A stretch of DNA of 64,000 nt from Haladaptatus salinisoli (GTDB taxonomy: Archaea; Halobacteriota; Halobacteria; Halobacteriales; Haladaptataceae), in assembly GCF_020614375.1 (NCBI RefSeq), contig NZ_CP085327.1, forward strand, positions 1,414,823-1,478,822, given 5' to 3'. Below the pieces are notes generated by a model that saw only the letters and a program-made list of their open reading frames with translations, had not been told where the DNA came from and did not search any database. Position 1 is the first letter of the stretch, and the number at the start of each line of letters is the position of its first letter. Position numbers and translations under genes: made by a program. This document shows positions 1 to 64,000 of this stretch, one piece after another.

Positions 1-723
1 GTGCCGCCGACCACCCAACCGTGGTGGGAGGAGGACTACAAGATGACCGCGGAGCGGTTCACCGAAACGCTCGTCGCGCTCGCCGACGCGCTCGAACTCG
101 AGGAGCCGATTTACATGGGATCGTCGATGGGCGGGAACATCGCGCTCGAACTGGCCGACTGGTACCCGGATCGATTCCGCGCGCTCGTCGGGTTGGAGTG
201 CGGCGCACACAGTCCGGGCTTCTACATCGACTGGCTCGACCACCCGCACGTCAACACCACGGAGGTGAACGCCTACTCCTGCTGGGGACTGATGGCACCG
301 CAGAGTCCGGAAGGAACGCGTCGAGAGACGATGTACCTCTACGAGCAGGGCGCGACGGGCGTGTTCAAGGGCGACCTGTACTACTACTCGGTCGACCACG
401 ACTACCGGGATAAGCTGGACCGGGTCAAAGCCGACGAGTGCCCGCTGTACGTCGTCAACGGGGAGTACGACTACCTCACCACGCCCGAAGACGGGCGGGA
501 AACGGCCGAAGGCGTCGGCGACGGTGCGGTCGCCGTCGAGATGGCCGAAATCGGTCACTTCCCGATGAGCGAACACCCCGAGTTGTTCAACGCCTACCTG
601 AAGGAGATTCTCGCCGACATAACGGGCGAGCGGGACGAGGCGTTGCCGGAGCGACTGACGCCGGACGACGTGGGTATCGAGCTCAGTCCGCCAGCACCCG
701 CGCGAGAGCGGTCGACGGACTAA
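1..723 (+). CDS. Alpha/beta hydrolase, 5' end cut by window edge
   Basis: The frame is open from the first base, and the GTG at position 1 is probably internal: about 40 residues of the usual 270-290 seem to be missing. The nucleophile elbow G-S-S-M-G places the serine at visible residue 42; D157 (in NGEYDYL) and H186 (in AEIGHFP) complete a plausible catalytic triad. The substrate cannot be read from the sequence; esterase, thioesterase or C-C bond hydrolase are all possible. After the stop a small GCGGC/GCCGC hairpin lies at 765-779, ahead of the next gene's promoter, and may end transcription. Confidence 0.85.
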   Translation: MPPTTQPWWEEDYKMTAERFTETLVALADALELEEPIYMGSSMGGNIALELADWYPDRFRALVGLECGAHSPGFYIDWLDHPHVNTTEVNAYSCWGLMAPQSPEGTRRETMYLYEQGATGVFKGDLYYYSVDHDYRDKLDRVKADECPLYVVNGEYDYLTTPEDGRETAEGVGDGAVAVEMAEIGHFPMSEHPELFNAYLKEILADITGERDEALPERLTPDDVGIELSPPAPARERSTD

Positions 724-828
724 CGCAAGTTTCACCCGCCACGGTGCCCTCGGCGGTACGGAAAGCGGCGAAAAGCCGCAGAGGGACAAAGCTTATTTCA
801 ACACGGTCCCGCCCTCCGGACGTACCCG

Positions 829-966
829 ATGGTGCAAGAGAACACAGAGCAACGTGGCGACTGCCTGGAACGCGAGATCGACGGCGGCGTCGAACTGTAC
901 GACCCGGAGAACGAAGACGCGTGGATATGGTCTGACGTCGGCGTCGAACTCGTACGACAGGCGTAG
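829..966 (+). CDS. Small acidic haloarchaeal protein (45 aa)
   Basis: An ATG-to-TAG frame of 45 residues lies in the gap after the hydrolase. It is acidic and ends in a segment reading LYDPENEDAWIWSD followed by VGVELVRQA. I associate this LYDPEN-x2-AWI-x-SD signature with a family of very small haloarchaeal proteins (DUF7331-like, from memory), function unknown. A TATA-like GCTTATTTC lies about 30 bp upstream, which fits a leaderless transcript starting at this ATG. Codon use is GC-rich at third positions, as in neighbouring genes. Confidence 0.7.
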   Translation: MVQENTEQRGDCLEREIDGGVELYDPENEDAWIWSDVGVELVRQA

Positions 967-1192
967 CGACGACCGACTCCGCCCGGGTCGAGCGTATCCC
1001 GCCCTTCGAAGCACCGTTCTGAGAGCCGCGACGTTTCGCCGGCAACCCGCCTATCGTCAGCCGTGAAGGCGACACCGTCGACGCCGAGGGGCGACCGACG
1101 ACGCCGGATCTGAATTCGACGCCGACGTTCGGTTCTACACCGCCGCACGAGTCGACGCCGACGTCCGATTCCGTCGAGGGGGTGCGACCCGC

Positions 1193-1741
1193 CTACTCGC
1201 GCCCCGTCTCGATATGGACGTCCTCGAAGGTCACTTCGACCGGTTCGGTGTATCGGTCGCCGTTCTTCTGGTCGTGGCGCGGGAACTCGGGGGGTTCGAC
1301 CTCGATAGTGATGGTGTACGTCCCCTCGTCCGGAAGTTCGAGGTTCCGACCGTAGTGATAGAGACCGGGATGCCAGACGAACGGGATTCGCTCCGGTCCG
1401 ACCGTGTTCCCTTCGCCGTCCTCGAGCGTCGCCCGGACGGACACCCCGGGGAGGAATCGGCCGTCGTCGACGCTGGCGACCAGCACTTCGAGGTGGCAGT
1501 TCTCGTTCTCCGCGGGTTCCTCCCACTCGAACTGGCCGTCGCGCATCCGATACATCCCCTCGGCTTCTTCCTGAGCGAAGCCGACGATGTAGTCGCCGGC
1601 TTCGGTTTTGTCCCCCGTCTCGGCGACCTCCGTAATCATGTACTCGGCCGCTTCCAAGTACACGTCGCCCGCGTTGCGTGCGAGTTCGAGTTGGCGCTCG
1701 TCGACTTCATCGCTGGGTTGAAGTTCGTTTTCGCTACTCAT
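1193..1741 (-). CDS. Cytosolic Fe2+-transport/Tp34-P19-like domain protein
   Basis: The 182-residue acidic protein has a helical N-terminal part (residues 15-65) followed by a beta-rich domain. The latter contains a HPGLYHYGRNLELP segment and ends in paired strands (TYTITIEVEPPEFPRHD and later PVEVTFEDVHI). This resembles the periplasmic iron-binding Tp34/P19 fold (Pfam Iron_transport), with His residues that could bind metal. No signal peptide or lipobox is present, so the protein should be cytoplasmic, unlike the bacterial family members. A TATA-like CTATAAAAA on the opposite strand at 1775-1783 sits about 34 bp from the start. Metal binding is inference. Confidence 0.7.
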   Translation of the reverse strand: MSSENELQPSDEVDERQLELARNAGDVYLEAAEYMITEVAETGDKTEAGDYIVGFAQEEAEGMYRMRDGQFEWEEPAENENCHLEVLVASVDDGRFLPGVSVRATLEDGEGNTVGPERIPFVWHPGLYHYGRNLELPDEGTYTITIEVEPPEFPRHDQKNGDRYTEPVEVTFEDVHIETGRE

Positions 1742-2117
1742 TGTTCTTCCCTCGAAAGTGGTCGAGACAGATGGCTATAAAAACCCGGGACGGTTTCGCA
1801 TACTTCTCCCGAACGGAACGGAAACCGAGCGGTCCGAGAAATCGCCGACGAACCGACGGGCGGGGCGAACGTCCGGTTCGAAACGTCGACGGTCGCTCGC
1901 TTCCCCGAATTGGGCGTCGACACTCCGACGGACTCGGATTAGAGCGTCGGTCCTCTGGTGTCAAAATGAATTCGCGCCGTCGATTAAATCACTGTCTTCG
2001 TCAAGACAAAGTATTTACCCAGGTCCCGAGTTCGAAACGGTACTCAAGCCCTCGAAACCGCCGGTGTACCGCTGAACCGGAGAGAACCCGTCAGAGAGCT
2101 CGTCGTACCCGTTCACA
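1742..2117. other. Divergent intergenic region (376 bp)
   Basis: The gap separates a minus-strand gene from a plus-strand gene. It holds the minus-strand TATA element (1775-1783) and an A/T-richer stretch near 2005-2020 (AAAGTATTTACC) that could drive the membrane protein at 2118, leaving a leader of about 80 nt. Frames open across the gap give Arg/Ser-rich translations without family character. I see no gene here. Confidence 0.5.
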
Positions 2118-3164
2118 ATGTATAAATTACCGTTCGAGCGTGAAACATTCACGTTCTCGACCCTCGCCGTCCCCGTGTTTCTCCTCGTCGGAATCTACGG
2201 GACCGCAGATCGATACGTCCGAATTCTGGCCGGCACCCAGCAACCGCACGTTGACGTGCGGTGCTGTTGGCGTCCGCTCGCGGAGGCGGTGCTCGCCGGA
2301 CAGCCGATCTACGTTCGACCGGCGGTCGATAACAAGCCGCCGTTGTTCGAACTTCTCAACGTCGCCGTCGCCGCCACGGGACGGTATCTGCTGGTGTTCT
2401 TCCTCCTGGTCGGCCTCGCGAACGCGCTCTCTGCCATCCTCCTCTGGCGAATCTGCGCGCGGCGAGGCGCCTCCCACGTCGGATTGGTCGCGAGCCTACT
2501 ATTCCTGGTGAGCGTCCCCGCCGCCGGGGGTATCGTGGTGAACGTGCGCTCGTTCGCGGTGGCTGGAATACTGCTCTCGTGGTACGTTCGAAACCCGACG
2601 GGTCGCGGGGCCGCCGTCGCGGTTGCGGCCCTCTTCTCCCAGCACGCGGTCTTCGCCATCCCGGCGCTCGTGTACGACCGCGTCCGCGAACTCGACCGTC
2701 GGTCGGGGGTTCGGTGGACGACCGCGTTCGCACTCGGCGGTTCGAGCGTGGTCGCCGCGACGTTCGCGTTCGTCTACGTGGTCTGGGGTTCACAGTCGTT
2801 CTACGGGGCCGTCTACTGGACGGTCGGAGTCGCGGGGAAGTACGCGACCAACCCGGTCGTTCCGTCGCTCGTCGGAGACACGGACAGGTGGCTGAGTGCC
2901 CTCTACCGGGAAGGAATGAAACACCTCATCCTGCTCGTGCCCGCGGCGATCGCCGTGCAACTGGCGCTGACCGACCGCGGTCGCGAGCGACTGATTCCGT
3001 CGTCGAACGCGCCGCTGGTGGTGACGACGACGCTGCTCGCGCTCTCGATGACGGTTCCGCTGTTCGTTCGCGCCTACCGGGCGTACTGGCTCTACCCGCT
3101 TCCCTTCCTCGCCCTGCTGGCGAGCCTCGGCTACCAGCGGTTGTTCACCGTCGGCGAGTCGTGA
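2118..3164 (+). CDS. Multi-pass membrane glycosyltransferase-like protein (GT-C type)
   Basis: The 348-residue protein has roughly nine hydrophobic segments. After the first segment an extracytoplasmic loop contains acidic residues (QPHVDVRC) and then VDNKPPLFELLN. The NKPPL motif, following an acidic loop, is typical of GT-C fold dolichyl/polyprenyl-phosphate-sugar transferases of the ArnT/PMT type. By analogy it would use a lipid-linked sugar donor on the outer membrane face. It is short for the family (usually 450 or more residues) and lacks a recognisable soluble C-terminal domain. It stands alone, upstream of tRNA-Val. The specific substrate is unknown. Confidence 0.65.
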   Translation: MYKLPFERETFTFSTLAVPVFLLVGIYGTADRYVRILAGTQQPHVDVRCCWRPLAEAVLAGQPIYVRPAVDNKPPLFELLNVAVAATGRYLLVFFLLVGLANALSAILLWRICARRGASHVGLVASLLFLVSVPAAGGIVVNVRSFAVAGILLSWYVRNPTGRGAAVAVAALFSQHAVFAIPALVYDRVRELDRRSGVRWTTAFALGGSSVVAATFAFVYVVWGSQSFYGAVYWTVGVAGKYATNPVVPSLVGDTDRWLSALYREGMKHLILLVPAAIAVQLALTDRGRERLIPSSNAPLVVTTTLLALSMTVPLFVRAYRAYWLYPLPFLALLASLGYQRLFTVGES

Positions 3165-3194
3165 GTTCGTCGGCGAAGAGAGGCGAAAATTCAG

Positions 3195-3216
3195 TGGGTT
3201 CGGGCGGATTCGAACC
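3195..3216 (-). repeat. Partial copy of tRNA-Val 3' end (distal)
   Basis: This stretch is an exact 22-base copy of the tRNA-Val 3' end (acceptor 3' strand plus discriminator, and part of the T arm). It lies in the same orientation, 240 bp beyond the end of the intact gene. No other part of a tRNA follows it. Confidence 0.8.
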
Positions 3217-3316
3217 TCGGTCGTTCTGCCCCGCGCCACTCCCTGCTTCGAATCCTCGAAAAACCATTCGACGGCGCTGGCTCCTCGCTGCGCTCGTCGA
3301 GTTGCGCCGTCAGAAG

Positions 3317-3340
3317 TGGTTTCGGGCGGATTCGAACCAC
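3317..3340 (-). repeat. Partial copy of tRNA-Val 3' end (proximal)
   Basis: A second copy of the tRNA-Val 3' end covers the acceptor and T arm with one mismatch in the acceptor strand. It lies 115 bp beyond the gene and 100 bp before the distal copy. Tandem 3'-end copies downstream of a tRNA are what repeated site-specific integration leaves behind. Confidence 0.8.
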
Positions 3341-3455
3341 GCCAAGACGTTCCTACTCGCCTCACTTCGTTCGACTGCGTGGGCGTGCGACTTGTCTAAT
3401 TCGATCGCCCTCACGAACGAATTTACTCGTCACGTTCGTTCCTCGCAAAATCCGA

Positions 3456-3529
3456 TGGGTTCGGGCGGATTCGAACCACCGATCTCGGCCTTGTAAGGGC
3501 CGCGTCATAACCAACTAGACCACGAACCC
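3456..3529 (-). tRNA. tRNA-Val (anticodon TAC)
   Basis: The minus strand folds as a complete cloverleaf. The acceptor is GGGTTCG pairing with CGAACCC, with discriminator A. The anticodon stem is CGGCC/GGCCG with loop CTTACAA, giving anticodon TAC (Val, GTA codons). The T arm is GGTGG-TTCGAAT-CCGCC. No intron and no encoded CCA are seen. Two partial copies of its 3' end follow downstream. Confidence 0.95.
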
Positions 3530-3614
3530 GCGTCCGGGGAAAATCACTCCGCAGGAATAACTGTTACTTTCTCGGTTTCGAAACGACTACCACCCCTGCT
3601 AGCAATCCGCGGGT

Positions 3615-3884
3615 ATGGACGACTCGCTCTCCGCGCTCGGCGAGCAAGACGGCTGGAAGGCGGACGAGTTCGCCGCCCGGGTCCACTACCGCGGCGCGGA
3701 CGACCGCTACAGCATCGAGTACTACCATCCCAGCCGGTGCGTGCTCTACTGGAAGGTCAAAGGCGACGGGGAGGTGGCCGTCCCGGTCGGGCGCAACACG
3801 GTCCCCGCGCCCCTGCGCGACCGCGTGCGACAGGATTTGGCCGAGGCGGGTATCGACCCCGAAATCGAGAGCCGAGAGCTCTGA
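3615..3884 (+). CDS. Conserved-looking small haloarchaeal protein (89 aa)
   Basis: The 89-residue protein has no membrane segment or signal peptide. It reads as a compact alpha/beta domain: an N-terminal helix, a central strand pair (DRYSIEYYHPSR then CVLYWKVKGDG) and a C-terminal helix (PLRDRVRQDLAEAGI). The single-gene unit follows tRNA-Val on the opposite strand. I do not recognise a characterised family. Its codon use and acidity match neighbouring genes, so it is likely real. Confidence 0.7.
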   Translation: MDDSLSALGEQDGWKADEFAARVHYRGADDRYSIEYYHPSRCVLYWKVKGDGEVAVPVGRNTVPAPLRDRVRQDLAEAGIDPEIESREL

Positions 3885-3987
3885 AGTGCGCTTCCGCGGC
3901 GTGCCGGAGCGAGTGAATTTTTTCTGTGAAGCCGTGTTTCGGTTCGTAGGAAACTCTTATCAATCCCGTGTCCCTTGAGTGAGAATA

Positions 3988-5934
3988 ATGAGCATACGCG
4001 CAGACGAAGACGACCCGTTCGAGGAACAACGGGAGAACGCCGAGAATCCCATGCGACGGCTGTTCCTCGAATACGGGGGCGAGAACCGATTCGCCTTCGT
4101 CGTCGGGGTCGTGTCGAGTATCTTCGCTCGGGTGCTTAATCTCCTCCCGCCCATCATTCTCGGCGTCGCTATCGACTCGCTTTTCAAGGGTGAAATTCCC
4201 TACGCGGAAGCCCTCGGTGACCAACTCCCGCTCGTCTCCGCGAGCGCGGTGGCCGGGTTCGTTCCCTCCGCCCAGAGCGGCCAGTTTTGGTTCTCCGTCG
4301 TCGTCATCGCCCTCGCGTTCGGTTTCGGCGCGGCGTTTCACTGGAGTCGAAACTGGGGGTGGAACTCGTTCGCCCAGAACATCCAGCACTCGATTCGCAC
4401 CGACACGTACGACAAGATGCAGCGATTGGACATGGAGTTCTTTTCGGACAAACAGACCGGGGAAATGATGTCCATCCTCTCGAACGACGTGAACCGCCTC
4501 GAACGGTTCCTCAACGACGGGATGAACTCCGCGTTCCGTCTGGGCGTGATGGTCGTCGCCATCGCGACCATCCTCATCACCATCAATTGGCAACTCGCCC
4601 TCGTCGCGCTCGTGCCGGTGCCGCTCATCGCGCTGTTCACCTACAAGTTCGTCCAAATCATCCAGCCGAAGTACGCCGACGTGCGCTCGTCGGTCGGGAA
4701 GGTGAACTCCCGGCTGGAGAACAACCTGGGCGGCATTCAAGTCATCAAGACGAGCAACACGGAGTCCTTCGAGTCCGACCGCGTGGACGACGTGTCGAAC
4801 GAGTACTTCGGCGCGAACTGGGACGCCATCATCACGCGCATCAAGTTCTTCCCGTCGCTCCAGATTCTGTCGGGCCTCGGATTCGCCCTGACGTTCATCG
4901 TCGGCGGTCTGTGGGTGTTCAATGGTCGGGGTCCGTGGTTCTTCACCGGCAAACTCAAAACCGGGGAGTTCGTCACGTTCATGCTCCTCACCCAGCGATT
5001 CATCTGGCCGATGGCGCAGTTCGGGTCCATCATCAACATGTACCAGCGCGCCTACGCCTCCAGCGCCCGCATCTTCGGCCTGATGGACGAGCCGAGCCGA
5101 ATCAGGGAGGAACCCGACGCGGAGGACCTCGCGGTCGGCGAGGGCGAGGTCGTCTACGACGACGTGACGTTCGGCTACGACGAGGAGACCATCGTCGAGG
5201 ATATCTCGTTCGAGGTCGAGGGCGGCGACACGCTCGCGCTGGTCGGCCCGACCGGCGCGGGCAAATCCACCGTCCTCAAACTCCTCCTCCGGATGTACGA
5301 CGTGGACGAGGGCGCCATCCGCATCGACGGCACCGACCTCCGCGACGTGAGCCTGCCGAGCATCCGACAGGCCGTCGGCTACGTCAGCCAGAACACCTTC
5401 CTCTTCTACGGGACGGTGAAGGAGAACATCGAGTACGGGACGTTCGACGCCACGGACAGGGAAATAGAGGAGGCCGCGAAGGCGGCCGAGGCCCACGAGT
5501 TCATCACGAACCTGCCCGAGGGCTACGAGACGAAGGTCGGCGAGCGCGGGGTGAAGCTCTCGGGCGGCCAGCGCCAGCGCGTCTCCATCGCGCGCGCCAT
5601 CCTCAAAGACCCGGAGATTCTCATCCTCGACGAAGCGACCAGCGACGTCGACACCGAGACGGAGATGCTCATCCAGCGCAGTCTCGACCGCCTCACCGAG
5701 GACCGCACGACGTTCGCCATCGCCCACCGCCTCTCGACCATCAAGGACGCGGACAAAATCGTCGTCCTCGAAGACGGAAAGATAGTGGAGCGCGGACCGC
5801 ACCACGAACTCCTCGAAGACGGCGGCCTCTACGCCCACCTCTGGGGCGTGCAAGCCGGCGAAATCGACGAACTTCCGGAGGAGTTCGTCGAACGCGCAAC
5901 CCGCAGAACCGCGCGGACGGACGCCGACGACTGA
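3988..5934 (+). CDS. ABC exporter half-transporter (TMD-NBD fusion)
   Basis: A type IV exporter half-transporter of about 648 residues. The N-terminal half carries six membrane helices with the expected long cytoplasmic extensions. The C-terminal half is a full nucleotide-binding domain: Walker A GPTGAGKST (near residue 420), Q-loop in GYVSQNTF, signature LSGGQRQR, Walker B ILILDEATS and switch His in IAHRLST. All catalytic residues are present, so it should work as a homodimer. I chose ATG 3988; an in-frame GTG at 3979 would add three residues. A TATA-like AACTCTTAT lies about 30 bp upstream. The exported substrate is unknown; lipid or drug export is usual for the family. Confidence 0.9.
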   Translation: MSIRADEDDPFEEQRENAENPMRRLFLEYGGENRFAFVVGVVSSIFARVLNLLPPIILGVAIDSLFKGEIPYAEALGDQLPLVSASAVAGFVPSAQSGQFWFSVVVIALAFGFGAAFHWSRNWGWNSFAQNIQHSIRTDTYDKMQRLDMEFFSDKQTGEMMSILSNDVNRLERFLNDGMNSAFRLGVMVVAIATILITINWQLALVALVPVPLIALFTYKFVQIIQPKYADVRSSVGKVNSRLENNLGGIQVIKTSNTESFESDRVDDVSNEYFGANWDAIITRIKFFPSLQILSGLGFALTFIVGGLWVFNGRGPWFFTGKLKTGEFVTFMLLTQRFIWPMAQFGSIINMYQRAYASSARIFGLMDEPSRIREEPDAEDLAVGEGEVVYDDVTFGYDEETIVEDISFEVEGGDTLALVGPTGAGKSTVLKLLLRMYDVDEGAIRIDGTDLRDVSLPSIRQAVGYVSQNTFLFYGTVKENIEYGTFDATDREIEEAAKAAEAHEFITNLPEGYETKVGERGVKLSGGQRQRVSIARAILKDPEILILDEATSDVDTETEMLIQRSLDRLTEDRTTFAIAHRLSTIKDADKIVVLEDGKIVERGPHHELLEDGGLYAHLWGVQAGEIDELPEEFVERATRRTARTDADD

Positions 5935-6114
5935 GGCGACGTCAGCGTCGTCCGCGGCGGAGTCGTCCGTCGAGTCGTCGCGCGCTCGGTCGGTGTCGTC
6001 GGTTGCCATTGGCTCTCGCCAGCACGGTACTCGAAAGCGGGGGATAAACGGACGCGACCGTTCAGTCCGTTCGCCGCCGCGCATCCGGGTTTCGAACCGG
6101 TAGCGCGGAGTTTC

Positions 6115-6960
6115 TCAGAGGGGTGCTACGGGGCGTTCCTCCGACTCCGTCCCGAGGAACGCGACGCCGTACTCCGCCAACCACTCGATGATCGAACGGA
6201 CCGCGGTCGGGTCGGCGACGCGGTAGCCCGCGATGGTCGGCGGTTCGTGCCCGACTTTCAGGGCGAGCCCCGACTCCGGTAGCACGTCGAACGCGTCCTC
6301 GTCGGTTCGGTCGTCGCCGACGTAGAGCGGAAGCCACGTCTCGTCGTCGGGGACGTGGTGGTCGTACAGCCAGCGAATCGCCCGCCCCTTGTGCCAGTCC
6401 ACGTCGGGACGCAGTTCCAGCACTCGCTTGCCCGCCGTGACGCGAACGTCGTCCGACCCTCGCGCCGCCTCCCGAACCGTCCGCTCGACCGCGGGGATCT
6501 CGTCGTCGTCGACGAGTCGGAAGTGCACCGACGCGGTGACGCCCTTGTCTTCGACGAACGCGCCGTCCACGGCGGAGAGTCGCGCTTCGAGTTCGTCGCA
6601 GAGGGCCTCGATGTCGTCCCTGGCGTCCGCGGCGGCGGGGTGGGTGCGTCGCTCGTCGCCGGCGTGCAGTTCCAGTCCGTGGTTACCGGCGTACGAGACG
6701 CCGTCGATGCCGACGCGGTCTCGGAGGTCTTCGCGTCCGCGACCGCTGACGATACCGACGCGCACGTCGGGAGCGTCGCGGAGGGCTTCGAGCGCGGTTC
6801 GGGTCTCCGGCGGGAGCGTCGCCTCTTCGGGCCGGTCCTCGATGGGTGCGAGCGACCCGTCGAAATCGAACATGGCTAGCAGTCCGTCGGCGTTCAACAG
6901 TCGATTCACCAGCGCGTAGAGGTGTTCGTCGAGGGGGTCGGGTGTCTCGGTACTGGTCAT
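6115..6960 (-). CDS. otsB: Trehalose-6-phosphate phosphatase OtsB
   Basis: This HAD-superfamily phosphatase (281 aa) converts trehalose-6-phosphate to trehalose. HAD motif I is FDFDGSLAPI, with nucleophile and acid/base aspartates. Motif II is VGIVSGR, Lys comes from GKRVLELRP and DWHKG, and motif IV is YVGDDRTDEDAF; the trehalose-phosphatase features NHGLELH and DWHKGRAIRWL are also present. It begins inside the otsA stop codon (ATGA overlap), so the two are translationally coupled and made from one transcript. A frame open beyond this start overlaps otsA out of phase and is not part of the protein. Confidence 0.95.
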   Translation of the reverse strand: MTSTETPDPLDEHLYALVNRLLNADGLLAMFDFDGSLAPIEDRPEEATLPPETRTALEALRDAPDVRVGIVSGRGREDLRDRVGIDGVSYAGNHGLELHAGDERRTHPAAADARDDIEALCDELEARLSAVDGAFVEDKGVTASVHFRLVDDDEIPAVERTVREAARGSDDVRVTAGKRVLELRPDVDWHKGRAIRWLYDHHVPDDETWLPLYVGDDRTDEDAFDVLPESGLALKVGHEPPTIAGYRVADPTAVRSIIEWLAEYGVAFLGTESEERPVAPL

Positions 6961-8468
6961 TGCTCGTATCGTTTTCGTTGCTGCGATCTGGCGGCGACGT
7001 CGCGTCCGCGCCGAATCGCCTCCACCGTTCTGAACTGCGCGGTCATCCACGCGTACACGTCGTTCGAGCGCACCTCCCGTTCGAGGTCGCGCACGCGGCG
7101 CGCTCGCTCGGATTCGGGGAGCGAGAGCGCGCGTTCGATGGCGTCCGCGAATCCCGGCGTGTCGCGCGGGTGCACCGACACCGCCTCGTCGCCCAGTTCC
7201 TCGTTCGCGCCCGCCAACTCGCTGAGCACGAGCACGCCGGGGTCGTCCACCTGCGACGCGACGAACTCCTTCACGACGAGGTTCATCCCGTCGCGGAGCG
7301 GGCTGACGATGGCGAGGTCGGCCTCGCGGTACAGCGCCGCGAGACCCTCCGGCGGGAGGAACTCGTTCAGGTAGACGACGGGCGTCCACTCGTCGGTTCC
7401 GAAGCGGTCGTTGAGTCGCTCGATTTCGGCCTCGACTTCCGCCTGTAGCTCCCGGTACTCGGGAATCCGGCTCCGGCTTTCGCTCGCCTTCTGGACGTAG
7501 GTGAAGCGTTCGCGCCACTCCGGGCGCGTCTCCCAGAACTCCTCCAGCGCCGCCAGTCGCTCGGGGATGCCTTTGGTGTAGTCGAGACGCTCGACGCCGA
7601 CCGCGAGCGTCTCGCCGAGGTCGTGACGCTCGCGGAACTCGCGCCAGAACGCGGTCGCGTCCTCCGAATCGGCGAGTTCCCGCCGGCGGTCGGCGTCGAT
7701 GCCGAGCGGGAACGAGCGGACGAACGTTCGCCGCCCGTCGTAGACGACGCTCCGGGTCGCGCGGTCGACCATCGTATCGGGTATCATCGCCGCACAGTCG
7801 AGAAAGTTCTGGCAGTAGCGGTGGGTGTGGAAGCCGAGCAGGTCGTTCGCCAGCAGCCCGTCGAGCAGTTCCTCGTACTGCGGGCACGTCTGGAAGGCGT
7901 CCCACGAGGGCCACGGGATGTGCCAGAACTGCATGCAGAACGCGTCCCGCTCCTCGCGCACCATGCGCGGGGCCAGCGCGAGGTGGTAATCCTGGAACCA
8001 GACCAGCGACTCGTCGTCAGTCTCCTCGACGACGGCGTCGGCGAACGCGCGGTTCGCCGACCGGTACTGCTTCCAGAAGTCGGGGTCGGTGTTCATCTTC
8101 GCCGGGTCGACGTGGCAGATGGGCCAGAGCACCTGGTTGCTGTAGCCGTAGTAGTAGCCGTCGACCTGTTCGTCGGAGAGCCCGACGCGCCGCAGGTCGT
8201 AGGCGGGCGACTCCGGCGGGACGCCGACCCGTCCGCGCTCGTCGGTCACCTCGTCGTCGGCGTCGCCGCTCGCCCACGCCACCCACGTTCCGCCGGCGGA
8301 CTGGACGATCGGGTCGAGCGCTGACGTGAGCCCGCCCGCGGGACGTTGCACGGCGATGTCGTTTCCGTCGTACTCGTGGCTGTACGGTTGGCGGTTCGAG
8401 ACGACGACCAGTTCGCGGTCTTCGAGCAGCGTCGAAACCGTCTCCGCTGTGGGCGGTTCACCCGTCAT
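6957..8468 (-). CDS. otsA: Trehalose-6-phosphate synthase OtsA (GT20)
   Basis: OtsA (503 aa) joins UDP- or GDP-glucose to glucose-6-phosphate to make trehalose-6-phosphate. Family landmarks appear in order: LVVVSNRQPY near the start, RPAGGLTSAL (phosphate loop), WFQDYHLALAPRM, GVERLDYTKGIPERL (donor phosphate-binding Arg and Lys) and SPLRDGMNLVVKEFVASQ. The length matches the prokaryotic enzymes (about 460-500). It is the first gene of an otsA-otsB operon, which makes trehalose a likely compatible solute or stress sugar here. The glucosyl donor preference cannot be read from the sequence. Confidence 0.95.
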   Translation of the reverse strand: MTGEPPTAETVSTLLEDRELVVVSNRQPYSHEYDGNDIAVQRPAGGLTSALDPIVQSAGGTWVAWASGDADDEVTDERGRVGVPPESPAYDLRRVGLSDEQVDGYYYGYSNQVLWPICHVDPAKMNTDPDFWKQYRSANRAFADAVVEETDDESLVWFQDYHLALAPRMVREERDAFCMQFWHIPWPSWDAFQTCPQYEELLDGLLANDLLGFHTHRYCQNFLDCAAMIPDTMVDRATRSVVYDGRRTFVRSFPLGIDADRRRELADSEDATAFWREFRERHDLGETLAVGVERLDYTKGIPERLAALEEFWETRPEWRERFTYVQKASESRSRIPEYRELQAEVEAEIERLNDRFGTDEWTPVVYLNEFLPPEGLAALYREADLAIVSPLRDGMNLVVKEFVASQVDDPGVLVLSELAGANEELGDEAVSVHPRDTPGFADAIERALSLPESERARRVRDLEREVRSNDVYAWMTAQFRTVEAIRRGRDVAARSQQRKRYEQ

Positions 8469-8568
8469 AACGTCGGCAGGCCGCGGAAGTGACCTGCACG
8501 TCTGTACTCACCTCTCATCGGGTACGTCGGTGGTTGCCGACAGCGAGGAATAAGGCAGTCGTCCGTTC

Positions 8569-8596
8569 AACTCCGTTCGACCGAACGAACGGAGTT
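8569..8596. repeat. Perfect inverted repeat, 11-bp arms, 6-nt loop
   Basis: Arms AACTCCGTTCG (8569-8579) and CGAACGGAGTT (8586-8596) are perfectly complementary around ACCGAA. This is the first of three consecutive perfect hairpins in the gap between otsA and the gene at 8657-8971. Confidence 0.85.
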
Positions 8597-8597
8597 A

Positions 8598-8618
8598 ACG
8601 GCGGCGTACCGCCGCCGT
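8598..8618. repeat. Perfect inverted repeat, 9-bp arms, 3-nt loop
   Basis: Arms ACGGCGGCG and CGCCGCCGT flank TAC. It follows the previous hairpin after one base, so the two would stack end to end in an RNA or form adjacent cruciforms in DNA. Confidence 0.85.
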
Positions 8619-8632
8619 AATCGGTCGGTACC

Positions 8633-8655
8633 GAGGGAAACGGTCCGTTTCCCTC
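8633..8655. terminator. Perfect inverted repeat next to stop codon, possible terminator
   Basis: Eleven-bp arms GAGGGAAACGG and CCGTTTCCCTC flank a single T. On the minus strand the hairpin begins one base after the stop codon of the gene at 8657-8971, which is where a transcription end or 3'-end stabilising structure would sit. No T-run follows, so a terminator role is inference. Confidence 0.5.
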
Positions 8656-8656
8656 C

Positions 8657-8971
8657 TCAGAAGGATTCTTGGTCGGGGTCTTGGCCCTCGCTCTGTTCCG
8701 CCCCCGCGCCGCGGTCGGAGTACCGCTGGCGACCGACCGCGCCGCTGTCCACCATGTTCAGAATCGCCTGTCGAGCGCCGTCCGGACCTTCGAAGGTGTC
8801 GTTCAGCGGGCCGAGAACCTCTTCGAGCGTCTCGGAACCGTTCTCGTACTCGATCTCGTAGTCGCCGTACTCCTCGACGAGTTCGTCCGTGCTCGCGGGG
8901 TAGTCGTGGTTGTCGAGTTTGTCGCCCAGTTCGCCGAGTTCCACGCCCATTTCGCGGTCTTCGTCGGCCAT
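8657..8971 (-). CDS. DUF5789-like small haloarchaeal protein
   Basis: The 104-residue acidic protein has a pattern I associate from memory with the haloarchaeal DUF5789 family. It has an N-terminal ELGDKLDNHDYPASTDELVEEYG segment, a GSETLEEVLGPL turn, then a helix and the MVDSGAVGRQRYSDR stretch. The C-terminal 20 residues are low-complexity (Glu, Gln, Asp). It has no membrane segment or metal motif, and its function is unknown. Three strong hairpins follow it, and a single-gene transcript is likely. Confidence 0.75.
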   Translation of the reverse strand: MADEDREMGVELGELGDKLDNHDYPASTDELVEEYGDYEIEYENGSETLEEVLGPLNDTFEGPDGARQAILNMVDSGAVGRQRYSDRGAGAEQSEGQDPDQESF

Positions 8972-9069
8972 GTCGGAAGGGAAGGCCGTGACCGAGTAAG
9001 ACCTTCTGGCTAGTTCGCCGGAGGGGTCGGTCCGTCGGCTACAAGGTGGTGCCCGCGCACGTGGTTCGT

Positions 9070-9807
9070 ATGCACCTCGCTGACGCGACGTGGACCGAGG
9101 CGGACGCGGTGGAGACGAACCTCGCGCTCCTCCCCGTCGGAAGCACCGAACAGCACGGGCCGCACGCTCCCCTCGGAACCGACCGACTGAACGCGGAGGT
9201 GGTCGCGGACGCGGCCGCCGAGGCGTACGACGGCGACGTGGTAGTCGCGCCGCCCGTCGCGGTCGGCGTGAGCGAAGAGCACCGCCAGTTCGCGGGGACG
9301 CTGTGGGTCTCGGAGGGGACCTTCCGGCGGTACGTCCGCGAGACGGTCGCCAGCCTCGCCCACCACGGCTGGGACCGGGTCGTACTCGTCAACGGTCACG
9401 GCGGCAACGTCGCCGCGCTCCGGGAAGTGGCGGGGCGAATCACGCGCCACGACGCCTCCTACGCGGTCCCGTTCACGTGGTTCGAGGCGGTCGGCGACCA
9501 CCGGAGCGACATGGGCCACGCGGGGGCCTTGGAAACCGCGCTCCTGCGACGCGTCCGCCCGGAACTCGTCCGGGAAGACCGAATCGACGAGGCCCGCGAG
9601 GGCGCGAGCGACGGCTGGGGCGACTGGGTGTCGTACACCAACCTCGCGTTCGACAGCGCGGAGTTCACGGAGAACGGCGTGGTCGGCGACCCGCGAGAAG
9701 GAGACGAGGAGCGGGGCGAAGAACTGCTGGAACTGGCGACGCAATCGCTGGTAAAACTGCTCGAAGCGGTGGCGGCGCGGGACGTGGAGCGCCCAGACTA
9801 CCGTTGA
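9070..9807 (+). CDS. Creatininase-family metal-dependent amidohydrolase
   Basis: The 245-residue protein carries the creatininase-superfamily metal motifs: PVGSTEQHGPHAPLGTDRLNA (Glu, His, Asp ligands), VNGHGGN, and DMGHAGALETAL (late His and Glu). Archaeal members include ArfB, the formamide hydrolase of archaeal riboflavin and F420 synthesis; haloarchaea also have other creatininase paralogues, so the substrate is undecided. I start at ATG 9070 (MHLADATW), because the upstream GTG codons would add an unrelated basic extension. It sits alone, divergent from the gene at 8657-8971. Confidence 0.85.
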   Translation: MHLADATWTEADAVETNLALLPVGSTEQHGPHAPLGTDRLNAEVVADAAAEAYDGDVVVAPPVAVGVSEEHRQFAGTLWVSEGTFRRYVRETVASLAHHGWDRVVLVNGHGGNVAALREVAGRITRHDASYAVPFTWFEAVGDHRSDMGHAGALETALLRRVRPELVREDRIDEAREGASDGWGDWVSYTNLAFDSAEFTENGVVGDPREGDEERGEELLELATQSLVKLLEAVAARDVERPDYR

Positions 9808-9831
9808 ACACCCGCGTCCGTCGGTTCGCGG

Positions 9832-10338
9832 TTACTCCGCTTCGACCTCTTCCGCTCCGTCGTCGTCCGCGGCGTCCGCTTCCGCTTCGCCGCCGTCCGC
9901 TTCGGCCTCCTCGGCGTCCTCCGCGTCCTCCGCGTCGTCCTCCTCGTCCGCGGCGTGCAGGTCTTCGAGCGCGCCTTTCAGGCTAGGGATGGTGCTCGCC
10001 AGTTCGCCGACCTGCTCGCGGGCGGCCTCGATGTCGTCGATGGCCGAATCGAGCGTCTCTATCTCCGCTTCGAGGTCGTCCGCGTCCTCGAAGGCGTCGG
10101 CGCGTTCGCCCATCGCGTACCACTTCTTCGCGTCGTGGAGGTGCTCCGCGGCGTCGCCGATGTCGAGCGCGGAGCGAAGCGCGTTGAGGGCACCCAGCGT
10201 GTTGTCGGCGTCGGTTTCCCAGACGGCGTCGACCGGCGGGAGTTCCTCGCGGGCGGCGGCGAGGTGTTCTTCGACATCCTCGCGCATCTCGTTCGCCGCC
10301 TCGCCGAACAGTTCGTCGTCGAACGTCGATTGGCTCAT
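9832..10338 (-). CDS. DUF5790-like acidic helical protein
   Basis: The 168-residue protein starts MSQSTFDDELFGEAANEMREDV. It is almost entirely helical and coiled-coil-like through residue 125, with AKKWYAMGERADAFEDADDLEAEIE in the middle. The last 40 residues are nearly pure Glu/Asp/Ala. The N-terminal and central segments match what I recall of the haloarchaeal DUF5790 family, function unknown. A TATA-like GTTTAAATG lies about 27 bp before the ATG, consistent with a leaderless transcript. The acidic tail is likely variable in length between strains. Confidence 0.8.
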   Translation of the reverse strand: MSQSTFDDELFGEAANEMREDVEEHLAAAREELPPVDAVWETDADNTLGALNALRSALDIGDAAEHLHDAKKWYAMGERADAFEDADDLEAEIETLDSAIDDIEAAREQVGELASTIPSLKGALEDLHAADEEDDAEDAEDAEEAEADGGEAEADAADDDGAEEVEAE

Positions 10339-10424
10339 GGGAGACGATTCGGCGGGAATACATTTAAACGGTGACCCGAAACTGAAAGTGAAATCCCGCC
10401 TTTCGCCGCGCTCGGTGGCGGAAT

Positions 10425-10441
10425 CCGGGGTGAAACCCCGG
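10425..10441. terminator. Perfect GC-rich hairpin (7-bp arms, GAA loop)
   Basis: CCGGGGT and ACCCCGG flank GAA in the gap between the DUF5790-like gene and mptD. It could end the mptD transcript together with the next hairpin. Confidence 0.5.
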
Positions 10442-10508
10442 CACTTCTTTCGATCCGAGCCGAGTCCGCTCGCGGTACGAGCGCCGATCCCCCGCGAAGT
10501 TCGGATGG

Positions 10509-10529
10509 GCGACCGCCCCCGGCGGTCGC
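10509..10529. terminator. Perfect GC-rich hairpin (9-bp arms, CCC loop)
   Basis: GCGACCGCC and GGCGGTCGC flank CCC. On the minus strand it lies about 40 bp past the mptD stop codon. Its form is like the hairpins at 8569-8655 and 13513-13540. Confidence 0.5.
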
Positions 10530-10571
10530 TAACCGGTTCGATTGCGGTGGTAATCCGCCGCGCCCCCCTCG

Positions 10572-10913
10572 TCAGTCCTCCCGAACCGACTCTATCTTCA
10601 TCAGCGGGTAGCCGTCCTCCATCGCCATCCGCGTGACGACTTCCGTTCCCTCGCGCTCGACGGCTATCTCCACTTCCATGAACCGACCCGTCAACTCGGT
10701 GTACCCGTGGTCGATTTCCGCCGCGAGTTTCTCGGTCAGGATGTCAACCGAGACCGACTCGCAGAAGGGTTGGTTTTCGATGCTCTCCTCGACGGCGCGT
10801 TCGAGACTCGGCGCGCTCTCGGGGCTGACGGGGGTCCCGGCGAACTGGTGGTAGAGCGCGCCGAACTTGATTCCCGCCTCGAAACAGGCGGCGTCCCGTG
10901 CGGTGGGTTCCAT
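10572..10913 (-). CDS. mptD: Archaeal dihydroneopterin aldolase MptD
   Basis: The 113-residue protein matches the archaeal dihydroneopterin aldolase family (PF04038). It opens ACFEAGIKFGALYHQFAGTPVS, continues through SLERAVEESIENQPFCESVSVDI and ends in a conserved strand pair. MptD cleaves 7,8-dihydroneopterin to 6-hydroxymethyl-dihydropterin in tetrahydrofolate/methanopterin biosynthesis, and its length fits the family (110-120). I start at ATG 10913 rather than the further upstream start at 10961, because a TATA-like GAATTTAAC lies about 27 bp before 10913, as expected for a leaderless transcript. It is divergent from the aIF2-beta gene. Confidence 0.88.
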   Translation of the reverse strand: MEPTARDAACFEAGIKFGALYHQFAGTPVSPESAPSLERAVEESIENQPFCESVSVDILTEKLAAEIDHGYTELTGRFMEVEIAVEREGTEVVTRMAMEDGYPLMKIESVRED

Positions 10914-10996
10914 ACCCGCCGTGAGGCGGTCGGGGGTTAAATTCGTGGTGACGCGCGACACGGAGCACCTTTACGTATCCATCACCTCGTGTGCAT

Positions 10997-11605
10997 ATGG
11001 ATTACAATTCTGCCCTCGACAGAGGAATGGACGCGGTTCCCGATCTCGAAACCAGCGACGAGCGATTCAGCTTTCCCGACCCGGCGGTACAGAAGGACGG
11101 TTCGTTCACGCGACTGACGAATCTGGACGACATCGCTGATGCCCTCTCGCGCGACGGCGAGCACGTCCACAGCGCGCTCCAGCGCGAACTGGGGACGAGC
11201 GGGAAGTACGAGGCCGGACAGGCGCGGTACAGCGGGTCGTTCTCGCCGTCCGACTTCGATACGGCGCTGGACGAGTACGTAGAGGAGTTCGTCATCTGCT
11301 CCGAGTGCGGCCTGCCGGACACCCGCCTCGTGCGCGAGAACCGCAACCTCATGCTTCGCTGCGACGCTTGCGGCGCGTTTCGACCGGTGACGAAGCGAAG
11401 TTCGACGAGCCGAACGCAGCAGCAGAACGCGGTTGAGGAAGGGCGCACCTACGAGGTCAAGATAACCGGTACCGGGCGCAAGGGCGACGGCGTCGCGGAG
11501 CGCGGCAAGTACACCATCTTCGTCCCCGGGGCGCAGGAAGGAGACGTCGTCACCATCTTCATCGAGAGCGTGCGCGGAAACCTCGCGTTCTCCCGTCTCG
11601 CGTAA
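10997..11605 (+). CDS. Translation initiation factor aIF2 beta subunit with TRAM domain
   Basis: The 202-residue protein has an aIF2-beta core. A basic-acidic N-terminal helix is followed by the mixed alpha/beta domain (QRELGTSGKYEAGQARYSGSFS). Next comes a C4 zinc ribbon (CSECGLPDTRLVRENRNLMLRCDACGA). A C-terminal TRAM domain (about residues 142-202, EGRTYEVKITGTGRKGDG to NLAFSRL) is a fusion typical of haloarchaea. It belongs to the heterotrimer that brings initiator tRNA to the ribosome. ATG 10997 is chosen; a GTG at 10991 would add two residues. It shares a divergent promoter region with mptD. Confidence 0.92.
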   Translation: MDYNSALDRGMDAVPDLETSDERFSFPDPAVQKDGSFTRLTNLDDIADALSRDGEHVHSALQRELGTSGKYEAGQARYSGSFSPSDFDTALDEYVEEFVICSECGLPDTRLVRENRNLMLRCDACGAFRPVTKRSSTSRTQQQNAVEEGRTYEVKITGTGRKGDGVAERGKYTIFVPGAQEGDVVTIFIESVRGNLAFSRLA

Positions 11606-11655
11606 TTTCTCGAACGATTTTCTCGAATCGACTTTCTCTCTCACGCCTGGCGTCG

Positions 11656-11883
11656 TCACTCGGTCAGCGGGAGGACGATGCCGAACACGAACGGGGAGAG
11701 CAGTCCGAGCAGGATGCCGAGGATTTCGAGGTCGGTGAAGAGAGCGTTCTCCCAGCCGGGTAGCGAGCCGTACAGCGCGGTGCCGACGAACTCGCCGAGC
11801 GCGCCGAGCGCGAGCAGCGAGACGCCGAGGAGGAAGCCCGTTTTCGTGAGTTTCGGATAGTCGAGGTCGCCGTATCGTCCCAT
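11656..11883 (-). CDS. Small two-helix membrane protein (75 aa)
   Basis: The 75-residue protein has a short soluble N terminus (MGRYGDLDYPKLTKTGF) and two hydrophobic segments (LLGVSLLALGALGEFVG and LEILGILLGLLSPFVFGIVLP) joined by a loop with GSLPGW. It faces the aIF2-beta gene convergently, 50 bp away. The family is unrecognised beyond being a typical haloarchaeal small membrane protein, and the function is unknown. Confidence 0.75.
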   Translation of the reverse strand: MGRYGDLDYPKLTKTGFLLGVSLLALGALGEFVGTALYGSLPGWENALFTDLEILGILLGLLSPFVFGIVLPLTE

Positions 11884-11968
11884 AGAAGCAGTTCCGCGGC
11901 TGTCGAGGAAAAGCGTTTTCGTCGAACGCCAGCGAAACGTTCTTGCGTGTCACGTTCGGAGACGGGGT

Positions 11969-12187
11969 ATGTACGAACCGCTCCTCGAAGCCGGCGCGTT
12001 TCTGTTCTACCTCCTCGGGTCGGGACTGCTGACCGCGCTCGGCCTGCTCGCAGAGTACGACGGAATCCAAAGCGCCGCGTCCGGCGACAGCGTGCTGGCG
12101 GTGTGGCTCATCTACATGGGAACCGTCGCGCTCGTCGCCGGCGTCATGCTCGCCCGAGAGAAAGTCCTCGGGCGCGCGCTGGCGTAA
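11969..12187 (+). CDS. Small two-helix membrane protein (72 aa)
   Basis: The 72-residue protein has hydrophobic segments at about residues 9-27 (AGAFLFYLLGSGLLTALGL) and 43-62 (VLAVWLIYMGTVALVAGVML), and an acidic loop (AEYDGIQSAASGDS). It starts 85 bp from the divergent small membrane gene at 11883 and lies 50 bp before azf. I do not recognise a characterised family. The short spacing allows co-expression with azf but does not prove it. Confidence 0.7.
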   Translation: MYEPLLEAGAFLFYLLGSGLLTALGLLAEYDGIQSAASGDSVLAVWLIYMGTVALVAGVMLAREKVLGRALA

Positions 12188-12237
12188 CGCCTCGAAATCG
12201 CATGGTTCTTATCGGCCTTGTGCCTCTAGCCGACTGA

Positions 12238-12981
12238 ATGGACGACCCCGTTCTGCTCACGGGCTCCGAGGGCCGCGTCGGGTCGGCGATTCTCGGCGAC
12301 CTCGGTTCGAAGTACGACTGGCGACTGCTCGACCGTGAACCGCCGACGGAAGAACCGTCTCACGAGTTTTTCGTCGCGGACATCACCGACTACGACGCGG
12401 TTCGCGAGGCGGCGGAGGGTGCGGGGGCCATCGTCCACCTCGCGGGCGACCCGCGACCGGAAGCGCCGTGGAACAGCGTCCTCGGCAATAACATCGACGG
12501 GACGCACACCATCCTGCAGGTCGCCGCCGACGTGGGCGTCGAGAGGTTCGTCTTCGCCTCCTCGAACCACGCGGTCGGGGCTTACGAAACCGAGGAGCGA
12601 ACGCCCGACCTCTACCGGGACCACGACGAGTTTCGACTCGACGGCAGCGAACTCCCCCGCCCCAGCAACCTCTACGGCGTGAGCAAGGCGGCGGGCGAGA
12701 TACTCGGGCGCTACTACCACGACGAGTTCGACATCAGCGTCGCCTGCGTCAGAATCGGAAATCTCACCGAGGGCCACCCGCCGAAGGACTACGAGCGCGG
12801 GCAGGCGATGTGGCTCTCCTACCGCGACTGCGCCCATCTGTTTGACCGCTGTCTGGCGGCCGAGTACGGCTACGAAATCGTCTACGGCATCTCCGACAAC
12901 GACCGGAAGTACTACTCCATCGAGCGGGCGCGCGAGGTGCTGGGGTACGACCCGCAGGACAACTCCGCCCACCACGATTAG
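12238..12981 (+). CDS. azf: NAD-dependent SDR, probable archaeal glucose-6-phosphate dehydrogenase (Azf type)
   Basis: An extended SDR of 247 residues. It has a dinucleotide fold (LLTGSEGRVGSAIL), an Asp-containing segment VADITDYD, VHLAGDPRP, the catalytic S-Y-K set (FASSNHAVG, then YGVSKAAGE) and HPPKDYERG near the active site. The overall pattern matches what I recall of Haloferax Azf, which oxidises glucose-6-phosphate with NAD+ in the haloarchaeal oxidative pentose phosphate pathway. General epimerase activity cannot be excluded from sequence alone. The second glycine-rich turn (SEGRVG) fits NAD over NADP. Confidence 0.75.
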   Translation: MDDPVLLTGSEGRVGSAILGDLGSKYDWRLLDREPPTEEPSHEFFVADITDYDAVREAAEGAGAIVHLAGDPRPEAPWNSVLGNNIDGTHTILQVAADVGVERFVFASSNHAVGAYETEERTPDLYRDHDEFRLDGSELPRPSNLYGVSKAAGEILGRYYHDEFDISVACVRIGNLTEGHPPKDYERGQAMWLSYRDCAHLFDRCLAAEYGYEIVYGISDNDRKYYSIERAREVLGYDPQDNSAHHD

Positions 12982-13106
12982 GGCGTTCGAACCGTCGCGC
13001 GGAGCGCCCCGACCCTCCCGCGGAATCGACCGATCGACCGGCGACGTCCCGCCGCCTCGCGGGCGAACCCCAACATTCCCATACTTCCAGCACCTAGGGC
13101 CACCCA

Positions 13107-13490
13107 ATGACCGAGACCGAGACAAAATCCACGGACGCGGCGGACGACCTCAAATCGCGGGTCGAACGCTGGCTCTCCGCCCAGATGCCCATCATCCAGA
13201 TGCACGGCGGGACGAGCGCGGTTCGCAAGGCCGACCCCGAGGACGGCGAGGTCGTCATCGAACTCGGCGGCACCTGCAGCGGCTGCGCCATCAGCTCCGT
13301 CACGTCCCAGAACATCGAGGCCGACCTCCTGACGGAGTTCGACGAGATAGACGACGTGACGGTTCGCGTCCCGGACGACGGAACCGGCGAGTGGAAGGTC
13401 GACCAGCCGGAGAGCGTGATGGGCATCGACCGCTCCGAAGGCGGCCGGGGCGGAAAGATGGGCACCTCGAACGAGAACGAGCACTTCTAA
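13107..13490 (+). CDS. NifU C-terminal-domain Fe-S scaffold protein
   Basis: The 127-residue protein is mainly a NifU C-terminal (Nfu-type) domain. It runs SRVERWLSAQMPIIQMHGGTSAV, then a strand, then GTCSGCAISSVTSQNIEADLLTEF. The CSGC motif (near residue 57) binds a bridging 4Fe-4S cluster in homodimers and supports delivery of clusters to client proteins. The C terminus (from residue 90) is a hydrophilic tail. A strong hairpin, likely the terminator, follows 22 bp after the stop. Confidence 0.88.
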   Translation: MTETETKSTDAADDLKSRVERWLSAQMPIIQMHGGTSAVRKADPEDGEVVIELGGTCSGCAISSVTSQNIEADLLTEFDEIDDVTVRVPDDGTGEWKVDQPESVMGIDRSEGGRGGKMGTSNENEHF

Positions 13491-13512
13491 CCACCTTTTA
13501 CGACGGTCGCAG

Positions 13513-13540
13513 GCAGGAACGACGCGGTTGTCGTTCCTGC
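13513..13540. terminator. Perfect 11-bp hairpin after nifU-like gene
   Basis: GCAGGAACGAC and GTCGTTCCTGC flank GCGGTT, 22 bp after the NifU-like stop and in a convergent gap. The rest of the gap up to 13687 holds no supported gene. Confidence 0.55.
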
Positions 13541-13687
13541 TGGCTCCCTGGAAAAGCCGAACCAAAAGCACGGCGCTCCTCCCTGCGGTCGTCGCTTGGC
13601 CCGCTCGTTCGTCACTCCGTTCCTCACTCGCGGCGGGTGTGCTAGCCTTCGGCGGTCGCGTGGCGAAACCGGGTTTCCTTGTCGCAG

Positions 13688-15103
13688 TTACTTGTCTAAC
13701 ACCCTCTCCACGCTCGCCGCCACGCTCCGGGCCTTCTCGGCCAGTTCCTCGGAGACGTGGTCCGCCTCCACCGCCGCGTCCAGTTCGTCGTCGTCCACCC
13801 GCTCGACGCTCCCGTCCGGGCGCTTGACGACGTCGACGTGCAGGTCGACGTAGCGCACGGATTGAGGAAACAACTCGACCGGCGTGCAGACGTTGACGTA
13901 GGTTCCCTTCGACTCGCCGTCCTCCCCTCGGTAGGCGGTGGGGTACCACCACCGTCCTTCGCGGAACTTCGTGATGGCGACGTCGCCCGACTCGCGGTCG
14001 GTGCCGAGGGCGTCGTAGGTGCCCGACCCGCGCATCTCCCGGCGGACGGTGTACGTCCCCTCCTCGGGATCGCACTCGGTCACCTCCCCCTTTCCGAGCG
14101 AGAAACAGCGCCCGTCCGGCTTGCCGTGGTCGACGAACACCTCGCCGCCCTCCTCCGGCCCGAACTGTCGGAGGGTCGCGCCCATCGGAAACTCCCCGTC
14201 GGAGTCGTAGAGGTCCTCCGCGAAATCGACCGCCGCGCTCGCCGCCGAGTCGGCGGCTTTGATTCGGTGGTGGCCGGGGATGGTGGTCGTGACGTCCCCG
14301 CGCGGGCCGTCCAGTTCGAATCGGGACTCCCTGCCGAACCAGATCCACGCCGTCGCCTCGGGTTCTGCGAGGGTCCGCGGAGCGTCGCTCTCCTCTCCTC
14401 CCTCGTCCGCGAGCGCTGCGTCGATGGTTTCGGCGCGCTCGACGGCCCGAGAGAGCGCGGCGTCCATCTCGCTCACGTCCGCGTCGCTCGCGGCGTACTC
14501 CCAGCGGACGCCCCACCCGTCGGGGACGTCGGTCCGGAGCATCTCGGTCGTCCGCGCGAGTTCGCGCCTGCCGGCGTCGTCCGGGGCGTCGGCGACGACG
14601 CGACTAACGCCTTTCGAGAGGCCGGCGACGCCGCCGAACACACGCACCTCGGTTCCGAGCAGGGGCCGGTCGCGCGCCCACGGCGGCGCGGGTTCGTGCA
14701 CCTGTACGCGCACGCGGTCGCCCTCGTCGATTCGACGGTCGACCTTCCCGTACGGGAGGAAGCCGTCGCGGTCCCCGAGGTTCACGACGGCACCGCTTCC
14801 GAGCGTCTCGTCGACGACGCCGTCGAAGAGCGCGCCGCGGGCGGCGGCGTCCCCCCAGCGGAAGGTGTCGACGCCGATATCCGCCAGTCGCTCGGCGAGC
14901 GTTCCGACCGCGCCCGGGTCGCCGAAGATTCCGACGCCCTGCCTGTCGTCGGTCGTCTCGACCGTCGCGTCGTACTCCCCGGTCTCGAACTCGCGGTCGA
15001 ATCGGCGACGGATGGGCGGCGAAGCCTGCACCACGTCGAACTCCTCGGCGAACAGGGCGGTGAGGGCCGTGGTGTAGATGCCGCGAACGCGAACCCTGCT
15101 CAT
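13688..15103 (-). CDS. FAU-1-type ribonuclease / AU-rich RNA-binding protein with DUF402 domain
   Basis: The 471-residue protein matches the archaeal FAU-1 family in length and layout. An N-terminal RNase E/G-like half (RVRGIYTTALTALFAEEFDVVQASPPIRRRF, then an S1-like stretch VVNLGDRDGFLPYGKVDRRIDEGDRVRVQV) precedes a C-terminal DUF402 domain. The latter carries a KFREGRWWYPTAYRGE segment and the YVNVCTPVELFPQSVRYVDLHVDVVKRPDG motif. Pyrococcus FAU-1 binds AU-rich RNA and cuts rRNA precursors, so 5S/rRNA processing is the likely role. ATG 15103 is the obvious start. Confidence 0.9.
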   Translation of the reverse strand: MSRVRVRGIYTTALTALFAEEFDVVQASPPIRRRFDREFETGEYDATVETTDDRQGVGIFGDPGAVGTLAERLADIGVDTFRWGDAAARGALFDGVVDETLGSGAVVNLGDRDGFLPYGKVDRRIDEGDRVRVQVHEPAPPWARDRPLLGTEVRVFGGVAGLSKGVSRVVADAPDDAGRRELARTTEMLRTDVPDGWGVRWEYAASDADVSEMDAALSRAVERAETIDAALADEGGEESDAPRTLAEPEATAWIWFGRESRFELDGPRGDVTTTIPGHHRIKAADSAASAAVDFAEDLYDSDGEFPMGATLRQFGPEEGGEVFVDHGKPDGRCFSLGKGEVTECDPEEGTYTVRREMRGSGTYDALGTDRESGDVAITKFREGRWWYPTAYRGEDGESKGTYVNVCTPVELFPQSVRYVDLHVDVVKRPDGSVERVDDDELDAAVEADHVSEELAEKARSVAASVERVLDK

Positions 15104-15236
15104 GGCTGGACGCGATGGCGGCGCTCGTCAAGAAAACGGCGGTCGGCGGTCGTCGCGGAAAGGAAGGTAGTTCGCATACCCCTCGCTTGGCGCGGAGGGG
15201 TTTTCAGCGTGACGAGGTCGGTCGTCGGCGACCGGG

Positions 15237-15407
15237 TCAGTCGTCCGCGGGGACGGTGCCGGTCCAGTTCGCGTCGGTTTTCGCGGGCGTCGGTCCCTCG
15301 TCGGTCGATTCCGCGGATTCGTCTTCGGCCGACGCGTTCTCGTCTCGTGTCGTTTTCTTCGGCGGTGCCGAGTACAGGATTCCTCGGCTCGGGCTCGTGG
15401 GAGTCAT
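15237..15407 (-). CDS. Short disordered acidic protein (56 aa)
   Basis: A 56-residue frame starts MTPTSPSRGILYSAPPKKTTRDENAS and is rich in Glu, Asp, Ser and Thr. It has no predicted fold and no cysteine or membrane segment. A TATA-like GTTTAATAG lies about 30 bp before the ATG, which argues that the gene is expressed as a leaderless transcript. It is divergent from prsW across an AT-rich palindrome. Function unknown. Confidence 0.55.
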   Translation of the reverse strand: MTPTSPSRGILYSAPPKKTTRDENASAEDESAESTDEGPTPAKTDANWTGTVPADD

Positions 15408-15454
15408 CGTGTATCACGACTCGGCGATTGCCGCTATTAAACCCACCCCTACAT

Positions 15455-15475
15455 GAATATATGTAAAATATATTC
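15455..15475. promoter_or_regulatory. AT-rich perfect palindrome in divergent promoter region
   Basis: Arms GAATATAT and ATATATTC flank GTAAA. It lies between the short acidic gene (start 15407) and prsW (start 15539) in the most A/T-rich stretch of the neighbourhood. It is a plausible operator or a double TATA element for both directions. Confidence 0.5.
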
Positions 15476-15538
15476 GTATAAGGTGTACTAGGTCTCCGCC
15501 GCCGAACGCTTTACTCCCCGTCCGCGTGAATACGCGCC

Positions 15539-16561
15539 ATGGACGAGAAACGCGACCCGGTCGCGGAAGGAACCGACGACTCGGTCGATCTCTACGGGGT
15601 CTCGACGTGGGAGCGGCGAACGCGCCTCGACCGGTTCTCCTCGAAGCTTTACGGGGGCATCGTGGTGACTGCGCGCGCACTCGTCGTCTTACTCGCGCTG
15701 GCGATCCTCCTCGTGCAGTTCGCGCTCGGGGGATTGGCGGCGATAACCGAGTCGTGGGTCGGGATGTTCGTCATCCTCTCCATCGTCCCGGCGTTCGCCT
15801 TCGCCATCTACATCTGGCGCGCCGACGTGACGATGTCCGAACCGCTGCCGACCCTCGTCGTCACGTTCCTGCTCGGCGTGCTGTTCGCCGGATTCGCGGC
15901 GGTGTTCAACTCGTACCTGCAGCCGTTCTTCACGGGGATTCCGGTCGTCGGGATGGTGCTCTTTTTCTACCTCGTCGTCGGCCCGATCGAGGAGACCGTG
16001 AAGTGGCTGGCGGTGCGCCTGTACGCCTATCGAAGCGACAAGTTCGACGCGGTCATCGACGGCGCGGTGTACGGCGCGATGGCCGGACTGGGGTTCGCGA
16101 CCATCGAGAACGCCATCTACATCAGCCAGGAGTACCTCAGCGCCGCGGGAACCGAGCAGTTCCTTCGGACCGGCCAGACCGCCGTCTTCCGGCTGTTCGC
16201 CGGACCGGGCCACGTCATCTACTCCGCGTTCGCGGGCTACTACCTCGGGCTGGCGAAGTTCAACCGCGAGAACGCGGGCCCCATCGTCGTAAAGGGGCTC
16301 CTCATCGCGGCGTTCATCCACGCGACGTACAACACGCTGGTCGGGTTGGTTCCCGGAGTGGTCTCGTACTTCTTCCCGTCCGTCACGCCCGTGATGGCCT
16401 ACATCGCGTTCGTGTTCGTCTACGACGGGTTCTTCGGTTACCTGCTCTACCGGAAGATCGAACGGTACCGGGAGCTGTACGACCGGGCGGACCGGCGGAA
16501 GTCGGTGGCGTTCGACGACGAAGAGCGGTCGGCCGACTCGGTCGAGTTCGACTCCGAGTAG
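15539..16561 (+). CDS. PrsW-family intramembrane metalloprotease
   Basis: The 340-residue integral membrane protein has about eight hydrophobic segments and all PrsW motifs: GPIEETVKW (EE pair), GFATIENAIYI, GPGHVIYSAFAGYY (His) and AAFIHATYN (His). These residues form the metal site of the Abi/PrsW protease superfamily. Bacterial PrsW cleaves an anti-sigma factor, while archaeal substrates are unknown. The N-terminal 45 residues are cytoplasmic and the last 40 are acidic. The divergent promoter region carries an AT-rich palindrome. Confidence 0.88.
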   Translation: MDEKRDPVAEGTDDSVDLYGVSTWERRTRLDRFSSKLYGGIVVTARALVVLLALAILLVQFALGGLAAITESWVGMFVILSIVPAFAFAIYIWRADVTMSEPLPTLVVTFLLGVLFAGFAAVFNSYLQPFFTGIPVVGMVLFFYLVVGPIEETVKWLAVRLYAYRSDKFDAVIDGAVYGAMAGLGFATIENAIYISQEYLSAAGTEQFLRTGQTAVFRLFAGPGHVIYSAFAGYYLGLAKFNRENAGPIVVKGLLIAAFIHATYNTLVGLVPGVVSYFFPSVTPVMAYIAFVFVYDGFFGYLLYRKIERYRELYDRADRRKSVAFDDEERSADSVEFDSE

Positions 16562-16699
16562 CTCGTTTCTCGCGACTCCCGGACCGCGTCGTACGATACG
16601 ACTATCGTGTGCGGCGTCGAATACGAAGCTAGCGTTATCGGTGCTGACGGGGGGGATGTCGAGGAGCGTCGAGATGAACGCTGAAAAAGGGGGGTTACG

Positions 16700-17134
16700 A
16701 TGGCAACAGAAACGACCGAGGAGAACAAGCGACTGGCGCGTCGCGTCCCGGAAGAGATAGCCACGGAACGGAACTTCGACCTCGTCGAGGAGGTGTACGC
16801 CGAGGACTGCGTCGAACACGCACCGTTCGGGGAGCCCGCGACGGGGAGGGAAGCGACCGAGGAACAGCTTCGGAGTTTCATCGGCGCGTTCCCGGACTTC
16901 GAGGCGACGGTGGAGGACGCCGTCGCCGAGGGCGACACGGTCGCCATGCGCGTGACGCTCCGGGGTACGCACGAGGGTGAGTTCATGGGAATCGAGCCGA
17001 CCGGAAACTCGTTCGAGGTACAGAACGCGGTTTTCACCCGCGTCGAGGACGGGAAGATAGCCGAGCGATGGGTGATGCCCGATACGCTCGGGATGTTCCG
17101 ACAACTGGGCGTCGTCGAGTCGCCCGTGAACTGA
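16700..17134 (+). CDS. SnoaL-like / ester cyclase fold protein
   Basis: The 144-residue protein has the NTF2-like SnoaL pattern: NFDLVEEVYAEDCVEHAPFGEPATGREATEEQLRSFIGAFPDFEATVEDAVAEGDTVAMR in sections, then RGTHEGEFMGIEPTGNSFEVQNAVFTRVEDGKIAERWVMPDTLGMFRQLG. This architecture is widely annotated as ester cyclase or steroid-isomerase-like, but function varies greatly. The conserved His (in CVEHAPF) and Asp line the pocket in the family. The gap before it carries GTCGTA/TACGAC arms (16588-16602). Confidence 0.8.
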   Translation: MATETTEENKRLARRVPEEIATERNFDLVEEVYAEDCVEHAPFGEPATGREATEEQLRSFIGAFPDFEATVEDAVAEGDTVAMRVTLRGTHEGEFMGIEPTGNSFEVQNAVFTRVEDGKIAERWVMPDTLGMFRQLGVVESPVN

Positions 17135-17173
17135 CTCGAAATCGAACGGCCTCGTTTTTTGTCGGGTCTCGAA

Positions 17174-17761
17174 CTACTCCGCGAGCAGTCGCTCGGCGTA
17201 CTTCGCCAGCACGTCGACTTCGAGGTGAACAGGGTCGCCGGGTTCCTTCTCCGAGAGGTTCGTCACGTCGCGGGTCGTCGGGATGACGGCGACGGTGAAG
17301 GCGTCCTCCCCCCTGTCTGCCACCGTGAGACTGATGCCGTCCACCGCCACGGAACCTTTCTCCACGATGTACTTCCCGTACCCCTCGGGTACGGCGAACT
17401 CGTACTCCCAGTCCTCCCCGACCTGCCGAACGTCCACGACCTCGGTCGTCGTGTCGACGTGACCCTGCACGAAGTGCCCGTCGAGGCGGGCGTCCGCCCG
17501 GAGCGCGCGTTCGAGGTTGACGGCGTCGCCCTCCGCTATCTCCCCGAGGTAGGTCTTCGCCACCGTCTCGCTCGCAAGAAACACCTCGAACGTCTCTTCG
17601 TCGAACCGCTCGACGGTCAAGCAGGCCCCGTTGACGCTGATGCTCGCGCCGTGTTCCACGTCCGAGAGCGCCTCGTCAGCCGCGATGACGAGTCTCCGAC
17701 CGCCGTCCGCGTCTTCGACGCGGCGCACTTCGCCCGCCTCCGCAACAATTCCGGTAAACAT
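17174..17761 (-). CDS. ribE: Riboflavin synthase (alpha-subunit type)
   Basis: The 195-residue protein shows the two tandem lumazine-binding domains. The first begins MFTGIVAEAGEVRRVED with GASISVNGACLTV. The second contains GHFVQGHVDTTTEV and KGSVAVDGISLTV, ending EVDVLAKYAERLL. It dismutates two 6,7-dimethyl-8-ribityllumazine molecules to riboflavin. This is the bacterial-type trimer enzyme, as in other haloarchaea, not the unrelated archaeal RibC of methanogens. ATG 17761 gives the canonical MFTGIV start; the frame open further upstream is not part of it. Confidence 0.95.
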   Translation of the reverse strand: MFTGIVAEAGEVRRVEDADGGRRLVIAADEALSDVEHGASISVNGACLTVERFDEETFEVFLASETVAKTYLGEIAEGDAVNLERALRADARLDGHFVQGHVDTTTEVVDVRQVGEDWEYEFAVPEGYGKYIVEKGSVAVDGISLTVADRGEDAFTVAVIPTTRDVTNLSEKEPGDPVHLEVDVLAKYAERLLAE

Positions 17762-17885
17762 AACGGAACTGTGACGCCGAGGGGTTGAAAACCGTTCCGA
17801 ATCGTCCGAACCGCGTCGGGGGGCGGTCACGTTTTCGCCGGTCCGTGGCGGCGGACTTTTGGTCGGCGGCCGGGTACGGGACGGC

Positions 17886-18128
17886 ATGAAACTGGGAATC
17901 CTCGACACCATCAGTCTGGCGGCGACGCTGGTGTTCGCCATCCCCATCGCCCTCTTCGGTATCGAACGCCTGCTCGCGGGCCAGACGCTCTTCGGCGGCG
18001 CGTTCGTCGTCGTCGCCGTCCTCATGGTCGTCCTCCGCGAGTGGCTGACGACGCCGACCGACGTCCCGGCGAGCGCGGCGCAGAAGGTGGTCGGGAAGGT
18101 CGCCAAAACCGAGGACGAGAAGGAGTAG
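17886..18128 (+). CDS. Small two-helix membrane protein (80 aa)
   Basis: The 80-residue protein has two hydrophobic helices (residues 8-27 and 36-53, LVFAIPIALFGIERLL and LFGGAFVVVAVLMVVL). They are followed by a conserved-looking cytoplasmic tail, EWLTTPTDVPASAAQKVVGKVAKT. It is divergent from riboflavin synthase by 125 bp. The TTPTDVP motif is familiar from haloarchaeal small membrane proteins, but no function is known to me. Confidence 0.75.
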   Translation: MKLGILDTISLAATLVFAIPIALFGIERLLAGQTLFGGAFVVVAVLMVVLREWLTTPTDVPASAAQKVVGKVAKTEDEKE

Positions 18129-18173
18129 CGGCGACTCGGGGCGGGGGAGAGTCGGAAATCGGGAAATAGAACC

Positions 18174-19685
18174 CTAGTCGAGGTCGTAGATGTCCGAGTA
18201 CTTCTCGGTCACGTACTCCAGGAAGTAGTCGGCGGTCAGCGGTTCGCCGGTCGCCTCCTCGATGAGTTCGTCGGTGGTGTACTTCTGTCCCCGTTCGTGG
18301 ACGTTTTCGGTCAGCCACTCGCGGATGGGGTCGAAGTTCCCCTCGCGAACGAGCTCCGTCGGGTCGTCCAGTTCCTCCTCGATGGTCGCCCAGAGCTGGG
18401 CGGCGAAGACGCTCCCGACGGTGTAGTTCTGGAACCCGCCGAACCGGCTCGTCCAGTGGATGTCCTGCAGACAGCCCTCCGAGTCCGTCTCGGGTACGAC
18501 GCCGAGGTACTCGTCCATCAGCTCGTTCCAGCGACCGGGAATCTCGTCCACGTCGAGGTCGCCGCCGACGTACTCCCGCTCTATCTCCGACCGGAGGATG
18601 ATGTGCATGTGGTAGGTGAGTTCGTCCGCCTCCACGCGAATCAGATTATCCGTGAACACACGGTTGACCGCCTCGTACGCCTCCTCGACCGTCACGTCCT
18701 CCGTCTCCGGGAACCGGTCGCGCACCGTCGGCAGGAACAGCTCCCAGAACGCCTTCGTCCGCCCGACGTGGTTCTCCCAGAACCGCGATTGGGACTCGTG
18801 GATGCCCGAACTCCGCGGTTCGCCGAGCGGCGTTCCGTAGGCGTCGTCCCGCAGGCCGAGCTGGTAGGTCGCGTGCCCGAACTCGTGTATCGTCGCGGTG
18901 AGGGAGTCGAGAGGGTCGTCCTCGTTGTACCGCGTCGTCACCCGCGCGTCGAACTGCGTGCCGGACATGAACGGGTGGGGCGCGGTGTCGAGACGACCGC
19001 GGTTCCAGTCGTAGCCGAGCAGGTCGAGCGCGTCCCGGCAGAGCGCTTCCTGCGTCTCGGCGTCGAACGTTCCGGAGAAGGCGTCGCCCGCGATGTCGGC
19101 GCCGTTCTCCTGGATGTCCTCGACGAGGGGAACCAGCCCCTCGCGGAGTTCGTCGAAGATTCGCTCCACGGTGTCGAGCGGGAGGTACGGCTCGCCCGCC
19201 TCGAACATGACCTCGTAGGGATCCTCGTCCGGGTCGATGTGGTTCGCGCGTTCGACGTGGAGTTCGCGCAGTCGGTCGAGGTAGGGCGCGAACGTCTCGA
19301 ACTCGTCGTCCGCTTTCGCGTCGCGCCACGCCCGCTGGGCTTCGCTCGACGTCTCGGCGAGTTCCTCGACCAGTTCGCGGGGAACGTCGACGGCGCGGTC
19401 GTACCGGCGACGAACCTCCCGCACCACGGCGGCCCGTTCGTCGTCCAACGCCTCGCGTTCGAGTTCTTCGAGCAGTTCGCCCGTGCGCTCGTCGGTCAGC
19501 AGTTCGTGACTAATCGACTGGAGCGCCGAGAGCTGTTTCGAGCGGGCGGGCGTCCCGCCCTCCGGCATCTTGGTCTGCTGGTCCCAGTAGAGGACGCCGG
19601 TCGCGTTCCCGACGTTCGAGATTCGTTTCACCCGGTCGAGCAGTTCGTCGTACGCCGATTCGGATTCCCGTTCCGTGGTCGCCAT
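18174..19685 (-). CDS. Carboxypeptidase M32 (thermostable carboxypeptidase 1 family)
   Basis: The 503-residue zinc carboxypeptidase has all M32 landmarks: WDQQTKMPEGG near the start, DTAPHPFMSG, the metal motif HEFGHATYQLGL (HExxH), the third-ligand helix GIHESQSRFWENHVG, and RVEADELTYHMHIILRSEIER. The length matches the family (about 500). It removes C-terminal residues from peptides in the cytoplasm. ATG 19685 (MATTERES) gives a normal N terminus; the few codons open upstream are not conserved in character. Confidence 0.95.
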   Translation of the reverse strand: MATTERESESAYDELLDRVKRISNVGNATGVLYWDQQTKMPEGGTPARSKQLSALQSISHELLTDERTGELLEELEREALDDERAAVVREVRRRYDRAVDVPRELVEELAETSSEAQRAWRDAKADDEFETFAPYLDRLRELHVERANHIDPDEDPYEVMFEAGEPYLPLDTVERIFDELREGLVPLVEDIQENGADIAGDAFSGTFDAETQEALCRDALDLLGYDWNRGRLDTAPHPFMSGTQFDARVTTRYNEDDPLDSLTATIHEFGHATYQLGLRDDAYGTPLGEPRSSGIHESQSRFWENHVGRTKAFWELFLPTVRDRFPETEDVTVEEAYEAVNRVFTDNLIRVEADELTYHMHIILRSEIEREYVGGDLDVDEIPGRWNELMDEYLGVVPETDSEGCLQDIHWTSRFGGFQNYTVGSVFAAQLWATIEEELDDPTELVREGNFDPIREWLTENVHERGQKYTTDELIEEATGEPLTADYFLEYVTEKYSDIYDLD

Positions 19686-19758
19686 GCGACCCACTGCTCT
19701 GCGGGACGGTATCAATGCACGGGTATCGGAAAACGGAAACGAACGGCGTTCGACCCGC

Positions 19759-21618
19759 CTACTTCGCTTCGACCTCTTCGACTTCCCCGTCCTTCTCGTC
19801 GAGGATGTCCTCGACCGACTTCCCGTTCGGTTCGTTGAACAACAGCACGTCGAGTTTGAGGGTCGGCGCGCCGCTGACGAGGTTCTCCATTATCACGAGT
19901 CGCTCGCGGGCGCGGCTCATCCCGACGTAGAAGACGCGGCGCTCGTTGTCGGTGAGGATGGGGACGGGGTCGGTTCCGGCGGTGAACTCCCCGTCGATGG
20001 GAACGTCGATACCTTCGTTCTCGACCGTCGCCGCCATCTGCTCGACGACCTTCTCGGTGAGGTCGGTGGCGACGAAGACGTGGTCCGCCTCGCGGCCCTT
20101 CGCGCTGTGGATGGTGCCGATGCGGAGGCGGTCGCGGTCCATGTCCCGGTACTTCCCGTTGAAGTAGGCGTCCATGGAGCGCTTCTGGTAGCTCGTGACC
20201 TTCCGAACCATGTCCGACGCCGACTTGGGACCGGGCATGAACGGCGCGAAGTTCTTCACGAAGTCGGGTTCGAACTCCAGTTCGGTGAGGTCGTCCGCGC
20301 CTTCTCTCTCCTTGCGCTCGTCGATGGCGTCGAACATCTCGTCGCGCTCGTTCGTCCCGAACGTCGAATCCGCGAGCATGTCCGCGAGTCTGCGCGCCTG
20401 CAACCCGTCGATGGGTTCGCCCGCGTCTATCTGCTCGACGGCGTCCACGTACTGGTTCAGTCGGTCGGTCCACATCCGCTGGTCGGTGAGCGTCTTGAAC
20501 GGGATGCCCTCGTCGATGAACTCGTCGACGAACCGGAACATCTGGTAGCGGGCGCGGAACAGCACCATCGCGGTGCCGTCGAACTCGCGGATGGTGTAGC
20601 GGACGTTCCGCACGAGGTCGAGCATCGACGGGTCGGTGACGGCCTCCACCACGCCGCCTTCCTTGCGCGGTTTGAGGTTCTTCTCCTGTCGCTCCTCGAT
20701 GTGACTGACCTCCTTCTGGACGACCTTGAGAACGCGGGAGGGAAGTCGGTGCGAGGTGTCGAGAATCACGTCCTCGCCGCCCTCGCCGAGCAGCAGTTTC
20801 GGGTCCGCGCCCTGCCACGCGTAGACGACCTGGTCGTCGTCGCCCGCGATGAGGACGCTCTTCATGTGGGGTTTCCACTCCTCGTAGATGTCGAACTGTA
20901 ACTGCGTGATGTCCTGAAACTCGTCGATGATGAGGTAATCGACGCTCGGGAGGAGCGAGCGCTGTTTCACCCGTTCGAGCATGTCGGCGAAGCCGACGAG
21001 TCCCTCGTCGCCCTTGTACGCTCGCCACGCCCGGATGGCCTCCGGAACGTCGAACCGGTCGTCGCTGCTGGGCCACGTCGGGGTGTACTTGTTGCCTTCC
21101 TGCGCGTTCGGATCGATGTCCGGCGGGAGTCGAACCGTCTCCACGTCCCACTGGAAGGGAACGTCGTACCAGTCGGCGACCTGTCGGCGCGTGCGCTGGA
21201 GCCACTGCGAGGTGGCGATTATCTTGTTCCCGAGCGTGGTCGAACGCGCGGTTCGGCGACCGGAGCCGCTGTACTCGTCCTCGTACTCCAGTCCGAAGTC
21301 CTCGCAGAACTCCTTCTTGTGCTTCTCGCCGACCACGTCGCCGCGCGAGAGGTTGAGCAGTTCGTACGCCTTCGCGTGCATCGTACAGACGTTGCCCTGC
21401 AGGGAGCGGGGGTCGACGTCGAGTCGCTCCGCGAGTCGTTCGCGGACTTCGTTCGCGGCTGCGCGGGTGTACGAAACGACGAGGAGGTCGTTCACCGTGA
21501 CGCCGTCCCTGGCGAGAATCTCCTCCACTCGGTCCAGCAGTTCGGTCGTCTTCCCGCTACCCGGGCCACCGAACAACCGGGTTACTTTCGCGTCCGTCTC
21601 CGCCGTTGGCGCGGTCAT
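19759..21618 (-). CDS. UvrD/Rep-type superfamily 1A DNA helicase
   Basis: The 619-residue helicase carries SF1A motifs: Walker A GGPGSGKTTELL, motif Ia VVSYTRAAANEV, motif II IIDEFQD, motif III GDDDQVVYAWQGAD, motif IV with TAMVLFRARYQ, motif V IGTIHSAKGREADHVFV and motif VI YVGMSRARERLVI. It should translocate 3' to 5' on single-stranded DNA. It is shorter than bacterial UvrD, with reduced 1B and 2B insertions, as common in haloarchaea. It probably acts in repair or fork restart. It lies 73 bp from the M32 gene on the same strand. Confidence 0.92.
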   Translation of the reverse strand: MTAPTAETDAKVTRLFGGPGSGKTTELLDRVEEILARDGVTVNDLLVVSYTRAAANEVRERLAERLDVDPRSLQGNVCTMHAKAYELLNLSRGDVVGEKHKKEFCEDFGLEYEDEYSGSGRRTARSTTLGNKIIATSQWLQRTRRQVADWYDVPFQWDVETVRLPPDIDPNAQEGNKYTPTWPSSDDRFDVPEAIRAWRAYKGDEGLVGFADMLERVKQRSLLPSVDYLIIDEFQDITQLQFDIYEEWKPHMKSVLIAGDDDQVVYAWQGADPKLLLGEGGEDVILDTSHRLPSRVLKVVQKEVSHIEERQEKNLKPRKEGGVVEAVTDPSMLDLVRNVRYTIREFDGTAMVLFRARYQMFRFVDEFIDEGIPFKTLTDQRMWTDRLNQYVDAVEQIDAGEPIDGLQARRLADMLADSTFGTNERDEMFDAIDERKEREGADDLTELEFEPDFVKNFAPFMPGPKSASDMVRKVTSYQKRSMDAYFNGKYRDMDRDRLRIGTIHSAKGREADHVFVATDLTEKVVEQMAATVENEGIDVPIDGEFTAGTDPVPILTDNERRVFYVGMSRARERLVIMENLVSGAPTLKLDVLLFNEPNGKSVEDILDEKDGEVEEVEAK

Positions 21619-21681
21619 TACACCACCTCAGGGGCTAATGACGTATAAAACGACGTGAATCGAAGCGGATATTTTCGCGGC

Positions 21682-21840
21682 TCAGGTGCCGCGCGGCGAA
21701 CGCGCGGTGCGTATCTCGGCACCGTCCCGAATCTTATCCTCGCAGTCGGGACAGACGCGGGGATTCTCCGTCCCCGGCGGCGTGAACACTCTCGCGTAGG
21801 CTGCCGTTACGAACGAACCACAGTTCTGACACTCCGGCAT
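21682..21840 (-). CDS. Small zinc-ribbon protein (52 aa), DUF7563-like
   Basis: The 52-residue protein has two CxxC knuckles, CQNCG near the N terminus and CPDCEDK in the second half, forming a treble-clef-like zinc ribbon. Between them lies YARVFTPPGTENPRV. This matches what I recall as the haloarchaeal DUF7563 family. I start at ATG 21840 (MPECQNCG); a longer in-frame start at 21891 would add a hydrophobic stretch that does not fit. It likely binds nucleic acid or protein; no partner is known. Confidence 0.8.
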   Translation of the reverse strand: MPECQNCGSFVTAAYARVFTPPGTENPRVCPDCEDKIRDGAEIRTARSPRGT

Positions 21841-21934
21841 TTTTCCCTCCCGCGAACGGTTCACAATATTACAGTATATGTCTATCGACATCGACTCGAA
21901 CGAAAGTTAAGCCCTCGGCCGAAAATCCCCCGTG

Positions 21935-22831
21935 ATGGCGCTCCCCGTCGAAGTGTACCTCCTCTCGCTCGTTCCCGCCGTCCTCTGGGGGTTCGAACCG
22001 GTCGTCTCGAAGCGAGGAATGGCCGCCGGAGGCGGCTCGCTCCAAGCGTCGTTGATCGTCGTCGTCGTGGACTCGACCCTGTTCTGGGTGGCCCTCGTCG
22101 CTCTCGAAGGGACGAACCCGCTCGCCGACCTCTCGCGGGCCACCGTCGGCGTCTTCCTCTTCGCGGGATTCGTCGGCACCGCGGTCGGCCGATTGGCCGC
22201 GTTCGGCGGCGTCCGGCGCGTCGGCGCGAGCGTCAACAGCGCCGGTATCAGCACGCGGCCGCTCTTCGCCACTGTGCTGGCGGTCGCCGCGCTCGACGAA
22301 CCGGTCTCGCTCGCCACCGCCGTCGGAATCGTCGTCCTCGTCGCGGGACTCGCGGTGCTCGCGCTGGCGAAGGGCGGCGACCTCGGCGGGTGGGAACCCC
22401 GCGATCTCTCGTTTCCGCTGGCGGCCGCGGGGGCGTTCGCGGTCGGTAACGTCGTCCGACGGTTCGGACTGGAGACGACGCGGGCAACGCCGCTCGAAGC
22501 GGTCGCGCTGAACGAGACGGCGGCGCTCGTCGCGCTCCTCGGGTACGCCGTCGCGCGGAACCGCCGGGACGTGCTCGCCGCGCCGCGGGAGACCTACGGC
22601 CTGTTCGCCGCGAGCGGCGTGCTCACCGCCGTCGCGCTGCTGTCGCTGTTCGCGGCGCTGTCGCTCCCCGACGGGCGGGTCGCCATCGTCGACCCCCTCA
22701 CCGGAACCGCGCCGCTGTTCACGACCGTCTTCGCGTACTTCCTGCTCCGGGACGTGGAACGGGTCACCCGCGGAATCGTCGCGGGCGCGACGCTGGTCGT
22801 CGTCGGTGCCGGTATCATCACCGCGTTGTGA
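21935..22831 (+). CDS. EamA/DMT-family transporter
   Basis: The 298-residue protein has ten hydrophobic helices arranged as two EamA repeats. The first (residues 5-135) includes LLSLVPAVLWGFEPVVSKRG and the second (150-295) LSFPLAAAGAFAVGNVVRRFG. The repeat-end signatures are ALDEPVSLATAVGIVVLVAGLAVL and LLRDVERVTRGIVAGATLVVVGAGII. It belongs to the drug/metabolite transporter superfamily; the substrate is undetermined. An in-frame GTG three bases upstream is an alternative start. Confidence 0.88.
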   Translation: MALPVEVYLLSLVPAVLWGFEPVVSKRGMAAGGGSLQASLIVVVVDSTLFWVALVALEGTNPLADLSRATVGVFLFAGFVGTAVGRLAAFGGVRRVGASVNSAGISTRPLFATVLAVAALDEPVSLATAVGIVVLVAGLAVLALAKGGDLGGWEPRDLSFPLAAAGAFAVGNVVRRFGLETTRATPLEAVALNETAALVALLGYAVARNRRDVLAAPRETYGLFAASGVLTAVALLSLFAALSLPDGRVAIVDPLTGTAPLFTTVFAYFLLRDVERVTRGIVAGATLVVVGAGIITAL

Positions 22832-22873
22832 GCGTGGAGAGCGCCTTCGACGCCCTCCACGGAGCGAGCGCGT

Positions 22874-23053
22874 CTACGGATGCCACCCGCAGACCGAACA
22901 CTCGCTCGCCGAGAGGTCGTGCAGTCCGCCGCACTCCGGACACTGCTTTTTGTTGTACTCCGGTTCCCAGTCTACTCGTTCGGTTTCGTGACCGCGGTCG
23001 GCGAGGAACTGGTCGAAAACGGACTCGTCGTTGCCGGTTGGTGCGGAGGCCAT
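22874..23053 (-). CDS. HVO_0416-like small zinc-finger protein (59 aa)
   Basis: The 59-residue protein has an acidic N-terminal part (SVFDQFLADRGHETERVDWEPEYNK in sections) and a C-terminal zinc knuckle pair, CPECGGLHD and CSVCGW. The layout matches the haloarchaeal HVO_0416 zinc-finger family as I recall it. ATG 23053 is chosen because a TATA-like GTTATATGG lies about 33 bp upstream, flanked by an inverted repeat. Haloferax has many such proteins, several with regulatory effects on swarming or biofilm; the role of this one is unknown. Confidence 0.82.
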   Translation of the reverse strand: MASAPTGNDESVFDQFLADRGHETERVDWEPEYNKKQCPECGGLHDLSASECSVCGWHP

Positions 23054-23072
23054 ACGTGCTATGGTAAGGCAC

Positions 23073-23095
23073 ACCACCCATATAACGCTGGTGGT
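23073..23095 (-). promoter_or_regulatory. TATA box bracketed by inverted repeat, zinc-finger gene promoter
   Basis: ACCACC (23073-23078) and GGTGGT (23090-23095) form perfect 6-bp arms around the TATA-like segment CATATAACG. A dimeric repressor bound here would block TBP/TFB. The distance to the start codon at 23053 fits a leaderless promoter. Confidence 0.5.
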
Positions 23096-23230
23096 TGGAC
23101 GGGTTTCGGAACGCGACTTTCGTCGAAATCGCGCGCGAATAGCCCCGATGCGCCTGATTTCGACTCGTCGCTCGAGGTGCGCGGATGCCGGGACCCGTTC
23201 GTAGGCGCGGACTACCGGAGGTAGGCGGCG

Positions 23231-25432
23231 TCAGCGTCGTTCGAGGGAGGGGCCGAGACCGGTGAACTCGAAGCGCGCGCCGCCCGCCTCGCTCTCGGTG
23301 ACGGCGTACGTCCAGCCGTAGCCGTCGGCGATCTGAGCGATGAACGTGAGTCCGAGACCGATGCCGTCGCGGCGCGTCGTGTAGCCCGCCTCGAACACGG
23401 TCTCGCGTTTCGTCCGCGAAATCCCCGCCCCGTCGTCGGCGACGTAGAAGCCGCGGGCGGAGTCGTCCGTCGAGTCGATATCACCGACGCGAACGGTCAC
23501 GTCCTCTCCGCCGTGTTCGATGGCGTTCCGGAACAGGTTCTCCAGAAGTTGTTCGATGCGGGTCTGCTCCGCGTGGACGACCCGTTCGGTCGCGACGTCC
23601 AGCGTCGCGGCGTCGGTGGTTTCGGCGTCGATGGCGGCCCACGCGTCGGCCGCGGCGTCCGCGAGGTCGACCGCCTCGCGGTTGGCGACCGGGGCGCTCC
23701 CGCGGGCCATGAACAGCAGCATCTCTATCATCTCCTCCATCCGGTCGTGCGCCCGGTCGACCTCTTCGTAGGCGGACTCGGACCCTTCCTCCCACGCCCA
23801 CCCCAGATACCCCTTCGCGATGGAGAGCGGGTTGCGCAACTCGTGGGCCAGCATGCTGGCGAAGCTCTCCAACCGTTCGTTCTTGTCGCGGATTTCCCGC
23901 TCGCGTTCCTTCCGCTCGGTGATGTCGCGGACGACGCCCACCCTTCCGTATCGCCCGTCTTCGAGCGGAAACAGCGACACCCGAACCTCGGTCGGGAGGT
24001 AGTCGCCGTCGACGGTTTCGAGCGTCGCTTCAACCGTGACGACGTCCTCGTCGCTACGTTCGAGGTGCGCTTGCGCGCGCTCGAACTCCGCGGCGGCGTC
24101 TTCGCCGGTCACCATCGTCGCTTTCGACCCGAGCAACTCCGCGCGGGAGTAGCCGGTCATGTCCGCGTACGCTCGATTCACTGCGACGAACCGCCCGTCG
24201 TCGTCGAGCGCGTACACGCCGTCGCGCACGGTTTCGAGCATCGCTTCGTCGCGTTTGAGTTCCCCCTCGCGCTCCTTGCGGTCGGTGATGTCGCGGAAGT
24301 AGACGGAAACGCCGCTCTCCGAGGGGTAGACGTGAACCTCGAACCAAGCGTCGAGGGGAGACCACCGCTCCTCGTAGGTCACCCGTTCCTGGGTTTCGAC
24401 CGCTCGGTGGAACGCCTCGTACCCTCTCGTCCCGCGCGAGTCCGGGAAGGTCTCCCAGACCACGCGACCGAGTAACGCAGATTCCTCGCGTCCGAGCAAC
24501 TGCTCGGCTCGTTCGTTCACGTAGGTGAATCGCCACTCGTCGTCGAGCGCGTAGAACGCGTCGTCGATGCGGTCGAACACCTCGCTCAGTTCCCGCTCCA
24601 GATCGTCGCGCTGGCGTTCGAGCGCGCGCTGGTAGCGTTTGACCTGCGTGATGTCCTTCCCCGCCGTGATGACCTGCGTGACCGTCCCGTCGTCGCCGTG
24701 AACCGGCTTCGCGTTCACGATGAACCAGCGTCGTTCGTCGGTCGGCCCGTCGACGTAGAACTCGACGTCGTGGACGGGGCGTCCCGACTCGACCACGCGG
24801 TTGAACGGGAGTTCGGCGGCGGTGAGGAGTTCGCCGTCTGGGCCGTAGATCCGAGTCTCGTCCGCGACGTCCTCCGCGGCACTCAGGATGTCGACCAACT
24901 CGGCGGCGCGCTCGTTCATCCGGAGAACCGCGCCGTCCGCCGAGCGAATGGAGAGGGCGATGGGACTCGCGTCGAACACCTCGTCCAGATGCTCGGTCTT
25001 CTCGTCCAGGCGGTGTTCGATGCGCTTCCGGTCGGAGACGTCGCGTAGCACGCCGATGAACCGCTGGTCGTCCGTTTCGGCGTCGACGTGGAACGACATC
25101 GAGAGCGGAATCTCGGTGCCGTCGGCCCGAAGGCCGGGTAGCTCGATGGCGTTCCACGGGATCGTCCGCTCGCCGGTTCGCACGTACCGCTCGAACGCGG
25201 CACGATGGCGCTGACGGAGGCGTTCGGGAATGAGCGTCGTAAGTTCGCGGCCCTCCAGCGCCGTCGGAGCGTAGCCGAACACGTCCTCCACGGCGCGGTT
25301 CGCGAACACGATGGTGCCGTCGCTGGTCGCGATGACGACGGCGTCCGTCGTCTGCTGTACGAGGCGTCGAAACACCGTATCCTCGACCGCCGCGACTTCG
25401 GAAGACGCGTCGTCACCTTCGGACGGCGTCAT
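23231..25432 (-). CDS. Soluble sensor histidine kinase with four PAS domains
   Basis: The 733-residue protein has no membrane segment. Four PAS domains follow one another (about residues 15-130, 150-255, 270-390 and 400-510), most ending in a DRKE-like PAC motif (DVSDRKR, DITDRKERE, DITERKERE). A HisKA domain has the phospho-His in SMLAHELRNPLS. The ATPase domain has the N box in LLENLFRNAIEHGG, the G1 box DDGAGI and the G2 box GIGLGLTF. It is thus a cytoplasmic sensor, probably of redox state, small ligand or light. No response regulator is adjacent. ATG 25432 is used; the frame stays open further upstream only as an antisense-type shadow of the CCA gene. Confidence 0.9.
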   Translation of the reverse strand: MTPSEGDDASSEVAAVEDTVFRRLVQQTTDAVVIATSDGTIVFANRAVEDVFGYAPTALEGRELTTLIPERLRQRHRAAFERYVRTGERTIPWNAIELPGLRADGTEIPLSMSFHVDAETDDQRFIGVLRDVSDRKRIEHRLDEKTEHLDEVFDASPIALSIRSADGAVLRMNERAAELVDILSAAEDVADETRIYGPDGELLTAAELPFNRVVESGRPVHDVEFYVDGPTDERRWFIVNAKPVHGDDGTVTQVITAGKDITQVKRYQRALERQRDDLERELSEVFDRIDDAFYALDDEWRFTYVNERAEQLLGREESALLGRVVWETFPDSRGTRGYEAFHRAVETQERVTYEERWSPLDAWFEVHVYPSESGVSVYFRDITDRKEREGELKRDEAMLETVRDGVYALDDDGRFVAVNRAYADMTGYSRAELLGSKATMVTGEDAAAEFERAQAHLERSDEDVVTVEATLETVDGDYLPTEVRVSLFPLEDGRYGRVGVVRDITERKEREREIRDKNERLESFASMLAHELRNPLSIAKGYLGWAWEEGSESAYEEVDRAHDRMEEMIEMLLFMARGSAPVANREAVDLADAAADAWAAIDAETTDAATLDVATERVVHAEQTRIEQLLENLFRNAIEHGGEDVTVRVGDIDSTDDSARGFYVADDGAGISRTKRETVFEAGYTTRRDGIGLGLTFIAQIADGYGWTYAVTESEAGGARFEFTGLGPSLERR

Positions 25433-25518
25433 ATCGTGCTCACTTGCGGGAGATGTACGCTCTCCTCGTATGTATGTTGCTCTCCGGCGGAGCCCGGCGG
25501 ACGAGCGCGGTTCGTCGG

Positions 25519-26868
25519 TCAGGGTGTCGGGTCGAAGTAGCGCGCGAGTTCGACGCCGAACTCCTCGGCCAGCGTGCCGACCTCGTCGCCGGAGAGCACT
25601 TCGTACCCGTCCGCCATCGCCGTCTCGACGCGAACCCCCAGCGCGGCGTCGAAGACGGCGTCGCTTTCGAGGTACTCCACGGCGGTCGTGAACTCCCGTT
25701 CTCGTTCCACGACGTAGCGGTCGCCGTCGATGAAGGGACCGTAGGCGTCGGAATCGGCGTACTTCTCGTAGAATCCGCCCGCGTGTGAACGCACGTGGAC
25801 GGGCGGTCCGTCGTGGCGCTCGACCGTCGGCCGCTCCGCCACCGCCAGTTCGAAGAAGAGCGCCGCCGCGTCGTCCGCGAACAGCTCCGCCCGGAGGACT
25901 TCGAATCCCCGCCGGTCGAGGACGTCCTCGACGCCCGAGAGCGACTTCTGAAGTTGCGGGTAGAGCTGGTCGTCCACCACGTCCGGCGCGTCGAAGCGGA
26001 GGGCGACCGGCGCGGTTCCGCGCTCGGCGACGAACTCGCGGACGTCGGCCGGCGCGAGCGGGGCGGGCGGGTCGGGAAAGAAGAGCGATTCGCGCGGCTC
26101 CGCGAGCAGGTCGCGGGCGTAGTGTTGGAGCCGCGCGACGTTCTCGGCGGAGAGGACGGCGGCGACGTTGCGCTCCGGGTCGGTGGGGTCGACGACCGCC
26201 AGCGGGTCGTCGAACGACCGCGTCCCGTGGTCCTCCGGGTCGAAGCGGACGGGCGGGTGCCACTCCGCCGCCGCTTCGAGCAGGTCGCGGAAGCCGCCGA
26301 ATTCGAGGACGAGGAGTTCGGTCAGGTAGCCCGAAAATCCCCGCGTCCGGAGGTCGCTCCCGTACGCGCCGATACCCTTCAAGAACTGCTTGAACAGCAG
26401 CACCTCGCGGGCGAGTTCGTCGTCCAACCGCGCTTCGAGGTATCGCGTGTGAAACGGGGTGCGGTCGACCGCCGACTGGATGGCCGACGCCGACTCGACG
26501 CGGTAGCAGGGGACGAGGTCGACGTCGAACCCTTCGAACTCGCCTTTGACGTAGGGGTGCTCGGCGAACTCCTCGTGCCCGTCCGGAAGCACCGCGTGGC
26601 CGACTTCCAACCCGTAGGATTCCAGCGTCGCGCGGTCGACGTCGGGGGGAAATCGGACGAACAGGTCGATATCCCGGTCGCCGCTGACCCACGTCCCTCG
26701 GGCGGTGCTCCCGACCCGCTTCACGTCGGCCTCGACCGGCAGGCGGGCGACCGCTTCCTCGGTTCGCTCCACCAGTTCGTCGCCGACGCGTCGGAGGTGC
26801 GCTCGCTCGTCGGCGTCCGGTTCGACCCGTTCGAGAACCGCCGCGACGACATCCTCGAAGCGTTCCAT
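25519..26868 (-). CDS. cca: CCA-adding enzyme (archaeal class I tRNA nucleotidyltransferase)
   Basis: The 449-residue enzyme adds CCA to tRNA 3' ends, needed here because the tRNA genes do not encode CCA. The nucleotidyltransferase head has VGSTARGTWVSGDRDIDLFVRF (GS motif and DxD), with the third carboxylate in FDVDLVPCYRV. Further landmarks are LLFKQFLKGIGAYGSDLRTRGFSGYLTELLVLEFG in sections, then the RNA-binding body and tail. I take ATG 26868 (MERFEDVV); an in-frame ATG at 26886 would add six residues. Two tRNA genes follow on the opposite strand. Confidence 0.95.
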   Translation of the reverse strand: MERFEDVVAAVLERVEPDADERAHLRRVGDELVERTEEAVARLPVEADVKRVGSTARGTWVSGDRDIDLFVRFPPDVDRATLESYGLEVGHAVLPDGHEEFAEHPYVKGEFEGFDVDLVPCYRVESASAIQSAVDRTPFHTRYLEARLDDELAREVLLFKQFLKGIGAYGSDLRTRGFSGYLTELLVLEFGGFRDLLEAAAEWHPPVRFDPEDHGTRSFDDPLAVVDPTDPERNVAAVLSAENVARLQHYARDLLAEPRESLFFPDPPAPLAPADVREFVAERGTAPVALRFDAPDVVDDQLYPQLQKSLSGVEDVLDRRGFEVLRAELFADDAAALFFELAVAERPTVERHDGPPVHVRSHAGGFYEKYADSDAYGPFIDGDRYVVEREREFTTAVEYLESDAVFDAALGVRVETAMADGYEVLSGDEVGTLAEEFGVELARYFDPTP

Positions 26869-26970
26869 CACGCGATGGTTTTCCACGAACGCGGGAAAGC
26901 GTATCGATGCCGCCGGGGGAAAACGAAAGCCCTATCAAAGAACTCCATCTATGGACTGATGCAGTCGGAA

Positions 26971-27043
26971 GCCGCCGTAGCTCAGTTGGTAGAGCACCTG
27001 GTTGTTACCCAGGTTGTCCCAGGTTCGAGCCCTGGCGGCGGCG
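26971..27043 (+). tRNA. tRNA-Asn (anticodon GTT)
   Basis: The cloverleaf is complete. The acceptor is GCCGCCG with CGGCGGC and discriminator G. The D arm is GCTC/GAGC, the anticodon stem CCTGG/CCAGG with loop TTGTTAC (anticodon GTT), and the T arm CCAGG-TTCGAGC-CCTGG. No intron and no encoded CCA are seen. Confidence 0.95.
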
Positions 27044-27117
27044 CTTCTCTCGGGTCCCCGCGCAGTCGCCGAAACCCGGTACGTTAAAGAGGCGCCGTAG
27101 ATTATCGACTGCCGAGC

Positions 27118-27192
27118 GGGCCCTTAGCTCAGTCTGGTTAGAGCGCTCGGCTCATAACCGGGTGGTCGTTGGTTCGAATCCGACAGGGCCCA
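27118..27192 (+). tRNA. tRNA-Met (anticodon CAT), elongator type
   Basis: The cloverleaf has acceptor GGGCCCT with AGGGCCC and discriminator A. The D arm is GCTC/GAGC, the anticodon stem CTCGG/CCGGG (one A-G mismatch or weak pair region) with loop CTCATAA, and the T arm GTTGG-TTCGAAT-CCGAC. Anticodon CAT also occurs in tRNA-Ile2 (lysidine or agmatidine modified). The initiator is excluded by the anticodon stem, so elongator Met or Ile2 remain. The 205 bp after it hold no supported gene. Confidence 0.85.
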
Positions 27193-27397
27193 TCCGGATT
27201 TTGGTCGATTCTGTACCACCGGTTTCACGATCGTGAGCGGCTGTATCGGTCATTTTCGCAGTTGGGCGGTCGGTTGGTAGAATTGGGGTTGGCGTGACCA
27301 TCCAACTGTTAGACGGGGTCGCTGCCGTCGTGCGTCTGGCTCCGTTACAATCCTCGGTAACAGATAGAAGTCGAGCCCCCGTCACTGAGGCGAGCCG

Positions 27398-28933
27398 TTA
27401 CCGTGAGTAGTTCCGTGAGCTAGCGTTGATGCCGGGACGGATTTCGGTGAGGTCCTCCGGAGTTGGCCCGTTCACGACCGTTACGGTTCTTCCGTCACGA
27501 ACGACGTAGAACGCGTCGGCGAAGCCGCCGTCCGAGATCACCCAGACGTTATCGCTGACGCGCTGAGCGTCGTTGAGACCGAGGAGTTCGAGATACGCCC
27601 GGTGGAATTGGCGCGCATCTCGGGAGCTTCGCCACTTCGTGAGCCAAACGTAGCCTCGTTTCGCCCCGTTTTGATACGGGATGAGTCGGTCGTTTACCCA
27701 TCCTTCGGACGGGGCGCTCGTATAGTTCAACGAATCGTACCCCCTTTGCTCCGGCACGAAGTTCGATCTCGGGTCGATGACGTTCTCCTCGTGACGCTGA
27801 CTTTGATACCAGAACATCGTGTAGATCCCGGCTTCTCCGACGGTATCCGATCCGTTTTCTCCCCAGACCTGACTCACGGCCGCGTTCCGATAGGTCGTCC
27901 AGTTGTTCCGGGACGTGTCCGTGAACGATAGCGGTGCGGTCGTATTGGTCGACTCCTGTGCCGGGTGAATGATCCGCTTGCTCGTCCTCGGCGGGTGTCG
28001 GTACGCTTCGTTTACGGCCTCCCATCCGCCGGAATGGAGGAGCTCCTGAACGTAAACCGGGCCGTCCGAATACGGTTGAAATCCGTACAAAGCGAGACCG
28101 ATATTTAGATTGCTAACGTTATTCGAGTAATCGAATAGACTCCGCGTTTCGTGGCACTTCCAGATGTTGCCACAGCGCGCCAAGTACTGCTGGTGAATGT
28201 AGGTCGCATCACCTTCGCTCAATCCCTGCTCCCCGAGTACTTCGTCCCAAGTATTGATGTGCCGATAATAGCGAGCGAGCCCGATGCCGAAGTGCTGGTC
28301 TTGCAACGCATGGGTGAACTCGTGAGCAAGAACTACGTCGTTGTACTGGTTCCCCTCGTCGGACTCCGGTAGAACCATGGTGTCAGTAGAGGGGTCGTAA
28401 AAGCCGAGAGTGGTCGAACCGACTGTCGCCGCGTACTCGCTTCCGAAATTCGATGGTTCGTCGACGATAAACAGTGCTTCCCAGACCTGATTTTGCCACT
28501 CGCTGACCCCGGATTGATTGTAGAACTGGAGCTGGTTGCCCGTTCGGGTGCGGTACTCTGACGGTGAAATCGTCTCGATCGAAACCGGTTGTTCGAACTC
28601 GAGTTGCCGGAGATGCTCGACGCGGGCCTTGATCTGAGCGACGTACAGTTGTCGTTCACGCTTCGTCAGGCCGTCGTCCTTGTTCACCTCGATCGGTTCG
28701 TTGTACCAGACGCCGTCCTCCCACCCGAGTACGTCCTGATCCGGGTCCCCGTAGGACGATTTTTGGTCGCCAGCGGTGGTATTATTTTGAACGACCGAAC
28801 CGAAGGAAGCCGCGCGCTTCTCGTTCACACCCACCGGTTCTTGGGGGAGATGGGAGGCGGCGCTGCTCACCGGACTTGCGAGGACGACCAGCGTGAGAAC
28901 CAAGGCTATCGACCGGGACTTGAATGCTCGCAT
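27398..28933 (-). CDS. Secreted HExxH protein, Hvo_1808-like surface protein
   Basis: The 511-residue protein has a Sec-type signal peptide (MRAFKSRSIALVLTLVVLASPVSSA, likely cleaved near residue 25) and no C-terminal anchor. The centre has VVLAHEFTHALQDQHF and, about 50 residues later, LSEGDATYIHQQYLARC. These give a HExxH zinc motif plus a downstream glutamate helix, as in gluzincin-like peptidases. Flanking segments (VLGWEDGVWYNEPIEVN, VEHLRQLEFEQPV, LGFYDPSTDTMVL) match the haloarchaeal Hvo_1808-like surface family from memory. Its codon use is less GC-biased than its neighbours, which could indicate recent transfer. Protease activity is inferred. Confidence 0.82.
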   Translation of the reverse strand: MRAFKSRSIALVLTLVVLASPVSSAASHLPQEPVGVNEKRAASFGSVVQNNTTAGDQKSSYGDPDQDVLGWEDGVWYNEPIEVNKDDGLTKRERQLYVAQIKARVEHLRQLEFEQPVSIETISPSEYRTRTGNQLQFYNQSGVSEWQNQVWEALFIVDEPSNFGSEYAATVGSTTLGFYDPSTDTMVLPESDEGNQYNDVVLAHEFTHALQDQHFGIGLARYYRHINTWDEVLGEQGLSEGDATYIHQQYLARCGNIWKCHETRSLFDYSNNVSNLNIGLALYGFQPYSDGPVYVQELLHSGGWEAVNEAYRHPPRTSKRIIHPAQESTNTTAPLSFTDTSRNNWTTYRNAAVSQVWGENGSDTVGEAGIYTMFWYQSQRHEENVIDPRSNFVPEQRGYDSLNYTSAPSEGWVNDRLIPYQNGAKRGYVWLTKWRSSRDARQFHRAYLELLGLNDAQRVSDNVWVISDGGFADAFYVVRDGRTVTVVNGPTPEDLTEIRPGINASSRNYSR

Positions 28934-29444
28934 ACCTTTTCCACCTCCCCGGCAGTGTTAGTTATTAGTACGTATCTTCGCGGGTTCTTTCGAGTATTTT
29001 CTAATTCGGTGGGGAATTCGCCAAATAATCCCGCGGACGGAGAGGTGAGCATCCGAACGCTGCGGCCGGATCATCGAAACCGAGGTTCGTGGCGTCGTTC
29101 GTCGAGGGACATCCGTCTAGCCGTGGTCGGGGCGAGGTTCGTAGCTAGGTTTCCGTTTATCGAAGGCACGAGCCAGCGTTCGGTGGGCCTCGATTTTAGC
29201 GGTTCGTGGGCCCGTCAACAGCTAGCCGATGGGGCGACACATTCCGGACGCGCCCCGTCCAAATTTTAACCGATTTCCCGTCGAGTGTCGGCGAGAGCGT
29301 TCTGGTCCTATCGATAGCAGAGACAGTTCGCGTCGACACCGTTAGAGGGGAGCCACCCGTAGACTACGGTGAGAGGCGCGGACGGCCGAAAAGCCGGGCC
29401 ACGGTGCTGCAACACCGCGACCGCGCTTCGGACTACCCAAAGCA
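28934..29444. other. Intergenic stretch without supported gene (511 bp)
   Basis: The A/T-richer first 110 bp belong to the promoter of the secreted protein gene on the minus strand. A TATA-like AAATTTTAACC lies near 29263. Open frames here are Arg/Ser-rich on both strands and have no family character. The low coding density, with the frame-disrupted gene next to it, suggests a decayed or accessory segment. Confidence 0.5.
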
Positions 29445-29696
29445 ATGTCGACCGAACCAACGAATACAAATAACGACATCGAACCGAAGTCCGACGCCGA
29501 CGATCCGCTGGAGTACACCCGTAGTTCGCCGACCCCCGACGCGTCGGCGACCGATGACCGCACCGCCGGCCGGGGCGAAACTGCGCGGCGAACGTCCCGC
29601 GATGCGGGTCCGCGAGCAACCGTCGAGCGTGCTCGCCGACCGACTCGCGTCGGAGTCCGGTTCGCCGACCCCGCCGGGAAGGGTGATGGACGATGG
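29445..29696 (+). pseudogene. Frame-disrupted 5' part of the gene continuing at 29693
   Basis: ATG 29445 opens an acidic, coding-like segment (MSTEPTNTNNDIEPKSDADDPLEYT). Near 29554 this frame turns Arg-rich, while the next frame becomes coding-like from ATG 29554 (MTAPPAGAKL, then SSVLADRLASESGSPTPPG) up to about 29690. The third frame then takes over at ATG 29693. Either three short overlapping genes are coupled, or one gene of about 275 residues carries two frameshifts. Sequencing error is an alternative. Confidence 0.45.
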
Positions 29697-30271
29697 TGCT
29701 CTTAGACCGTCGCGACGAGTTCGCGGGGAGCGAGTCCGATTTCGAAACGATCGCCGCGACAGCGCACGAACTCTATCACAGCGACGAGTTCCACGAGGCG
29801 TTCGTCCGAGCGGTTCGCTCCGTCCTGACCGCTCACGTCGACGCCGACGAAATCGACGATGCCGCCGAAGCCGTGCTCGCCGAGTGGTTGTGGACGGACG
29901 GAAGGGGCGGACTGTTCCAACTCCGTAATCACGTCGTCTCGAACGAACGTGCCGACCTCGCCGAGGGCGATATCATCCGCATGACGAGCGCGGTGGACGC
30001 CGACCGCGTCGTCCCGTTCGTCGTCGAATCGGCGGTTCCCGAGGAGACGGGAGTCTCCGCGTGGCGAATCGACCCCGACGACGGAGACGTCAGCAGTCGC
30101 GAACACGCTACCGGTCACGTTCTGTTCTGCGACCGCTTCTCCGTCGACCGAAGTCGTCGAAACGCCCACGAGAATCCGTACCTCGTCGTCGAAGAGCTTG
30201 CTCGGGAGTTCACCGAAGACGGCGAGCAGGACGAGACGGAACGTTCCGGATTCTGCTCTGACACCGGTTAG
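29693..30271 (+). CDS. Unrecognised acidic protein (192 aa), possibly 3' part of a broken gene
   Basis: The 192-residue frame reads as a soluble acidic protein. It has helices in the first half (FETIAATAHELYHSDEFHEAFVRAV, then DEIDDAAEAVLAEWLW) and strands in the second (DIIRMTSAVDADRVVPFVVESAVP). Near the end are two Cys (HVLFCDRF and FCSDTG). I do not recognise a family. An in-frame stop lies just upstream of ATG 29693, so this start or a frameshifted continuation from 29445 are the options. A promoter for the next gene follows. Confidence 0.55.
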   Translation: MVLLDRRDEFAGSESDFETIAATAHELYHSDEFHEAFVRAVRSVLTAHVDADEIDDAAEAVLAEWLWTDGRGGLFQLRNHVVSNERADLAEGDIIRMTSAVDADRVVPFVVESAVPEETGVSAWRIDPDDGDVSSREHATGHVLFCDRFSVDRSRRNAHENPYLVVEELAREFTEDGEQDETERSGFCSDTG

Positions 30272-30389
30272 TGAATCGCCGAACGATCAACCTTCAGAAT
30301 GCTAACGACATTTACCATATCATCCATCGACCGTATCCAATTCTGACCGTTTGGGAAAATAATTAGCGGGAGTAGAATCACGTAGGAGT

Positions 30390-31718
30390 ATGCGTCGACG
30401 CACCTACCTGAAAGCGACGAGCATTGCACTCGGTGGCCTCGTTCCGACCGGTACGGCGGTCGGAAACGGCGCTAACGACCGTCGCGGGGACTACCGGCCG
30501 GGAGGGCCGTGGCCGGGCAACGAGCAGGCGTACAATCTCAACGCCTTCCACTCGAACGAGGAACTCACGGCCCAACTGAAGAAAATCGACCGGCAGAGCG
30601 ACCGCATCGCGCTCGCCGAAATCGGACGGTCGGCCGGCCGTGGCGATCCGCTCTGGGAGGTTACCGTCGGTGACGGGGACGCGAGCGTTCACCTCATCAA
30701 CCAGATTCACGGTGACGAACCGGTCGGGACGGAGGTTACCCTCGAGTTGATTCGCGAACTCGCGTTCGGTAACTCCCGCCGAGTCGAGCGATTACTCGAC
30801 GGGCTCTCGTTCACCATCGTTCCGAGGGTGAATCCGGACGGGGCGATGTTCGAGTACGACATCGACGCCGACGGGAGACGGGAGTGGATCGGCCGCCGGA
30901 CGAACACGCAAGCGTGGCAGTCGGGAGACTCGAAGTACGAACCGTACTACCACTACGCCGTTCCCGACGATGCGCCGCCGGGGTACGACATGAACCGCGA
31001 TTTTAACGTCGCTCTCGACGCCGACGCGATCGACGACCAGACGGCGTCGTGGTCCCGGGAGCGGTACTACGACGTGGAGTACGAGGGATACACGCTACGA
31101 AGTAGCGGTCTCATGCTCTCGCCCGAAGTTCGCGCGGTCGCCGCCTCCGCGCTCCGTGCCGACCCGGACTACGCAATCACGCACCACCATCAGGGCCGGT
31201 ACCTCTACCCCGGTTCCGGTGACGGGAACCGACCGTCGAAACAGACCGTCATGAGCGTGATGCCCGCGTACGGCCCGGCGTACCGAAACCGGTCCCCCTT
31301 CAACGACCCCGACGCGCCGGTCGAGCAGGTCGTCGACCCGTTCGTCGACGCGGAGACGAGCGAGCGGTCGCTCCAACTGAACGTGCTCGTCGAAGAGGCG
31401 CTCGCCGAGCGCGGTAACAGCGTCTTCGACAGCGTCACCCGATACGGGTACTATCCGCTGTGGGGGTCGTATCTCGATACGGTCTGCCCGCGGACGGGCG
31501 CGGCCGGGCTTCTCTACGAAGTGACCGGACAGACCGACGACCGGGGCCAGCAGGGTATCGGACGGATGGTTCAGGCGACGACCGTCGGCTTCCTGGCGAC
31601 GTTCGAAGCGATGGCCGACGGCTCCATCGCGGACGTGGACGCGGAGAAATACTGGGACATCCCCCTCGCGGGTGACCCCCTCGACAATCCGCACGGCGTC
31701 GAAGTCCCGACTCGCTAA
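30390..31718 (+). CDS. Tat-exported M14 zinc carboxypeptidase-like protein
   Basis: The 442-residue protein starts with a twin-arginine signal (MRRRTYLKATSIALGG), so it is folded with its metal before export, as usual for haloarchaeal secreted enzymes. The M14 catalytic set is complete: zinc ligands H107 and E110 (IHGDE), VNPDGAMFEYD, substrate-binding N202-R203 (YDMNRDFN), the third zinc ligand in THHHQGR (about 265-267) and the general base E377 in LLYEVTG. It therefore should cleave C-terminal residues or amide side groups outside the cell. A TATA-like AAAATAATTAG lies about 30 bp before the ATG. Confidence 0.88.
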   Translation: MRRRTYLKATSIALGGLVPTGTAVGNGANDRRGDYRPGGPWPGNEQAYNLNAFHSNEELTAQLKKIDRQSDRIALAEIGRSAGRGDPLWEVTVGDGDASVHLINQIHGDEPVGTEVTLELIRELAFGNSRRVERLLDGLSFTIVPRVNPDGAMFEYDIDADGRREWIGRRTNTQAWQSGDSKYEPYYHYAVPDDAPPGYDMNRDFNVALDADAIDDQTASWSRERYYDVEYEGYTLRSSGLMLSPEVRAVAASALRADPDYAITHHHQGRYLYPGSGDGNRPSKQTVMSVMPAYGPAYRNRSPFNDPDAPVEQVVDPFVDAETSERSLQLNVLVEEALAERGNSVFDSVTRYGYYPLWGSYLDTVCPRTGAAGLLYEVTGQTDDRGQQGIGRMVQATTVGFLATFEAMADGSIADVDAEKYWDIPLAGDPLDNPHGVEVPTR

Positions 31719-31789
31719 CGTATCGAGTCGGCATCCTCCCCCGGAGTCGTTCCTCGCACCGAACACCGTCCTTCGGTTTCCGTCGAGAC

Positions 31790-32884
31790 TCAACGCCCGA
31801 CGACGCTCCGATCGATTTCGACGCCGAGGCCCGGTTCGGAGGGTGCTTCGACCGCCCCGTTTTCGGCCGCGATGGTCTCTGTCAGGGGGAAGTCGCGCAC
31901 CTCGGCCGTCCAAGGGGGCTCTATCGGGAACTCGCACCACGGCGAGCGCGCGGCGGTCATCGAGTGGAGGTTCGCCGCGAGTCCGACGCCGTTCGTCCAC
32001 GTGTGCGGCACGAACCGAACGCCTCGCTCGCGGGCGCTCGCCGCGATGTTGACGCCCTCCTGAATCCCGGTGGCGAGCATCGCGTCGGGTTGGAGGACGT
32101 CCACCGCCCCGTGACGCAGCAGTTCCCGGACCTCGTGAGGGCCGTCGTTGAACTCGCCGCCCGCGATGGGAACGTCGGTCCGCTCGCGCAGTCGGGCGTA
32201 CCCTCGGTAGTCGTGACGCGGTAGCGGTTCTTCGAGCCACGCGATATCGAGCGGTTCGAGGTCGCGCGCGACCGCGAGCGCTTCGGCGAACGACCACCGC
32301 TCCTCCTCGCCGACGGCGCGCACCGCCCAGCCTTTGTTCGCGTCGACCATGAGCGTGAGGTCGGGAAACGCCTCGCGTACCCGCCGGACGATTTCGATGT
32401 CTTCGCGCGAGGTAATGCGGAGTTTGACCGCCTCGAACCCGTCGGCGAGGCGGTCTTCGACGTACTCGATGCGCTCCTCGGCGGATTTCACCTCGCCGGT
32501 GCTTGCGTAGCACCGAATTTCCCGGCTCATTGCGCCGAGAACTTCGTAAATCGGCTTACCGGCGTCCTTTCCGATGATGTCCCACAGGGCGACTTCGACG
32601 TGCCACGGCCGCGGACCGAGGAGGTCGAGCGAGGCGAGTTTTCGGCGGATGCGCGAAACGTCGTGGGGATTCTCCCCGAGCAGGAGCAGTCGAAGCGTGT
32701 CGCCGTAATCGATTCCGCCGGGGAAACTCGGACTCGCCGTAACGCCGGTGATTCCGGCGTCGGTTTCGATCTCGAACAGTTCGAGTTCGTGTCTGCTCTG
32801 CGGGTACCCCGGTACCCACGTCGGGTCGAAGGAACCGTCCAAGTTGCGTGCGAGGTGGTACTGGTCGACGCCGGTAATCTCCAT
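31790..32884 (-). CDS. Enolase-superfamily enzyme (mandelate racemase/muconate lactonizing type)
   Basis: The 364-residue protein has the superfamily layout: an N-terminal capping domain (to about residue 125), then a barrel. The barrel carries GFEAVKLRI (Lys-x-Arg), the metal ligand MVDANKGW, AWLEEPLPRHD (second ligand), IAGGEFNDG (third ligand) and FVPHTWTNGVGLAAN (acid/base His). The KxK-to-KxR change and late His fit the mandelate racemase or sugar-acid dehydratase subgroup. Without a pathway neighbour the acid substrate is unknown. It is convergent with the M14 gene. Confidence 0.85.
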   Translation of the reverse strand: MEITGVDQYHLARNLDGSFDPTWVPGYPQSRHELELFEIETDAGITGVTASPSFPGGIDYGDTLRLLLLGENPHDVSRIRRKLASLDLLGPRPWHVEVALWDIIGKDAGKPIYEVLGAMSREIRCYASTGEVKSAEERIEYVEDRLADGFEAVKLRITSREDIEIVRRVREAFPDLTLMVDANKGWAVRAVGEEERWSFAEALAVARDLEPLDIAWLEEPLPRHDYRGYARLRERTDVPIAGGEFNDGPHEVRELLRHGAVDVLQPDAMLATGIQEGVNIAASARERGVRFVPHTWTNGVGLAANLHSMTAARSPWCEFPIEPPWTAEVRDFPLTETIAAENGAVEAPSEPGLGVEIDRSVVGR

Positions 32885-32989
32885 GTACGGTTCCCCGCCG
32901 TCGGGGGGAAAACGGTTTAGCCGCCCATGCGAGCGGTTTTATTTCGGCGACCGTCGCGTAAACGAATGGGACGTCGACCGCCGTTCGTC

Positions 32990-33193
32990 TCACCGCCCCC
33001 GTTTTTCCGCGACCGCTGAGCGGACGGCACCGATGACTTCGAGCCCCCAGAAGACGACGACGGCGATACCGCCCACGGCGAGCAGGGAGAAGACGACGCG
33101 AAGTAGGTACTCGAGCGCCGTAAGTTCGAGGACGGGGCCGCCGTGCAAAACGACGAAGGATACGGAGACCATCCGCGATTCGGTCGGGCGCAC
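32990..33193 (-). CDS. Small membrane protein (60-67 aa), last gene of locus
   Basis: A 67-residue frame starts at GTG 33193, one base after the stop of the upstream membrane protein gene, which suggests coupled translation. An ATG at 33172 would give 60 residues. One or two hydrophobic helices are present (VSFVVLHGGPVLELTALEYLL and VVFSLLAVGGIAVVVFWGLEVIGAV), and the C terminus is basic (AEKRGR). I do not recognise the family. It probably belongs with the preceding membrane protein in the methyltransferase/OsmC locus. Confidence 0.65.
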   Translation of the reverse strand: MRPTESRMVSVSFVVLHGGPVLELTALEYLLRVVFSLLAVGGIAVVVFWGLEVIGAVRSAVAEKRGR

Positions 33194-33194
33194 G

Positions 33195-33698
33195 CTACCG
33201 CTCGGTCGCGTTCAAGCCGCGATACGCCATCACGACGCCGACGACGAAGACGACGGTCGCCGCGTAGATGGGACCCAGGTGGGTCACCCAGTCGTGGGCG
33301 AACGCGTCCGCCGTGTAGTGCATCGGTAACGCGAGCGCCAAGCCGGTGACGGCGACGACGACCGCGGTCGCCCACGCCCAGGTGAGCCGCTGGCGCACGC
33401 CGTACCACGACAGGGCGGTGACCGCGATCCCCGTCGAGATGATGAACGCTGCGGTGGCGACGTGGAGGTGGCTGATGTAGTACGCGACCGTCGGGTTCAG
33501 TTCGGCTTTCGTCATCCCGCCGAGTGTACTGACCCCGAGTTCGAAGCCGCCCCCCACGAAGTTCAACGCGAGGAAGACGATTCCGTATCCGACGAACGCG
33601 ACGCCCGCGAGCGCCATCAGTAGGGAGCCGTTCCGTAGCTGCGATTCGATATCGACCCGTTGCTGCTGTTCACTTGCGATTGATTGATCTGTTGCCAT
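33195..33698 (-). CDS. Four-helix membrane protein
   Basis: The 167-residue protein has a soluble N terminus (MATDQSIASEQQQRVDIESQLRNG). Four hydrophobic segments follow: SLLMALAGVAFVGYGIVFLAL, YYISHLHVATAAFIISTGIAV, WAWATAVVVAVTGLALALPM and THLGPIYAATVVFVVGVVMAY. Several His residues lie in or near membrane segments (SHLHVATA, PMHY, FAHDW, THLG), which could bind heme or metal, as in small cytochrome-like proteins. It starts 5 bp after the methyltransferase gene, in the same operon. The function is not established. Confidence 0.72.
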   Translation of the reverse strand: MATDQSIASEQQQRVDIESQLRNGSLLMALAGVAFVGYGIVFLALNFVGGGFELGVSTLGGMTKAELNPTVAYYISHLHVATAAFIISTGIAVTALSWYGVRQRLTWAWATAVVVAVTGLALALPMHYTADAFAHDWVTHLGPIYAATVVFVVGVVMAYRGLNATER

Positions 33699-33703
33699 AG
33701 GTA

Positions 33704-34471
33704 TCACTTCCGTGCGCCGAGCGAGATGCTCTTCACGCCGTACTTCTGACACGCGTTCGCGGCCGACTCCGAGACGAACTCGTACTGCGCGTTATCCCGG
33801 ACCTCCGCCACCTCGAATCCGGCCGCTTCGATGAGCGCCGTGTAGCGGTCGATCTGCTCGGCCCCGCCGATGCAGGCCGCCCACAGGTCCTCGCTGTTCT
33901 TGATGCTCTCCGGCATCAGTTTCTCGCTGATGATGTCGGAGACGGCGAGCCGTCCGCCCGGCGCGAGAACCCGATTCGCCTCCCCGAACACCCGTTCTTT
34001 GTCCGGAGAGAGGTTGATAACCCCGTTCGAGAGGACGACGTCGAACGCTCCGTCTTCGAACGGGGCGTCCTCGATGTACCCCCGCTCGAAGGAGACGTTG
34101 TCCAGTCCCGCCTCGTCGCGCAGCTTCCGCGCGTTCGCGATCTGTCGGTCGGTCATGTCCAGTCCGGTCACGCTTCCGGAGTCCCCGACCCGTAACGCTG
34201 CGACGAACGCGTCCGTCCCGGAACCGCTCCCCAGGTCGAGCACGTCGTCCCCTTCCCGCAAGTCGGGGAGGTCGAAGTGGTATCCCACGCCCGCGAAGGA
34301 CTCCGTGGCCCGCGCGGGAACTCGGTCGAGAACGCCCGCCGGGTAGCCGAGACGTTCCGCCAACGGGCGACCCATCTCGAAGTGGTACTCCTCGTTCGGG
34401 GCCTCCGCGACGTCTCGATAGACGCTCTTGACCGCCCGTTCGAGGCGTTCGACGTCGAGTGGTCGTGCCAT
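33704..34471 (-). CDS. ArsM-like SAM-dependent methyltransferase
   Basis: The 255-residue class I methyltransferase has motif I VLDLGSGSGTDAF and further motifs in TGLDMTDRQ, FDVVLSNGVINLSPDK and VLAPGGRLAVSDI. C200 in WAACIGGAEQ and C241 near the end align in style with two of the cysteines of arsenite methyltransferases. The N-terminal extra Cys of characterised ArsM enzymes is absent, since the site reads LGSGSG. Methylation of arsenite is therefore possible but unproven; other thiol or metalloid acceptors are equally likely given OsmC next door. It lies 14 bp after osmC in one operon. Confidence 0.82.
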   Translation of the reverse strand: MARPLDVERLERAVKSVYRDVAEAPNEEYHFEMGRPLAERLGYPAGVLDRVPARATESFAGVGYHFDLPDLREGDDVLDLGSGSGTDAFVAALRVGDSGSVTGLDMTDRQIANARKLRDEAGLDNVSFERGYIEDAPFEDGAFDVVLSNGVINLSPDKERVFGEANRVLAPGGRLAVSDIISEKLMPESIKNSEDLWAACIGGAEQIDRYTALIEAAGFEVAEVRDNAQYEFVSESAANACQKYGVKSISLGARK

Positions 34472-34485
34472 TCGTCGTCACCTCG

Positions 34486-35091
34486 TTAGTCGTCGGCCGC
34501 CACCTCGGCCGGGGTGTTCACCGTGAGTTGGACGTCCTGGGCGAGCGAGACGAGCGTGTAGACCGGTGCGCGCCGCGCCCACTCGTCGACCTGATCCTTG
34601 TCGAGATGCGGGCTCTCGATTTCGACTTCCGCGGTCAGGTTCTCGAAGACGGCGTCGGCCTCTCCGAGGTCCGCCAAGCTGAAGAGGACGCCCGGATCGC
34701 AGTCGGTTCGAACCCGAGTCTGGAGGCGTTCGACGTCGACGCCGTTCGCGACGGCGTTGATGGTGATGCCGACGTTGATGCACGAGGCGAGCGCGGAGAG
34801 CGCGACCTCGATCGGTTCCATTCGGTCGGTCGGGCCGATCCAGCCGCCCGCGTCCAGTACTTCCCTCCAGCCGCCGTACTGGATGGTGTACTCCCGGGTA
34901 TCGCGCGCGATGGTCTCGTCGCCGAGCCTGTAGGAGTCCATCTTCGCCAGGCTGTGGGCGCACGTCCCCTCGTAGGTCGAGCGTGCGCCGAGTCCGAGCC
35001 GAACCTCGTCGGGGTTCTCGGCCGCGCGCGCTGCGAACTCCCCGAGTCGTTCGACGTCAACGCCGTGGTTGACCTGTCGTTCGGTAGCCAT
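34486..35091 (-). CDS. OsmC-family protein
   Basis: The 201-residue protein has the OsmC/Ohr fold signature: VALSALASCINVGITINAVANGVDVERLQTRV, with the peroxidatic-type Cys in ASCINV, then FENLTAEVEIESPHLDKDQVDEWARRAPVYTLVSLAQDVQL. A second Cys (in GTCAHSLAK) replaces the usual Arg/Glu context, so peroxide chemistry may differ from classical Ohr. It sits between DUF1059 and the ArsM-like gene in an apparent operon (gaps of 3 and 14 bp). Reduction of organic hydroperoxides or handling of thiol/selenide species is inferred. Confidence 0.85.
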   Translation of the reverse strand: MATERQVNHGVDVERLGEFAARAAENPDEVRLGLGARSTYEGTCAHSLAKMDSYRLGDETIARDTREYTIQYGGWREVLDAGGWIGPTDRMEPIEVALSALASCINVGITINAVANGVDVERLQTRVRTDCDPGVLFSLADLGEADAVFENLTAEVEIESPHLDKDQVDEWARRAPVYTLVSLAQDVQLTVNTPAEVAADD

Positions 35092-35094
35092 GGT

Positions 35095-35268
35095 TCAAAC
35101 GACCTGGAGGTGTTCCTCCCGGAGTTCCTCGTCCGTGTAGTCTCGGCCGTGGACTTCTTTCATGTGATTTTTGGCCAGTTCGACCGCTTCTTCTTCGTTC
35201 TCCGATTGGATGATGAACCGGCAATCGGACGCCGCCGCCTCGCAATCGAGTTTGTGTGCTGATGCCAT
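35095..35268 (-). CDS. DUF1059 small protein (57 aa)
   Basis: The 57-residue protein fits DUF1059: MASAHKLDCEAAASDCRFIIQSENEEEAVELAKNHMKEVHGRDYTDEEL in sections, with two cysteines spaced C-x7-C. It is the first gene of the operon DUF1059-osmC-methyltransferase-membrane proteins. ATG 35268 is preferred over the upstream ATG at 35283. The 23-bp element shared with the methyltransferase gene at 36604 lies 76 bp upstream. Function unknown; the small size and two Cys suggest a metal- or thiol-handling partner. Confidence 0.82.
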   Translation of the reverse strand: MASAHKLDCEAAASDCRFIIQSENEEEAVELAKNHMKEVHGRDYTDEELREEHLQVV

Positions 35269-35344
35269 GGTAGTCTTTGTCACCCGGCGTGAGACGATGC
35301 GAGGCCGAGCGTTAGATAGCTAACTCGTGGCGCACCGGCAACCG

Positions 35345-35367
35345 CTGACGTCCGCGCAGACGGTGGA
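35345..35367 (-). promoter_or_regulatory. Conserved 23-bp promoter element, copy 1
   Basis: Reads on the plus strand CTGACGTCCG, then a variable part, then GGTGGA. It matches copy 2 (36679-36701) at 20 of 23 positions. It lies 76 nt from the DUF1059 start codon, and a second short block (AACTCGTG) lies 15 nt nearer the gene, at the same spacing as in copy 2. Confidence 0.65.
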
Positions 35368-35446
35368 CGGTGCTCACTGGCTGCGGGTCGGAGCCGACAG
35401 AGAACCGTCTCTCACATCCGACGAGCTTCGAGAACGGCGACGCGGG

Positions 35447-35464
35447 GACGCGCGATAGCGCGTC
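35447..35464. terminator. Perfect 7-bp hairpin (GATA loop)
   Basis: GACGCGC and GCGCGTC flank GATA, about 60 bp past the stop of the methyltransferase gene at 35522-36604 on the minus strand. This is a likely transcript end. Confidence 0.45.
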
Positions 35465-35521
35465 GGCGTCTCGCGGTCGCCCGAATAACACCGGTCGAGG
35501 TACGACCGCTCTCGCGTGACA

Positions 35522-36604
35522 CTACGGCTTCGCTTCGAAGACCATACTGGTCGGCGTCTCGGCCGCACGGCGGAAGCGCGTGAATCCGCCCTCGGTGACG
35601 ACTTCGCGGGTCCGTTCCTCTCCCGCTTGCGCGCCGAGTCCGTAGCCGACCTCCTGACTCAACGAGGTCGGCGTACAGGCCACCGTCGAAATCGAGTACG
35701 CGAGGCGGCCGAACGGGGTGAGATTGTCCTCGACCCGATCCTCGGCGTAGGGTTCGACGATCATCCACGCGCCGCCCTCGGCGAGCGTCTCCCGAACGTG
35801 AGCCGCCACGCCGACGGGATCGCCCATGTCGTGAAAACAGTTAAACATCGCTACGAGGTCGTAGTCGGTTCCCTCGTACTCTTTCGCCGTCGCCACCTCG
35901 AAGCTGACGCGGTCGGCGACGCCGGCGGTCTCCGCGCGCTCGCGCGCCACCGCTATCGACTCCTCGTGGTAGTCGATACCGACGAACGACGAGTCGGGGT
36001 ACGCCTCGGCCATGCGGATGGTCGGTGCGCCGTGTCCACAGCCCACGTCGGCGACGCGCCCTCCCGCTTTCAGCGTGGCGTCCACCCCGTCGAGTTCCGC
36101 GATCCAGTCCATCAGATTGGCCCCGTAGGCCGGTCCGAAGAAGCGTTCGGTGCCGTGGAACACGTCCTCGTCGTGTTCGTGCCAGCCGACGCCCTCGCCC
36201 GTCCGAAACGCCTCCTCGAGCTTCGGCTCGATCTTGGTCGCCGACGCGACCAACTGGAACGCCCCCGGCATGAACACCGGACTCTCCTCGTCGGCTAACA
36301 CGAACGCCTGCTCGGGCGAGAGGCCGTAGCGGTCGGTCTCGGGGTCGTAGGTCACGTATCCGCCGGCGGCCTGCGAGCGCAGCCACTCGCGGACGTAACG
36401 CTCCGCCGTGTCCGTTTTCTCGGCTAGCTCGGCGGACGTGAGCGGCCCGGCGTCGTCCAGTACCGCGTAGAGACCGAGTTCATCGCCGATGACGGCCAGC
36501 GCGGCGTGGACCGTCGCGCCGAGGTCGACCAAGGACGTTTCCACGAGTTCGTTCAGTTTCCGTTCGTCGATCGGGTTGTCTTCCGCACGGGTTTCTGTAG
36601 CCAT
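35522..36604 (-). CDS. Rv2258c-like SAM-dependent methyltransferase with N-terminal winged helix
   Basis: The 360-residue protein has an N-terminal dimerisation/winged-helix segment (ELGLYAVLDDAGPLTSAELAEKTDTAERYVREWLRSQAAGGYVTYD in sections). A Rossmann methyltransferase domain follows, with motif I RVADVGCGHGAPTI, FVGIDYHEES and LVAMFNCFHDMGDPVGVA. This architecture is shared with Rv2258c-type and O-methyltransferase-like enzymes. Its substrate is unknown. It stands 253 bp before the DUF1059 operon and 241 bp after the regulator gene; the shared promoter element suggests co-regulation. Confidence 0.85.
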   Translation of the reverse strand: MATETRAEDNPIDERKLNELVETSLVDLGATVHAALAVIGDELGLYAVLDDAGPLTSAELAEKTDTAERYVREWLRSQAAGGYVTYDPETDRYGLSPEQAFVLADEESPVFMPGAFQLVASATKIEPKLEEAFRTGEGVGWHEHDEDVFHGTERFFGPAYGANLMDWIAELDGVDATLKAGGRVADVGCGHGAPTIRMAEAYPDSSFVGIDYHEESIAVARERAETAGVADRVSFEVATAKEYEGTDYDLVAMFNCFHDMGDPVGVAAHVRETLAEGGAWMIVEPYAEDRVEDNLTPFGRLAYSISTVACTPTSLSQEVGYGLGAQAGEERTREVVTEGGFTRFRRAAETPTSMVFEAKP

Positions 36605-36678
36605 GACTCTGTGCCTTTCGGCGAGCAGCCATTCGGGTGGGACCAACATATCGGCAACTAGTGAAAATCGTGCGACCC

Positions 36679-36701
36679 CTGACGTCCGTGTAGAGGGTGG
36701 A
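36679..36701 (-). promoter_or_regulatory. Conserved 23-bp promoter element, copy 2
   Basis: The plus-strand reading is CTGACGTCCG, then a variable part, then GGTGGA. It lies 74 nt from the methyltransferase start codon at 36604. AACTAGTG lies 15 nt closer to the gene, matching the second block of copy 1. Confidence 0.65.
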
Positions 36702-36845
36702 AGAACCCCGCTAGCTGCAAGACGGTGGGTTCGTCAGCCGGTCGGATTCGGACGCCAACCGGGGCGTCAGCGGTACGGCGCTATAATCCGCTACGCTCGA
36801 ATCGGAAGGGCCGAGAGCGGCGGATTCGACCACGGCCGCTTCGCG

Positions 36846-37655
36846 TCACAACTCCATGACCGTTTCGAGCGGAACCGTCGGGGTCTGCCGCCGGTAGAAC
36901 GAGTACTCCGACTCCGCCCACTCGCGCGCTTCCGGCGAGTCGGTGTCGACCAAGACGCGAACGGTTACGCTGTCGGGGTCGTGGCCGCATATCGCGATTC
37001 GGTGGTCGAAGATGCCGATTCCGTACGGCGGAAGGTCGTCGTGCAACCGGATGGTGAGATTCCCGCTCGCGAGGGTTTCGGCGGACAGCTCCGGGTAGGT
37101 CGAGCGGATGTACCTGGCGACGCTCGGCGGATCGATGATTTCCGTTTGCATGCCGTCGATGACCCGTTGGCAGAACTCGTCCCGACACGGTTCGAGGAGG
37201 GCGAGGTCGGACCCGACGAACCGGAATCGATCCGTCTCCCTGAGGAGCGTGAGGAAGCGATGGAGGGGGCCGTACGGATTGTCGGCTTCGGCGACCGTCA
37301 CGACCGCATCGGCGCACATTTCGATCGTGAACCCGCTCTCCTCGCCGGGAAGCCAGTGCCAGACGTGACGGAGGTTCCGCTCGGTTTCGACTCGTTCGAT
37401 AAGTTCCGCCATCGCGTCCGCGATGAACGCGCCCAGCGGGGTCGTCTCGTACTGATACCCGTTCCGACGGATCCAATTGCGGTCCTCGAACTCGCTCAGC
37501 GTCCGTCGAATGGTGGACGACGAGACCCCGGTCATCTCCCAGAGTTCGGATCGGCTACGGGGACGGACGGTCAGAGCGACGAGCGTCGGAGCACGGTGCT
37601 CGGACCGCGCGAGGTACGCGATGTCGTCGATAGGTGAACCCGCGGTCGATCCCAT
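36846..37655 (-). CDS. Winged-helix transcription regulator (ArsR-type with FilR1/DUF1724-like C domain)
   Basis: The 269-residue protein has an N-terminal winged helix: IAYLARSEHRAPTLVALTVRPRSRSELWEMTGVSSSTIRRTLSEFEDRNWIRRNGYQYETTPLG in sections. The C-terminal sensory domain (about residues 110-265) has two Cys (EMCADAV and LLEPCRDEFCQRV) and ends in a DSPEAREWAESEYSFYRRQ helix, typical of haloarchaeal FilR1-like regulators. It starts 190 bp after the methyltransferase gene in the same orientation, with its own TATA-like AGTTATTATAG about 30 bp before the ATG. It is the obvious candidate to bind the two conserved elements of this locus. Confidence 0.82.
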   Translation of the reverse strand: MGSTAGSPIDDIAYLARSEHRAPTLVALTVRPRSRSELWEMTGVSSSTIRRTLSEFEDRNWIRRNGYQYETTPLGAFIADAMAELIERVETERNLRHVWHWLPGEESGFTIEMCADAVVTVAEADNPYGPLHRFLTLLRETDRFRFVGSDLALLEPCRDEFCQRVIDGMQTEIIDPPSVARYIRSTYPELSAETLASGNLTIRLHDDLPPYGIGIFDHRIAICGHDPDSVTVRVLVDTDSPEAREWAESEYSFYRRQTPTVPLETVMEL

Positions 37656-37763
37656 GACACTAGTACGCACGATTCTATAATAACTATTCGCCCCCTCCGA
37701 TAGCGGGGACGCGCTACTCGACCCGCCCGGCGACTTTTGTGTAGTCGGCACGTACCGAGGACG

Positions 37764-39254
37764 ATGGCACCGGAACTCTCACTCGAGGCGGATTGGAACA
37801 GGCTCTATCTCGACGGAGAATGGGTACCCTCGGAGGGCGGCGAGGAAATCGCGGTCGAGGACCCGTCGTCGCGCGAGGAAATCGCCCGGGTCCCCGCGGG
37901 AGTCGAAGCCGACGTAGACGCCGCCTACGAGGCCGCCGTCGCCGCGCAGAAGGAGTGGGAACGGGCACCGCCCGCCGAGCGCGAACGGGTCGCGCAGAAC
38001 TTCGCACGGTTGCTCCGGGAGTACGAGGACGAGATTATCGACCTGTTGGCTCACGAAGCGGGCGGATCGCGAATCATGGGCGAGACGTCCGTCAGAATCG
38101 CCGGCGACCAAGCGGCGGAGGCGGCCACCTTCCCGCGTCGAGCGAAGGGCGAACAGGTCGATTCGAACATTCCCGGCAAGGAGAATCTGGTTCGACGCGT
38201 GCCGGAGGGCGTCGTCACCGTCATCTCGCCGTGGAACTTCCCCCTCAACCTCTCGGGACGGGCCGTCGCCCCGGCGCTCGCCGCGGGTAACGCCGTCGTT
38301 CTCAAGCCCGCGACCAACACCCCGATTACCGGCGGACTCCTCATGGCGAAACTGTACGAGGAGGCGGGCCTCCCCGACGGGTTGCTCAACGTCGTAACCG
38401 GCCGCGGTTCCGAAATCGGCGACCGGGTCGCCGGCCACCCCGAGAGCGACGTCGTCGCGTTCACCGGTTCGACTCCGGTCGGTCGGGGGGTCGCCGCCAC
38501 CGCCAGCGAGAACCTCTCCGTGGCGGCGATGGAACTCGGCGGAAATAACGGACACGTCGTCACCGCCGACGCCGACGTGGAGGCGGCGGTCGACTCGGCC
38601 GCGTTCGGTTCGTTCGTCCACCAGGGCCAGGTGTGCATCTCCATCAATCGCCACATCGTCCACGAGGATATCTACGACGAGTACGTCGAACGCCTCGTCG
38701 AGCGCGCCGAGGCGCTTCCGACCGGAAGCGCCCACGACCCCGAAACGGTCGTCGGGCCCATCATCAGCGAGTCGCAGCGCGACCAGATGCTCGAGTACGT
38801 CGACGAATCCGTCGAGGCCGGCGCGACCGTAGAAACCGGCGGCGAGACCGTCCCGATGGAGGGCGTCGACGACTCGCTGCTCGTCGCCCCCACGGTCCTC
38901 TCGGACGTGACCAACGACATGTCTGCGGCGTGCCACGAGCACTTCGGTCCGATCGCCCCGGTCATCCCCTTCTCGGATATCGACGAAGCCGTCGATATTC
39001 ACAACGACACCGAGTACGGGCTCTCCGGGTCAGTCCACGCCCGCGACGTCGGCGCGGGCCTGCGGATCGCCGAGCGGATGGACACGGGGATGGTCCACGT
39101 CAACGACCAACCGGTCAACGACGAAGCGCACGTCCCGTTCAGCGGGACGAAGGCCTCCGGCGTGGGCGGCTACAACAGCACCGACATTCTCGACGAGGTC
39201 ACCGAGAAGAAGTGGATATCCCTGCAACACGAGCGGCGGGAGTATCCCTTCTAG
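37764..39254 (+). CDS. NAD(P)-dependent aldehyde dehydrogenase
   Basis: The 496-residue protein is a complete aldehyde dehydrogenase. It has the nucleotide-binding SPWNFPLNL and LKPATNTP, GFTGSTPVG-type loop VAFTGSTPVGRGVAATA, general base Glu in AMELGGNNGHVV, catalytic Cys in GSFVHQGQVCISINR, and the C-terminal NEHFGPIAPV-like HEHFGPIAPVIPF and PFSGTKASGVGG. The closest general class is the benzaldehyde/semialdehyde dehydrogenase type; the substrate cannot be fixed. It is divergent from the regulator gene by 108 bp and lies first in a plus-strand run that continues into the inositol genes. Confidence 0.9.
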   Translation: MAPELSLEADWNRLYLDGEWVPSEGGEEIAVEDPSSREEIARVPAGVEADVDAAYEAAVAAQKEWERAPPAERERVAQNFARLLREYEDEIIDLLAHEAGGSRIMGETSVRIAGDQAAEAATFPRRAKGEQVDSNIPGKENLVRRVPEGVVTVISPWNFPLNLSGRAVAPALAAGNAVVLKPATNTPITGGLLMAKLYEEAGLPDGLLNVVTGRGSEIGDRVAGHPESDVVAFTGSTPVGRGVAATASENLSVAAMELGGNNGHVVTADADVEAAVDSAAFGSFVHQGQVCISINRHIVHEDIYDEYVERLVERAEALPTGSAHDPETVVGPIISESQRDQMLEYVDESVEAGATVETGGETVPMEGVDDSLLVAPTVLSDVTNDMSAACHEHFGPIAPVIPFSDIDEAVDIHNDTEYGLSGSVHARDVGAGLRIAERMDTGMVHVNDQPVNDEAHVPFSGTKASGVGGYNSTDILDEVTEKKWISLQHERREYPF

Positions 39255-39288
39255 CGGGCGACTCGAGGAACGTGCCGCGGCCGGCCCG

Positions 39289-39414
39289 ATGATTCGTCGG
39301 CCCCGAACGACGCCGGGTGAAGAGTCGAACATTTACCGCTGGACGCCGGAGAAGACGACGTGGGAGCGCTACCGACGCGCGTTGACGAGCGAACCACTTC
39401 CCGAAAACCGGTGA
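39289..39414 (+). CDS. Possible 41-aa basic protein before the IMPase gene
   Basis: A 41-codon frame (MIRRPRTTPGEESNIYRWTPEKTTWERYRRALTSEPLPENR in sections) ends 7 bp before the ATG of the next gene. GC-rich third positions and the aromatic-rich NIYRWTPEKTTWERY segment look protein-like, but its basic nature is unusual here. It could be a real leader or microprotein of the operon, or chance. No homology is claimed. Confidence 0.3.
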   Translation: MIRRPRTTPGEESNIYRWTPEKTTWERYRRALTSEPLPENR

Positions 39415-39421
39415 ACGACCG

Positions 39422-40267
39422 ATGAGCGACCCCAATCCGACCGACGTCGACCCGGCAGAGCGAGCGTCCGTCGCCGAGCGGGCCGCCAAGGCCGGCAGCG
39501 ACGTCGGACTGAAGTGGTTCCGGGAGCGCCTCGACGTCGATACGAAGACCGGCCCGACGGACTACGTCACGAAGGCCGACCGCGGTTCTCAGGAGCGGAT
39601 AGTGGAGGTCATCCGCGACGACTATCCCGACGACGTAATCGTCGCCGAGGAGGGAACGGCGCGGAAGACGCTCCCCGCCGAAGGAACCGCTTGGCTCGTC
39701 GACCCCATCGACGGCACGTTCGAGTTCGTTCGCGGCCTCCCGCTGTGGGCCGTGAGCGTCGCGTGCGTTCGCGACGGCGAACCGGTCGCCGCGGTCAACG
39801 CGCTGCCGGCGCTAGACGAACTCTACGTCGCCGCCAACGCCGCCGCCACGACGTACAGCTTCGTCGACGGAAACGCGGCGACCGTCGACGGGACGCCCGC
39901 GTCCGTCAGCGAACGCGACGACGCCGAGACGTTCGCCGCGGGCATCATCGACTGGCACGATTTCGACGCCGACGAGCCGTCGACGGGTCTGGTGAGGGGG
40001 TTCGCCGAGCGGTTCGGCGAGGTTCGTCGCCTCGGGTCGTCGCAAACCACGCTGACGTACGTCGCGAGCGGCGCTCTCGACGTCGCAGTTTCGACCAACC
40101 CGAACCCGTGGAACAACGTCGCCGGCGCGCATCTCATCGCCCGCGCAGGCGGAACCGTCACCGACGCCGAGGGTCGTCCGTGGAAACCGGGTGCCGAGTA
40201 CCTCGTGGCCTCGAACGGAACCGCCCACGACGTCGTCCTGGAGACCGTCGGAAACCACCGTCCTTGA
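39422..40267 (+). CDS. Inositol-monophosphatase-family phosphatase
   Basis: The 281-residue protein has the FIG superfamily metal site: VTKADRGSQERIVEVI, EEGTARK (Glu-Glu), the core DPIDGTFEFVRGLP and, near the C terminus, NPWNNVAGAHLIARAGGTVTD. The WNNVAG site replaces the usual WDxAAG Asp with Asn, so the second metal site may be altered. Family members hydrolyse inositol-1-phosphate, fructose-1,6-bisphosphate or PAP. Since myo-inositol-1-phosphate synthase follows 390 bp downstream, inositol phosphate or the phosphodiester product of the cluster is a fitting substrate, but this is inference. Confidence 0.82.
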   Translation: MSDPNPTDVDPAERASVAERAAKAGSDVGLKWFRERLDVDTKTGPTDYVTKADRGSQERIVEVIRDDYPDDVIVAEEGTARKTLPAEGTAWLVDPIDGTFEFVRGLPLWAVSVACVRDGEPVAAVNALPALDELYVAANAAATTYSFVDGNAATVDGTPASVSERDDAETFAAGIIDWHDFDADEPSTGLVRGFAERFGEVRRLGSSQTTLTYVASGALDVAVSTNPNPWNNVAGAHLIARAGGTVTDAEGRPWKPGAEYLVASNGTAHDVVLETVGNHRP

Positions 40268-40657
40268 CCGGCACCGGCCGGTTGCAATCTGGACCCCCTC
40301 TATCGGCCGTCGACTCGGACGGCGCGGACGCATTTACGACACCCCTCCGAATCGAGGTCCTATCACGGAGTACGCGAATTTGCCGATACTGTCAGGAAAC
40401 CGGTCTCGGTCGATGACCGCGGACGCCGCGACCGTCGGCAACGTTTCCGCGACGAAATTTGAGCTTACACTGTCGTTTTTACCGTTTACCGCGGCCTCAC
40501 CCCCTCTCTTCTGAGGAAACCAACCGACCCGTTCCTCCGCGCATAATTCAATATACCTAACAACTCTCAGAGGGCGTACCGAGGTACCTGCGCTCGACGG
40601 CTTCCTCTTATGATTTCAATAACAATGTGGCCGGCAGTCGTGGTGGTAAGAGGAATT
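40268..40657. other. Intergenic region upstream of ino1 (390 bp)
   Basis: No supported gene. The last 120 bp are A/T-rich for this genome and hold TATA-like elements (TTCAATATACC near 40547, CCTCTTATG near 40603) and GTACC-GA-GGTAC arms at 40576-40587. This is the probable promoter/operator region of the ino1 operon. A 33-codon frame at 40415 was judged chance. Confidence 0.5.
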
Positions 40658-41743
40658 ATGTCAGATATCTCAGTGGCTGTCGCGGGTGTCGGCAACTGTG
40701 CCAGCGCGCTCGTTCAAGGCGTCGAGTACTACCGCGAGAACGACACGAGAAGTGGACTCGCACACCCGGAACTCGGCGGCTATCGTCCGTCCGACGTGGA
40801 GTTCGTCGCGGCGTTCGATATCGACCGCCGGAAGGTCGGGCGCGACTTGAGCGAGGCCATCTACGCGGGTCCGAACTGTACGGGGGTCATCAGCGAGTCG
40901 GTGCCCGAACAGGGTGTCGACGTGCGGATGGGGCCGCCGCTCGACGGGGTCGCGTCGCACATGAACGAAGCCCCGGCGGAGGAGTCGTTCCGCGTCGCCG
41001 ACCGCGACCCCGTCGACGTCGCGGAGGTTCTCCGGGAGACCGACGCGGACGTTCTCGTCAACTACATGCCCGTGGGGTCGCAGGAAGCGGTGGAGTACTA
41101 CGCGACGAGTTGCCTCGACGCGGGCGTCGCCATGGTCAACTGCATGCCGGTGTTCGTCGCCTCCGATTCCGAGTGGGGGAACGAATTCGAGGACGCCGGC
41201 CTACCTATCGTCGGCGACGACATCAAGTCGCAACTCGGCGCGACCGTCCTCCACCGGACGCTCGCCCGTCTGTTCGACCAACGCGGCGTCGACCTCGACG
41301 CAACCTACCAGTTGAACGTCGGAGGGAACACCGACTTCCTGAACATGCTCGAACGCGAGCGCCTCGAAACCAAGAAAATCTCGAAGACGGAGGCGGTTCA
41401 ATCCCAGCTCACCGAAAAACTCGACGACCGGGCCATTCACATCAGCCCGTCGGACCACGTTTCGTGGCTCGGCGACAACAAGGTCGCGTTCGTCAGGATG
41501 AAAGGCGACGGCTTCGGCGGCGCCGAACTCACGCTCGAAGCGCGCCTATCGGTCGAGGACTCGCCTAACAGCGGCGGGATGGCCATCGACGCCATCCGAG
41601 CCTGTAAGCTCGCGCTCGAACGCGACGTCGGGGGGCCCCTTTCCGCGGCGTCCGCGGTCACGATGAAACACCCGCCCGTCCAGTACACCGACGAGGAGGC
41701 CGAGCGACGGTTCACTCGGTTCGCGGAGGAGAAATCGCCGTGA
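40658..41743 (+). CDS. ino1: myo-Inositol-1-phosphate synthase (Ino1)
   Basis: The 361-residue protein matches the actinobacterial/archaeal Ino1 type in length and signatures: AVAGVGNCASALVQGVEYY (NAD loop), VEFVAAFDIDRRKVGRDLSEAI, VLVNYMPVGSQEA, the catalytic-region IVGDDIKSQLGATVLHR, LNVGGNTDFLNMLERERLETKKISKT, HISPSDHVSWLGD and EDSPNSGGMAIDAIRA. It converts glucose-6-phosphate to L-myo-inositol-1-phosphate using NAD+. Its stop overlaps the next start (GTGA), so it is coupled to the nucleotidyltransferase gene. ATG 40658 is chosen; frames starting earlier add a spurious hydrophobic extension. Confidence 0.95.
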   Translation: MSDISVAVAGVGNCASALVQGVEYYRENDTRSGLAHPELGGYRPSDVEFVAAFDIDRRKVGRDLSEAIYAGPNCTGVISESVPEQGVDVRMGPPLDGVASHMNEAPAEESFRVADRDPVDVAEVLRETDADVLVNYMPVGSQEAVEYYATSCLDAGVAMVNCMPVFVASDSEWGNEFEDAGLPIVGDDIKSQLGATVLHRTLARLFDQRGVDLDATYQLNVGGNTDFLNMLERERLETKKISKTEAVQSQLTEKLDDRAIHISPSDHVSWLGDNKVAFVRMKGDGFGGAELTLEARLSVEDSPNSGGMAIDAIRACKLALERDVGGPLSAASAVTMKHPPVQYTDEEAERRFTRFAEEKSP

Positions 41744-42447
41744 CGCGGTACGTGGTGTTGGCGGCGGGAGAGGGGAGCCGGATGCGCGAGCGGACGTCGC
41801 TACCGAAGCCCCTCGTCGAGGTGGGCGACCGCGCGTTGCTCGAACACGTCCTCGACCGCATCGCCGAGACCGACGTCTCCGCGGTCACCGTGGTGGTCGG
41901 GTATCAGCACGAACGCGTCGAAGCGTTCCTCGACGGGGCGAGCTACGACTTCCCGGTCGAGACGGTCGTCAACCCCGATTACGAGCGCGAGAACGGATTT
42001 TCGCTGCTGCGGGCCGCCGCGACCGTCGACGGACCGTTCGTGCTCGCCATGGCCGACCACATCGTCGACCCCGAGATCTACCGCCGAGCGGGCCGTCACG
42101 ACGGCTTCGGCCTCTGTACCGACGATTCGCCGCCCCCCGGAGAGGACGAGGACGAGGCCACCACCGTGCGGGTCGAGGACGGTCGCATCGTCGCCATCGG
42201 CAAAGACCTCCGAGAGTGGGACGCGGTCGACACCGGCGTGTTCATGCTCGCGCCCGAGATATTCGAGGCCCTCGAGGAGCGGACGTCGAGTCACGAGGTG
42301 ACCGTCACCGACGGCGTCCGCGAACTCATCGCCCGCGGTCGGGACGTCGAGACCATCGACGTCGCGGGGTGCCGGTGGGTCGACGTCGATACGCCGGACG
42401 ACCTGCGGATCGCCGAGCGCGTTCTCGCGAACGAATCGGGAGGCTGA
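41740..42447 (+). CDS. CTP:inositol-1-phosphate cytidylyltransferase-like nucleotidyltransferase
   Basis: The 235-residue GTA-fold nucleotidyltransferase has the nucleotide loop LAAGEGSRMRERTSLPKPLVEV. It then carries NPDYERENGFSLLRAA (residues 78-92) and FVLAMADHIVDPEI with metal Asp106, and a C-terminal GCRWVDVDTPDDL motif. The ENGFSL segment plus MADH resembles what I recall of the IPCT part of Archaeoglobus and Thermococcus IPCT/DIPPS enzymes, which make CDP-inositol. Generic sugar-phosphate activity cannot be excluded, but overlap with ino1 and the next CDP-alcohol transferase fixes a CDP-inositol role as most likely. Start codon is GTG. Confidence 0.85.
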   Translation: MTRYVVLAAGEGSRMRERTSLPKPLVEVGDRALLEHVLDRIAETDVSAVTVVVGYQHERVEAFLDGASYDFPVETVVNPDYERENGFSLLRAAATVDGPFVLAMADHIVDPEIYRRAGRHDGFGLCTDDSPPPGEDEDEATTVRVEDGRIVAIGKDLREWDAVDTGVFMLAPEIFEALEERTSSHEVTVTDGVRELIARGRDVETIDVAGCRWVDVDTPDDLRIAERVLANESGG

Positions 42448-42450
42448 GCG

Positions 42451-43671
42451 ATGAAGGCCGTCGTCGTGAATCCATCGACGGAACGAATCAGCGGCGTGCC
42501 GCTCGTCGAGCGACTGGTTCGGGGGCTCGAGGAGGCGGGGATCTCCGACGTCCGCGTCTACGGTCTCGACGACGCGGTGGGGGAAGCGCCGCACGCCGTG
42601 TCCGCCGACGGCGGCGAGACGTCGGACGGCGGGGTTCTGTACGTGGACGGCCGCCACTACGTCGACGAGCGGATCTTCGAGGCGGTCGCCGACCGTCAAG
42701 GGACGTACCTCGTCGTCGACGACCCCCGCGACGACGGCGGAGCGCCGAACCCGCGCGGGGGAATCCCGGTCGGGGTCGACGGCGACGCGGTGACCGCGGT
42801 CGGCCGAGACGGTGATAAACTGTGGACGGGCGTGGCCAGACTGGACGCCGTCGACGAAACGCGAACCGACGCCGAATCGTTCCTCGACGAGGTGGCGGCG
42901 ACCGACGGCCTCGGATGGTTCGACGTCGCCGAAATCGATACGTACGTCACCAAACTGCGGCGGGACGTGCCGCTGCACTGGTACCGCGTCGACGACCGGA
43001 AGAGCCGCCGGGCGGCCGAACGGGCGGTGCTCGACGCGAGCAAGAAGAGTCCGGCCGACCTCGTGGCGACGTACGTCCACGACCCCATCGAGGACCGGGT
43101 CGTCCTGCGACTCGCCAACCGTTCGATCACGCCGAACCAGATCACGCTGCTCGTCAACGTCGTCGCGTACCTCGCGACCGCGCTATTCGCGACCGGCTAC
43201 CTCCTGCCGGCGTCGCTGTTGACGTTCGTCGTCGGACTCGCCGACGGGTTCGACGGGAAACTCGCGCGGCTCACGGGGATGAAGACCCGGGTCGGGGCCA
43301 TGGAGCACTCCTTCGATCTGCTGTACGAGTTCTCCTGGATCGTCGCGCTCGGATACTACCTCTCCCGGAGCGCCGGGGCGCGACCGCTCCTGCTCGCGGC
43401 CGGCATCGTCACCGTCGTGGCCTTCTACCGGGACCTCTACGACCGCTTCATCGACCAGACGGGCTACAGCGTCGACGTTGCGAGCCCCTTCATGGAGCGC
43501 TTCCAACTCGTCACCGGCCGCCGGAACGTGTACAACCTCCACATCCTCGCGTTCGTCCTCCTGGGATACCCGCTGTTCGCCCTGTACACCATCGGCGCGC
43601 ACGCCGTGCTGACCGCTACCGTTTACTCCGTCCAGTCGTTCGTCCGGCTTCGCCGCCTCGATACCGAGTAA
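42451..43671 (+). CDS. CDP-alcohol phosphotransferase with degenerate N-terminal nucleotidyltransferase domain (DIPP-synthase-like)
   Basis: The 406-residue protein starts 3 bp after the cytidylyltransferase gene. Residues 1-190 resemble a nucleotidyltransferase (ISGVPLVERLVRGLEEAGISDVRVYG; also a FDVAEIDTYVTKLRRD end), but the LAAGxGxR loop is replaced by VNPSTER, so it should be inactive. Residues 225-400 are a CDP-alcohol phosphotransferase with about six helices. The DxxDGxxAR part is intact (D265, D268, G269, A272, R273), while the second half reads G282-AM-E285-HSF-D289 instead of GxxxDxxxD. By analogy it joins CDP-inositol to an alcohol, inositol-1-phosphate for DIPP, or a lipid. Confidence 0.85.
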   Translation: MKAVVVNPSTERISGVPLVERLVRGLEEAGISDVRVYGLDDAVGEAPHAVSADGGETSDGGVLYVDGRHYVDERIFEAVADRQGTYLVVDDPRDDGGAPNPRGGIPVGVDGDAVTAVGRDGDKLWTGVARLDAVDETRTDAESFLDEVAATDGLGWFDVAEIDTYVTKLRRDVPLHWYRVDDRKSRRAAERAVLDASKKSPADLVATYVHDPIEDRVVLRLANRSITPNQITLLVNVVAYLATALFATGYLLPASLLTFVVGLADGFDGKLARLTGMKTRVGAMEHSFDLLYEFSWIVALGYYLSRSAGARPLLLAAGIVTVVAFYRDLYDRFIDQTGYSVDVASPFMERFQLVTGRRNVYNLHILAFVLLGYPLFALYTIGAHAVLTATVYSVQSFVRLRRLDTE

Positions 43672-43759
43672 GTTCGGCGCCGTCGCCTCGCACCTCCGCA
43701 CCGAGGCTCGGGGCCGCTACGCCTTTTCGTCTCCGTCGCCTCCTCGTAAGCGATACGCG

Positions 43760-45181
43760 ATGCGCCAGCGAGTCGAACGGGGCGTCCGGCGAGTCGTCCC
43801 CGACGGGGTCGCTGATTCCGTCGAGGGAGCGTACGCCGCCGCCCGGCGCGGGATTCGAGCGCGCCGCGCGAACCGGTCGTTCGAGCGACGCGACGCCGGG
43901 GACCCGACGTCACCGGCGGCGGACGCGCCCGACCACGTCGTCCTCGTCGTCGTGGACGCCCTCCGCGCGGACGCCCTCGACGCGGAACGGACGCCGTTCC
44001 TGTCGTCGTTGGACGGGACGGACGCCGTCGCACCCGCGACGTGGACGTTCCCCTCGGTCACGTCGCTCCTCTCGGGAACGTATCCCCACGACCACGGCGC
44101 GATGCGCCGGTCGGACGACTACGAGAACTCGGTGGCGGACGTCACCGGTCTACCGCCGCAGTCGGACGTCCCCCTCCTCGCCGATCACCTCGACGCCGCC
44201 GGCTACCGCACGTACGGCGCGTTCGGCTTCGTCGTCCCGTTCCTCGCGCTTCGCGGCCGGTTCGCCGAACACCGGCTCTACGCCGACGCCGACGCCCGCC
44301 GACTCCTCGCCGACCACGCCGAGTGGCTGGCCGACCGCCGCGACGACCGGACGTTCTCCTACCTCCACCTCGCGGATCTGCACGAACCCGTCGAACCCCC
44401 CGCTCCGTACGCGGCCGAGCACGACGTGGATACCTCCATCCCCGACATCGAGGGCTGGAACTACGAGGACGTGGTGACCTCGACGCCGACCGCGGATCGC
44501 TACCGCAGGAACCGGCGGCGTCTGTACGAGGCGGCGGTCGAATACGCGGACGACCGCCTCGCCGCCCACCATCGCCGCGTCGCCGACCTGGTGGACGACG
44601 CCGCGTTCGTCGTTACCGGCGACCACGGCGAGGGGTTCTGGGAGCGCGCGCGGTTCCACGCCGATACCTTCGCCGACCCCCGTCCCGCGTACTGCGTCGG
44701 CCACGGCGGCGCGCCCCACGAAGCCGTCACCCGGGTTCCGGTGCGAACCGACGGGTTCGCCGTCGCCGGGACGGACCGCCCGACCTCGTTGGTCGACATC
44801 GCGCCGACGGTTCTGCGGGCCGCGACGGGAGAAGACGGCGTCGGAGGGGATTCCTCGGCCGACGCCGACCCGGACGCGGGGGGTGTCCCCCTCGACGAAC
44901 CGGTGCCGGACGACCGAATTCGACTCGTCGAGGGGACGCGCTACGGGTACGAGAAGAAGGCGGTCTACGCCGACGGATGGAAGTTGATGGTGTCTCGTGG
45001 CGACGACGCGTCCGTCGGGTTCTCGCTGCCGTCGGAGACGGAGACGACGATTCCGCCGGACGCGGCGACGCGTCTCTCCGACGCTCTCCCGCCGTGGCCG
45101 ACGTCCGGCGACGCGGCGGCCGTGCGAGACGACGTCGCCGGCGACGTCGCTCGCCGACTCGAACGACTCGGATATCGCTAA
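43760..45181 (+). CDS. Alkaline-phosphatase-superfamily phosphohydrolase/phosphotransferase (sulfatase fold)
   Basis: The 473-residue protein has the metal Asp in VVVDALRADAL (D66). The nucleophile loop ATWTFPSVTSLLSGTYPHDHG carries Thr96 where sulfatases have a Cys or Ser, and Val replaces the sulfatase Arg. Later metal sites are FVVTGDHGEGF and CVGHGGAPHEAVTRVPV. Thr nucleophiles are typical of LtaS, EptA and NPP type phosphotransferases/phosphodiesterases, so sulfatase activity is unlikely. No signal peptide or membrane helix is visible. The position after the CDP-alcohol enzyme suggests action on an inositol-phosphate product. The downstream end overlaps a convergent remnant by 4 bp. Confidence 0.82.
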   Translation: MRQRVERGVRRVVPDGVADSVEGAYAAARRGIRARRANRSFERRDAGDPTSPAADAPDHVVLVVVDALRADALDAERTPFLSSLDGTDAVAPATWTFPSVTSLLSGTYPHDHGAMRRSDDYENSVADVTGLPPQSDVPLLADHLDAAGYRTYGAFGFVVPFLALRGRFAEHRLYADADARRLLADHAEWLADRRDDRTFSYLHLADLHEPVEPPAPYAAEHDVDTSIPDIEGWNYEDVVTSTPTADRYRRNRRRLYEAAVEYADDRLAAHHRRVADLVDDAAFVVTGDHGEGFWERARFHADTFADPRPAYCVGHGGAPHEAVTRVPVRTDGFAVAGTDRPTSLVDIAPTVLRAATGEDGVGGDSSADADPDAGGVPLDEPVPDDRIRLVEGTRYGYEKKAVYADGWKLMVSRGDDASVGFSLPSETETTIPPDAATRLSDALPPWPTSGDAAAVRDDVAGDVARRLERLGYR

Positions 45182-45423
45182 CGCTTCCGGACGACGTCGT
45201 TCGAAAGCGGAGTCCGGGGACGGCGCTCCCACCGGTTGTCTCCGGCAACGACGATAACGGTCTCACCGACGACGTCGAGGGACGCTTCGACGTCGGGGCC
45301 GAAGTCGACGGTGATGACGTTTTCCACCTCGTATTCGCGGCGAGTGATCGTAACGTCATCCCGCTCGTTCGCGGCGGACTGAAGCGGGCGCGGAGTTTCC
45401 GTACGTCGGATTGACTCGTCGCG
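45178..45423 (-). pseudogene. Hsp20/DUF7127-like remnant without start codon
   Basis: The minus strand reads RREYEVENVITVDFGPDVEASLDVVGETVIVVAGDNRWER in sections, which fits the beta-sandwich of small haloarchaeal Hsp20-like (DUF7127-type) proteins. Upstream the frame contains no ATG, GTG or TTG until it runs into the end of the DUF892 gene, apart from the GTG inside EYEVENV. It looks like a 5'-truncated gene; an unusual start codon cannot be excluded. Confidence 0.4.
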
Positions 45424-45424
45424 C

Positions 45425-45979
45425 CTAAGTTCCGCGCCCGTCGTTCGACGGGTATCGAAGGGCGCTCAATTCGTCCCGGAGGGTATCGAGGGTCGATTTC
45501 CCCGCGAGTCCCCGAAGCTTCCTGAGGGTCTTTCCCTCCTGTCCGAGGTTATCCTCCAGCGGGGTCGTCACGCCCTCCCCGACGCCTATCTTCTTGGCTA
45601 TCCTGAGAAGTTCCTCGTAGCTCGTTATCTCGATGCGTTCCGTCTCGATTCCGAAATCGAGGTAGCGGAGATTCCGAAGTTCGTCGTCCTTCACGCCGGC
45701 GTCGAACCGGTCCCTCTCTTCCAACAGACCGTCGACGACTCGGTTGTCCCGCCGGGTCGGCTCCTTCCCGAGCGCCTCGAACGCCTCCTCCACGCGTCTC
45801 ACTTGCGTCTCCGTCTCGGTGCGGTGGATGGCGAACCCCGCGCTGAGATTGTCGTTAGTGGCCAGTTGCGACATCTCGTCGAGGGCGTCGACCAGCTTCA
45901 CCTCCATGTCGTAGACCGCCTCGAGGGTGAACACGAACAGGTCCTCCGGGTTTCGGAGTTCGGTCTGTGGTGCGCTCAT
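45425..45979 (-). CDS. DUF892/YciF-type ferritin-like protein
   Basis: The 184-residue protein is a four-helix bundle of the YciE/YciF (DUF892) family. It opens NPEDLFVFTLEAVYDMEVKLVDALDEMSQLATNDNLSAGFAIHRTETETQVRRVEEAFEALG in sections, then DFGIETERIEITSYEELLRIAKKIG and VTTPLEDNLGQEGKTL. Glu and His residues in helices 1, 2 and 3 give a possible di-metal site. YciF-like proteins are stress-associated in bacteria. ATG 45979 is chosen; frames open beyond it are shadows. A stress-related partner (PRC-barrel-like protein) is encoded 2.2 kb downstream. Confidence 0.85.
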   Translation of the reverse strand: MSAPQTELRNPEDLFVFTLEAVYDMEVKLVDALDEMSQLATNDNLSAGFAIHRTETETQVRRVEEAFEALGKEPTRRDNRVVDGLLEERDRFDAGVKDDELRNLRYLDFGIETERIEITSYEELLRIAKKIGVGEGVTTPLEDNLGQEGKTLRKLRGLAGKSTLDTLRDELSALRYPSNDGRGT

Positions 45980-46145
45980 GGACGTTCCGTAGACGGTTCG
46001 AGAGGGAGTCGTAAAGCCGTTTTTCCGACGGAGTAGTTCGTTCTCGAAGTAACACGGATACCTCGAGAGGGGTTCCGGTCGGGTCGCTGCTCTCGGCGGA
46101 GCGCGTTCCGCTGGCTCCTTCGGGCGTTCCGTTCGCGGCGTTCGG

Positions 46146-47045
46146 TCACCGGTTCTGATACTCGCTCGCCCGATGGTGGCGCGCGAACCACCACAGGAGG
46201 AATCGTCTCGCCGGATAGGAGGTGGCGATTCGGACGCCGAAGTCCGTGGCCGGAGTCCGCAGCGACTCGGGGAGCAGGGCTTCGATAACCGTGCCCGCCT
46301 TGGCCGCCGACCCGACCTCGTACCGTCGCTTCGGGGCGTCGCTGTTCGCGGCTTCGAGCATGGTTTCGGCGACCGTTTCGGGGGACGCGATTCCCGGCCC
46401 GCCGCTTTTGACGGTGTGCAGCAGTTCGAGCACCTCGTAGAGGTCGGTGTACGCCGCTTTGTGGTCGACGTCGACGAGTTCGTCGCGCACTCGGTCGTAG
46501 AAGTCCGTCGCGATGGCCGTCGGTTCGACGACGACGACGTCGATACCGTGTTCCCGCACCTCCTGACGAACGGTCCGGCTGACGGTCGCGAGCGCCGACT
46601 TCGAGCCGCTGTAGACGCCGTTGCCGGCGATCGGGTAGCGGTCGGTGATGCTCGTGACGTTGATGATCGTCCCCGAGCCGCTATCACGCATGTGCGGCAG
46701 GGCGGCGCGCATCAATCGATACGGGCCGAAAACGTTCACCTCGTACTGCTCGCGCACCTTGTCGATCGGAACGTCCTCGACGGGGCCCATCTGCCCGAAG
46801 CCGGCGTTGTTGACGAGGCAGTCCAGGCGACCCCGCTCCTCGACGACGCGCTCGACGACCCGCACCGCGTCCTCGGTCGAGGTGACGTCGAGCGCTGCCG
46901 TCCTGGCCCCCGCGTCCCCGAGCGCGGCGAGTTCGTTCGGATCGCGGGCGGTCGCGTAGACCTCCCACCCGTCGGCCAGAAACTCGCGAGCGGCCGCGCG
47001 CCCGACGCCGGACGAACAGCCGGTAATGAGAGCCGTGGTACCCAT
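46146..47045 (-). CDS. Short-chain dehydrogenase/reductase
   Basis: The 299-residue classical SDR has the NAD(P) loop TGCSSGVGRAAA, NNAG in LVNNAGFGQMG, the catalytic Ser in INVTSITDRYP and YSGSK (Tyr-x3-Lys). Arg33 region (YATARDP) suggests NADP. Substrate unknown; the C-terminal extension (residues 240-299, with ARRFLLWWFARHHR) resembles retinol/steroid-type SDRs that associate with membranes. A perfect 14-bp palindrome abuts the start codon and probably controls it. Confidence 0.9.
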   Translation of the reverse strand: MGTTALITGCSSGVGRAAAREFLADGWEVYATARDPNELAALGDAGARTAALDVTSTEDAVRVVERVVEERGRLDCLVNNAGFGQMGPVEDVPIDKVREQYEVNVFGPYRLMRAALPHMRDSGSGTIINVTSITDRYPIAGNGVYSGSKSALATVSRTVRQEVREHGIDVVVVEPTAIATDFYDRVRDELVDVDHKAAYTDLYEVLELLHTVKSGGPGIASPETVAETMLEAANSDAPKRRYEVGSAAKAGTVIEALLPESLRTPATDFGVRIATSYPARRFLLWWFARHHRASEYQNR

Positions 47046-47082
47046 CGTGAACGTTCACGCTCCGCAAGCGCATAGGTTCACG
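47046..47082 (-). promoter_or_regulatory. Palindromic operator at SDR start plus extra half-site
   Basis: CGTGAAC-GTTCACG is a perfect 14-bp palindrome at 47046-47059, directly next to the ATG (47043-47045). Another GTTCACG half-site lies at 47076-47082. The weak TATA candidate CCTATGCGC sits between the two. A dimeric repressor overlapping the leaderless transcription start is the simplest reading. Confidence 0.55.
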
Positions 47083-47111
47083 GGCGAAACGCACTGCGAA
47101 CCGGAGACGAG

Positions 47112-47285
47112 TTACTCAGCTTCCTCGTCGTTCGCTTCCGCCGCTTCTTCCTCGCCCTCCTCGTCGACTCGTTCCTCCGCCTGCTTCTGTTTCTGGACCA
47201 AACTCTCGCTATCCTCGTCGTTCGGTTCGCTCCGTTCTTTCTCCTCGACCGCTTCGGTCAGCGGGTCGTCGTTCTCGTCCGTCAT
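47112..47285 (-). CDS. Small acidic protein (57 aa)
   Basis: An ATG-to-TAA frame of 57 residues (MTDENDDPLTEAVEEKERSEPNDEDSE, continuing VQKQKQAEERVDEEGE) is almost entirely Glu, Asp, Ala and Gln. It would be disordered or a single helix. It lies between the SDR operator and coaD and is too short and biased for a family call. Its codon use is consistent with coding, but low complexity keeps confidence moderate. Confidence 0.55.
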   Translation of the reverse strand: MTDENDDPLTEAVEEKERSEPNDEDSESLVQKQKQAEERVDEEGEEEAAEANDEEAE

Positions 47286-47447
47286 GGTTCCCGTTCGGGG
47301 TACCTTCCTGAGAGACTTAATCGCGTCGGCGGCTACGGTCGTCGTCCACGACGCGACGAATCGAACGCGACCGGCTTCCGGGTGACTACGAGGAGTACCG
47401 ACCGTCGTTCGGCTGAGGTTTATCCGTCTCGCCGCCGGAAATGGAAT

Positions 47448-47918
47448 ATGCGAGTCGCAGTCGCCGGGACGTTCGGCCCGTTACACGACGGTCATCGAGC
47501 GATGTTTGAAGCGGCGCTGGAGCGCGGCGACGAGGGCGTGGTCGTCGGCCTCAGTAGCGACGAGTTCGCGCGCGAGACGCGACGACCAAATCCCCGCCCG
47601 ATTCCACCGTACGAGGAGCGCAAACGGCGGGTGGAAGCGACCCTCGACGAACTCGACGAGCGGAACCGAGAGGTCGAAATTCGCCGGTTCGGCGACGAAC
47701 ACGGCTTCGCGGACGACGATCCGTCGTTAGATGCGCTGGTCGTCTCACCCGAAACCGACGAGGAGGTCGCCGCGATCAACCGCCGGCGGACGGACCGAGG
47801 AATGGAACCGCTCGAATCCGTCGTCGTTCCGTACGCGTACGCCGAAGACGGGGAGCCGATCTCGTCGACGCGCATCGTGAACGGGGAGATCGACGAACAC
47901 GGCACCCTCCTCGGGTGA
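47448..47918 (+). CDS. coaD: Archaeal phosphopantetheine adenylyltransferase (CoaD type)
   Basis: The 156-residue nucleotidyltransferase has GTFGPLHDGHRAMFEAA (HxGH), the binding segment GLSSDEFARETRRPNPRPIPPYEERKRRVEATL, VVSPETDEEVAAINRRR and ISSTRI near the end. It transfers AMP to 4'-phosphopantetheine in CoA synthesis; this is the archaeal/eukaryotic-like form. ATG 47448 is used with a TATA-like GGTTTATCC about 27 bp upstream. The enzyme is a single-gene unit, divergent from the small acidic gene. Confidence 0.92.
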   Translation: MRVAVAGTFGPLHDGHRAMFEAALERGDEGVVVGLSSDEFARETRRPNPRPIPPYEERKRRVEATLDELDERNREVEIRRFGDEHGFADDDPSLDALVVSPETDEEVAAINRRRTDRGMEPLESVVVPYAYAEDGEPISSTRIVNGEIDEHGTLLG

Positions 47919-48184
47919 TTTTTCGCGTAACATCGCGCCGCTCGCCGGGCGCGGTGACGGGGTGCATCGGACGAACCCGACCGACGAAGCGACGACTCCT
48001 TTGCAACCGCTCGAACTTCGGTCGGACTCGCTACCGACCTTCGTCGTGAGCGCGTTCGAGCGACCGCGTCGGACGGAAATAATCACCGAACGCTTCGTCG
48101 CTGAATTACAGCGACGTTCGACGCTAGTAAAATCGCCGACATATATAAGTAGACCATCGGCTAGCCTCCAACCGGTGGGGGAGA

Positions 48185-49504
48185 ATGTCCGAGAATCCAG
48201 AAAACACCGGCGAGACGCGCATCACGACCGACCGGGAGACGATCAGAACGTGGGCCGACGAGAGCGGCTGGCAGCCCGCGTACCGAACCGACGCGGAGAC
48301 GCGGTCGCCGTTCGCCTACTCGCCGGAACGACACGCCGACGTGGAGGTCGAGGAGGCCGAGTGGGAGGAGTTCCTCGAAGCGTTCGACGACGAGGAGATG
48401 GCGGTCATCCGATATCCGGCGACGGACGAGGAGACGGAGCGGTACGAGGTCGTCCCGCGCTCGGAGGTCGCTGAGCGGGCGACGCTCGAAAGCGCCGAGG
48501 TCGAACAGGCGCTGCTGGACGGCGAAACCGTCCGGAGCGAAATCACTGAAACTCGCGTCATCGAGCGCGAAATCGTCGAAACCGAGACCATCGAGAGCGA
48601 GGTCGTCGACTCCGAAATCGTCGCCGACCGAATCGTCGACACCGAACTCATCCGGCGCGAACTGACCGACACCGAACCGGAGTTCGTCGACGACGACACG
48701 CTCGTCCTCGAGTTCGACGAGACGAGACTGGTGCGCCGCGAGGTCGTCGAGCGCAAGCGAATCGAGAGCGAGGTCGTCGACGTCGACGTCGCCGAGCGAG
48801 ACGTTCTCGAAGAGGATTCGCTCGAGAGCGTGGTCGACATCGAAGGCGTCCAGCGAACGCTCCTCCAGAGCAACCTCTTCGGCGAGATGCCGGTCGAGGA
48901 AGCCATCCAAGCCGGGCACATCGAGAGCGAGTTCACGGAGGGCAGGATCATCGAGAGCCTGCTGTTCGAACGCCGACTCGTCGAGGACGAAATCGTCGAC
49001 CGGGTGGAGAACGTCTACGACTTGACCGAGAGCGAGGTCGTCGAGACCACGACGGCGACCTCCGACCTCGTCGAGAGCGGTATCGTGGACGCGGAGTACG
49101 TCGAGCGCGAGTTCGGTTCGGAAGTGGTCGCGGGGACGACCGAATCGGTGACCATCGAGGAGGAGACGACCGAGACGGAGACCGAAACGATGGGGACGAC
49201 CGAGGACGAGACGATGGAGACGGGGACGACCGAAACCGAGACGACGGGAACGGCGGAGGACGAGGGCGAAGCCGTCTCCCTCAACAACCGCGACACGGGG
49301 AAGAAGGTCGTGAACCGCGACGGCGAGAAGATCGGCATGGTCGCCGAAGTCGAAGGGGACACCATCTACGTCGACCCCGACCCCAGTTTCACCGACCGCG
49401 TCAAGGCCGAACTCGGCATCGAAGAGCACGACGAGGACACGTATCCGGTCAGAGTCGACCAGATAGACGAGGTCACTCGAACCGAGGTTCGAATCGCCGG
49501 ATAG
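48185..49504 (+). CDS. Acidic pentad-repeat protein with C-terminal PRC-barrel-like domain
   Basis: The 439-residue protein has four parts. Residues 1-95 form an N-terminal domain. Residues 115-165, 180-215 and 243-310 show a 5-residue rhythm, two hydrophobic then acidic, any, acidic (IVETE, TIESE, VVDSE, IVADR, IVDTE). Residues 320-360 are a Thr/Glu-rich linker. Residues 363-436 are a PRC-barrel-like domain (VVNRDGEKIGMVAEVEGDTIYVDPDP, YPVRVDQIDEVT). The fusion recalls YsnF-type stress proteins (PRC plus DUF2382), but the repeat is more regular here. A TATA-like ACATATATAAG sits at about 48138-48148, with a possible SD-like GGGGGAG before the ATG. Confidence 0.8.
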   Translation: MSENPENTGETRITTDRETIRTWADESGWQPAYRTDAETRSPFAYSPERHADVEVEEAEWEEFLEAFDDEEMAVIRYPATDEETERYEVVPRSEVAERATLESAEVEQALLDGETVRSEITETRVIEREIVETETIESEVVDSEIVADRIVDTELIRRELTDTEPEFVDDDTLVLEFDETRLVRREVVERKRIESEVVDVDVAERDVLEEDSLESVVDIEGVQRTLLQSNLFGEMPVEEAIQAGHIESEFTEGRIIESLLFERRLVEDEIVDRVENVYDLTESEVVETTTATSDLVESGIVDAEYVEREFGSEVVAGTTESVTIEEETTETETETMGTTEDETMETGTTETETTGTAEDEGEAVSLNNRDTGKKVVNRDGEKIGMVAEVEGDTIYVDPDPSFTDRVKAELGIEEHDEDTYPVRVDQIDEVTRTEVRIAG

Positions 49505-49708
49505 CCGACGGTCGAATCGCCGGTTCGGCTCCGCGTCGGGGAAGGACCCCGACGTTCGACCCCTTCGAAACGTTCCCGGCGGCGTTACCGTCCGAAACGG
49601 AAGGAGCCGCCGGAAAAACGGAGCGGCGCGATACCATCTCGCTCACCTCCGGCAGTTGATTCTTTAAACGGGCCATAAATAAGGTAGGCGGTGAGAGAGC
49701 GTTCCGGT

Positions 49709-50668
49709 ATGTCCATTCGGGGTCGGTACAATCTTCGGAACGCCCTCCGAGTTCTCAGAGACCCGTCTCTCGTTCGCGGAGAGACGCGGCGACTGCGCAA
49801 GGACGCGCTGCGGGCGAACGCCTACGTATCCCGGCTGTTGAACGACGAAGAACGGGTGGACGTGATGGCGGAGGAGTGGGACAACCTCGTCATCTTGGAC
49901 GCCTGCCGGTACGACATGTTCGCCACGCGGGCGAACTTCGGCGACCGAGTCACGAGCAAGCTCTCGCCGGGGAGCGAGAGCTGGGAGTTCATGGAGGAGA
50001 GCTTCGTCGGCCGCGAACTCCACGACACGGTGTACGTCACGTCGAATCCGCACGCGTACAAACTCCCCGACGACACCTTCCACGCCGTGGTCAACCTGCT
50101 GGACGACCACTGGAACGAGGAGTTCCGGACGGTCATGCCCGAAACCGTGGTCGAACGGACGCTCGCGGCGTTCGAGGAGTATCCCGACAAGCGCATCATC
50201 GCGCACTTCATGCAGCCGCACTTCCCGTTCATCGGCGAGAAGGGCCGCGAACTCGGCCACGCCGGCATCGAGATGCAACTCGACGCCGACGAACACAGCG
50301 GAGAGCCCCACCCGTGGAACGCCCTGCTCTACGGCGAGGAGACGAACAGGTCGGCGATAATCGAGGCGTACGTCGAGAACCTGGACGTGACGCTCCCGCA
50401 CGTCGAACGACTGGTGGAGGAGTTGCCGGGCAAGTCGGTGATCACGGCCGACCACGGCAATCTCATCGGCGAGCGAACGTATCCGATTCCGATGCGGACC
50501 TACGGACACCCCGGCGGACTCCACAAGCGCGAACTCATCGAGGTTCCGTGGGCGGAGATCGACGCCGACGAACGGCGCGACGTGACGGCGGAACCGCCGG
50601 AGTCGCGCGAGGAGATGACGGACGACGTGATAGAAGACAGGCTGCGAAACCTCGGCTACGCGGAGTGA
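49709..50668 (+). CDS. Alkaline-phosphatase-superfamily hydrolase (haloarchaeal sulfatase-like)
   Basis: The 319-residue protein has the fold's metal Asp in WDNLVILDACRYDMF, the active-site region SKLSPGSESWEFMEESF, IIAHFMQPHFPFIG and the late metal motif SVITADHGNLIGER followed by YGHPGG. There is no sulfatase C/SxPxR motif. Related haloarchaeal genes lie in glycan loci, which suggests removal or transfer of phosphate or glycerophosphate groups on glycans or lipids. ATG 49709 is chosen: a TATA-like CATAAATAAGG lies about 30 bp upstream. It ends directly against the convergent FlaD-like gene with no gap. Confidence 0.82.
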   Translation: MSIRGRYNLRNALRVLRDPSLVRGETRRLRKDALRANAYVSRLLNDEERVDVMAEEWDNLVILDACRYDMFATRANFGDRVTSKLSPGSESWEFMEESFVGRELHDTVYVTSNPHAYKLPDDTFHAVVNLLDDHWNEEFRTVMPETVVERTLAAFEEYPDKRIIAHFMQPHFPFIGEKGRELGHAGIEMQLDADEHSGEPHPWNALLYGEETNRSAIIEAYVENLDVTLPHVERLVEELPGKSVITADHGNLIGERTYPIPMRTYGHPGGLHKRELIEVPWAEIDADERRDVTAEPPESREEMTDDVIEDRLRNLGYAE

Positions 50669-51136
50669 CTACAGCGACGCGAGTTGAGCGATGTAGACGA
50701 GGCTCGACACGTGGTCGTTCGTATCGAGGTCGGCCGGGCCGGCCGCGCCGAACCGGTCCGCCTCCGAGAACCCGTACATGTACGACCGCAGGCTCTCGTG
50801 GGCCGCTTCGCTCAGCCAGCCCACGTCCTCGTAGTACGAGAGCGCGTTGCCGGTGTTCTCGAATCCCGCTTTCTCGACGAGGAGATCGAGCCACTCGAAA
50901 ACGATGACCTCGGCACCGTACCGGTTCGGAAGCGACGTCAGGTAGGGTTTCTCCGGGAGCGACCCGGACGCCAGTAACTTCGTCTGGAGCTTCAGTAGCT
51001 CCTCGCGCCTGCCGAGTCGGTGGAGTTCCGCTGCCGTTTCCCCGTCGCCCCCCGCGGAGAGGTCGAGCGGTTGCTCGTCCTCGTCGGCCATCCTGCGAGA
51101 CTCGCGCAGGTCGTAGTCGGCGGGTTCGATAGTCAT
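50669..51136 (-). CDS. Orphan FlaD/FlaE (archaellum) domain protein
   Basis: The 155-residue protein has an acidic, flexible N terminus. A FlaD/E domain follows from about residue 60: YLTSLPNRYGAEVIVFEWLDLLVEKAGFENTGNALSYYEDVGWLSEAAHESLRSYMYGF in sections, then DHVSSLVYIAQLAS. The LP-x2-Y-x2-E, EWL and YY-x3-GW pattern is that of archaellar FlaD/E. No other archaellum gene is nearby, so it may serve another assembly or taxis role. A TATA-like AGTTATATATGG lies about 30 bp before the ATG. The stop touches the convergent gene. Confidence 0.85.
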   Translation of the reverse strand: MTIEPADYDLRESRRMADEDEQPLDLSAGGDGETAAELHRLGRREELLKLQTKLLASGSLPEKPYLTSLPNRYGAEVIVFEWLDLLVEKAGFENTGNALSYYEDVGWLSEAAHESLRSYMYGFSEADRFGAAGPADLDTNDHVSSLVYIAQLASL

Positions 51137-51226
51137 TCTGATATTTCGAATACAACCCCCTCACCATATATAACTCTTGGCACGGCCCGATTGGGGTATC
51201 CGATTTCGGAAAAACGTCAGGTTCGA

Positions 51227-51610
51227 TTACTCGTCCGGCGACCCGCCGCGGACCTTTCGCGCGACGACGACGATACCCAGCAGGCTTCCCAGAATCCCCA
51301 CCGCGCGGGCGGCCTTCCGACCGCGCGCCAGTCGAGAACCGGATTCGTCCGTCTCGGGGTCGGTCGGCTGTTCGAACGTCTCTTCCGTCGCTTCGTCGTC
51401 CGACGACGAGCGGAGCTTGCGAAAGAGCATCCCGAGGCCGGCGAGTACGACCAGCCCGAGTACCGGGGCGAGCAGCTTTCCGACCGACCGACCTCCGGAC
51501 GATTCGGATTGGGACTTCGTCCGCGTACCGGCGGGTACGGCGTCCTCGTCGCTGTACACTCGTTCTTCGACGAGCGCGGGTTTTTCGAGGTTGATTTTGA
51601 AGAGCGCCAT
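51227..51610 (-). CDS. Small membrane protein with basic/acidic linker (127 aa)
   Basis: The 127-residue protein has a soluble N terminus (MALFKINLEKPALVEERVYSDEDAV), a first hydrophobic helix (LLAPVLGLVVLAGLGMLF, about residues 47-64) and an acidic Ser/Glu linker. A second weak helix follows (AVGILGSLLGIVVVA). Its TATA-like AGGTATAATG lies about 28 bp before ATG 51610, which favours this start over the further upstream one at 51637. Family unrecognised. Confidence 0.65.
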   Translation of the reverse strand: MALFKINLEKPALVEERVYSDEDAVPAGTRTKSQSESSGGRSVGKLLAPVLGLVVLAGLGMLFRKLRSSSDDEATEETFEQPTDPETDESGSRLARGRKAARAVGILGSLLGIVVVARKVRGGSPDE

Positions 51611-51754
51611 CACGGTTCCTTCGTTGCCAAGCGTCATTATACCTTCTGGCTTTCCGTCCGTTCGACCGATTCGCGGACGCCGGGAGGGGGTCCGGACGTC
51701 CGTCGGGGAGGGCCGGACGAGACCGCGAACGAGTCGGCGGGTCGAGTCGACTGG

Positions 51755-53212
51755 TCAGGGCGGCGCGAACGTCCCCCGAACCGCCTCGTCGAGCGTGCGC
51801 CTGGTCTCCGGACTCGCGGCGAGGAGGACGCCGACGTAGACGATCCCGCCGAGCGAGACGAGCACCGCGAGGTCGCTCCACGACCGGACGGGGAGCGAGG
51901 CGCGGGCCGTCGACACGACGACGAACATCACGAGGCTCGCCCCGACTTGGGCGACCATCGGGCGCGAGAGGGGAGCGAACCCCGACACCGCCCGCCGGAG
52001 GAAGAGGAGGGTGCCGAGATACCGGAGCGTCTCCGCGACTAGCGTGGCGACGACGACGCCGATGGGACCGAACCGCAGCGTGAACAGGACGCCGAGGACG
52101 AGGTTCACGGCCACCGCGACCGCGGAGAGCCGCATGGCGATATCCGGCCTGTCGAGCCCGTTGACGGCCTGGAGGAGCGGACCGCTCTGCGTGCGGACGA
52201 CGCGATAGCCGGCCAGTCCGACCAGCAGGAGGGCGGCTTCCCGATACGCCGGCCCGTACACCGTCACGACGAGCGATTCGGAGAGCGCGAGCGCCCCGAA
52301 GAGGATGGGGAACGCGAGCACCCCGGAGTAGGCCACGGTGTTCGACACGTCGCGTCCGACGCTCGCACCTTGCGCCCTGCGGGCGCTCACCGCCGCCATC
52401 AGCCCGCGCCCCGCCACGTCGGCGACGAACACCGCCGGAAGCGTGAGCATCCACGCCACCTCGTAGAACCCGGCCGCGGCGGGCGCGAGCAGGAATCCGA
52501 GCAGGAGCACGTCGAGGCGGTCGTAGGTCGTCCCCAACGCCGTCGTCGGGATGCTGTACCGGGCGTAGTCGGCGAGGCTCCGGACGAACGTCCGTGACGG
52601 GAGTGCGGGCCGCGCCCCGACGAACGCGGCCGCGAGGGGGAACGTCAGCGCCGAGGCGGCCGCGAGTCCGTACACCATCCCGGCGGCGACGACCGTTCCG
52701 GCCGTGCTGAGGAGCCAGACGAAGCCGATCTGGAGCGGGAGGGTGAACACCGACCGAACCGCGTCTATCCACGTCGCGACGCTGATTCGGCCGCGACCCT
52801 GGACGAGGCTGTCGACGGTCTCGTACGCCGACTCGGTGGCGAGCAGGAGGACGAGCAGGAGGGGTGCGGCCGCGAGCCCCGTGTAGCTCCGGAGGGCGTC
52901 GCCGGCGACGAACGCGGCGATTCCCGCGAGAACGACCCAACCGGCGTCGAACAGCAGTTGCGCTCCGAACGCGGGCGGCCGGAGCGCGTCGGACTCGGAG
53001 AGGCGTTTCTTCGCCGCCAGCGACCAGCCGTTCATCGGTCGATCCGCGAGCTTCGTCAGCGCGTACAGCAGGTAGACGCCTCCGAACGCGCTCGGCCCGA
53101 GCCACCGCGCGAAGATGACCGTTCCGGCGAACCCGATGGCCGCCATCGTGAACTGGGCGACCGTGCCGCCCAGCGTCTCCTTGCTGAGGCTGATGTCGGC
53201 CGCTTCGCTCAC
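51755..53212 (-). CDS. Polysaccharide flippase (Wzx/MVF-type)
   Basis: The 485-residue protein has about 14 hydrophobic helices and the polysaccharide-export signature near the N terminus (SKETLGGTVAQFTMAAIGFAGTVIFARWLGPSAFGGVYLLYAL in sections). It is a MATE/MVF flippase that would move a lipid-linked glycan outward. It starts with GTG in the GTGA overlap with the preceding phosphotransferase-like gene, so the two are coupled. Longer frames in the same phase are not part of the protein. Confidence 0.88.
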   Translation of the reverse strand: MSEAADISLSKETLGGTVAQFTMAAIGFAGTVIFARWLGPSAFGGVYLLYALTKLADRPMNGWSLAAKKRLSESDALRPPAFGAQLLFDAGWVVLAGIAAFVAGDALRSYTGLAAAPLLLVLLLATESAYETVDSLVQGRGRISVATWIDAVRSVFTLPLQIGFVWLLSTAGTVVAAGMVYGLAAASALTFPLAAAFVGARPALPSRTFVRSLADYARYSIPTTALGTTYDRLDVLLLGFLLAPAAAGFYEVAWMLTLPAVFVADVAGRGLMAAVSARRAQGASVGRDVSNTVAYSGVLAFPILFGALALSESLVVTVYGPAYREAALLLVGLAGYRVVRTQSGPLLQAVNGLDRPDIAMRLSAVAVAVNLVLGVLFTLRFGPIGVVVATLVAETLRYLGTLLFLRRAVSGFAPLSRPMVAQVGASLVMFVVVSTARASLPVRSWSDLAVLVSLGGIVYVGVLLAASPETRRTLDEAVRGTFAPP

Positions 53213-54510
53213 GCGTAGCCTAAGTCCCGGAGTTGGTTCTCGACGGCCTCCGAGACGGCCACGTCGTTCTCGACCGCTCTTCGTTCGAGTCGATCCACGA
53301 GCGTTTCGATTCGCTCCCGCGGCTTGTCTATTTCGCCCAGTTCGCGGAACCCGTCCGGCGTCTCCCAGCCGTAGTAGTCCGGGGCGACCAGCGCGTGCCT
53401 CTCGGCGTCGAGCGGCGCGGTGTCGAAACCGTCCCCGGTGAGCGACGTCCGGTGACGGTTCGTCAGGCCGTGGTACTCCGCCAGCCACGACCGTCCGTCC
53501 AGTTCGCCGAGCAGGCATCGCCCCCGGGATTCGGCGTCGAGGTCCGCGACGTCCACCATCGTCCCGTGAACGTCGAGTAAGCTCACCGTCTCGTCGCGGG
53601 TTCCGTCGAGTCCGTCGCCCCAGACGCAGAGCGGAATCCGCGTCACGTCGGGGTACAGCCCGCAGAGGTGCTCCCACGCGCCGTACTCGCCGAGCGCCTC
53701 GCCGTGGTCGGCGAGGGTGACGACGTAGTCGAACTCCTCGCGGAGTTCCGCGAAGATGTCCCGGTAGGCGTCCGAGAGGTAGCGGACGCAGTCGTCGTAC
53801 GCCCGCCGAACCCTCTCCGGGTCGGCGTCGGGGGCGTCGAGCGTGGCCCGCAGCCCGTTCAGTTCGGGCGGTTCGACCGTCCGGTACTCCCCGGGGGGCG
53901 CGTAGGGCGTGTGAGCCTCCATCAGGTTGACGAAGAGGAACTCGTCGTCGCCGAAGTCCGTCTCGCGGACGAACCGGAGCGCCTCCGTCGCCCCGTCGTC
54001 GCGGGTCGTCCGGCCCCAGCCCATATCTCGGAGTTTGAGCAGCGCGCCCCGCTTGAGCGAGGGGAGCGTATCGCTGTCGCCGACGAGCACGTCGCGCAGG
54101 GCGAACAGGTAGCGTTCCGGCCCCATCCCCCGCGTCTCGGCGATGAAGCCGTCCCAGTCGAAGACGTTCTCGGAGAGCGCCCTGAGCCGCCAGCTCCCCT
54201 GGAACTGGTCGAAGCCGCGGTGGAAGTCGAACGGCCGGGAGACGTTCACGTTCGCGCTGAACGCCCGGGTCGTGTAGCCCGCGTCCCGGAACGACTCCGC
54301 GAGCGCCGGTTCCGGGCAGTCGAACAGTTGCGCGCCGGCGTAGACGCCGAGTTCGCTCGGGTACTTCCCCGCGAACAGGGAGGCGTGGGCCGGGACGGTC
54401 CAGTGCGACGTGGAGTAGGCGTTCTCGAACCGCTGGCCGGGGAGCCAGTCGAACCGCTCGTCGAAGGCGTCCTTTCGCAGGGTGTCGAGGACGACGAGCG
54501 CGACCCTCAT
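53209..54510 (-). CDS. Alkaline-phosphatase-superfamily phosphotransferase-like enzyme (Thr nucleophile)
   Basis: The 433-residue protein begins MRVALVVLDTLRKDAF (metal Asp9). Its nucleophile loop, AYSTSHWTVPAHASLFAGKYPSELG, puts Thr38 where sulfatases have Cys or Ser, and there is no sulfatase Arg. Further sites are FVNLMEAHTPYAPPGE and YVVTLADHGEALGEYG. Like the enzyme at 43760 this points to phospho-group transfer or hydrolysis rather than sulfate ester cleavage. It is the third gene of the glycan operon; both ends overlap the neighbours by 4 bp. Confidence 0.85.
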   Translation of the reverse strand: MRVALVVLDTLRKDAFDERFDWLPGQRFENAYSTSHWTVPAHASLFAGKYPSELGVYAGAQLFDCPEPALAESFRDAGYTTRAFSANVNVSRPFDFHRGFDQFQGSWRLRALSENVFDWDGFIAETRGMGPERYLFALRDVLVGDSDTLPSLKRGALLKLRDMGWGRTTRDDGATEALRFVRETDFGDDEFLFVNLMEAHTPYAPPGEYRTVEPPELNGLRATLDAPDADPERVRRAYDDCVRYLSDAYRDIFAELREEFDYVVTLADHGEALGEYGAWEHLCGLYPDVTRIPLCVWGDGLDGTRDETVSLLDVHGTMVDVADLDAESRGRCLLGELDGRSWLAEYHGLTNRHRTSLTGDGFDTAPLDAERHALVAPDYYGWETPDGFRELGEIDKPRERIETLVDRLERRAVENDVAVSEAVENQLRDLGYA

Positions 54511-55178
54511 CGCTCCCCTCCGGGGTAGCGCACCCTGTCGACCGCGTCCCAGAACCCGCGTCGCCAGAGCCAGTCGTTGACGCGCCCGAGCGTCGTGTCC
54601 GGAACGATTCGCTCCTCGTAGCGGGTCGGGTACTCTCGTCGCAGGCGCGCTCCCTTCTCGGCGTCGATGCTGGCGCGCGTGCGGTCGGGGTGGTGCATCA
54701 CCAGCGTCGGGTCGTAGCGACACGGGCCGTACCCCTCGATGCGCCACCCGAACTCGGTGTCGTCGCGCCAACCGGCGTACTCGCTTCGAAATCCGCCGGC
54801 GGCGAGGGCGGTTTCGCGGTCGAACGCGAGGTTGCAGCCGACGTACTTCCCTTCGCCGCGGTAGGTGCGCCCGCCCTTCACGCGCCCCTCGACGCAGACG
54901 ACGCCGTCCGAGAGCGCCCCGTCCGCGCGGGCCACCCACTCCGGCGGAGGGCGACAGTCGTCGTCGGTGAGGGCCACCGTATCGGCGTTCGCCGCCTCGA
55001 TACCGGCGTTTCGCGCCTCGCAGATGTCGAGCGTCGCGTCGTCCACCACCAGCACCTCGAAGTCGCGCATCGTCTGTTCGCGCAGGTCGGCGATCACCCG
55101 GTGGTGGTCGTTCGCCGGGAGGGTCGGAATCACGACCGAGACGCGGGGCTCAGCTGACTCGTAGGGTTTCCGTATCAT
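54507..55178 (-). CDS. Family 2 glycosyltransferase
   Basis: The 223-residue GTA glycosyltransferase has VSVVIPTLPANDHHRVIADLREQ, FEVLVVDDATLDICEARNAGIEAANADTVALTDDDCRPPPEW (DxD-type metal site), GCNLAFDRETALAAGGFRSEY and WRDDTEFGWRIEGYG. The C terminus has a His-Pro motif (VMHHPDRTR) and a short basic tail. Its stop overlaps the next start (ATGA), and its own start lies inside the end of the remnant gene upstream (29-bp overlap). The sugar donor is unknown. Confidence 0.9.
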   Translation of the reverse strand: MIRKPYESAEPRVSVVIPTLPANDHHRVIADLREQTMRDFEVLVVDDATLDICEARNAGIEAANADTVALTDDDCRPPPEWVARADGALSDGVVCVEGRVKGGRTYRGEGKYVGCNLAFDRETALAAGGFRSEYAGWRDDTEFGWRIEGYGPCRYDPTLVMHHPDRTRASIDAEKGARLRREYPTRYEERIVPDTTLGRVNDWLWRRGFWDAVDRVRYPGGER

Positions 55179-55386
55179 CGTCGACCGCGGAGCGCTTCGA
55201 GGCGGCTTCCGCGCGAGTTCTGTTGACGAGGTTCAGGAGGCTGTCCGCGAACGTCGCCCTGTCGTACCGCTCGGCGAATCGCCGAATCTCGGCGGCGTCG
55301 AAGTCGTCGGAGTCGAACCGCTCTCCGCCCCCGATTCCGGGAAATCGGTCGTGCAACACCGCCGCGTTCCGTGATTCCTGTCTCAT
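55150..55386 (-). pseudogene. GT4 glycosyltransferase remnant, in-frame internal deletion
   Basis: The 78-residue frame joins an N-terminal GT4 motif (AVLHDRFPGIGGGERF) directly to a C-terminal segment typical of the same family (FDAAEIRRFAERYDRATFADSLLNLVNRTR). About 300 central residues, including the UDP-sugar and catalytic sites, are missing without a frame break. This is how an in-frame deletion or recombination product would look. It is probably inactive, although transcription and coupling to the next gene may persist. Confidence 0.6.
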
Positions 55387-55500
55387 TCGTCCACCCCGTG
55401 GAGTCTGCCGACCCTACACCACGTTAGAACATAAATTCGGGGACGTCTTTGAAACCGATGGGCCACAAATCCCTCGGGGATACGAACCGCACCATCTAGT

Positions 55501-55677
55501 ATGCCCACGTGTATCGTCTGCGGCACCGAGGTCGACGCCGAGAACCCGCAAGAGACCGACTTTCAGGAGACGGAGTTCGCCCCCGCGACGATGGTGTACG
55601 AGGGCGAGACGTACTACTTCTGCTCGTCGGAGCACGAAACCGAGTTCGAAAACGACCCCGAACGGTACGCCGAGTGA
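55501..55677 (+). CDS. Small YHS/TRASH metal-binding protein (58 aa)
   Basis: The 58-residue protein has CIVCG near the N terminus and YYFCSSEHETEFENDPERYA at the C terminus. The C-terminal pattern (YYFC-SxEH-x3-F-x2-(D)P-x-Y) is the TRASH/YHS metal-binding motif, and together with CxxC it gives a possible Zn or Cu site. Such proteins act as metal sensors or chaperones in archaea; no partner is encoded here. The divergent gap before it holds the presumed promoter of the remnant gene. Confidence 0.8.
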   Translation: MPTCIVCGTEVDAENPQETDFQETEFAPATMVYEGETYYFCSSEHETEFENDPERYAE

Positions 55678-55735
55678 CGAGGGTTCGGTCGATTCCCGTA
55701 CGTCCGTCGCCCGCGCACCCCCCGAGTTTTAAATC

Positions 55736-56752
55736 TTAAGCCGAATCCAAGAGGGGGTGTGAGCCGCGCACCTCCGAGACGAGTTCCCGCACGTCCTCGT
55801 TCGCCTCCTCTTCCGAGACCACCGGTTCCATCCCGTCGAACACCTCGTGAACCATCGCGACCCCGTCGGAGAGCGTGTCCAGTCCGTACCCGCCTTCGAG
55901 GACGAACCCGAGGGCCGCCCCCGCCTCGTCCGCCGTCTCCCGAACGCGCGCCGTCAACATGCCGTAGCCGTCGGTCGAGACGCGCATCCGCGAAATCGGG
56001 TCGTGGCGGTGGGCGTCGAACCCCGCGCTCACCAACACCAAATCCGGGTCGAACGCGGCGAACGCGGGCGCGACGAGTTCGTCGAAGACCGTGCGGTACT
56101 CGGGGTCGCCCGACCCCGCCGGAAGCGGCGCGTTGAGCGTCGTTCCCGCTCCGTCGTCAGTCCCCGACTCGTCGATTTCGCCCGTGCCGGGGTAGAGTCC
56201 GTCCTCGTGTATCGAGGCGTAGAACACGTCTCCGACGTCGTAGAAGATGTCCTGCGTGCCGTTTCCGTGGTGCACGTCCCAGTCGAGAACCGCGACTCGC
56301 TCGGCGTCGCCCGCGTCGATGACCGACCGGGCCGCGACGCCGGCGTTGTTGAAGAAACAGAACCCCATGGCGTCGTCGGCCACGGCGTGGTGTCCCGGCG
56401 GGCGTCCGAGCGAGAAGGGCGTTCGGCGTCCGTCTTCGCCCGCTAGCGCCGCGGCCGCCGCCCAGCACGCCAACCCGGCGCTTTCGAGCGCGGCGTCCCA
56501 CGTCTCCTCGACGGCGACCGTGTCGGGGTCCCAGTTGCCGCCGCCGCTCGCGCAGAACTCGCGGAACTCGTCGACGTAGCCCGCGTCGTGGACGGCGGTT
56601 ATCTGGGACTCCGTCGCCGGGTCGGCTTCGACGTACTCGACGCCGTGCTTCCGCGTGAGCGCCTTCCGGATGGCGCGGAGGCGGTCCGGATTCTCGGGGT
56701 GACGCTTCCCCGTGTCGTGTGCCAGGCAAACTTCGCTATAGCCGAACTTCAT
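55736..56752 (-). CDS. hdaI: Histone deacetylase family protein
   Basis: The 338-residue class II-like deacetylase (arginase/deacetylase fold) has RPPGHHAVADDAMGFCFFNNAGVAAR (His-His dyad), LDWDVHHGNGTQDIFY (Zn ligands Asp and His), the third ligand Asp in VSAGFDAHRHDP and FVLEGGYGLDTL. It would deacetylate lysines (histone or other proteins) or polyamines. Its ATG overlaps the stop of the histone gene by 4 bp, so histone and deacetylase are produced together. The symbol follows the Haloferax orthologue. Confidence 0.92.
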   Translation of the reverse strand: MKFGYSEVCLAHDTGKRHPENPDRLRAIRKALTRKHGVEYVEADPATESQITAVHDAGYVDEFREFCASGGGNWDPDTVAVEETWDAALESAGLACWAAAAALAGEDGRRTPFSLGRPPGHHAVADDAMGFCFFNNAGVAARSVIDAGDAERVAVLDWDVHHGNGTQDIFYDVGDVFYASIHEDGLYPGTGEIDESGTDDGAGTTLNAPLPAGSGDPEYRTVFDELVAPAFAAFDPDLVLVSAGFDAHRHDPISRMRVSTDGYGMLTARVRETADEAGAALGFVLEGGYGLDTLSDGVAMVHEVFDGMEPVVSEEEANEDVRELVSEVRGSHPLLDSA

Positions 56753-57180
56753 TCGAACAGCCTAAAGTAGGTCTCGATGTCTTCGCCCTTAACCGTTCGC
56801 CGGTCCGCGTGATGAGCGAGTATCGCCGCCGCGGCCGCGACGTTGTCGGCGTAATCTTCGAGGATGTCCGCCAGCGCGATTCGCGCGTCCATGGCGACGC
56901 GGTAATCGTCGTTGATGTCGAGGCGAGCGATGCGGTCGACCGGCGCGACCGGCAGGGTGAGGTCGTCCTTGTCGACGACCTGCTCGACGCCGAAATCCTC
57001 GGCCATCAGCGTCTTCCGTCCGTCCGCCGTCGCCCGCTTCGCGGCGTCCTCGGCCAAGTCGGCCCCGTGAACCTGAATGCGCCGCGCGAGTTCCTCGGCG
57101 GCACCCGCACTCACTCGAAGGTCACCTGCGTTCCGTCGAATAATCGTGTCGACCGGCGCAAACGGAAGCTCAACGCTCAT
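56749..57180 (-). CDS. hstA: Archaeal doublet histone
   Basis: The 143-residue protein contains two fused histone folds: one from residues 5-65 (LPFAPVDTIIRRNAGDLRVSAGAAEELARRIQVHGADLAEDAAKRATADGRKTLMAEDFG in sections) and one from 78-143 (VAPVDRIARLDINDDYRVAMDARIALADILEDYADNVAAAAAILAHHADRRTVKGEDI in sections). The doublet is typical of haloarchaea and is strongly acidic compared with methanogen histones. A TATA-like AAGATTAAGG lies about 30 bp before ATG 57180. It shares a transcript with the deacetylase and is divergent from the small acidic gene at 57303. Confidence 0.95.
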   Translation of the reverse strand: MSVELPFAPVDTIIRRNAGDLRVSAGAAEELARRIQVHGADLAEDAAKRATADGRKTLMAEDFGVEQVVDKDDLTLPVAPVDRIARLDINDDYRVAMDARIALADILEDYADNVAAAAAILAHHADRRTVKGEDIETYFRLFE

Positions 57181-57302
57181 AATCCAACAGCGGGAGGCGG
57201 TCGCCCTTAATCTTTCCCTACCGGCGTTTGCGGCAAATTGCGTTCGGCCGGCTGTGAACCGCCAGTACGAATAAGGAGGTCGGAACCGAATTTTTGAACA
57301 CG

Positions 57303-57509
57303 ATGAGTGACCCACACGAACGCGACCGAACGATGGCGAAGGAGAAAGAAGAATCGGAGGAAGCGGAAGGGGAGGAGGAAGTCGAACAGCAGCGCGAGGA
57401 AGAACTCGAAGACGAGACGAAGGTCGAGAACGACCAGGCTCGCGAGGACGCCGCCGCCGACGAACAGAACGTGGACAATCACCGCGACGAAGAGCCGTTC
57501 CAGAGCTAA
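57303..57509 (+). CDS. Small acidic Glu-rich protein (68 aa)
   Basis: The 68-residue protein (MSDPHERDRTMAKEKEESEEAEGE at the start) is dominated by Glu with scattered Lys, Arg and Gln. It is probably a single helix or disordered. Its start is 122 bp from the divergent histone start. Low-complexity content prevents a family call, and function is unknown. ATG 57303 is chosen over an ATG at 57294 because of the TATA-like ACGAATAAGG about 35 bp upstream. Confidence 0.6.
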   Translation: MSDPHERDRTMAKEKEESEEAEGEEEVEQQREEELEDETKVENDQAREDAAADEQNVDNHRDEEPFQS

Positions 57510-57566
57510 GCATCCGGAACGACCGTTTTCGAGAGTCCGCGGGTCGAGTGGTCGGCCGATCGAGCG

Positions 57567-59000
57567 TTAGAACACGTCGTCGGCGTCGAGCGTTCCGTCG
57601 CGGAGTTCGCCGCGCGCCGTGACCTCTTGGCCGAGGTGGACGTCGGCGTCCGTCTCGACGCTCACCGTCTCTTGGCCGTCGTCCAGCACGACGGGATTAC
57701 CGGCCTGCACGACGGTTCCGGTGAACTCGACGTGTTCGCCGCCTCCGCCGGTCGCGTCCGTGGCGGTCGAATCGGTGTCCGTCGGCGTCGTTTCGTCGGC
57801 GTCCGCGGTCGTCGATTCGCTTCCGGAGTCGTCGGCGAACGCGTCGAGTCCCGTGGCGTCGCCGTCCGCGTCGCCGTCCGCGGCATCCGTCGGCGAGCTA
57901 CTGTCGAGGACGGTGACGGTCGATTGCCACCCGGCGGAGCCTTCGATATCGTCCGCCCACCCGTCCTTGACGTCGATATCCGCGAACTGGACTTTGTCGC
58001 CCGGGGCGAGTTCGCGGTCGGCCTTCTCCCCCCAGAGGGCGACTCGAATGTCTCCCGTCTCGTCCTGCACGCGAACGTTCTTCACCTGCCCTTCGGAGCC
58101 GTCGTCGCGGTCGAATGTGCGCTTCGGGTCCGACGAGCGGATCACGCCCGCGATGTCGACCGTATCGCCGATTTGGAGGTCGGCGATGGGTGTGCTCTCG
58201 GGAACGTACTCGATATCTTCCTCTATCTCTTCGACCGCCCCTCTGTTCCCGACGTGGAGTTCGAGGCTTCCGTTCCGCTCGCGCACGTACCCGTCCACGA
58301 CCTCGACGGAGACGCCCGGTTCGAGCTTCTCGGCGATGTCGGCTCGCTCGTCCCAGAGCGTGACGCGAATTCGTCCGGTGTGGTCGCCGACGGTCAGGTT
58401 GGCGACCCTGCCCTCCGATCCGTCGTCGCGGTCGAAGGTGCGGACGCTGTCCGTATCGAGGAGCTTCGCCCGCACGTTCACGTCCGAGAGGCCGAGCGAG
58501 AGGTCGGAGACGGCGTAGGTGTCCTGCACCTGCACGTCTATCTCGGTGTCCTCGTCGGGTTCGACCTGGTCGACGCTGACCTCGGTACCGCTGTAGCCGT
58601 CCTTCGGGCGGCCCTTGATGCGGAGCACCTGTCCGGGTTCGAGTTCCTCCTCCGCGGCCTTGGCCTGTTCGTCCCAGAGCGAGATGCGAATCGACCCCGT
58701 CTCGTCCGCGACGTCGACGTTCAGCACGTGGCCGTCCGCGTCGTCTCCGTCGCGCTCGAACGTTCGCAGGTCGCCGACGCTCGTCACCTTGGCGACGAAC
58801 TTCGCCTCCTCCATGCCGGGTTCGACGTCCGCGACTCCGTTCACCTCGTCCTCGTCCAGTTCGTGGGCGATGAGCATCGCGGCTGTTTCCTCGTCCGCGA
58901 GTCCGCCCATCTGTTCGACTTTTTCCTCGACGGCACTCCGAAACTCCTCCAGAGAGATGTCGGCGTCGAGGTCTCCGTGCACGTCCTCTATAACGCCCAT
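57567..59000 (-). CDS. rpa2: Replication protein A (single-stranded DNA binding, RPA2 type)
   Basis: The 477-residue protein contains three OB-fold repeats (about residues 68-150, 165-255 and 270-365), each with a HVLNVDVADETGSIRISLWDE-like signature (VANLTVGDHTGRIRVTLWDE, VKNVRVQDETGDIRVALWGE). A Thr/Asp/Ser-rich linker follows (about 370-420), then a short fourth OB-like end. The N-terminal 65 residues hold the helical UBA-like segment seen in the haloarchaeal orthologues. It coats single-stranded DNA in replication and repair. The same neighbourhood (rpa2, histone, deacetylase) is known in Haloferax. Confidence 0.93.
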   Translation of the reverse strand: MGVIEDVHGDLDADISLEEFRSAVEEKVEQMGGLADEETAAMLIAHELDEDEVNGVADVEPGMEEAKFVAKVTSVGDLRTFERDGDDADGHVLNVDVADETGSIRISLWDEQAKAAEEELEPGQVLRIKGRPKDGYSGTEVSVDQVEPDEDTEIDVQVQDTYAVSDLSLGLSDVNVRAKLLDTDSVRTFDRDDGSEGRVANLTVGDHTGRIRVTLWDERADIAEKLEPGVSVEVVDGYVRERNGSLELHVGNRGAVEEIEEDIEYVPESTPIADLQIGDTVDIAGVIRSSDPKRTFDRDDGSEGQVKNVRVQDETGDIRVALWGEKADRELAPGDKVQFADIDVKDGWADDIEGSAGWQSTVTVLDSSSPTDAADGDADGDATGLDAFADDSGSESTTADADETTPTDTDSTATDATGGGGEHVEFTGTVVQAGNPVVLDDGQETVSVETDADVHLGQEVTARGELRDGTLDADDVF

Positions 59001-59150
59001 AATCGTACTAAGGTGGTGGGTTGGCCGTCGCTTAAGCGTTGTCTTTGTGTCGGCGGCCCGACGCTGTCGGGCGCTTTCGGTGCGGTGCTACTCACAGAGA
59101 ATACTGCCCGCGTCCTCTCGGATAAATGTACGCTTCGTCCACCTGGCCGC

Positions 59151-59693
59151 CTACGTACCGTCGGAGGTGGTCGTAGCGCTCGAACCGTCTCGTTTCGTCG
59201 TCGCGACCGTCTTCGTCTCGCCGAGGCTCCGATGGACGACTTTCACCGATTCCGGAATCGGCCCCCCGAACGAGAGGGTCGCTCGATACTCGAGTTCGGT
59301 GAGACACTGCGTGCAGGCGGTCGCGCCGTCTTTCTTCTTCGTTTCGACCTTGACCGTGAGGGCTCCGTCTTTCCCCACGTTCGCGCCCGCGAGAACCGGC
59401 TTCGCACAGGAGTCGCTGCCGGTGATGGTGCCGGTGACGACGACGTTCTTCTTCGACGGTTCGAACGAGACCGTCGCCGTTTGGGTCTCGTTCCCGCAGT
59501 TCGCGCCGAGCACTTTGAACGAGCGGTTCTCGATGGTCGGCCTCTCGGTCGTCGTCGTGGTGTCGCCTCCCGCGTCGCCCGAGCCGTCGTCGGGCGTCCC
59601 CTCGCCCGGAGCGCCGCCCCGGCCGAGACAACCGCCGAGTAGGCCGACGGCCGCCGCCGCGCCCGTTCGCTGGAGAATTTCCCGTCGTTGCAT
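59151..59693 (-). CDS. Tat-exported lipoprotein with Cys-rich beta domain
   Basis: The 180-residue protein starts MQRREILQRTGAAAAVGLLGGCLG, a twin-arginine signal with a lipobox (LLGGC), so it is exported folded and lipid-anchored. A Gly/Thr-rich spacer follows (residues 25-55), then a beta-rich domain with four more Cys (ANCGNE, DSCAKP, ACTQC). The pattern allows two disulfides. It may be a substrate-binding or redox-related surface protein; the family is unrecognised. ATG 59693 is preferred over an upstream ATG that would precede the signal by five residues. Confidence 0.78.
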   Translation of the reverse strand: MQRREILQRTGAAAAVGLLGGCLGRGGAPGEGTPDDGSGDAGGDTTTTTERPTIENRSFKVLGANCGNETQTATVSFEPSKKNVVVTGTITGSDSCAKPVLAGANVGKDGALTVKVETKKKDGATACTQCLTELEYRATLSFGGPIPESVKVVHRSLGETKTVATTKRDGSSATTTSDGT

Positions 59694-59854
59694 ACGAGGA
59701 ACCACCACCCGCGCCGTAAAAATACTCCCGTAGGCGAAAACAGCGATTTGAGTTACCTTCGCGCGGTTCCCGCGGTGCGCGCCGGATGCGCTTCACTCGC
59801 ACGGCGTCTTCAGACCGTAACCCCTATAACCGAAACCGCGAAAGGCATGAATGA

Positions 59855-59927
59855 GTCCTGGTAGGGTAGTGGACTATCCTCTTGGCTTGCGGAGCCAGGG
59901 ACCGGAGTTCAAATCTCCGTCAGGACG
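59855..59927 (+). tRNA. tRNA-Arg (anticodon GCG)
   Basis: The cloverleaf has acceptor GTCCTGG with TCAGGAC (one G-U pair) and discriminator G. The D arm lies in AGGGTAGTGGACTATCCT, the anticodon stem TTGGC/GCCAG has loop TTGCGGA (anticodon GCG), and the T arm is CGGAG-TTCAAAT-CTCCG. No intron or encoded CCA is seen. A TATA-like CCTATAACC lies about 30 bp upstream. Confidence 0.93.
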
Positions 59928-59968
59928 CTTTTTCGAGCGTGGCGCGATGAGCGGAGCGGGTCGTCCCC

Positions 59969-60718
59969 TCACTTCGTCGCCCGAATCAACACCTTCTCGT
60001 TACCGAATCCGCGAACCGCACCGTCTTCGACGGTGACGCCGTACACCGCTTTCGCCTCCGGCCGCCGAACGAGCTCGCGAAGTTCCTCCCGCCGTTCCTC
60101 GTCGGGATTCGTCCGGTCGACCCACGCTTCGTAGTCCAGTTCCTTCCGCACGGTCGTCGATTCGTCGATGGCGAATCCCGCCTCGCGGAACCGGTCGAGC
60201 CACCGTTCGACCGAGACCGCCTCGCCGTGGCTCGGGTCGCGGAGGCGCTCGAACCGGTCGAAGAAGGCGGCGAGTCGCTCGTCGTCCGGCGCGACGTTGT
60301 CCTCGAACGCGAAGACGCCGCCGGGCGCGAGCACGCGGACGACCTCGCGGAGGAACGCCCGCGGGGCCGGAAAGTGGTGGGCCGCGATTCGACAGGTGAC
60401 CGCGTCGAAAGCGTCGTCCGCGAAGGGGAGGCGCTCCGCGTCGGCGACGGTGCCGACCACGTCGAACGCTTCCGCGGCGGTCGCGACCATCGCGGGCGTC
60501 GCGTCGGCGGCGACCACCGTCGGGACGCCCGCGTCGGCGAGCGCCGCGGCGGTGTGTCCGGCCCCGCACGCGACGTCGAGCGCGCGGGTCGCGTCGTCGC
60601 ACCACGAGGCGAGCAGTTCTAAGTCCGCGCCCGTTCGGTGGACGTCGCTGTCGAGGTAGTCGCCCGCGAGTTCGCCGAACGACGCCGTCGTCAGTCGTTT
60701 CCGTTCGAGGTCGTCCAT
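59969..60718 (-). CDS. Class I SAM-dependent methyltransferase
   Basis: The 249-residue enzyme has motif I ALDVACGAGHTAAAL, acidic loop VVAADATPAM, VADAERLPFADDAFDAVTCRIAAHHF and VLAPGGVFAFEDNV. The UbiE/COQ5-like core and the HHF segment are common to small-molecule methyltransferases. A C-terminal segment from residue 165 is helical and probably binds the acceptor. It ends 41 bp from tRNA-Arg, and is convergent with it. Confidence 0.88.
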   Translation of the reverse strand: MDDLERKRLTTASFGELAGDYLDSDVHRTGADLELLASWCDDATRALDVACGAGHTAAALADAGVPTVVAADATPAMVATAAEAFDVVGTVADAERLPFADDAFDAVTCRIAAHHFPAPRAFLREVVRVLAPGGVFAFEDNVAPDDERLAAFFDRFERLRDPSHGEAVSVERWLDRFREAGFAIDESTTVRKELDYEAWVDRTNPDEERREELRELVRRPEAKAVYGVTVEDGAVRGFGNEKVLIRATK

Positions 60719-60854
60719 ACCGAAACGACGCCTATCGGGGGTATGATCGTTACCGTTCGGTCAATTCTGGCCCTCCCGAACGGCGAACGCGCGCCGGTCT
60801 GCTATGCGTCCACAGGCCAAATGTCTCCTCGATCGTGACACTTTTTAACCCCTG

Positions 60855-60870
60855 ACGAGTATTTACTCGT
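60855..60870 (+). promoter_or_regulatory. Perfect 16-bp palindromic operator upstream of microprotein gene
   Basis: ACGAGTA-TT-TACTCGT is perfectly symmetric. It lies between a TATA-like TTTTTAACC (60842-60850) and the ATG at 60873, covering the expected transcription start. It can act as a repressor operator in DNA or as a hairpin at the extreme 5' end of an mRNA. Confidence 0.6.
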
Positions 60871-60872
60871 GT

Positions 60873-60947
60873 ATGAGTAAAATTGAGAACTACCGACTGT
60901 TCGTACAGGACGCGAAGAAGTGGGCCGCGAAGAAGACGGGGAAGTAA
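60873..60947 (+). CDS. 24-residue basic microprotein
   Basis: A complete ATG-to-TAA frame encodes MSKIENYRLFVQDAKKWAAKKTGK (two halves, each under 20 residues). It has seven Lys or Arg and two aromatic residues, in contrast to the acidic proteome. The helical C-terminal half (DAKKWAAKKTGK) is amphipathic. The promoter (TATA at 60842) and a palindromic operator directly precede it, so expression is plausible. It lies between two methyltransferase/regulator genes, and I do not recognise a family. It could be an RNA-, membrane- or protein-binding peptide. Confidence 0.55.
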   Translation: MSKIENYRLFVQDAKKWAAKKTGK

Positions 60948-61001
60948 ACCACCTTTTCTTCCGCACGATAGCGATACCCGTAGCGAAGCGTTTCGGTACC
61001 G

Positions 61002-61361
61002 CTAGTCGGCGACCGGTCGCTCCACCTTCGCCGCGAAGAGGAGGAACAGTCCGAAGAGCCTCCCCGGTTCGCGGAACCGAGCCATCCCCGTCCTCGCGTC
61101 GTACTCGACGACGCCCGCGTCGGCCAACTTCGGCAGGTCGACGTTCCGCAAGCGGATCATCGTTCGCTCGCGCTCGTCGTCCGTCACCTCCTCGGACGGT
61201 TTCTCGCGTTGCCACGCCGCGACCTGCGTGGCGATGTCGTCGAGCTCGGCGGAGCCATCCAGATCGTGGAGATAGTACAGCACGTATCGTCGCTGTTCGC
61301 TCGCTAGCAAGCGGAATATCCTATTGAGCGAACGTTCGTCCGTGACCGGCCCCTGTAACAT
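61002..61361 (-). CDS. DUF7344-like winged-helix regulator
   Basis: The 119-residue protein reads as a haloarchaeal DUF7344-type winged helix: SLNRIFRLLASEQRRYVLYYL, AELDDIATQVAAWQRE, IRLRNVDLPKLADAGVVEYD, and a C-terminal GRLFGLFLLFAAKVERP. The last hydrophobic stretch is short and may be buried rather than a membrane anchor. It is divergent from the DUF309 gene and convergent with the microprotein gene. It is a candidate regulator of the palindrome at 60855, though this is only adjacency. Confidence 0.8.
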   Translation of the reverse strand: MLQGPVTDERSLNRIFRLLASEQRRYVLYYLHDLDGSAELDDIATQVAAWQREKPSEEVTDDERERTMIRLRNVDLPKLADAGVVEYDARTGMARFREPGRLFGLFLLFAAKVERPVAD

Positions 61362-61461
61362 CCCTCCTTGAGTGGTACGGCACCCGCCCGAATAGTCATT
61401 GTGGTTTGCTAACAACTGCCGGTTCGGAAGGGATTTTCGCTTCCGACGAGAAGGTGACGAC

Positions 61462-62079
61462 ATGGAGAACTCCCTTCGCGCCGGCGTCGCCATCTACAAC
61501 GCAGGCGAGTTCCACGCCGCCCACGACGCGTGGGAAGACCACTGGCTGGAACTCGAACGCGACTCCGACGACGAGCGATTTCTCCACGGTCTCATCCAGT
61601 TCACCGCGGCGGTGTACCACGCCCGCGGATCGAACTGGGAGGGAGTTCGAGGGCTGGCCGAGAGCGCGGTGGCGTACCTCGACGGGCTTCCGGCGAACTA
61701 CCGCGGCGTCAACGTCGGCGACGTTCGGGACTACCTCCGCGCGGTCCGCGACGACCCCGAACACGCAGAGCGGGTCGCGCCGCCGCGGTTGACCCATCGC
61801 GGGGTCGTTCTCCTGCCCGACGATCTCGATTTCGACGACTCCGCGGCGGCGGCGCTCGTGCTCGCCGAGGAGTTCGGGTACGACGAGAGGACCGTCGAGC
61901 GCGCCGTCGAGTTCGCCCGCGACGACCTCGAATCGGGCGACGAGGGGAGTCATTTCGTCACCCTCGTCGTGGATTTCGTGCGGGAGGACGAGAATCGAGG
62001 ACTGGTGTTTCGACGACTTCGACAGCACGCGGAACGCCGGGCGTCGCGCGAACGCGACGTCGACGGCCTGTTCGAGTAA
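61462..62079 (+). CDS. DUF309 family protein
   Basis: The 205-residue protein opens with GVAIYNAGEFHAAHDAWEDHWLELERDSDDERFLHGLIQFTAAVYHARGSNWEGVRGLAESAV in sections, the helical DUF309 domain (residues 5-90) with conserved FHxAHDxWE and GLIQ motifs. A C-terminal extension follows, which is acidic and helical (ALVLAEEFGYDERTVERAVEFARDDLES). The function of DUF309 is unestablished; its His/Glu pattern could bind a metal. ATG 61462 is preferred over the frame's earlier start, since the extra N-terminal residues are not family-like. Confidence 0.85.
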   Translation: MENSLRAGVAIYNAGEFHAAHDAWEDHWLELERDSDDERFLHGLIQFTAAVYHARGSNWEGVRGLAESAVAYLDGLPANYRGVNVGDVRDYLRAVRDDPEHAERVAPPRLTHRGVVLLPDDLDFDDSAAAALVLAEEFGYDERTVERAVEFARDDLESGDEGSHFVTLVVDFVREDENRGLVFRRLRQHAERRASRERDVDGLFE

Positions 62080-62167
62080 GAACTCGGTCGAGAGAGCGGA
62101 AGTACCGCGGCGACGGTACCGGGTTCCGCCCCGGGTTCTTTTGTCGATTCGCGGCCTACGAGCGCGC

Positions 62168-62845
62168 ATGTCACGGAGCGGAACCTCCACCGCCCAGCGG
62201 TTCTACGGTCGGTGGGCGCGGCTGTACGACCTGCTCGCGTCGACGACGCCCGGATTGTCGAGCCTGCGCGAGCGCGCGGTCTCCGAACTCGCACTCTCGC
62301 CCGGCGACACCGTCGTGGAGATGGGCTGCGGCACGGGCGCAAACTTCCCGCACCTTCGGCGTCGCGTCGGTTCCGAGGGGAGAGTCGTCGGCGTGGACTT
62401 CACCCGCGGGATGCTCGAACGAGCCCGCGACCGGGTGACCCGAGAGGGGTGGGAGAACGTCCACCTCGTGCAGGCGGACGCCGCTACGTTCGAACCCCGC
62501 GAAGAGGTGGACGCCGTGCTCGCCACCTTCGTGGTAGGGATGCTGGACGACCCCTACACGACGGTCGGGCACTGGACGAACTGGGTGCGCCCCGGCGGCC
62601 ACCTCGCGCTCCTCGACGCGGGCCAGAGCGCCAACCCATACTCGTGGCCCCTGAATCAGGCCTTCCGCGGACTGGTCGTCGCCTCGACGCCCGGTAGCGT
62701 GTTGGACTTCGAGCGCCCGCCGTGGAACGTGCTGGACGAGCGAATTTCGGAGGCGCGGCGGGCGCTCTCGGAGCGCGCGGTCGAGACGCGGGACAGCGAG
62801 CACGTGATGGGAATCGTTCGAATCGCGGGCGGGCGATTGGCGTAG
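62168..62845 (+). CDS. Class I SAM-dependent methyltransferase
   Basis: The 225-residue protein has FYGRWARLYDLLASTTPGL at the start, motif I VVEMGCGTGANFPHL, GVDFTRGMLERARDRV, VQADAATF and VRPGGHLALLDAG. The N-terminal signature and the short length are typical of UbiE-like methyltransferases acting on quinones or lipids. It is in the same orientation as the DUF309 gene 88 bp upstream and convergent with thi4. Confidence 0.88.
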   Translation: MSRSGTSTAQRFYGRWARLYDLLASTTPGLSSLRERAVSELALSPGDTVVEMGCGTGANFPHLRRRVGSEGRVVGVDFTRGMLERARDRVTREGWENVHLVQADAATFEPREEVDAVLATFVVGMLDDPYTTVGHWTNWVRPGGHLALLDAGQSANPYSWPLNQAFRGLVVASTPGSVLDFERPPWNVLDERISEARRALSERAVETRDSEHVMGIVRIAGGRLA

Positions 62846-62928
62846 CGACTCGGAACCGGGCTATCGCTTTCCGGCGAACCGAGCGACCCCCCGAAAATAG
62901 GCTATCGACCGCCGACGACCGACTCCCC

Positions 62929-63855
62929 TCAGTCGTCCGCGGGCGACGGCGTTCCCGACATCTCGACCGTTCCGCCGACGCCGAGTTCGTCCAGCGCGAC
63001 CTGCGCGGCGCGCTTGCCCGAGAGGAGCATCGCGCCGAAGGTCGGCCCCATCCGGGTCAGCCCGTAGGTCGTCGCGGTGGCGAGGCCGGTGGCGACGAGA
63101 CCGTCGTGAACCTTCCCGGCGTGTTCGACCACCTCGTCCTCGCTCTTGGCGACCCACATCGAGTCGTGGCCGGGCGAGTCGTGGCCGGGCGCGCCGTACT
63201 GATCGTCCGCGGTCTTGTCCATGCCCGTGTTGTGTTCCTTCGCGTGACTGAGACCCGGCGCGTCGAGCACGCCGCGCTCCTGAAGTTTCGAGACGACGAC
63301 GGCGTCGTGGCCCGTCGCGTCGATGACGAGGTCGGACTCGACCGCGATGGGGTCGACGCAGGTGAGTTCCCTCGGCAGGGCGTGAACCGGCGTCCAGTTC
63401 ATGACGATACCGCCGACGCGGTGGTTCTCGCGGACGACCACGTCGGTGAACTCGGTCATGTTCTGCATCTTCGCGCCCGCGGCGCAGGCGGACTCGATGA
63501 GCGACGAGCAGGCGTGCGGGCCGTTCGCGACGTACAGTCCCTCCGCCTCGTCGGACTCCTCGTAGGGGACGCCGAGGTCGTCGAGCACGGAGTGGGCCGG
63601 GTCGCGAACCGTGACTTTGTTCATCAGGAACCCGCCGAGCCAGAACCCGCCCCCGAGGTAGTTGTTCTTCTCGACGACCATCGTCTGCACGCCGCGCTCG
63701 CCGAGTTCCTTCGCCGCCATCAGTCCGGACGGCCCGCCGCCGACGACGATGACCTCGTTCTCGGAGAACTCGTCGAACTCCTCGCTCCACGCGCCGCCGA
63801 TCGCTCGAGTCACTTCCGCCTCGCTGACGTCCGCGAATCCGTCGAACCCTTGCAT
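62929..63855 (-). CDS. thi4: Thiamine thiazole synthase Thi4
   Basis: The 308-residue protein is Thi4: the FAD/NAD fold [69 protein letters not shown] and a C-terminal [20 protein letters not shown]. It makes the thiazole of thiamine from NAD, glycine and sulfur. The active-site Cys166 is present, as in yeast and Haloferax enzymes, while methanogens have a His there. Cys donors can be consumed in a single turnover. A TATA-like AGTTTTTAA on the minus strand at 63881-63889 fits a leaderless start. Confidence 0.95.
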
Positions 63856-63880
63856 ATCACCTAGTGGTATAACGAAGTGG

Positions 63881-63889
63881 TTAAAAACT
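63881..63889 (-). promoter_or_regulatory. thi4 TATA element
   Basis: AGTTTTTAA on the minus strand lies 26 bp from the thi4 start codon, so the transcript is probably leaderless and a 5' riboswitch would have no room. The remaining bases to 64000 hold no supported gene. Confidence 0.6.
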
Positions 63890-64000
63890 GTTTCCGTCCG
63901 ATGATGACACTATCGTGATGGAAAAATCGGCCCGTCCGACCGCGGAAAAGATCTTTAGTCGTTAACGACGGTCGAGTCCGACCGGTCGAGCCGCGCTTCC

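Follow-up and report, generated by a model that had tools for sequence, protein, structure and literature searches.

The window analysed here, a 64,000-nucleotide stretch of the Haladaptatus salinisoli genome, carries an IMPase-family gene, ino1, a gene for a CTP:inositol-1-phosphate cytidylyltransferase (IPCT)-like protein, a CDP-alcohol phosphotransferase gene (PT) and a sulfatase-superfamily gene, in this order and all on the plus strand (Table 1). The layout agrees with a sequence-only reading of the same DNA, as all five reading frames are open with Pfam scores above the cut-offs, and so does the tight spacing of the middle genes, with ino1 overlapping the IPCT-like gene by 4 bp and a 3 bp gap before PT. 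The single five-gene system proposed in that reading was not borne out however, as the IMPase gene ends 390 bp before the ino1 start at 40658, the sulfatase-family gene follows PT at a distance of 88 bp, and both are near-absent from related loci. Of the five genes, only ino1, the IPCT-like gene and PT have the appearance of a unit. With the window on a contig of 2.87 Mb, a contaminating contig was set aside as its source; the genome-wide contamination estimate is 5.4%.

Table 1. Features of the five-gene row, in window positions
Feature	Position	Strand	Details
IMPase-family gene	39422-40267	+	281 aa; PF00459 (Inositol_P) 160.6 bits, cut-off 27
ino1	40658-41743 (start by homology; 40610 alternative)	+	PF01658 (Inos-1-P_synth) 119.2 bits, cut-off 27
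IPCT-like cytidylyltransferase	41740-42447	+	235 aa, GTG start; NTP_transf_3 59.3 bits, cut-off 27
PT, CDP-alcohol phosphotransferase of unnamed clade; putative CDP-inositol phosphoinositol transferase	42451-43671	+	406 aa; PF01066 (CDP-OH_P_transf) 31.7 bits, cut-off 22
PT N-terminal part, apparent decayed IPCT-like domain	42451-42975	+	hhalign against IPCT profile
PT catalytic motif D-x2-D-G-K-L-A-R-x8-G-x2-E-H-x-F-D	43243-43317	+	third acid Glu, not Asp
PT R-R-N-x-Y-N motif replacing RxxR	43519-43536	+	motif alignment
Sulfatase/alkaline-phosphatase-superfamily gene	43760-45181	+	473 aa; PF00884 (Sulfatase) 64.9 bits, cut-off 25

Ino1 and the IPCT-like protein

The window Ino1 matches PDB entry 1gr0 (E 2.2e-120), and the mycothiol-type model TIGR03450 scores 450 bits, below its cut-off of 638; judged by these matches, the protein is a myo-inositol-1-phosphate synthase of actinobacterial/bacterial type. 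Its gene is the single ino1 match in the H. salinisoli genome, and Ino1 was detected in 2 of 391 sampled Halobacteria at E<=1e-15. The nearest Ino1 is that of a Candidatus Acetothermia MAG (L085), and the Ino1 tree groups the window protein, L085 and a second haloarchaeal Ino1 (L260) at 91, with an open fork in which the haloarchaeal pair are long branches meeting each other.

The IPCT-like protein retrieved Archaeoglobus fulgidus IPCT first from the PDB (2xme, E 1.2e-32), followed by 4mnd (2.2e-32) and, next, by 4jd0, called a nucleotidyl transferase (8.2e-15). NCBIfam NF041135 was the top family (168.5 bits, E 2.3e-49, versus 102.5 bits for AglF), with its cut-off of 580 bits missed both by this protein and by PT (44.3 bits); the model covers the fused two-domain enzyme. 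Both the ENGFSL and MADH motifs described earlier were found. N85, S88, K155 and D164 are common to 114–116 of 116 IPCT-like rows, picked by their similarity to the window protein, and any of the four occurs in at most two of the 28 GlmU-like rows usable from 31 loci (L009–L039). M104 and H107 likewise match in the IPCT-like rows, for which the scan pattern had selected for MxDH. A GlmU/AglF-type sugar nucleotidyltransferase was set aside given the higher NF041135 score and these IPCT-type residues, and no other sugar family matched better. The suspected IPCT-like identity is thus supported at the sequence level, with 29–41% identity to 11 archaeal IPCT domains. In a tree built by a quick method, with near-identical rows thinned from 153 to 73, the window protein pairs with that of L085 (99) within a group (96) that includes Sphingomonas-type IPCTs, apart from the Bathyarchaeia IPCTs.

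An unnamed clade of phosphotransferases

PT combines its PF01066 match with a predicted CDP-alcohol phosphotransferase (CDP-AP) fold, placing it in this superfamily. A Foldseek search with its AlphaFold model gave AF2299 as the best hit (E 1.1e-10), then 4mnd. AF2299 (4o6m) also carries a cytidylyltransferase-like domain N-terminal to its CDP-AP; its printed segment has the canonical third Asp and RxxR, unlike PT. Relative to the standard DxxDGxxARx8GxxxDxxxD motif, the third Asp of PT is replaced by Glu and the spacing is one residue shorter. Glu occupies this position (residue 285) in all 42 clade rows and Asp in 87 of 89 canonical homologues, while the second Arg of RxxR is Tyr in 41 and Phe in one of the clade rows and Arg in 77 of the canonical ones; these rows were not thinned and include close relatives. 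The Arg is missing too in the other 12 canonical rows, which we counted against a reading with free inositol as acceptor and di-myo-inositol phosphate (DIP) as product. A study of PIP synthases (PMC4634129) proposes that RxxR, whose second Arg is R191 there, holds an Arg that binds inositol phosphate.

The Glu-for-Asp exchange and shorter spacing might change or weaken catalysis, a point also counted against DIP. A pseudo-enzyme arising through the third-Asp mutation was set aside on the conservation of this Glu across the clade, as was an archaetidylinositol phosphate synthase, with NF040950 scoring 41.5 bits against a cut-off of 180.

The PT N-terminus aligned with an IPCT profile in hhalign (probability 94.6, E 6.6e-8) over residues 11–91 only and is without the LAAGxGxR and NGxS motifs, so that by sequence comparison it looks like a decayed IPCT domain. 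The description of the pathway as "split" therefore holds in that IPCT is a separate gene, but not in full, since PT retains this degenerate stretch.

The PT tree was midpoint-rooted after thinning of near-identical rows (136 to 73). It supports the PT clade at 100/94 and the pairing of the window and Acetothermia proteins at 100/99, and leaves the clade outside a group (81/93) holding 37 of 50 canonical rows, with some canonical rows in an open fork with it. AF2299-like rows form their own, separate clade. The sister of the PT clade, joined at 100/98, is a bacterial LptFG group whose genes sit amid LptF/LptG permeases and acylglycerol or diacylglycerol kinases, in what look like lipid head-group loci. 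The proposed DIPP synthase assignment of this gene failed on its separate clade, its Glu as third acid and its RRNxY in place of RxxR with the second Arg lost. Judged from sequence, PT falls outside the canonical DIPP synthases; its clade is undescribed, with an altered catalytic acid and acceptor motif.

Related loci and their neighbours

PT was found in one of the 391 sampled Halobacteria, H. salinisoli alone, which together with the two ino1 occurrences contradicts a conserved neighbourhood among the sampled haloarchaea; the genome searches score just the best candidates from a first look, and absences hold at that sensitivity. Scanning the sequence collection with PT alone found no relative. 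The three genes occur together in the Acetothermia MAG, with one ORF separating ino1 from IPCT. Within the Bathyarchaeia class, 40 of 256 genomes carry the PT clade, two of which (G878, G914) were left out of the locus reading. Across the 40 PT loci read, IPCT is fused or adjacent in 36 and ino1 is present in 14. The Acetothermia and Bathyarchaeia cassettes (L085, L200–L239) share with the window the PT clade together with IPCT. Unlike in the window, an intact IPCT domain is often fused to PT (17/40), and c2 (described below) and GH130 genes may adjoin. One locus, L230, has no called PT gene owing to frame conflicts. Ino1, IPCT and PT co-occur in 13 of 39 Bathyarchaeia loci. A same-genus syntenic remnant was set aside, as matches inside the cassette across the eight other genomes amounted to fragments of 30 bp and 40 bp only, and no TATA-like word was found in a search of L001. 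The three-gene cassette was apparently acquired from outside Halobacteria.

IMPase homologues were found in none of the 40 PT loci and one of 80 IPCT loci (the best 80 of 375 confirmed), and sulfatase-family homologues in none of either set, in loci spanning 3–19 kb beyond which partners would escape. These counts led us to reject both genes as conserved cassette members. The genome contains further, paralogous DNA matches to the IMPase gene, which is a possible accessory supplier of free inositol. The sulfatase-family gene, matched in part at the DNA level (74.8%) by a sulfatase-like gene of a Halomarina plasmid, is probably outside the cassette.

Of the 39 related loci in which PT is called, 10 have a further gene, c2, near it; c2 encodes 361–369 aa where intact (it is broken in L218) and was counted in favour of DIP. 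Its start is at most 3 bp from PT, or overlaps it, in four related genomes. Two c2 representatives matched no Pfam or NCBIfam family, and a PDB search with the family gave nothing convincing. A c2 homologue is present in the genome taken as A. profundus, with no GH130 in the surrounding 18 kb, and absent from the one that we take to be A. fulgidus; a GH130 gene overlaps it in the genome taken as Ferroglobus placidus. A single GH130 from these loci was scanned and came out closest to beta-1,2-mannobiose phosphorylase. Excerpts of PMC3124967 describe mannosyl-DIP synthase as a beta-1,2-mannosyltransferase without kinship to known glycosyltransferases, and we infer that c2 may be mannosyl-DIP-synthase-like. 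These sugar-type neighbours favour a soluble DIP-type product; the lack of a detected c2 homologue in H. salinisoli or its nearest relative, the Acetothermia genome, counts against one.

Candidate products of the cassette

The reading that we favour, with about even confidence, is that the three genes form a cassette gained by horizontal transfer and make a soluble inositol phosphodiester, DIP, with free myo-inositol the more likely acceptor. Ino1 would convert glucose-6-phosphate to L-myo-inositol-1-phosphate, the IPCT-like enzyme would join this with CTP to form CDP-inositol, and the membrane PT would transfer phospho-inositol from CDP-inositol to a second inositol, giving DIP, which may act as a compatible solute. 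Loss of the second RxxR Arg across the clade makes free myo-inositol a likelier acceptor than inositol-1-phosphate; the adjacent IMPase could provide it, and the route would do without a phosphorylated intermediate. Protectants of the DIP type are known chiefly from thermophiles. Haloarchaea generally offset external salt with KCl, which counts against DIP. We propose more tentatively, inclining towards doubt, that the PT clade represents an independent, second type of DIP synthase, which uses CDP-inositol and free myo-inositol directly and moved into the haloarchaeon as a salt/heat solute pathway. Excerpts of PMC1224877 report DIP made from CDP-inositol and myo-inositol in hyperthermophile extracts, with no candidate gene at that time, and one passage words the acceptor also as inositol-1-phosphate.

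The main rival is an inositol ether lipid, for which PT would take phospho-inositol from CDP-inositol and attach it to a diether lipid alcohol in a Kennedy-type reaction. We consider this unlikely, though the lost Arg fits a lipid alcohol as well, the sister clade sits in bacterial lipid-type loci, and a glycosyltransferase-like gene (judged by eye) follows the second CDP-AP in L152. A precedent for CDP-inositol as head-group donor, a route also proposed for Bacteroidetes, is cited in excerpts of PMC9246714. Our locus has a cytidylyltransferase and CDP-AP near Ino1 and the proposed CDP-inositol donor in common with the lipid pathway that uses CDP-inositol (Jorge et al. 2015) and with the alternate cluster of Bacteroidetes (Heaver et al. 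2022). However, the HAD hydrolase of the latter cluster was not seen at the window locus, and the CDP-APs that accompany ino1 and IPCT in Sphingomonas and in Rhodothermaceae MAG L149 are of another subfamily (SphPT-type in L149, with no match to PT). Eukaryotic CDP-APs with lipid acceptors typically have 3–4 additional C-terminal helices according to PMC4634129 in excerpt, whereas modelled PT stops after the sixth, and GH130 and c2 again point to a soluble product.

The canonical route, in which PT would use inositol-1-phosphate to make DIPP and the neighbouring IMPase would release DIP, appears improbable. The window shares IPCT similarity, the CDP-AP fold and the Ino1–IPCT–PT logic with the A. 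fulgidus IPCT-DIPPS (4mnd, among the nearest folds to the PT model) and the Thermococcales NF041135 bifunctional enzyme, and the Archaeoglobus-type gene kinds with an adjacent IMPase fit this route. The Archaeoglobus/Thermococcus-type steps of the earlier reading stand to that extent, but this is not that pathway merely split: IPCT is a separate gene, and PT, with its decayed N-terminus, Glu and RRNxY, belongs to another clade, outside the group with most canonical rows. Tyr or Phe at the second RxxR Arg in 42/42 rows and the absence of IMPase near PT in all 40 loci also argue against it.

The addition of phospho-inositol to a cell-surface glycan or polymer is very improbable; CDP-AP enzymes can accept a wide range of alcohols and a sulfatase-superfamily gene lies downstream, but that gene is not a conserved partner and none of 12 proteins scanned (35525–50665; two without any match) matched a glycosyltransferase family. 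Least probable of all is a cytidylyltransferase with a different phospho-substrate, for instance phosphoglycerate as in CpgD: related COG1213 enzymes take diverse phospho-compounds (PMC12275187, in excerpt), but the ino1 overlap, best match and residues all point to IPCT.

If the DIP reading is true, a heat-stress solute pathway has been transferred into a salt-loving archaeon, and the PT clade gives direct, non-phosphorylated DIP synthesis a concrete candidate enzyme. It would also tie uncultured Bathyarchaeia to (mannosyl-)DIP-type solutes.

Gene layout and distribution

The five open reading frames proposed in the sequence-only reading are present, all on the plus strand, and the tight spacing claimed for three of them also held: ino1 and the IPCT-like gene (IPCT, CTP:inositol-1-phosphate cytidylyltransferase) overlap by 4 bp, and 3 bp separate the latter from the gene of the CDP-alcohol phosphotransferase (PT). 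The flanks are looser, with gaps of 390 bp between IMPase and ino1 and 88 bp between PT and sulfatase. For ino1, a start at 40658 is better placed than 40610, because the alignment with the solved bacterial enzyme 1gr0 begins at residue 3; the protein then begins MSDISVAVAGVGNCAS. Cassette GC (62–70% in 1 kb windows) lies inside the 62–71% range of the 14 kb examined. The genome carries one ino1 and two other members of the CDP-alcohol phosphotransferase superfamily (CDP-APs). Near-DNA matches of the wider region to plasmids (22 records) included Haladaptatus (4, among them the best), Haloarcula (4) and Halorussus (3), which weakly suggests a Haladaptatus-like host.

Features in the window and in related loci
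Feature	Sequence	Position	Strand	Remark
IMPase	window	39422-40267	+	flank
ino1	window	40658-41743	+	cassette
IPCT-like gene	window	41740-42447	+	cassette
PT	window	42451-43671	+	cassette
Sulfatase-family gene	window	43760-45181	+	flank
DUF892 gene	window	45428-46000	-	downstream of sulfatase-family gene
Acidic protein	window	48185-49504		439 aa, 15/30 bp repeats; Pfam search without match
ino1 and two tandem fused genes	L137, planctomycete MAG	3293-6101
Window-type PT and neighbours	L152, Bathyarchaeota MAG (= L238 stretch)	1784-3779
Other Halobacteria ino1	L261 (G019)	8718-9806		near contig end

Conservation of the neighbourhood across haloarchaea was not borne out. Among 391 sampled Halobacteria, PT (E ≤ 1e-10) was found in one genome, the window's own, and Ino1 (E ≤ 1e-15) in two. 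The second genome with Ino1 comes from a different genus in the family, and the 13 kb read about its ino1 contained neither a PT nor an IPCT homologue. The eight other genomes of the genus yielded neither IPCT (0/8 at E ≤ 1e-20) nor a syntenic remnant of the cassette. Across the phylum sample, the IPCT/DIPPS profile NF041135 (DIPPS, DIPP synthase) matched 80 of 392 at E ≤ 1e-30, the window's genome being the sole one from its order and matched over the IPCT half only. Within the class to which a Bathyarchaeota MAG belongs, 40 of 256 genomes have a PT of this clade. We regard this as a real, transferred CDP-inositol cassette.

A probable cytidylyltransferase and a variant phosphotransferase

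The IPCT assignment was supported by profile and structure searches. NF041135 was the top NCBIfam profile for the IPCT-like protein (CYTIDYLYLTRANSFERASE; E 2.3e-49), its 168.5 bits falling short of the 580 fixed as cut-off with the fused enzyme in view, followed by AglF (102.5) and archaeal GlmU (91.9), and the nearest solved structures were Archaeoglobus fulgidus IPCT (2xme, 1.2e-32; 4mnd, 2.2e-32), then 4jd0 (8.2e-15). Residues N85, S88, K155 and D164 are common to 114–116 of 116 IPCT-like rows, which were picked by similarity to the window protein. Many came from a scan selecting MxDH, so that agreement at M104 and H107 is partly selected. Any of the four residues occurs in at most two of 28 haloarchaeal GlmU-like rows (L009 and L039, each of which lacks others of the four). 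At E ≤ 1e-25, 52 others in the sample of 391 Halobacteria genomes match this protein (best 1.8e-28, identity 32–38%); 29 of these were examined as loci, and the usable rows look GlmU-like except L039.

PT clears PF01066 (31.7 bits, cut-off 22). We compared 42 window-type PTs (window, Candidatus Acetothermia, Bathyarchaeia and one planctomycete, close relatives being kept in the counts) with 89 canonical DIPPS-like rows and four bacterial relatives. All 42 have Glu as the third motif acid, where 87 of the canonical and all four bacterial rows have Asp; at the second Arg of RxxR, window-type PTs have Tyr (41/42) or Phe (1/42) and 77 of 89 canonical rows have Arg, the two motifs being superposed by profile alignment. 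Excerpts of PMC4634129 propose that an Arg of this motif binds the phosphate of inositol phosphate in PIP synthases, and describe it as not conserved in eukaryotic PI synthases.

In a PT tree of 73 rows the window-type clade is well separated (support 100/94), with the window PT paired with Acetothermia (100/99), and it joins PTs of bacterial LptFG clusters at 100/98; outside it, a group with support 81/93 takes in the AF2299-like rows and 37 of the 50 canonical ones. The Acetothermia pairing recurs in a quick-method IPCT tree (99). The window's Ino1 is nearest that of Acetothermia by identity (65%) and by path, in an open fork of the Ino1 tree with support 91 and a long-branch warning. The cassette carries a new phosphotransferase variant. 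In the planctomycete MAG, ino1 precedes two tandem fused IPCT-CDP-AP genes, one window-type and one canonical, and the two types may therefore perform different reactions. In L152, a window-type PT is followed by a canonical-motif CDP-AP and a gene that is glycosyltransferase-like by eye.

Forty related loci of 3–19 kb were read, 39 from 38 of the 40 matching Bathyarchaeia genomes and one from Acetothermia. PT was called in 39, ino1 in 14 and GH130 in five; IPCT is fused in 17 and separate within 60 bp in 19. IMPase and sulfatase, which the sequence-only reading placed in the same row of genes, each occurred in 0/40. In Acetothermia, ino1 is separated from IPCT by one ORF, and there is a 4-bp overlap of IPCT with PT.

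The AlphaFold model of PT (mean pLDDT 68.5) is firmer from residue 211 onward (ten-residue means 68–95), falls below 50 at residues 39–59 and 83–173, and resembles AF2299 (E 1.1e-10, TM 0.70 by target length, rmsd 8.7) and IPCT-DIPPS 4mnd (E 1.3e-9). Residues 1–175 had no Pfam match; in profile comparison, residues 11–91 align with IPCT residues 26–129 (probability 94.6, E 6.6e-8), and the NTase signature and NGxS motif are both absent from the N-terminal stretch. Because related loci hold intact IPCT-PT fusions, the N-terminus may be a decayed IPCT domain whose function was taken over by the separate gene.

Product of the cassette

The product is most likely di-myo-inositol phosphate (DIP), a reading we hold at slightly better than even confidence. 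Excerpts of PMC1224877 report, as unpublished results and without a candidate gene at the time, that cell extracts make DIP out of CDP-inositol and myo-inositol; in that section the DIP step is also worded with inositol-1-phosphate as acceptor. Loss of the Arg in the window-type clade fits a direct DIP synthase, and IMPase possibly supplies its free inositol. The main alternative, a lipid acceptor giving an inositol lipid, we consider rather unlikely. Sister-clade bacterial genes do have LptF/LptG permeases and lipid kinases as neighbours, and an excerpt of PMC9246714 cites a synthesis of inositol phospholipids that depends on CDP-inositol; however, the CDP-APs adjoining ino1-IPCT in Rhodothermaceae MAG L149 and Sphingomonas belong to another subfamily, and eukaryotic enzymes that use a lipid acceptor typically carry additional helices (excerpt of PMC4634129), for which the PT model has no room.

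The bacterial plasmid loci L081, L083 and L084, where sister-clade CDP-APs lie near LptF/LptG permeases, a metallophosphoesterase, acylglycerol/diacylglycerol kinases and nucleotidyltransferases, resemble a lipid head-group system. In Sphingomonas (L082, L096, L114, L141, L159; one on a plasmid) a different CDP-AP stands ahead of ino1 and IPCT, which keep the order seen in the window, and in L149 a CDP-AP related to the Sphingomonas one precedes an Ino1 of another type and IPCT; these loci perhaps serve inositol lipids. Literature searches (DIP or archaetidylinositol with haloarchaea; DIP or CDP-inositol; IPCT with named groups; CDP-inositol with Rhodothermus), with subscription papers mostly outside coverage, returned no such haloarchaeal locus in titles or abstract openings among the matches listed.

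A further gene family, c2 (361–369 aa where intact), occurs in 11 of the 40 related loci, ten with a called PT. It lies 3, -19, 3 and 1 bp from PT in L219, L220, L222 and L223, four loci from related genomes that do not count as independent cases, and 25–1397 bp away in the remaining six, on the opposite strand in three. Two representatives matched no Pfam or NCBIfam family, and the family matched no solved structure. At E ≤ 0.001, c2 was matched in 11 of 21 chosen genomes, including G458, taken as A. profundus, which reportedly has mannosyl-DIP (MDIP) synthase, with no match in G507, which we take to be A. fulgidus. In G429, taken as Ferroglobus placidus, c2 and a GH130 gene share 4 bp; no GH130 lies within the 18 kb read around c2 in G458. 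The single GH130 scanned from the PT loci had beta-1,2-mannobiose phosphorylase as its closest match (291.7 bits against a cut-off of 450). MDIP synthase is described in part of PMC3124967 as a beta-1,2-mannosyltransferase that acts on DIP and bears no relation to known families. From the c2 distribution, the GH130 neighbours and these traits we infer that c2 is MDIP-synthase-like, and the PT product in c2-bearing organisms would be DIP-like. Among the 21 genomes, those of the window and Acetothermia gave no c2 match, and both organisms would therefore make an unmannosylated compound.
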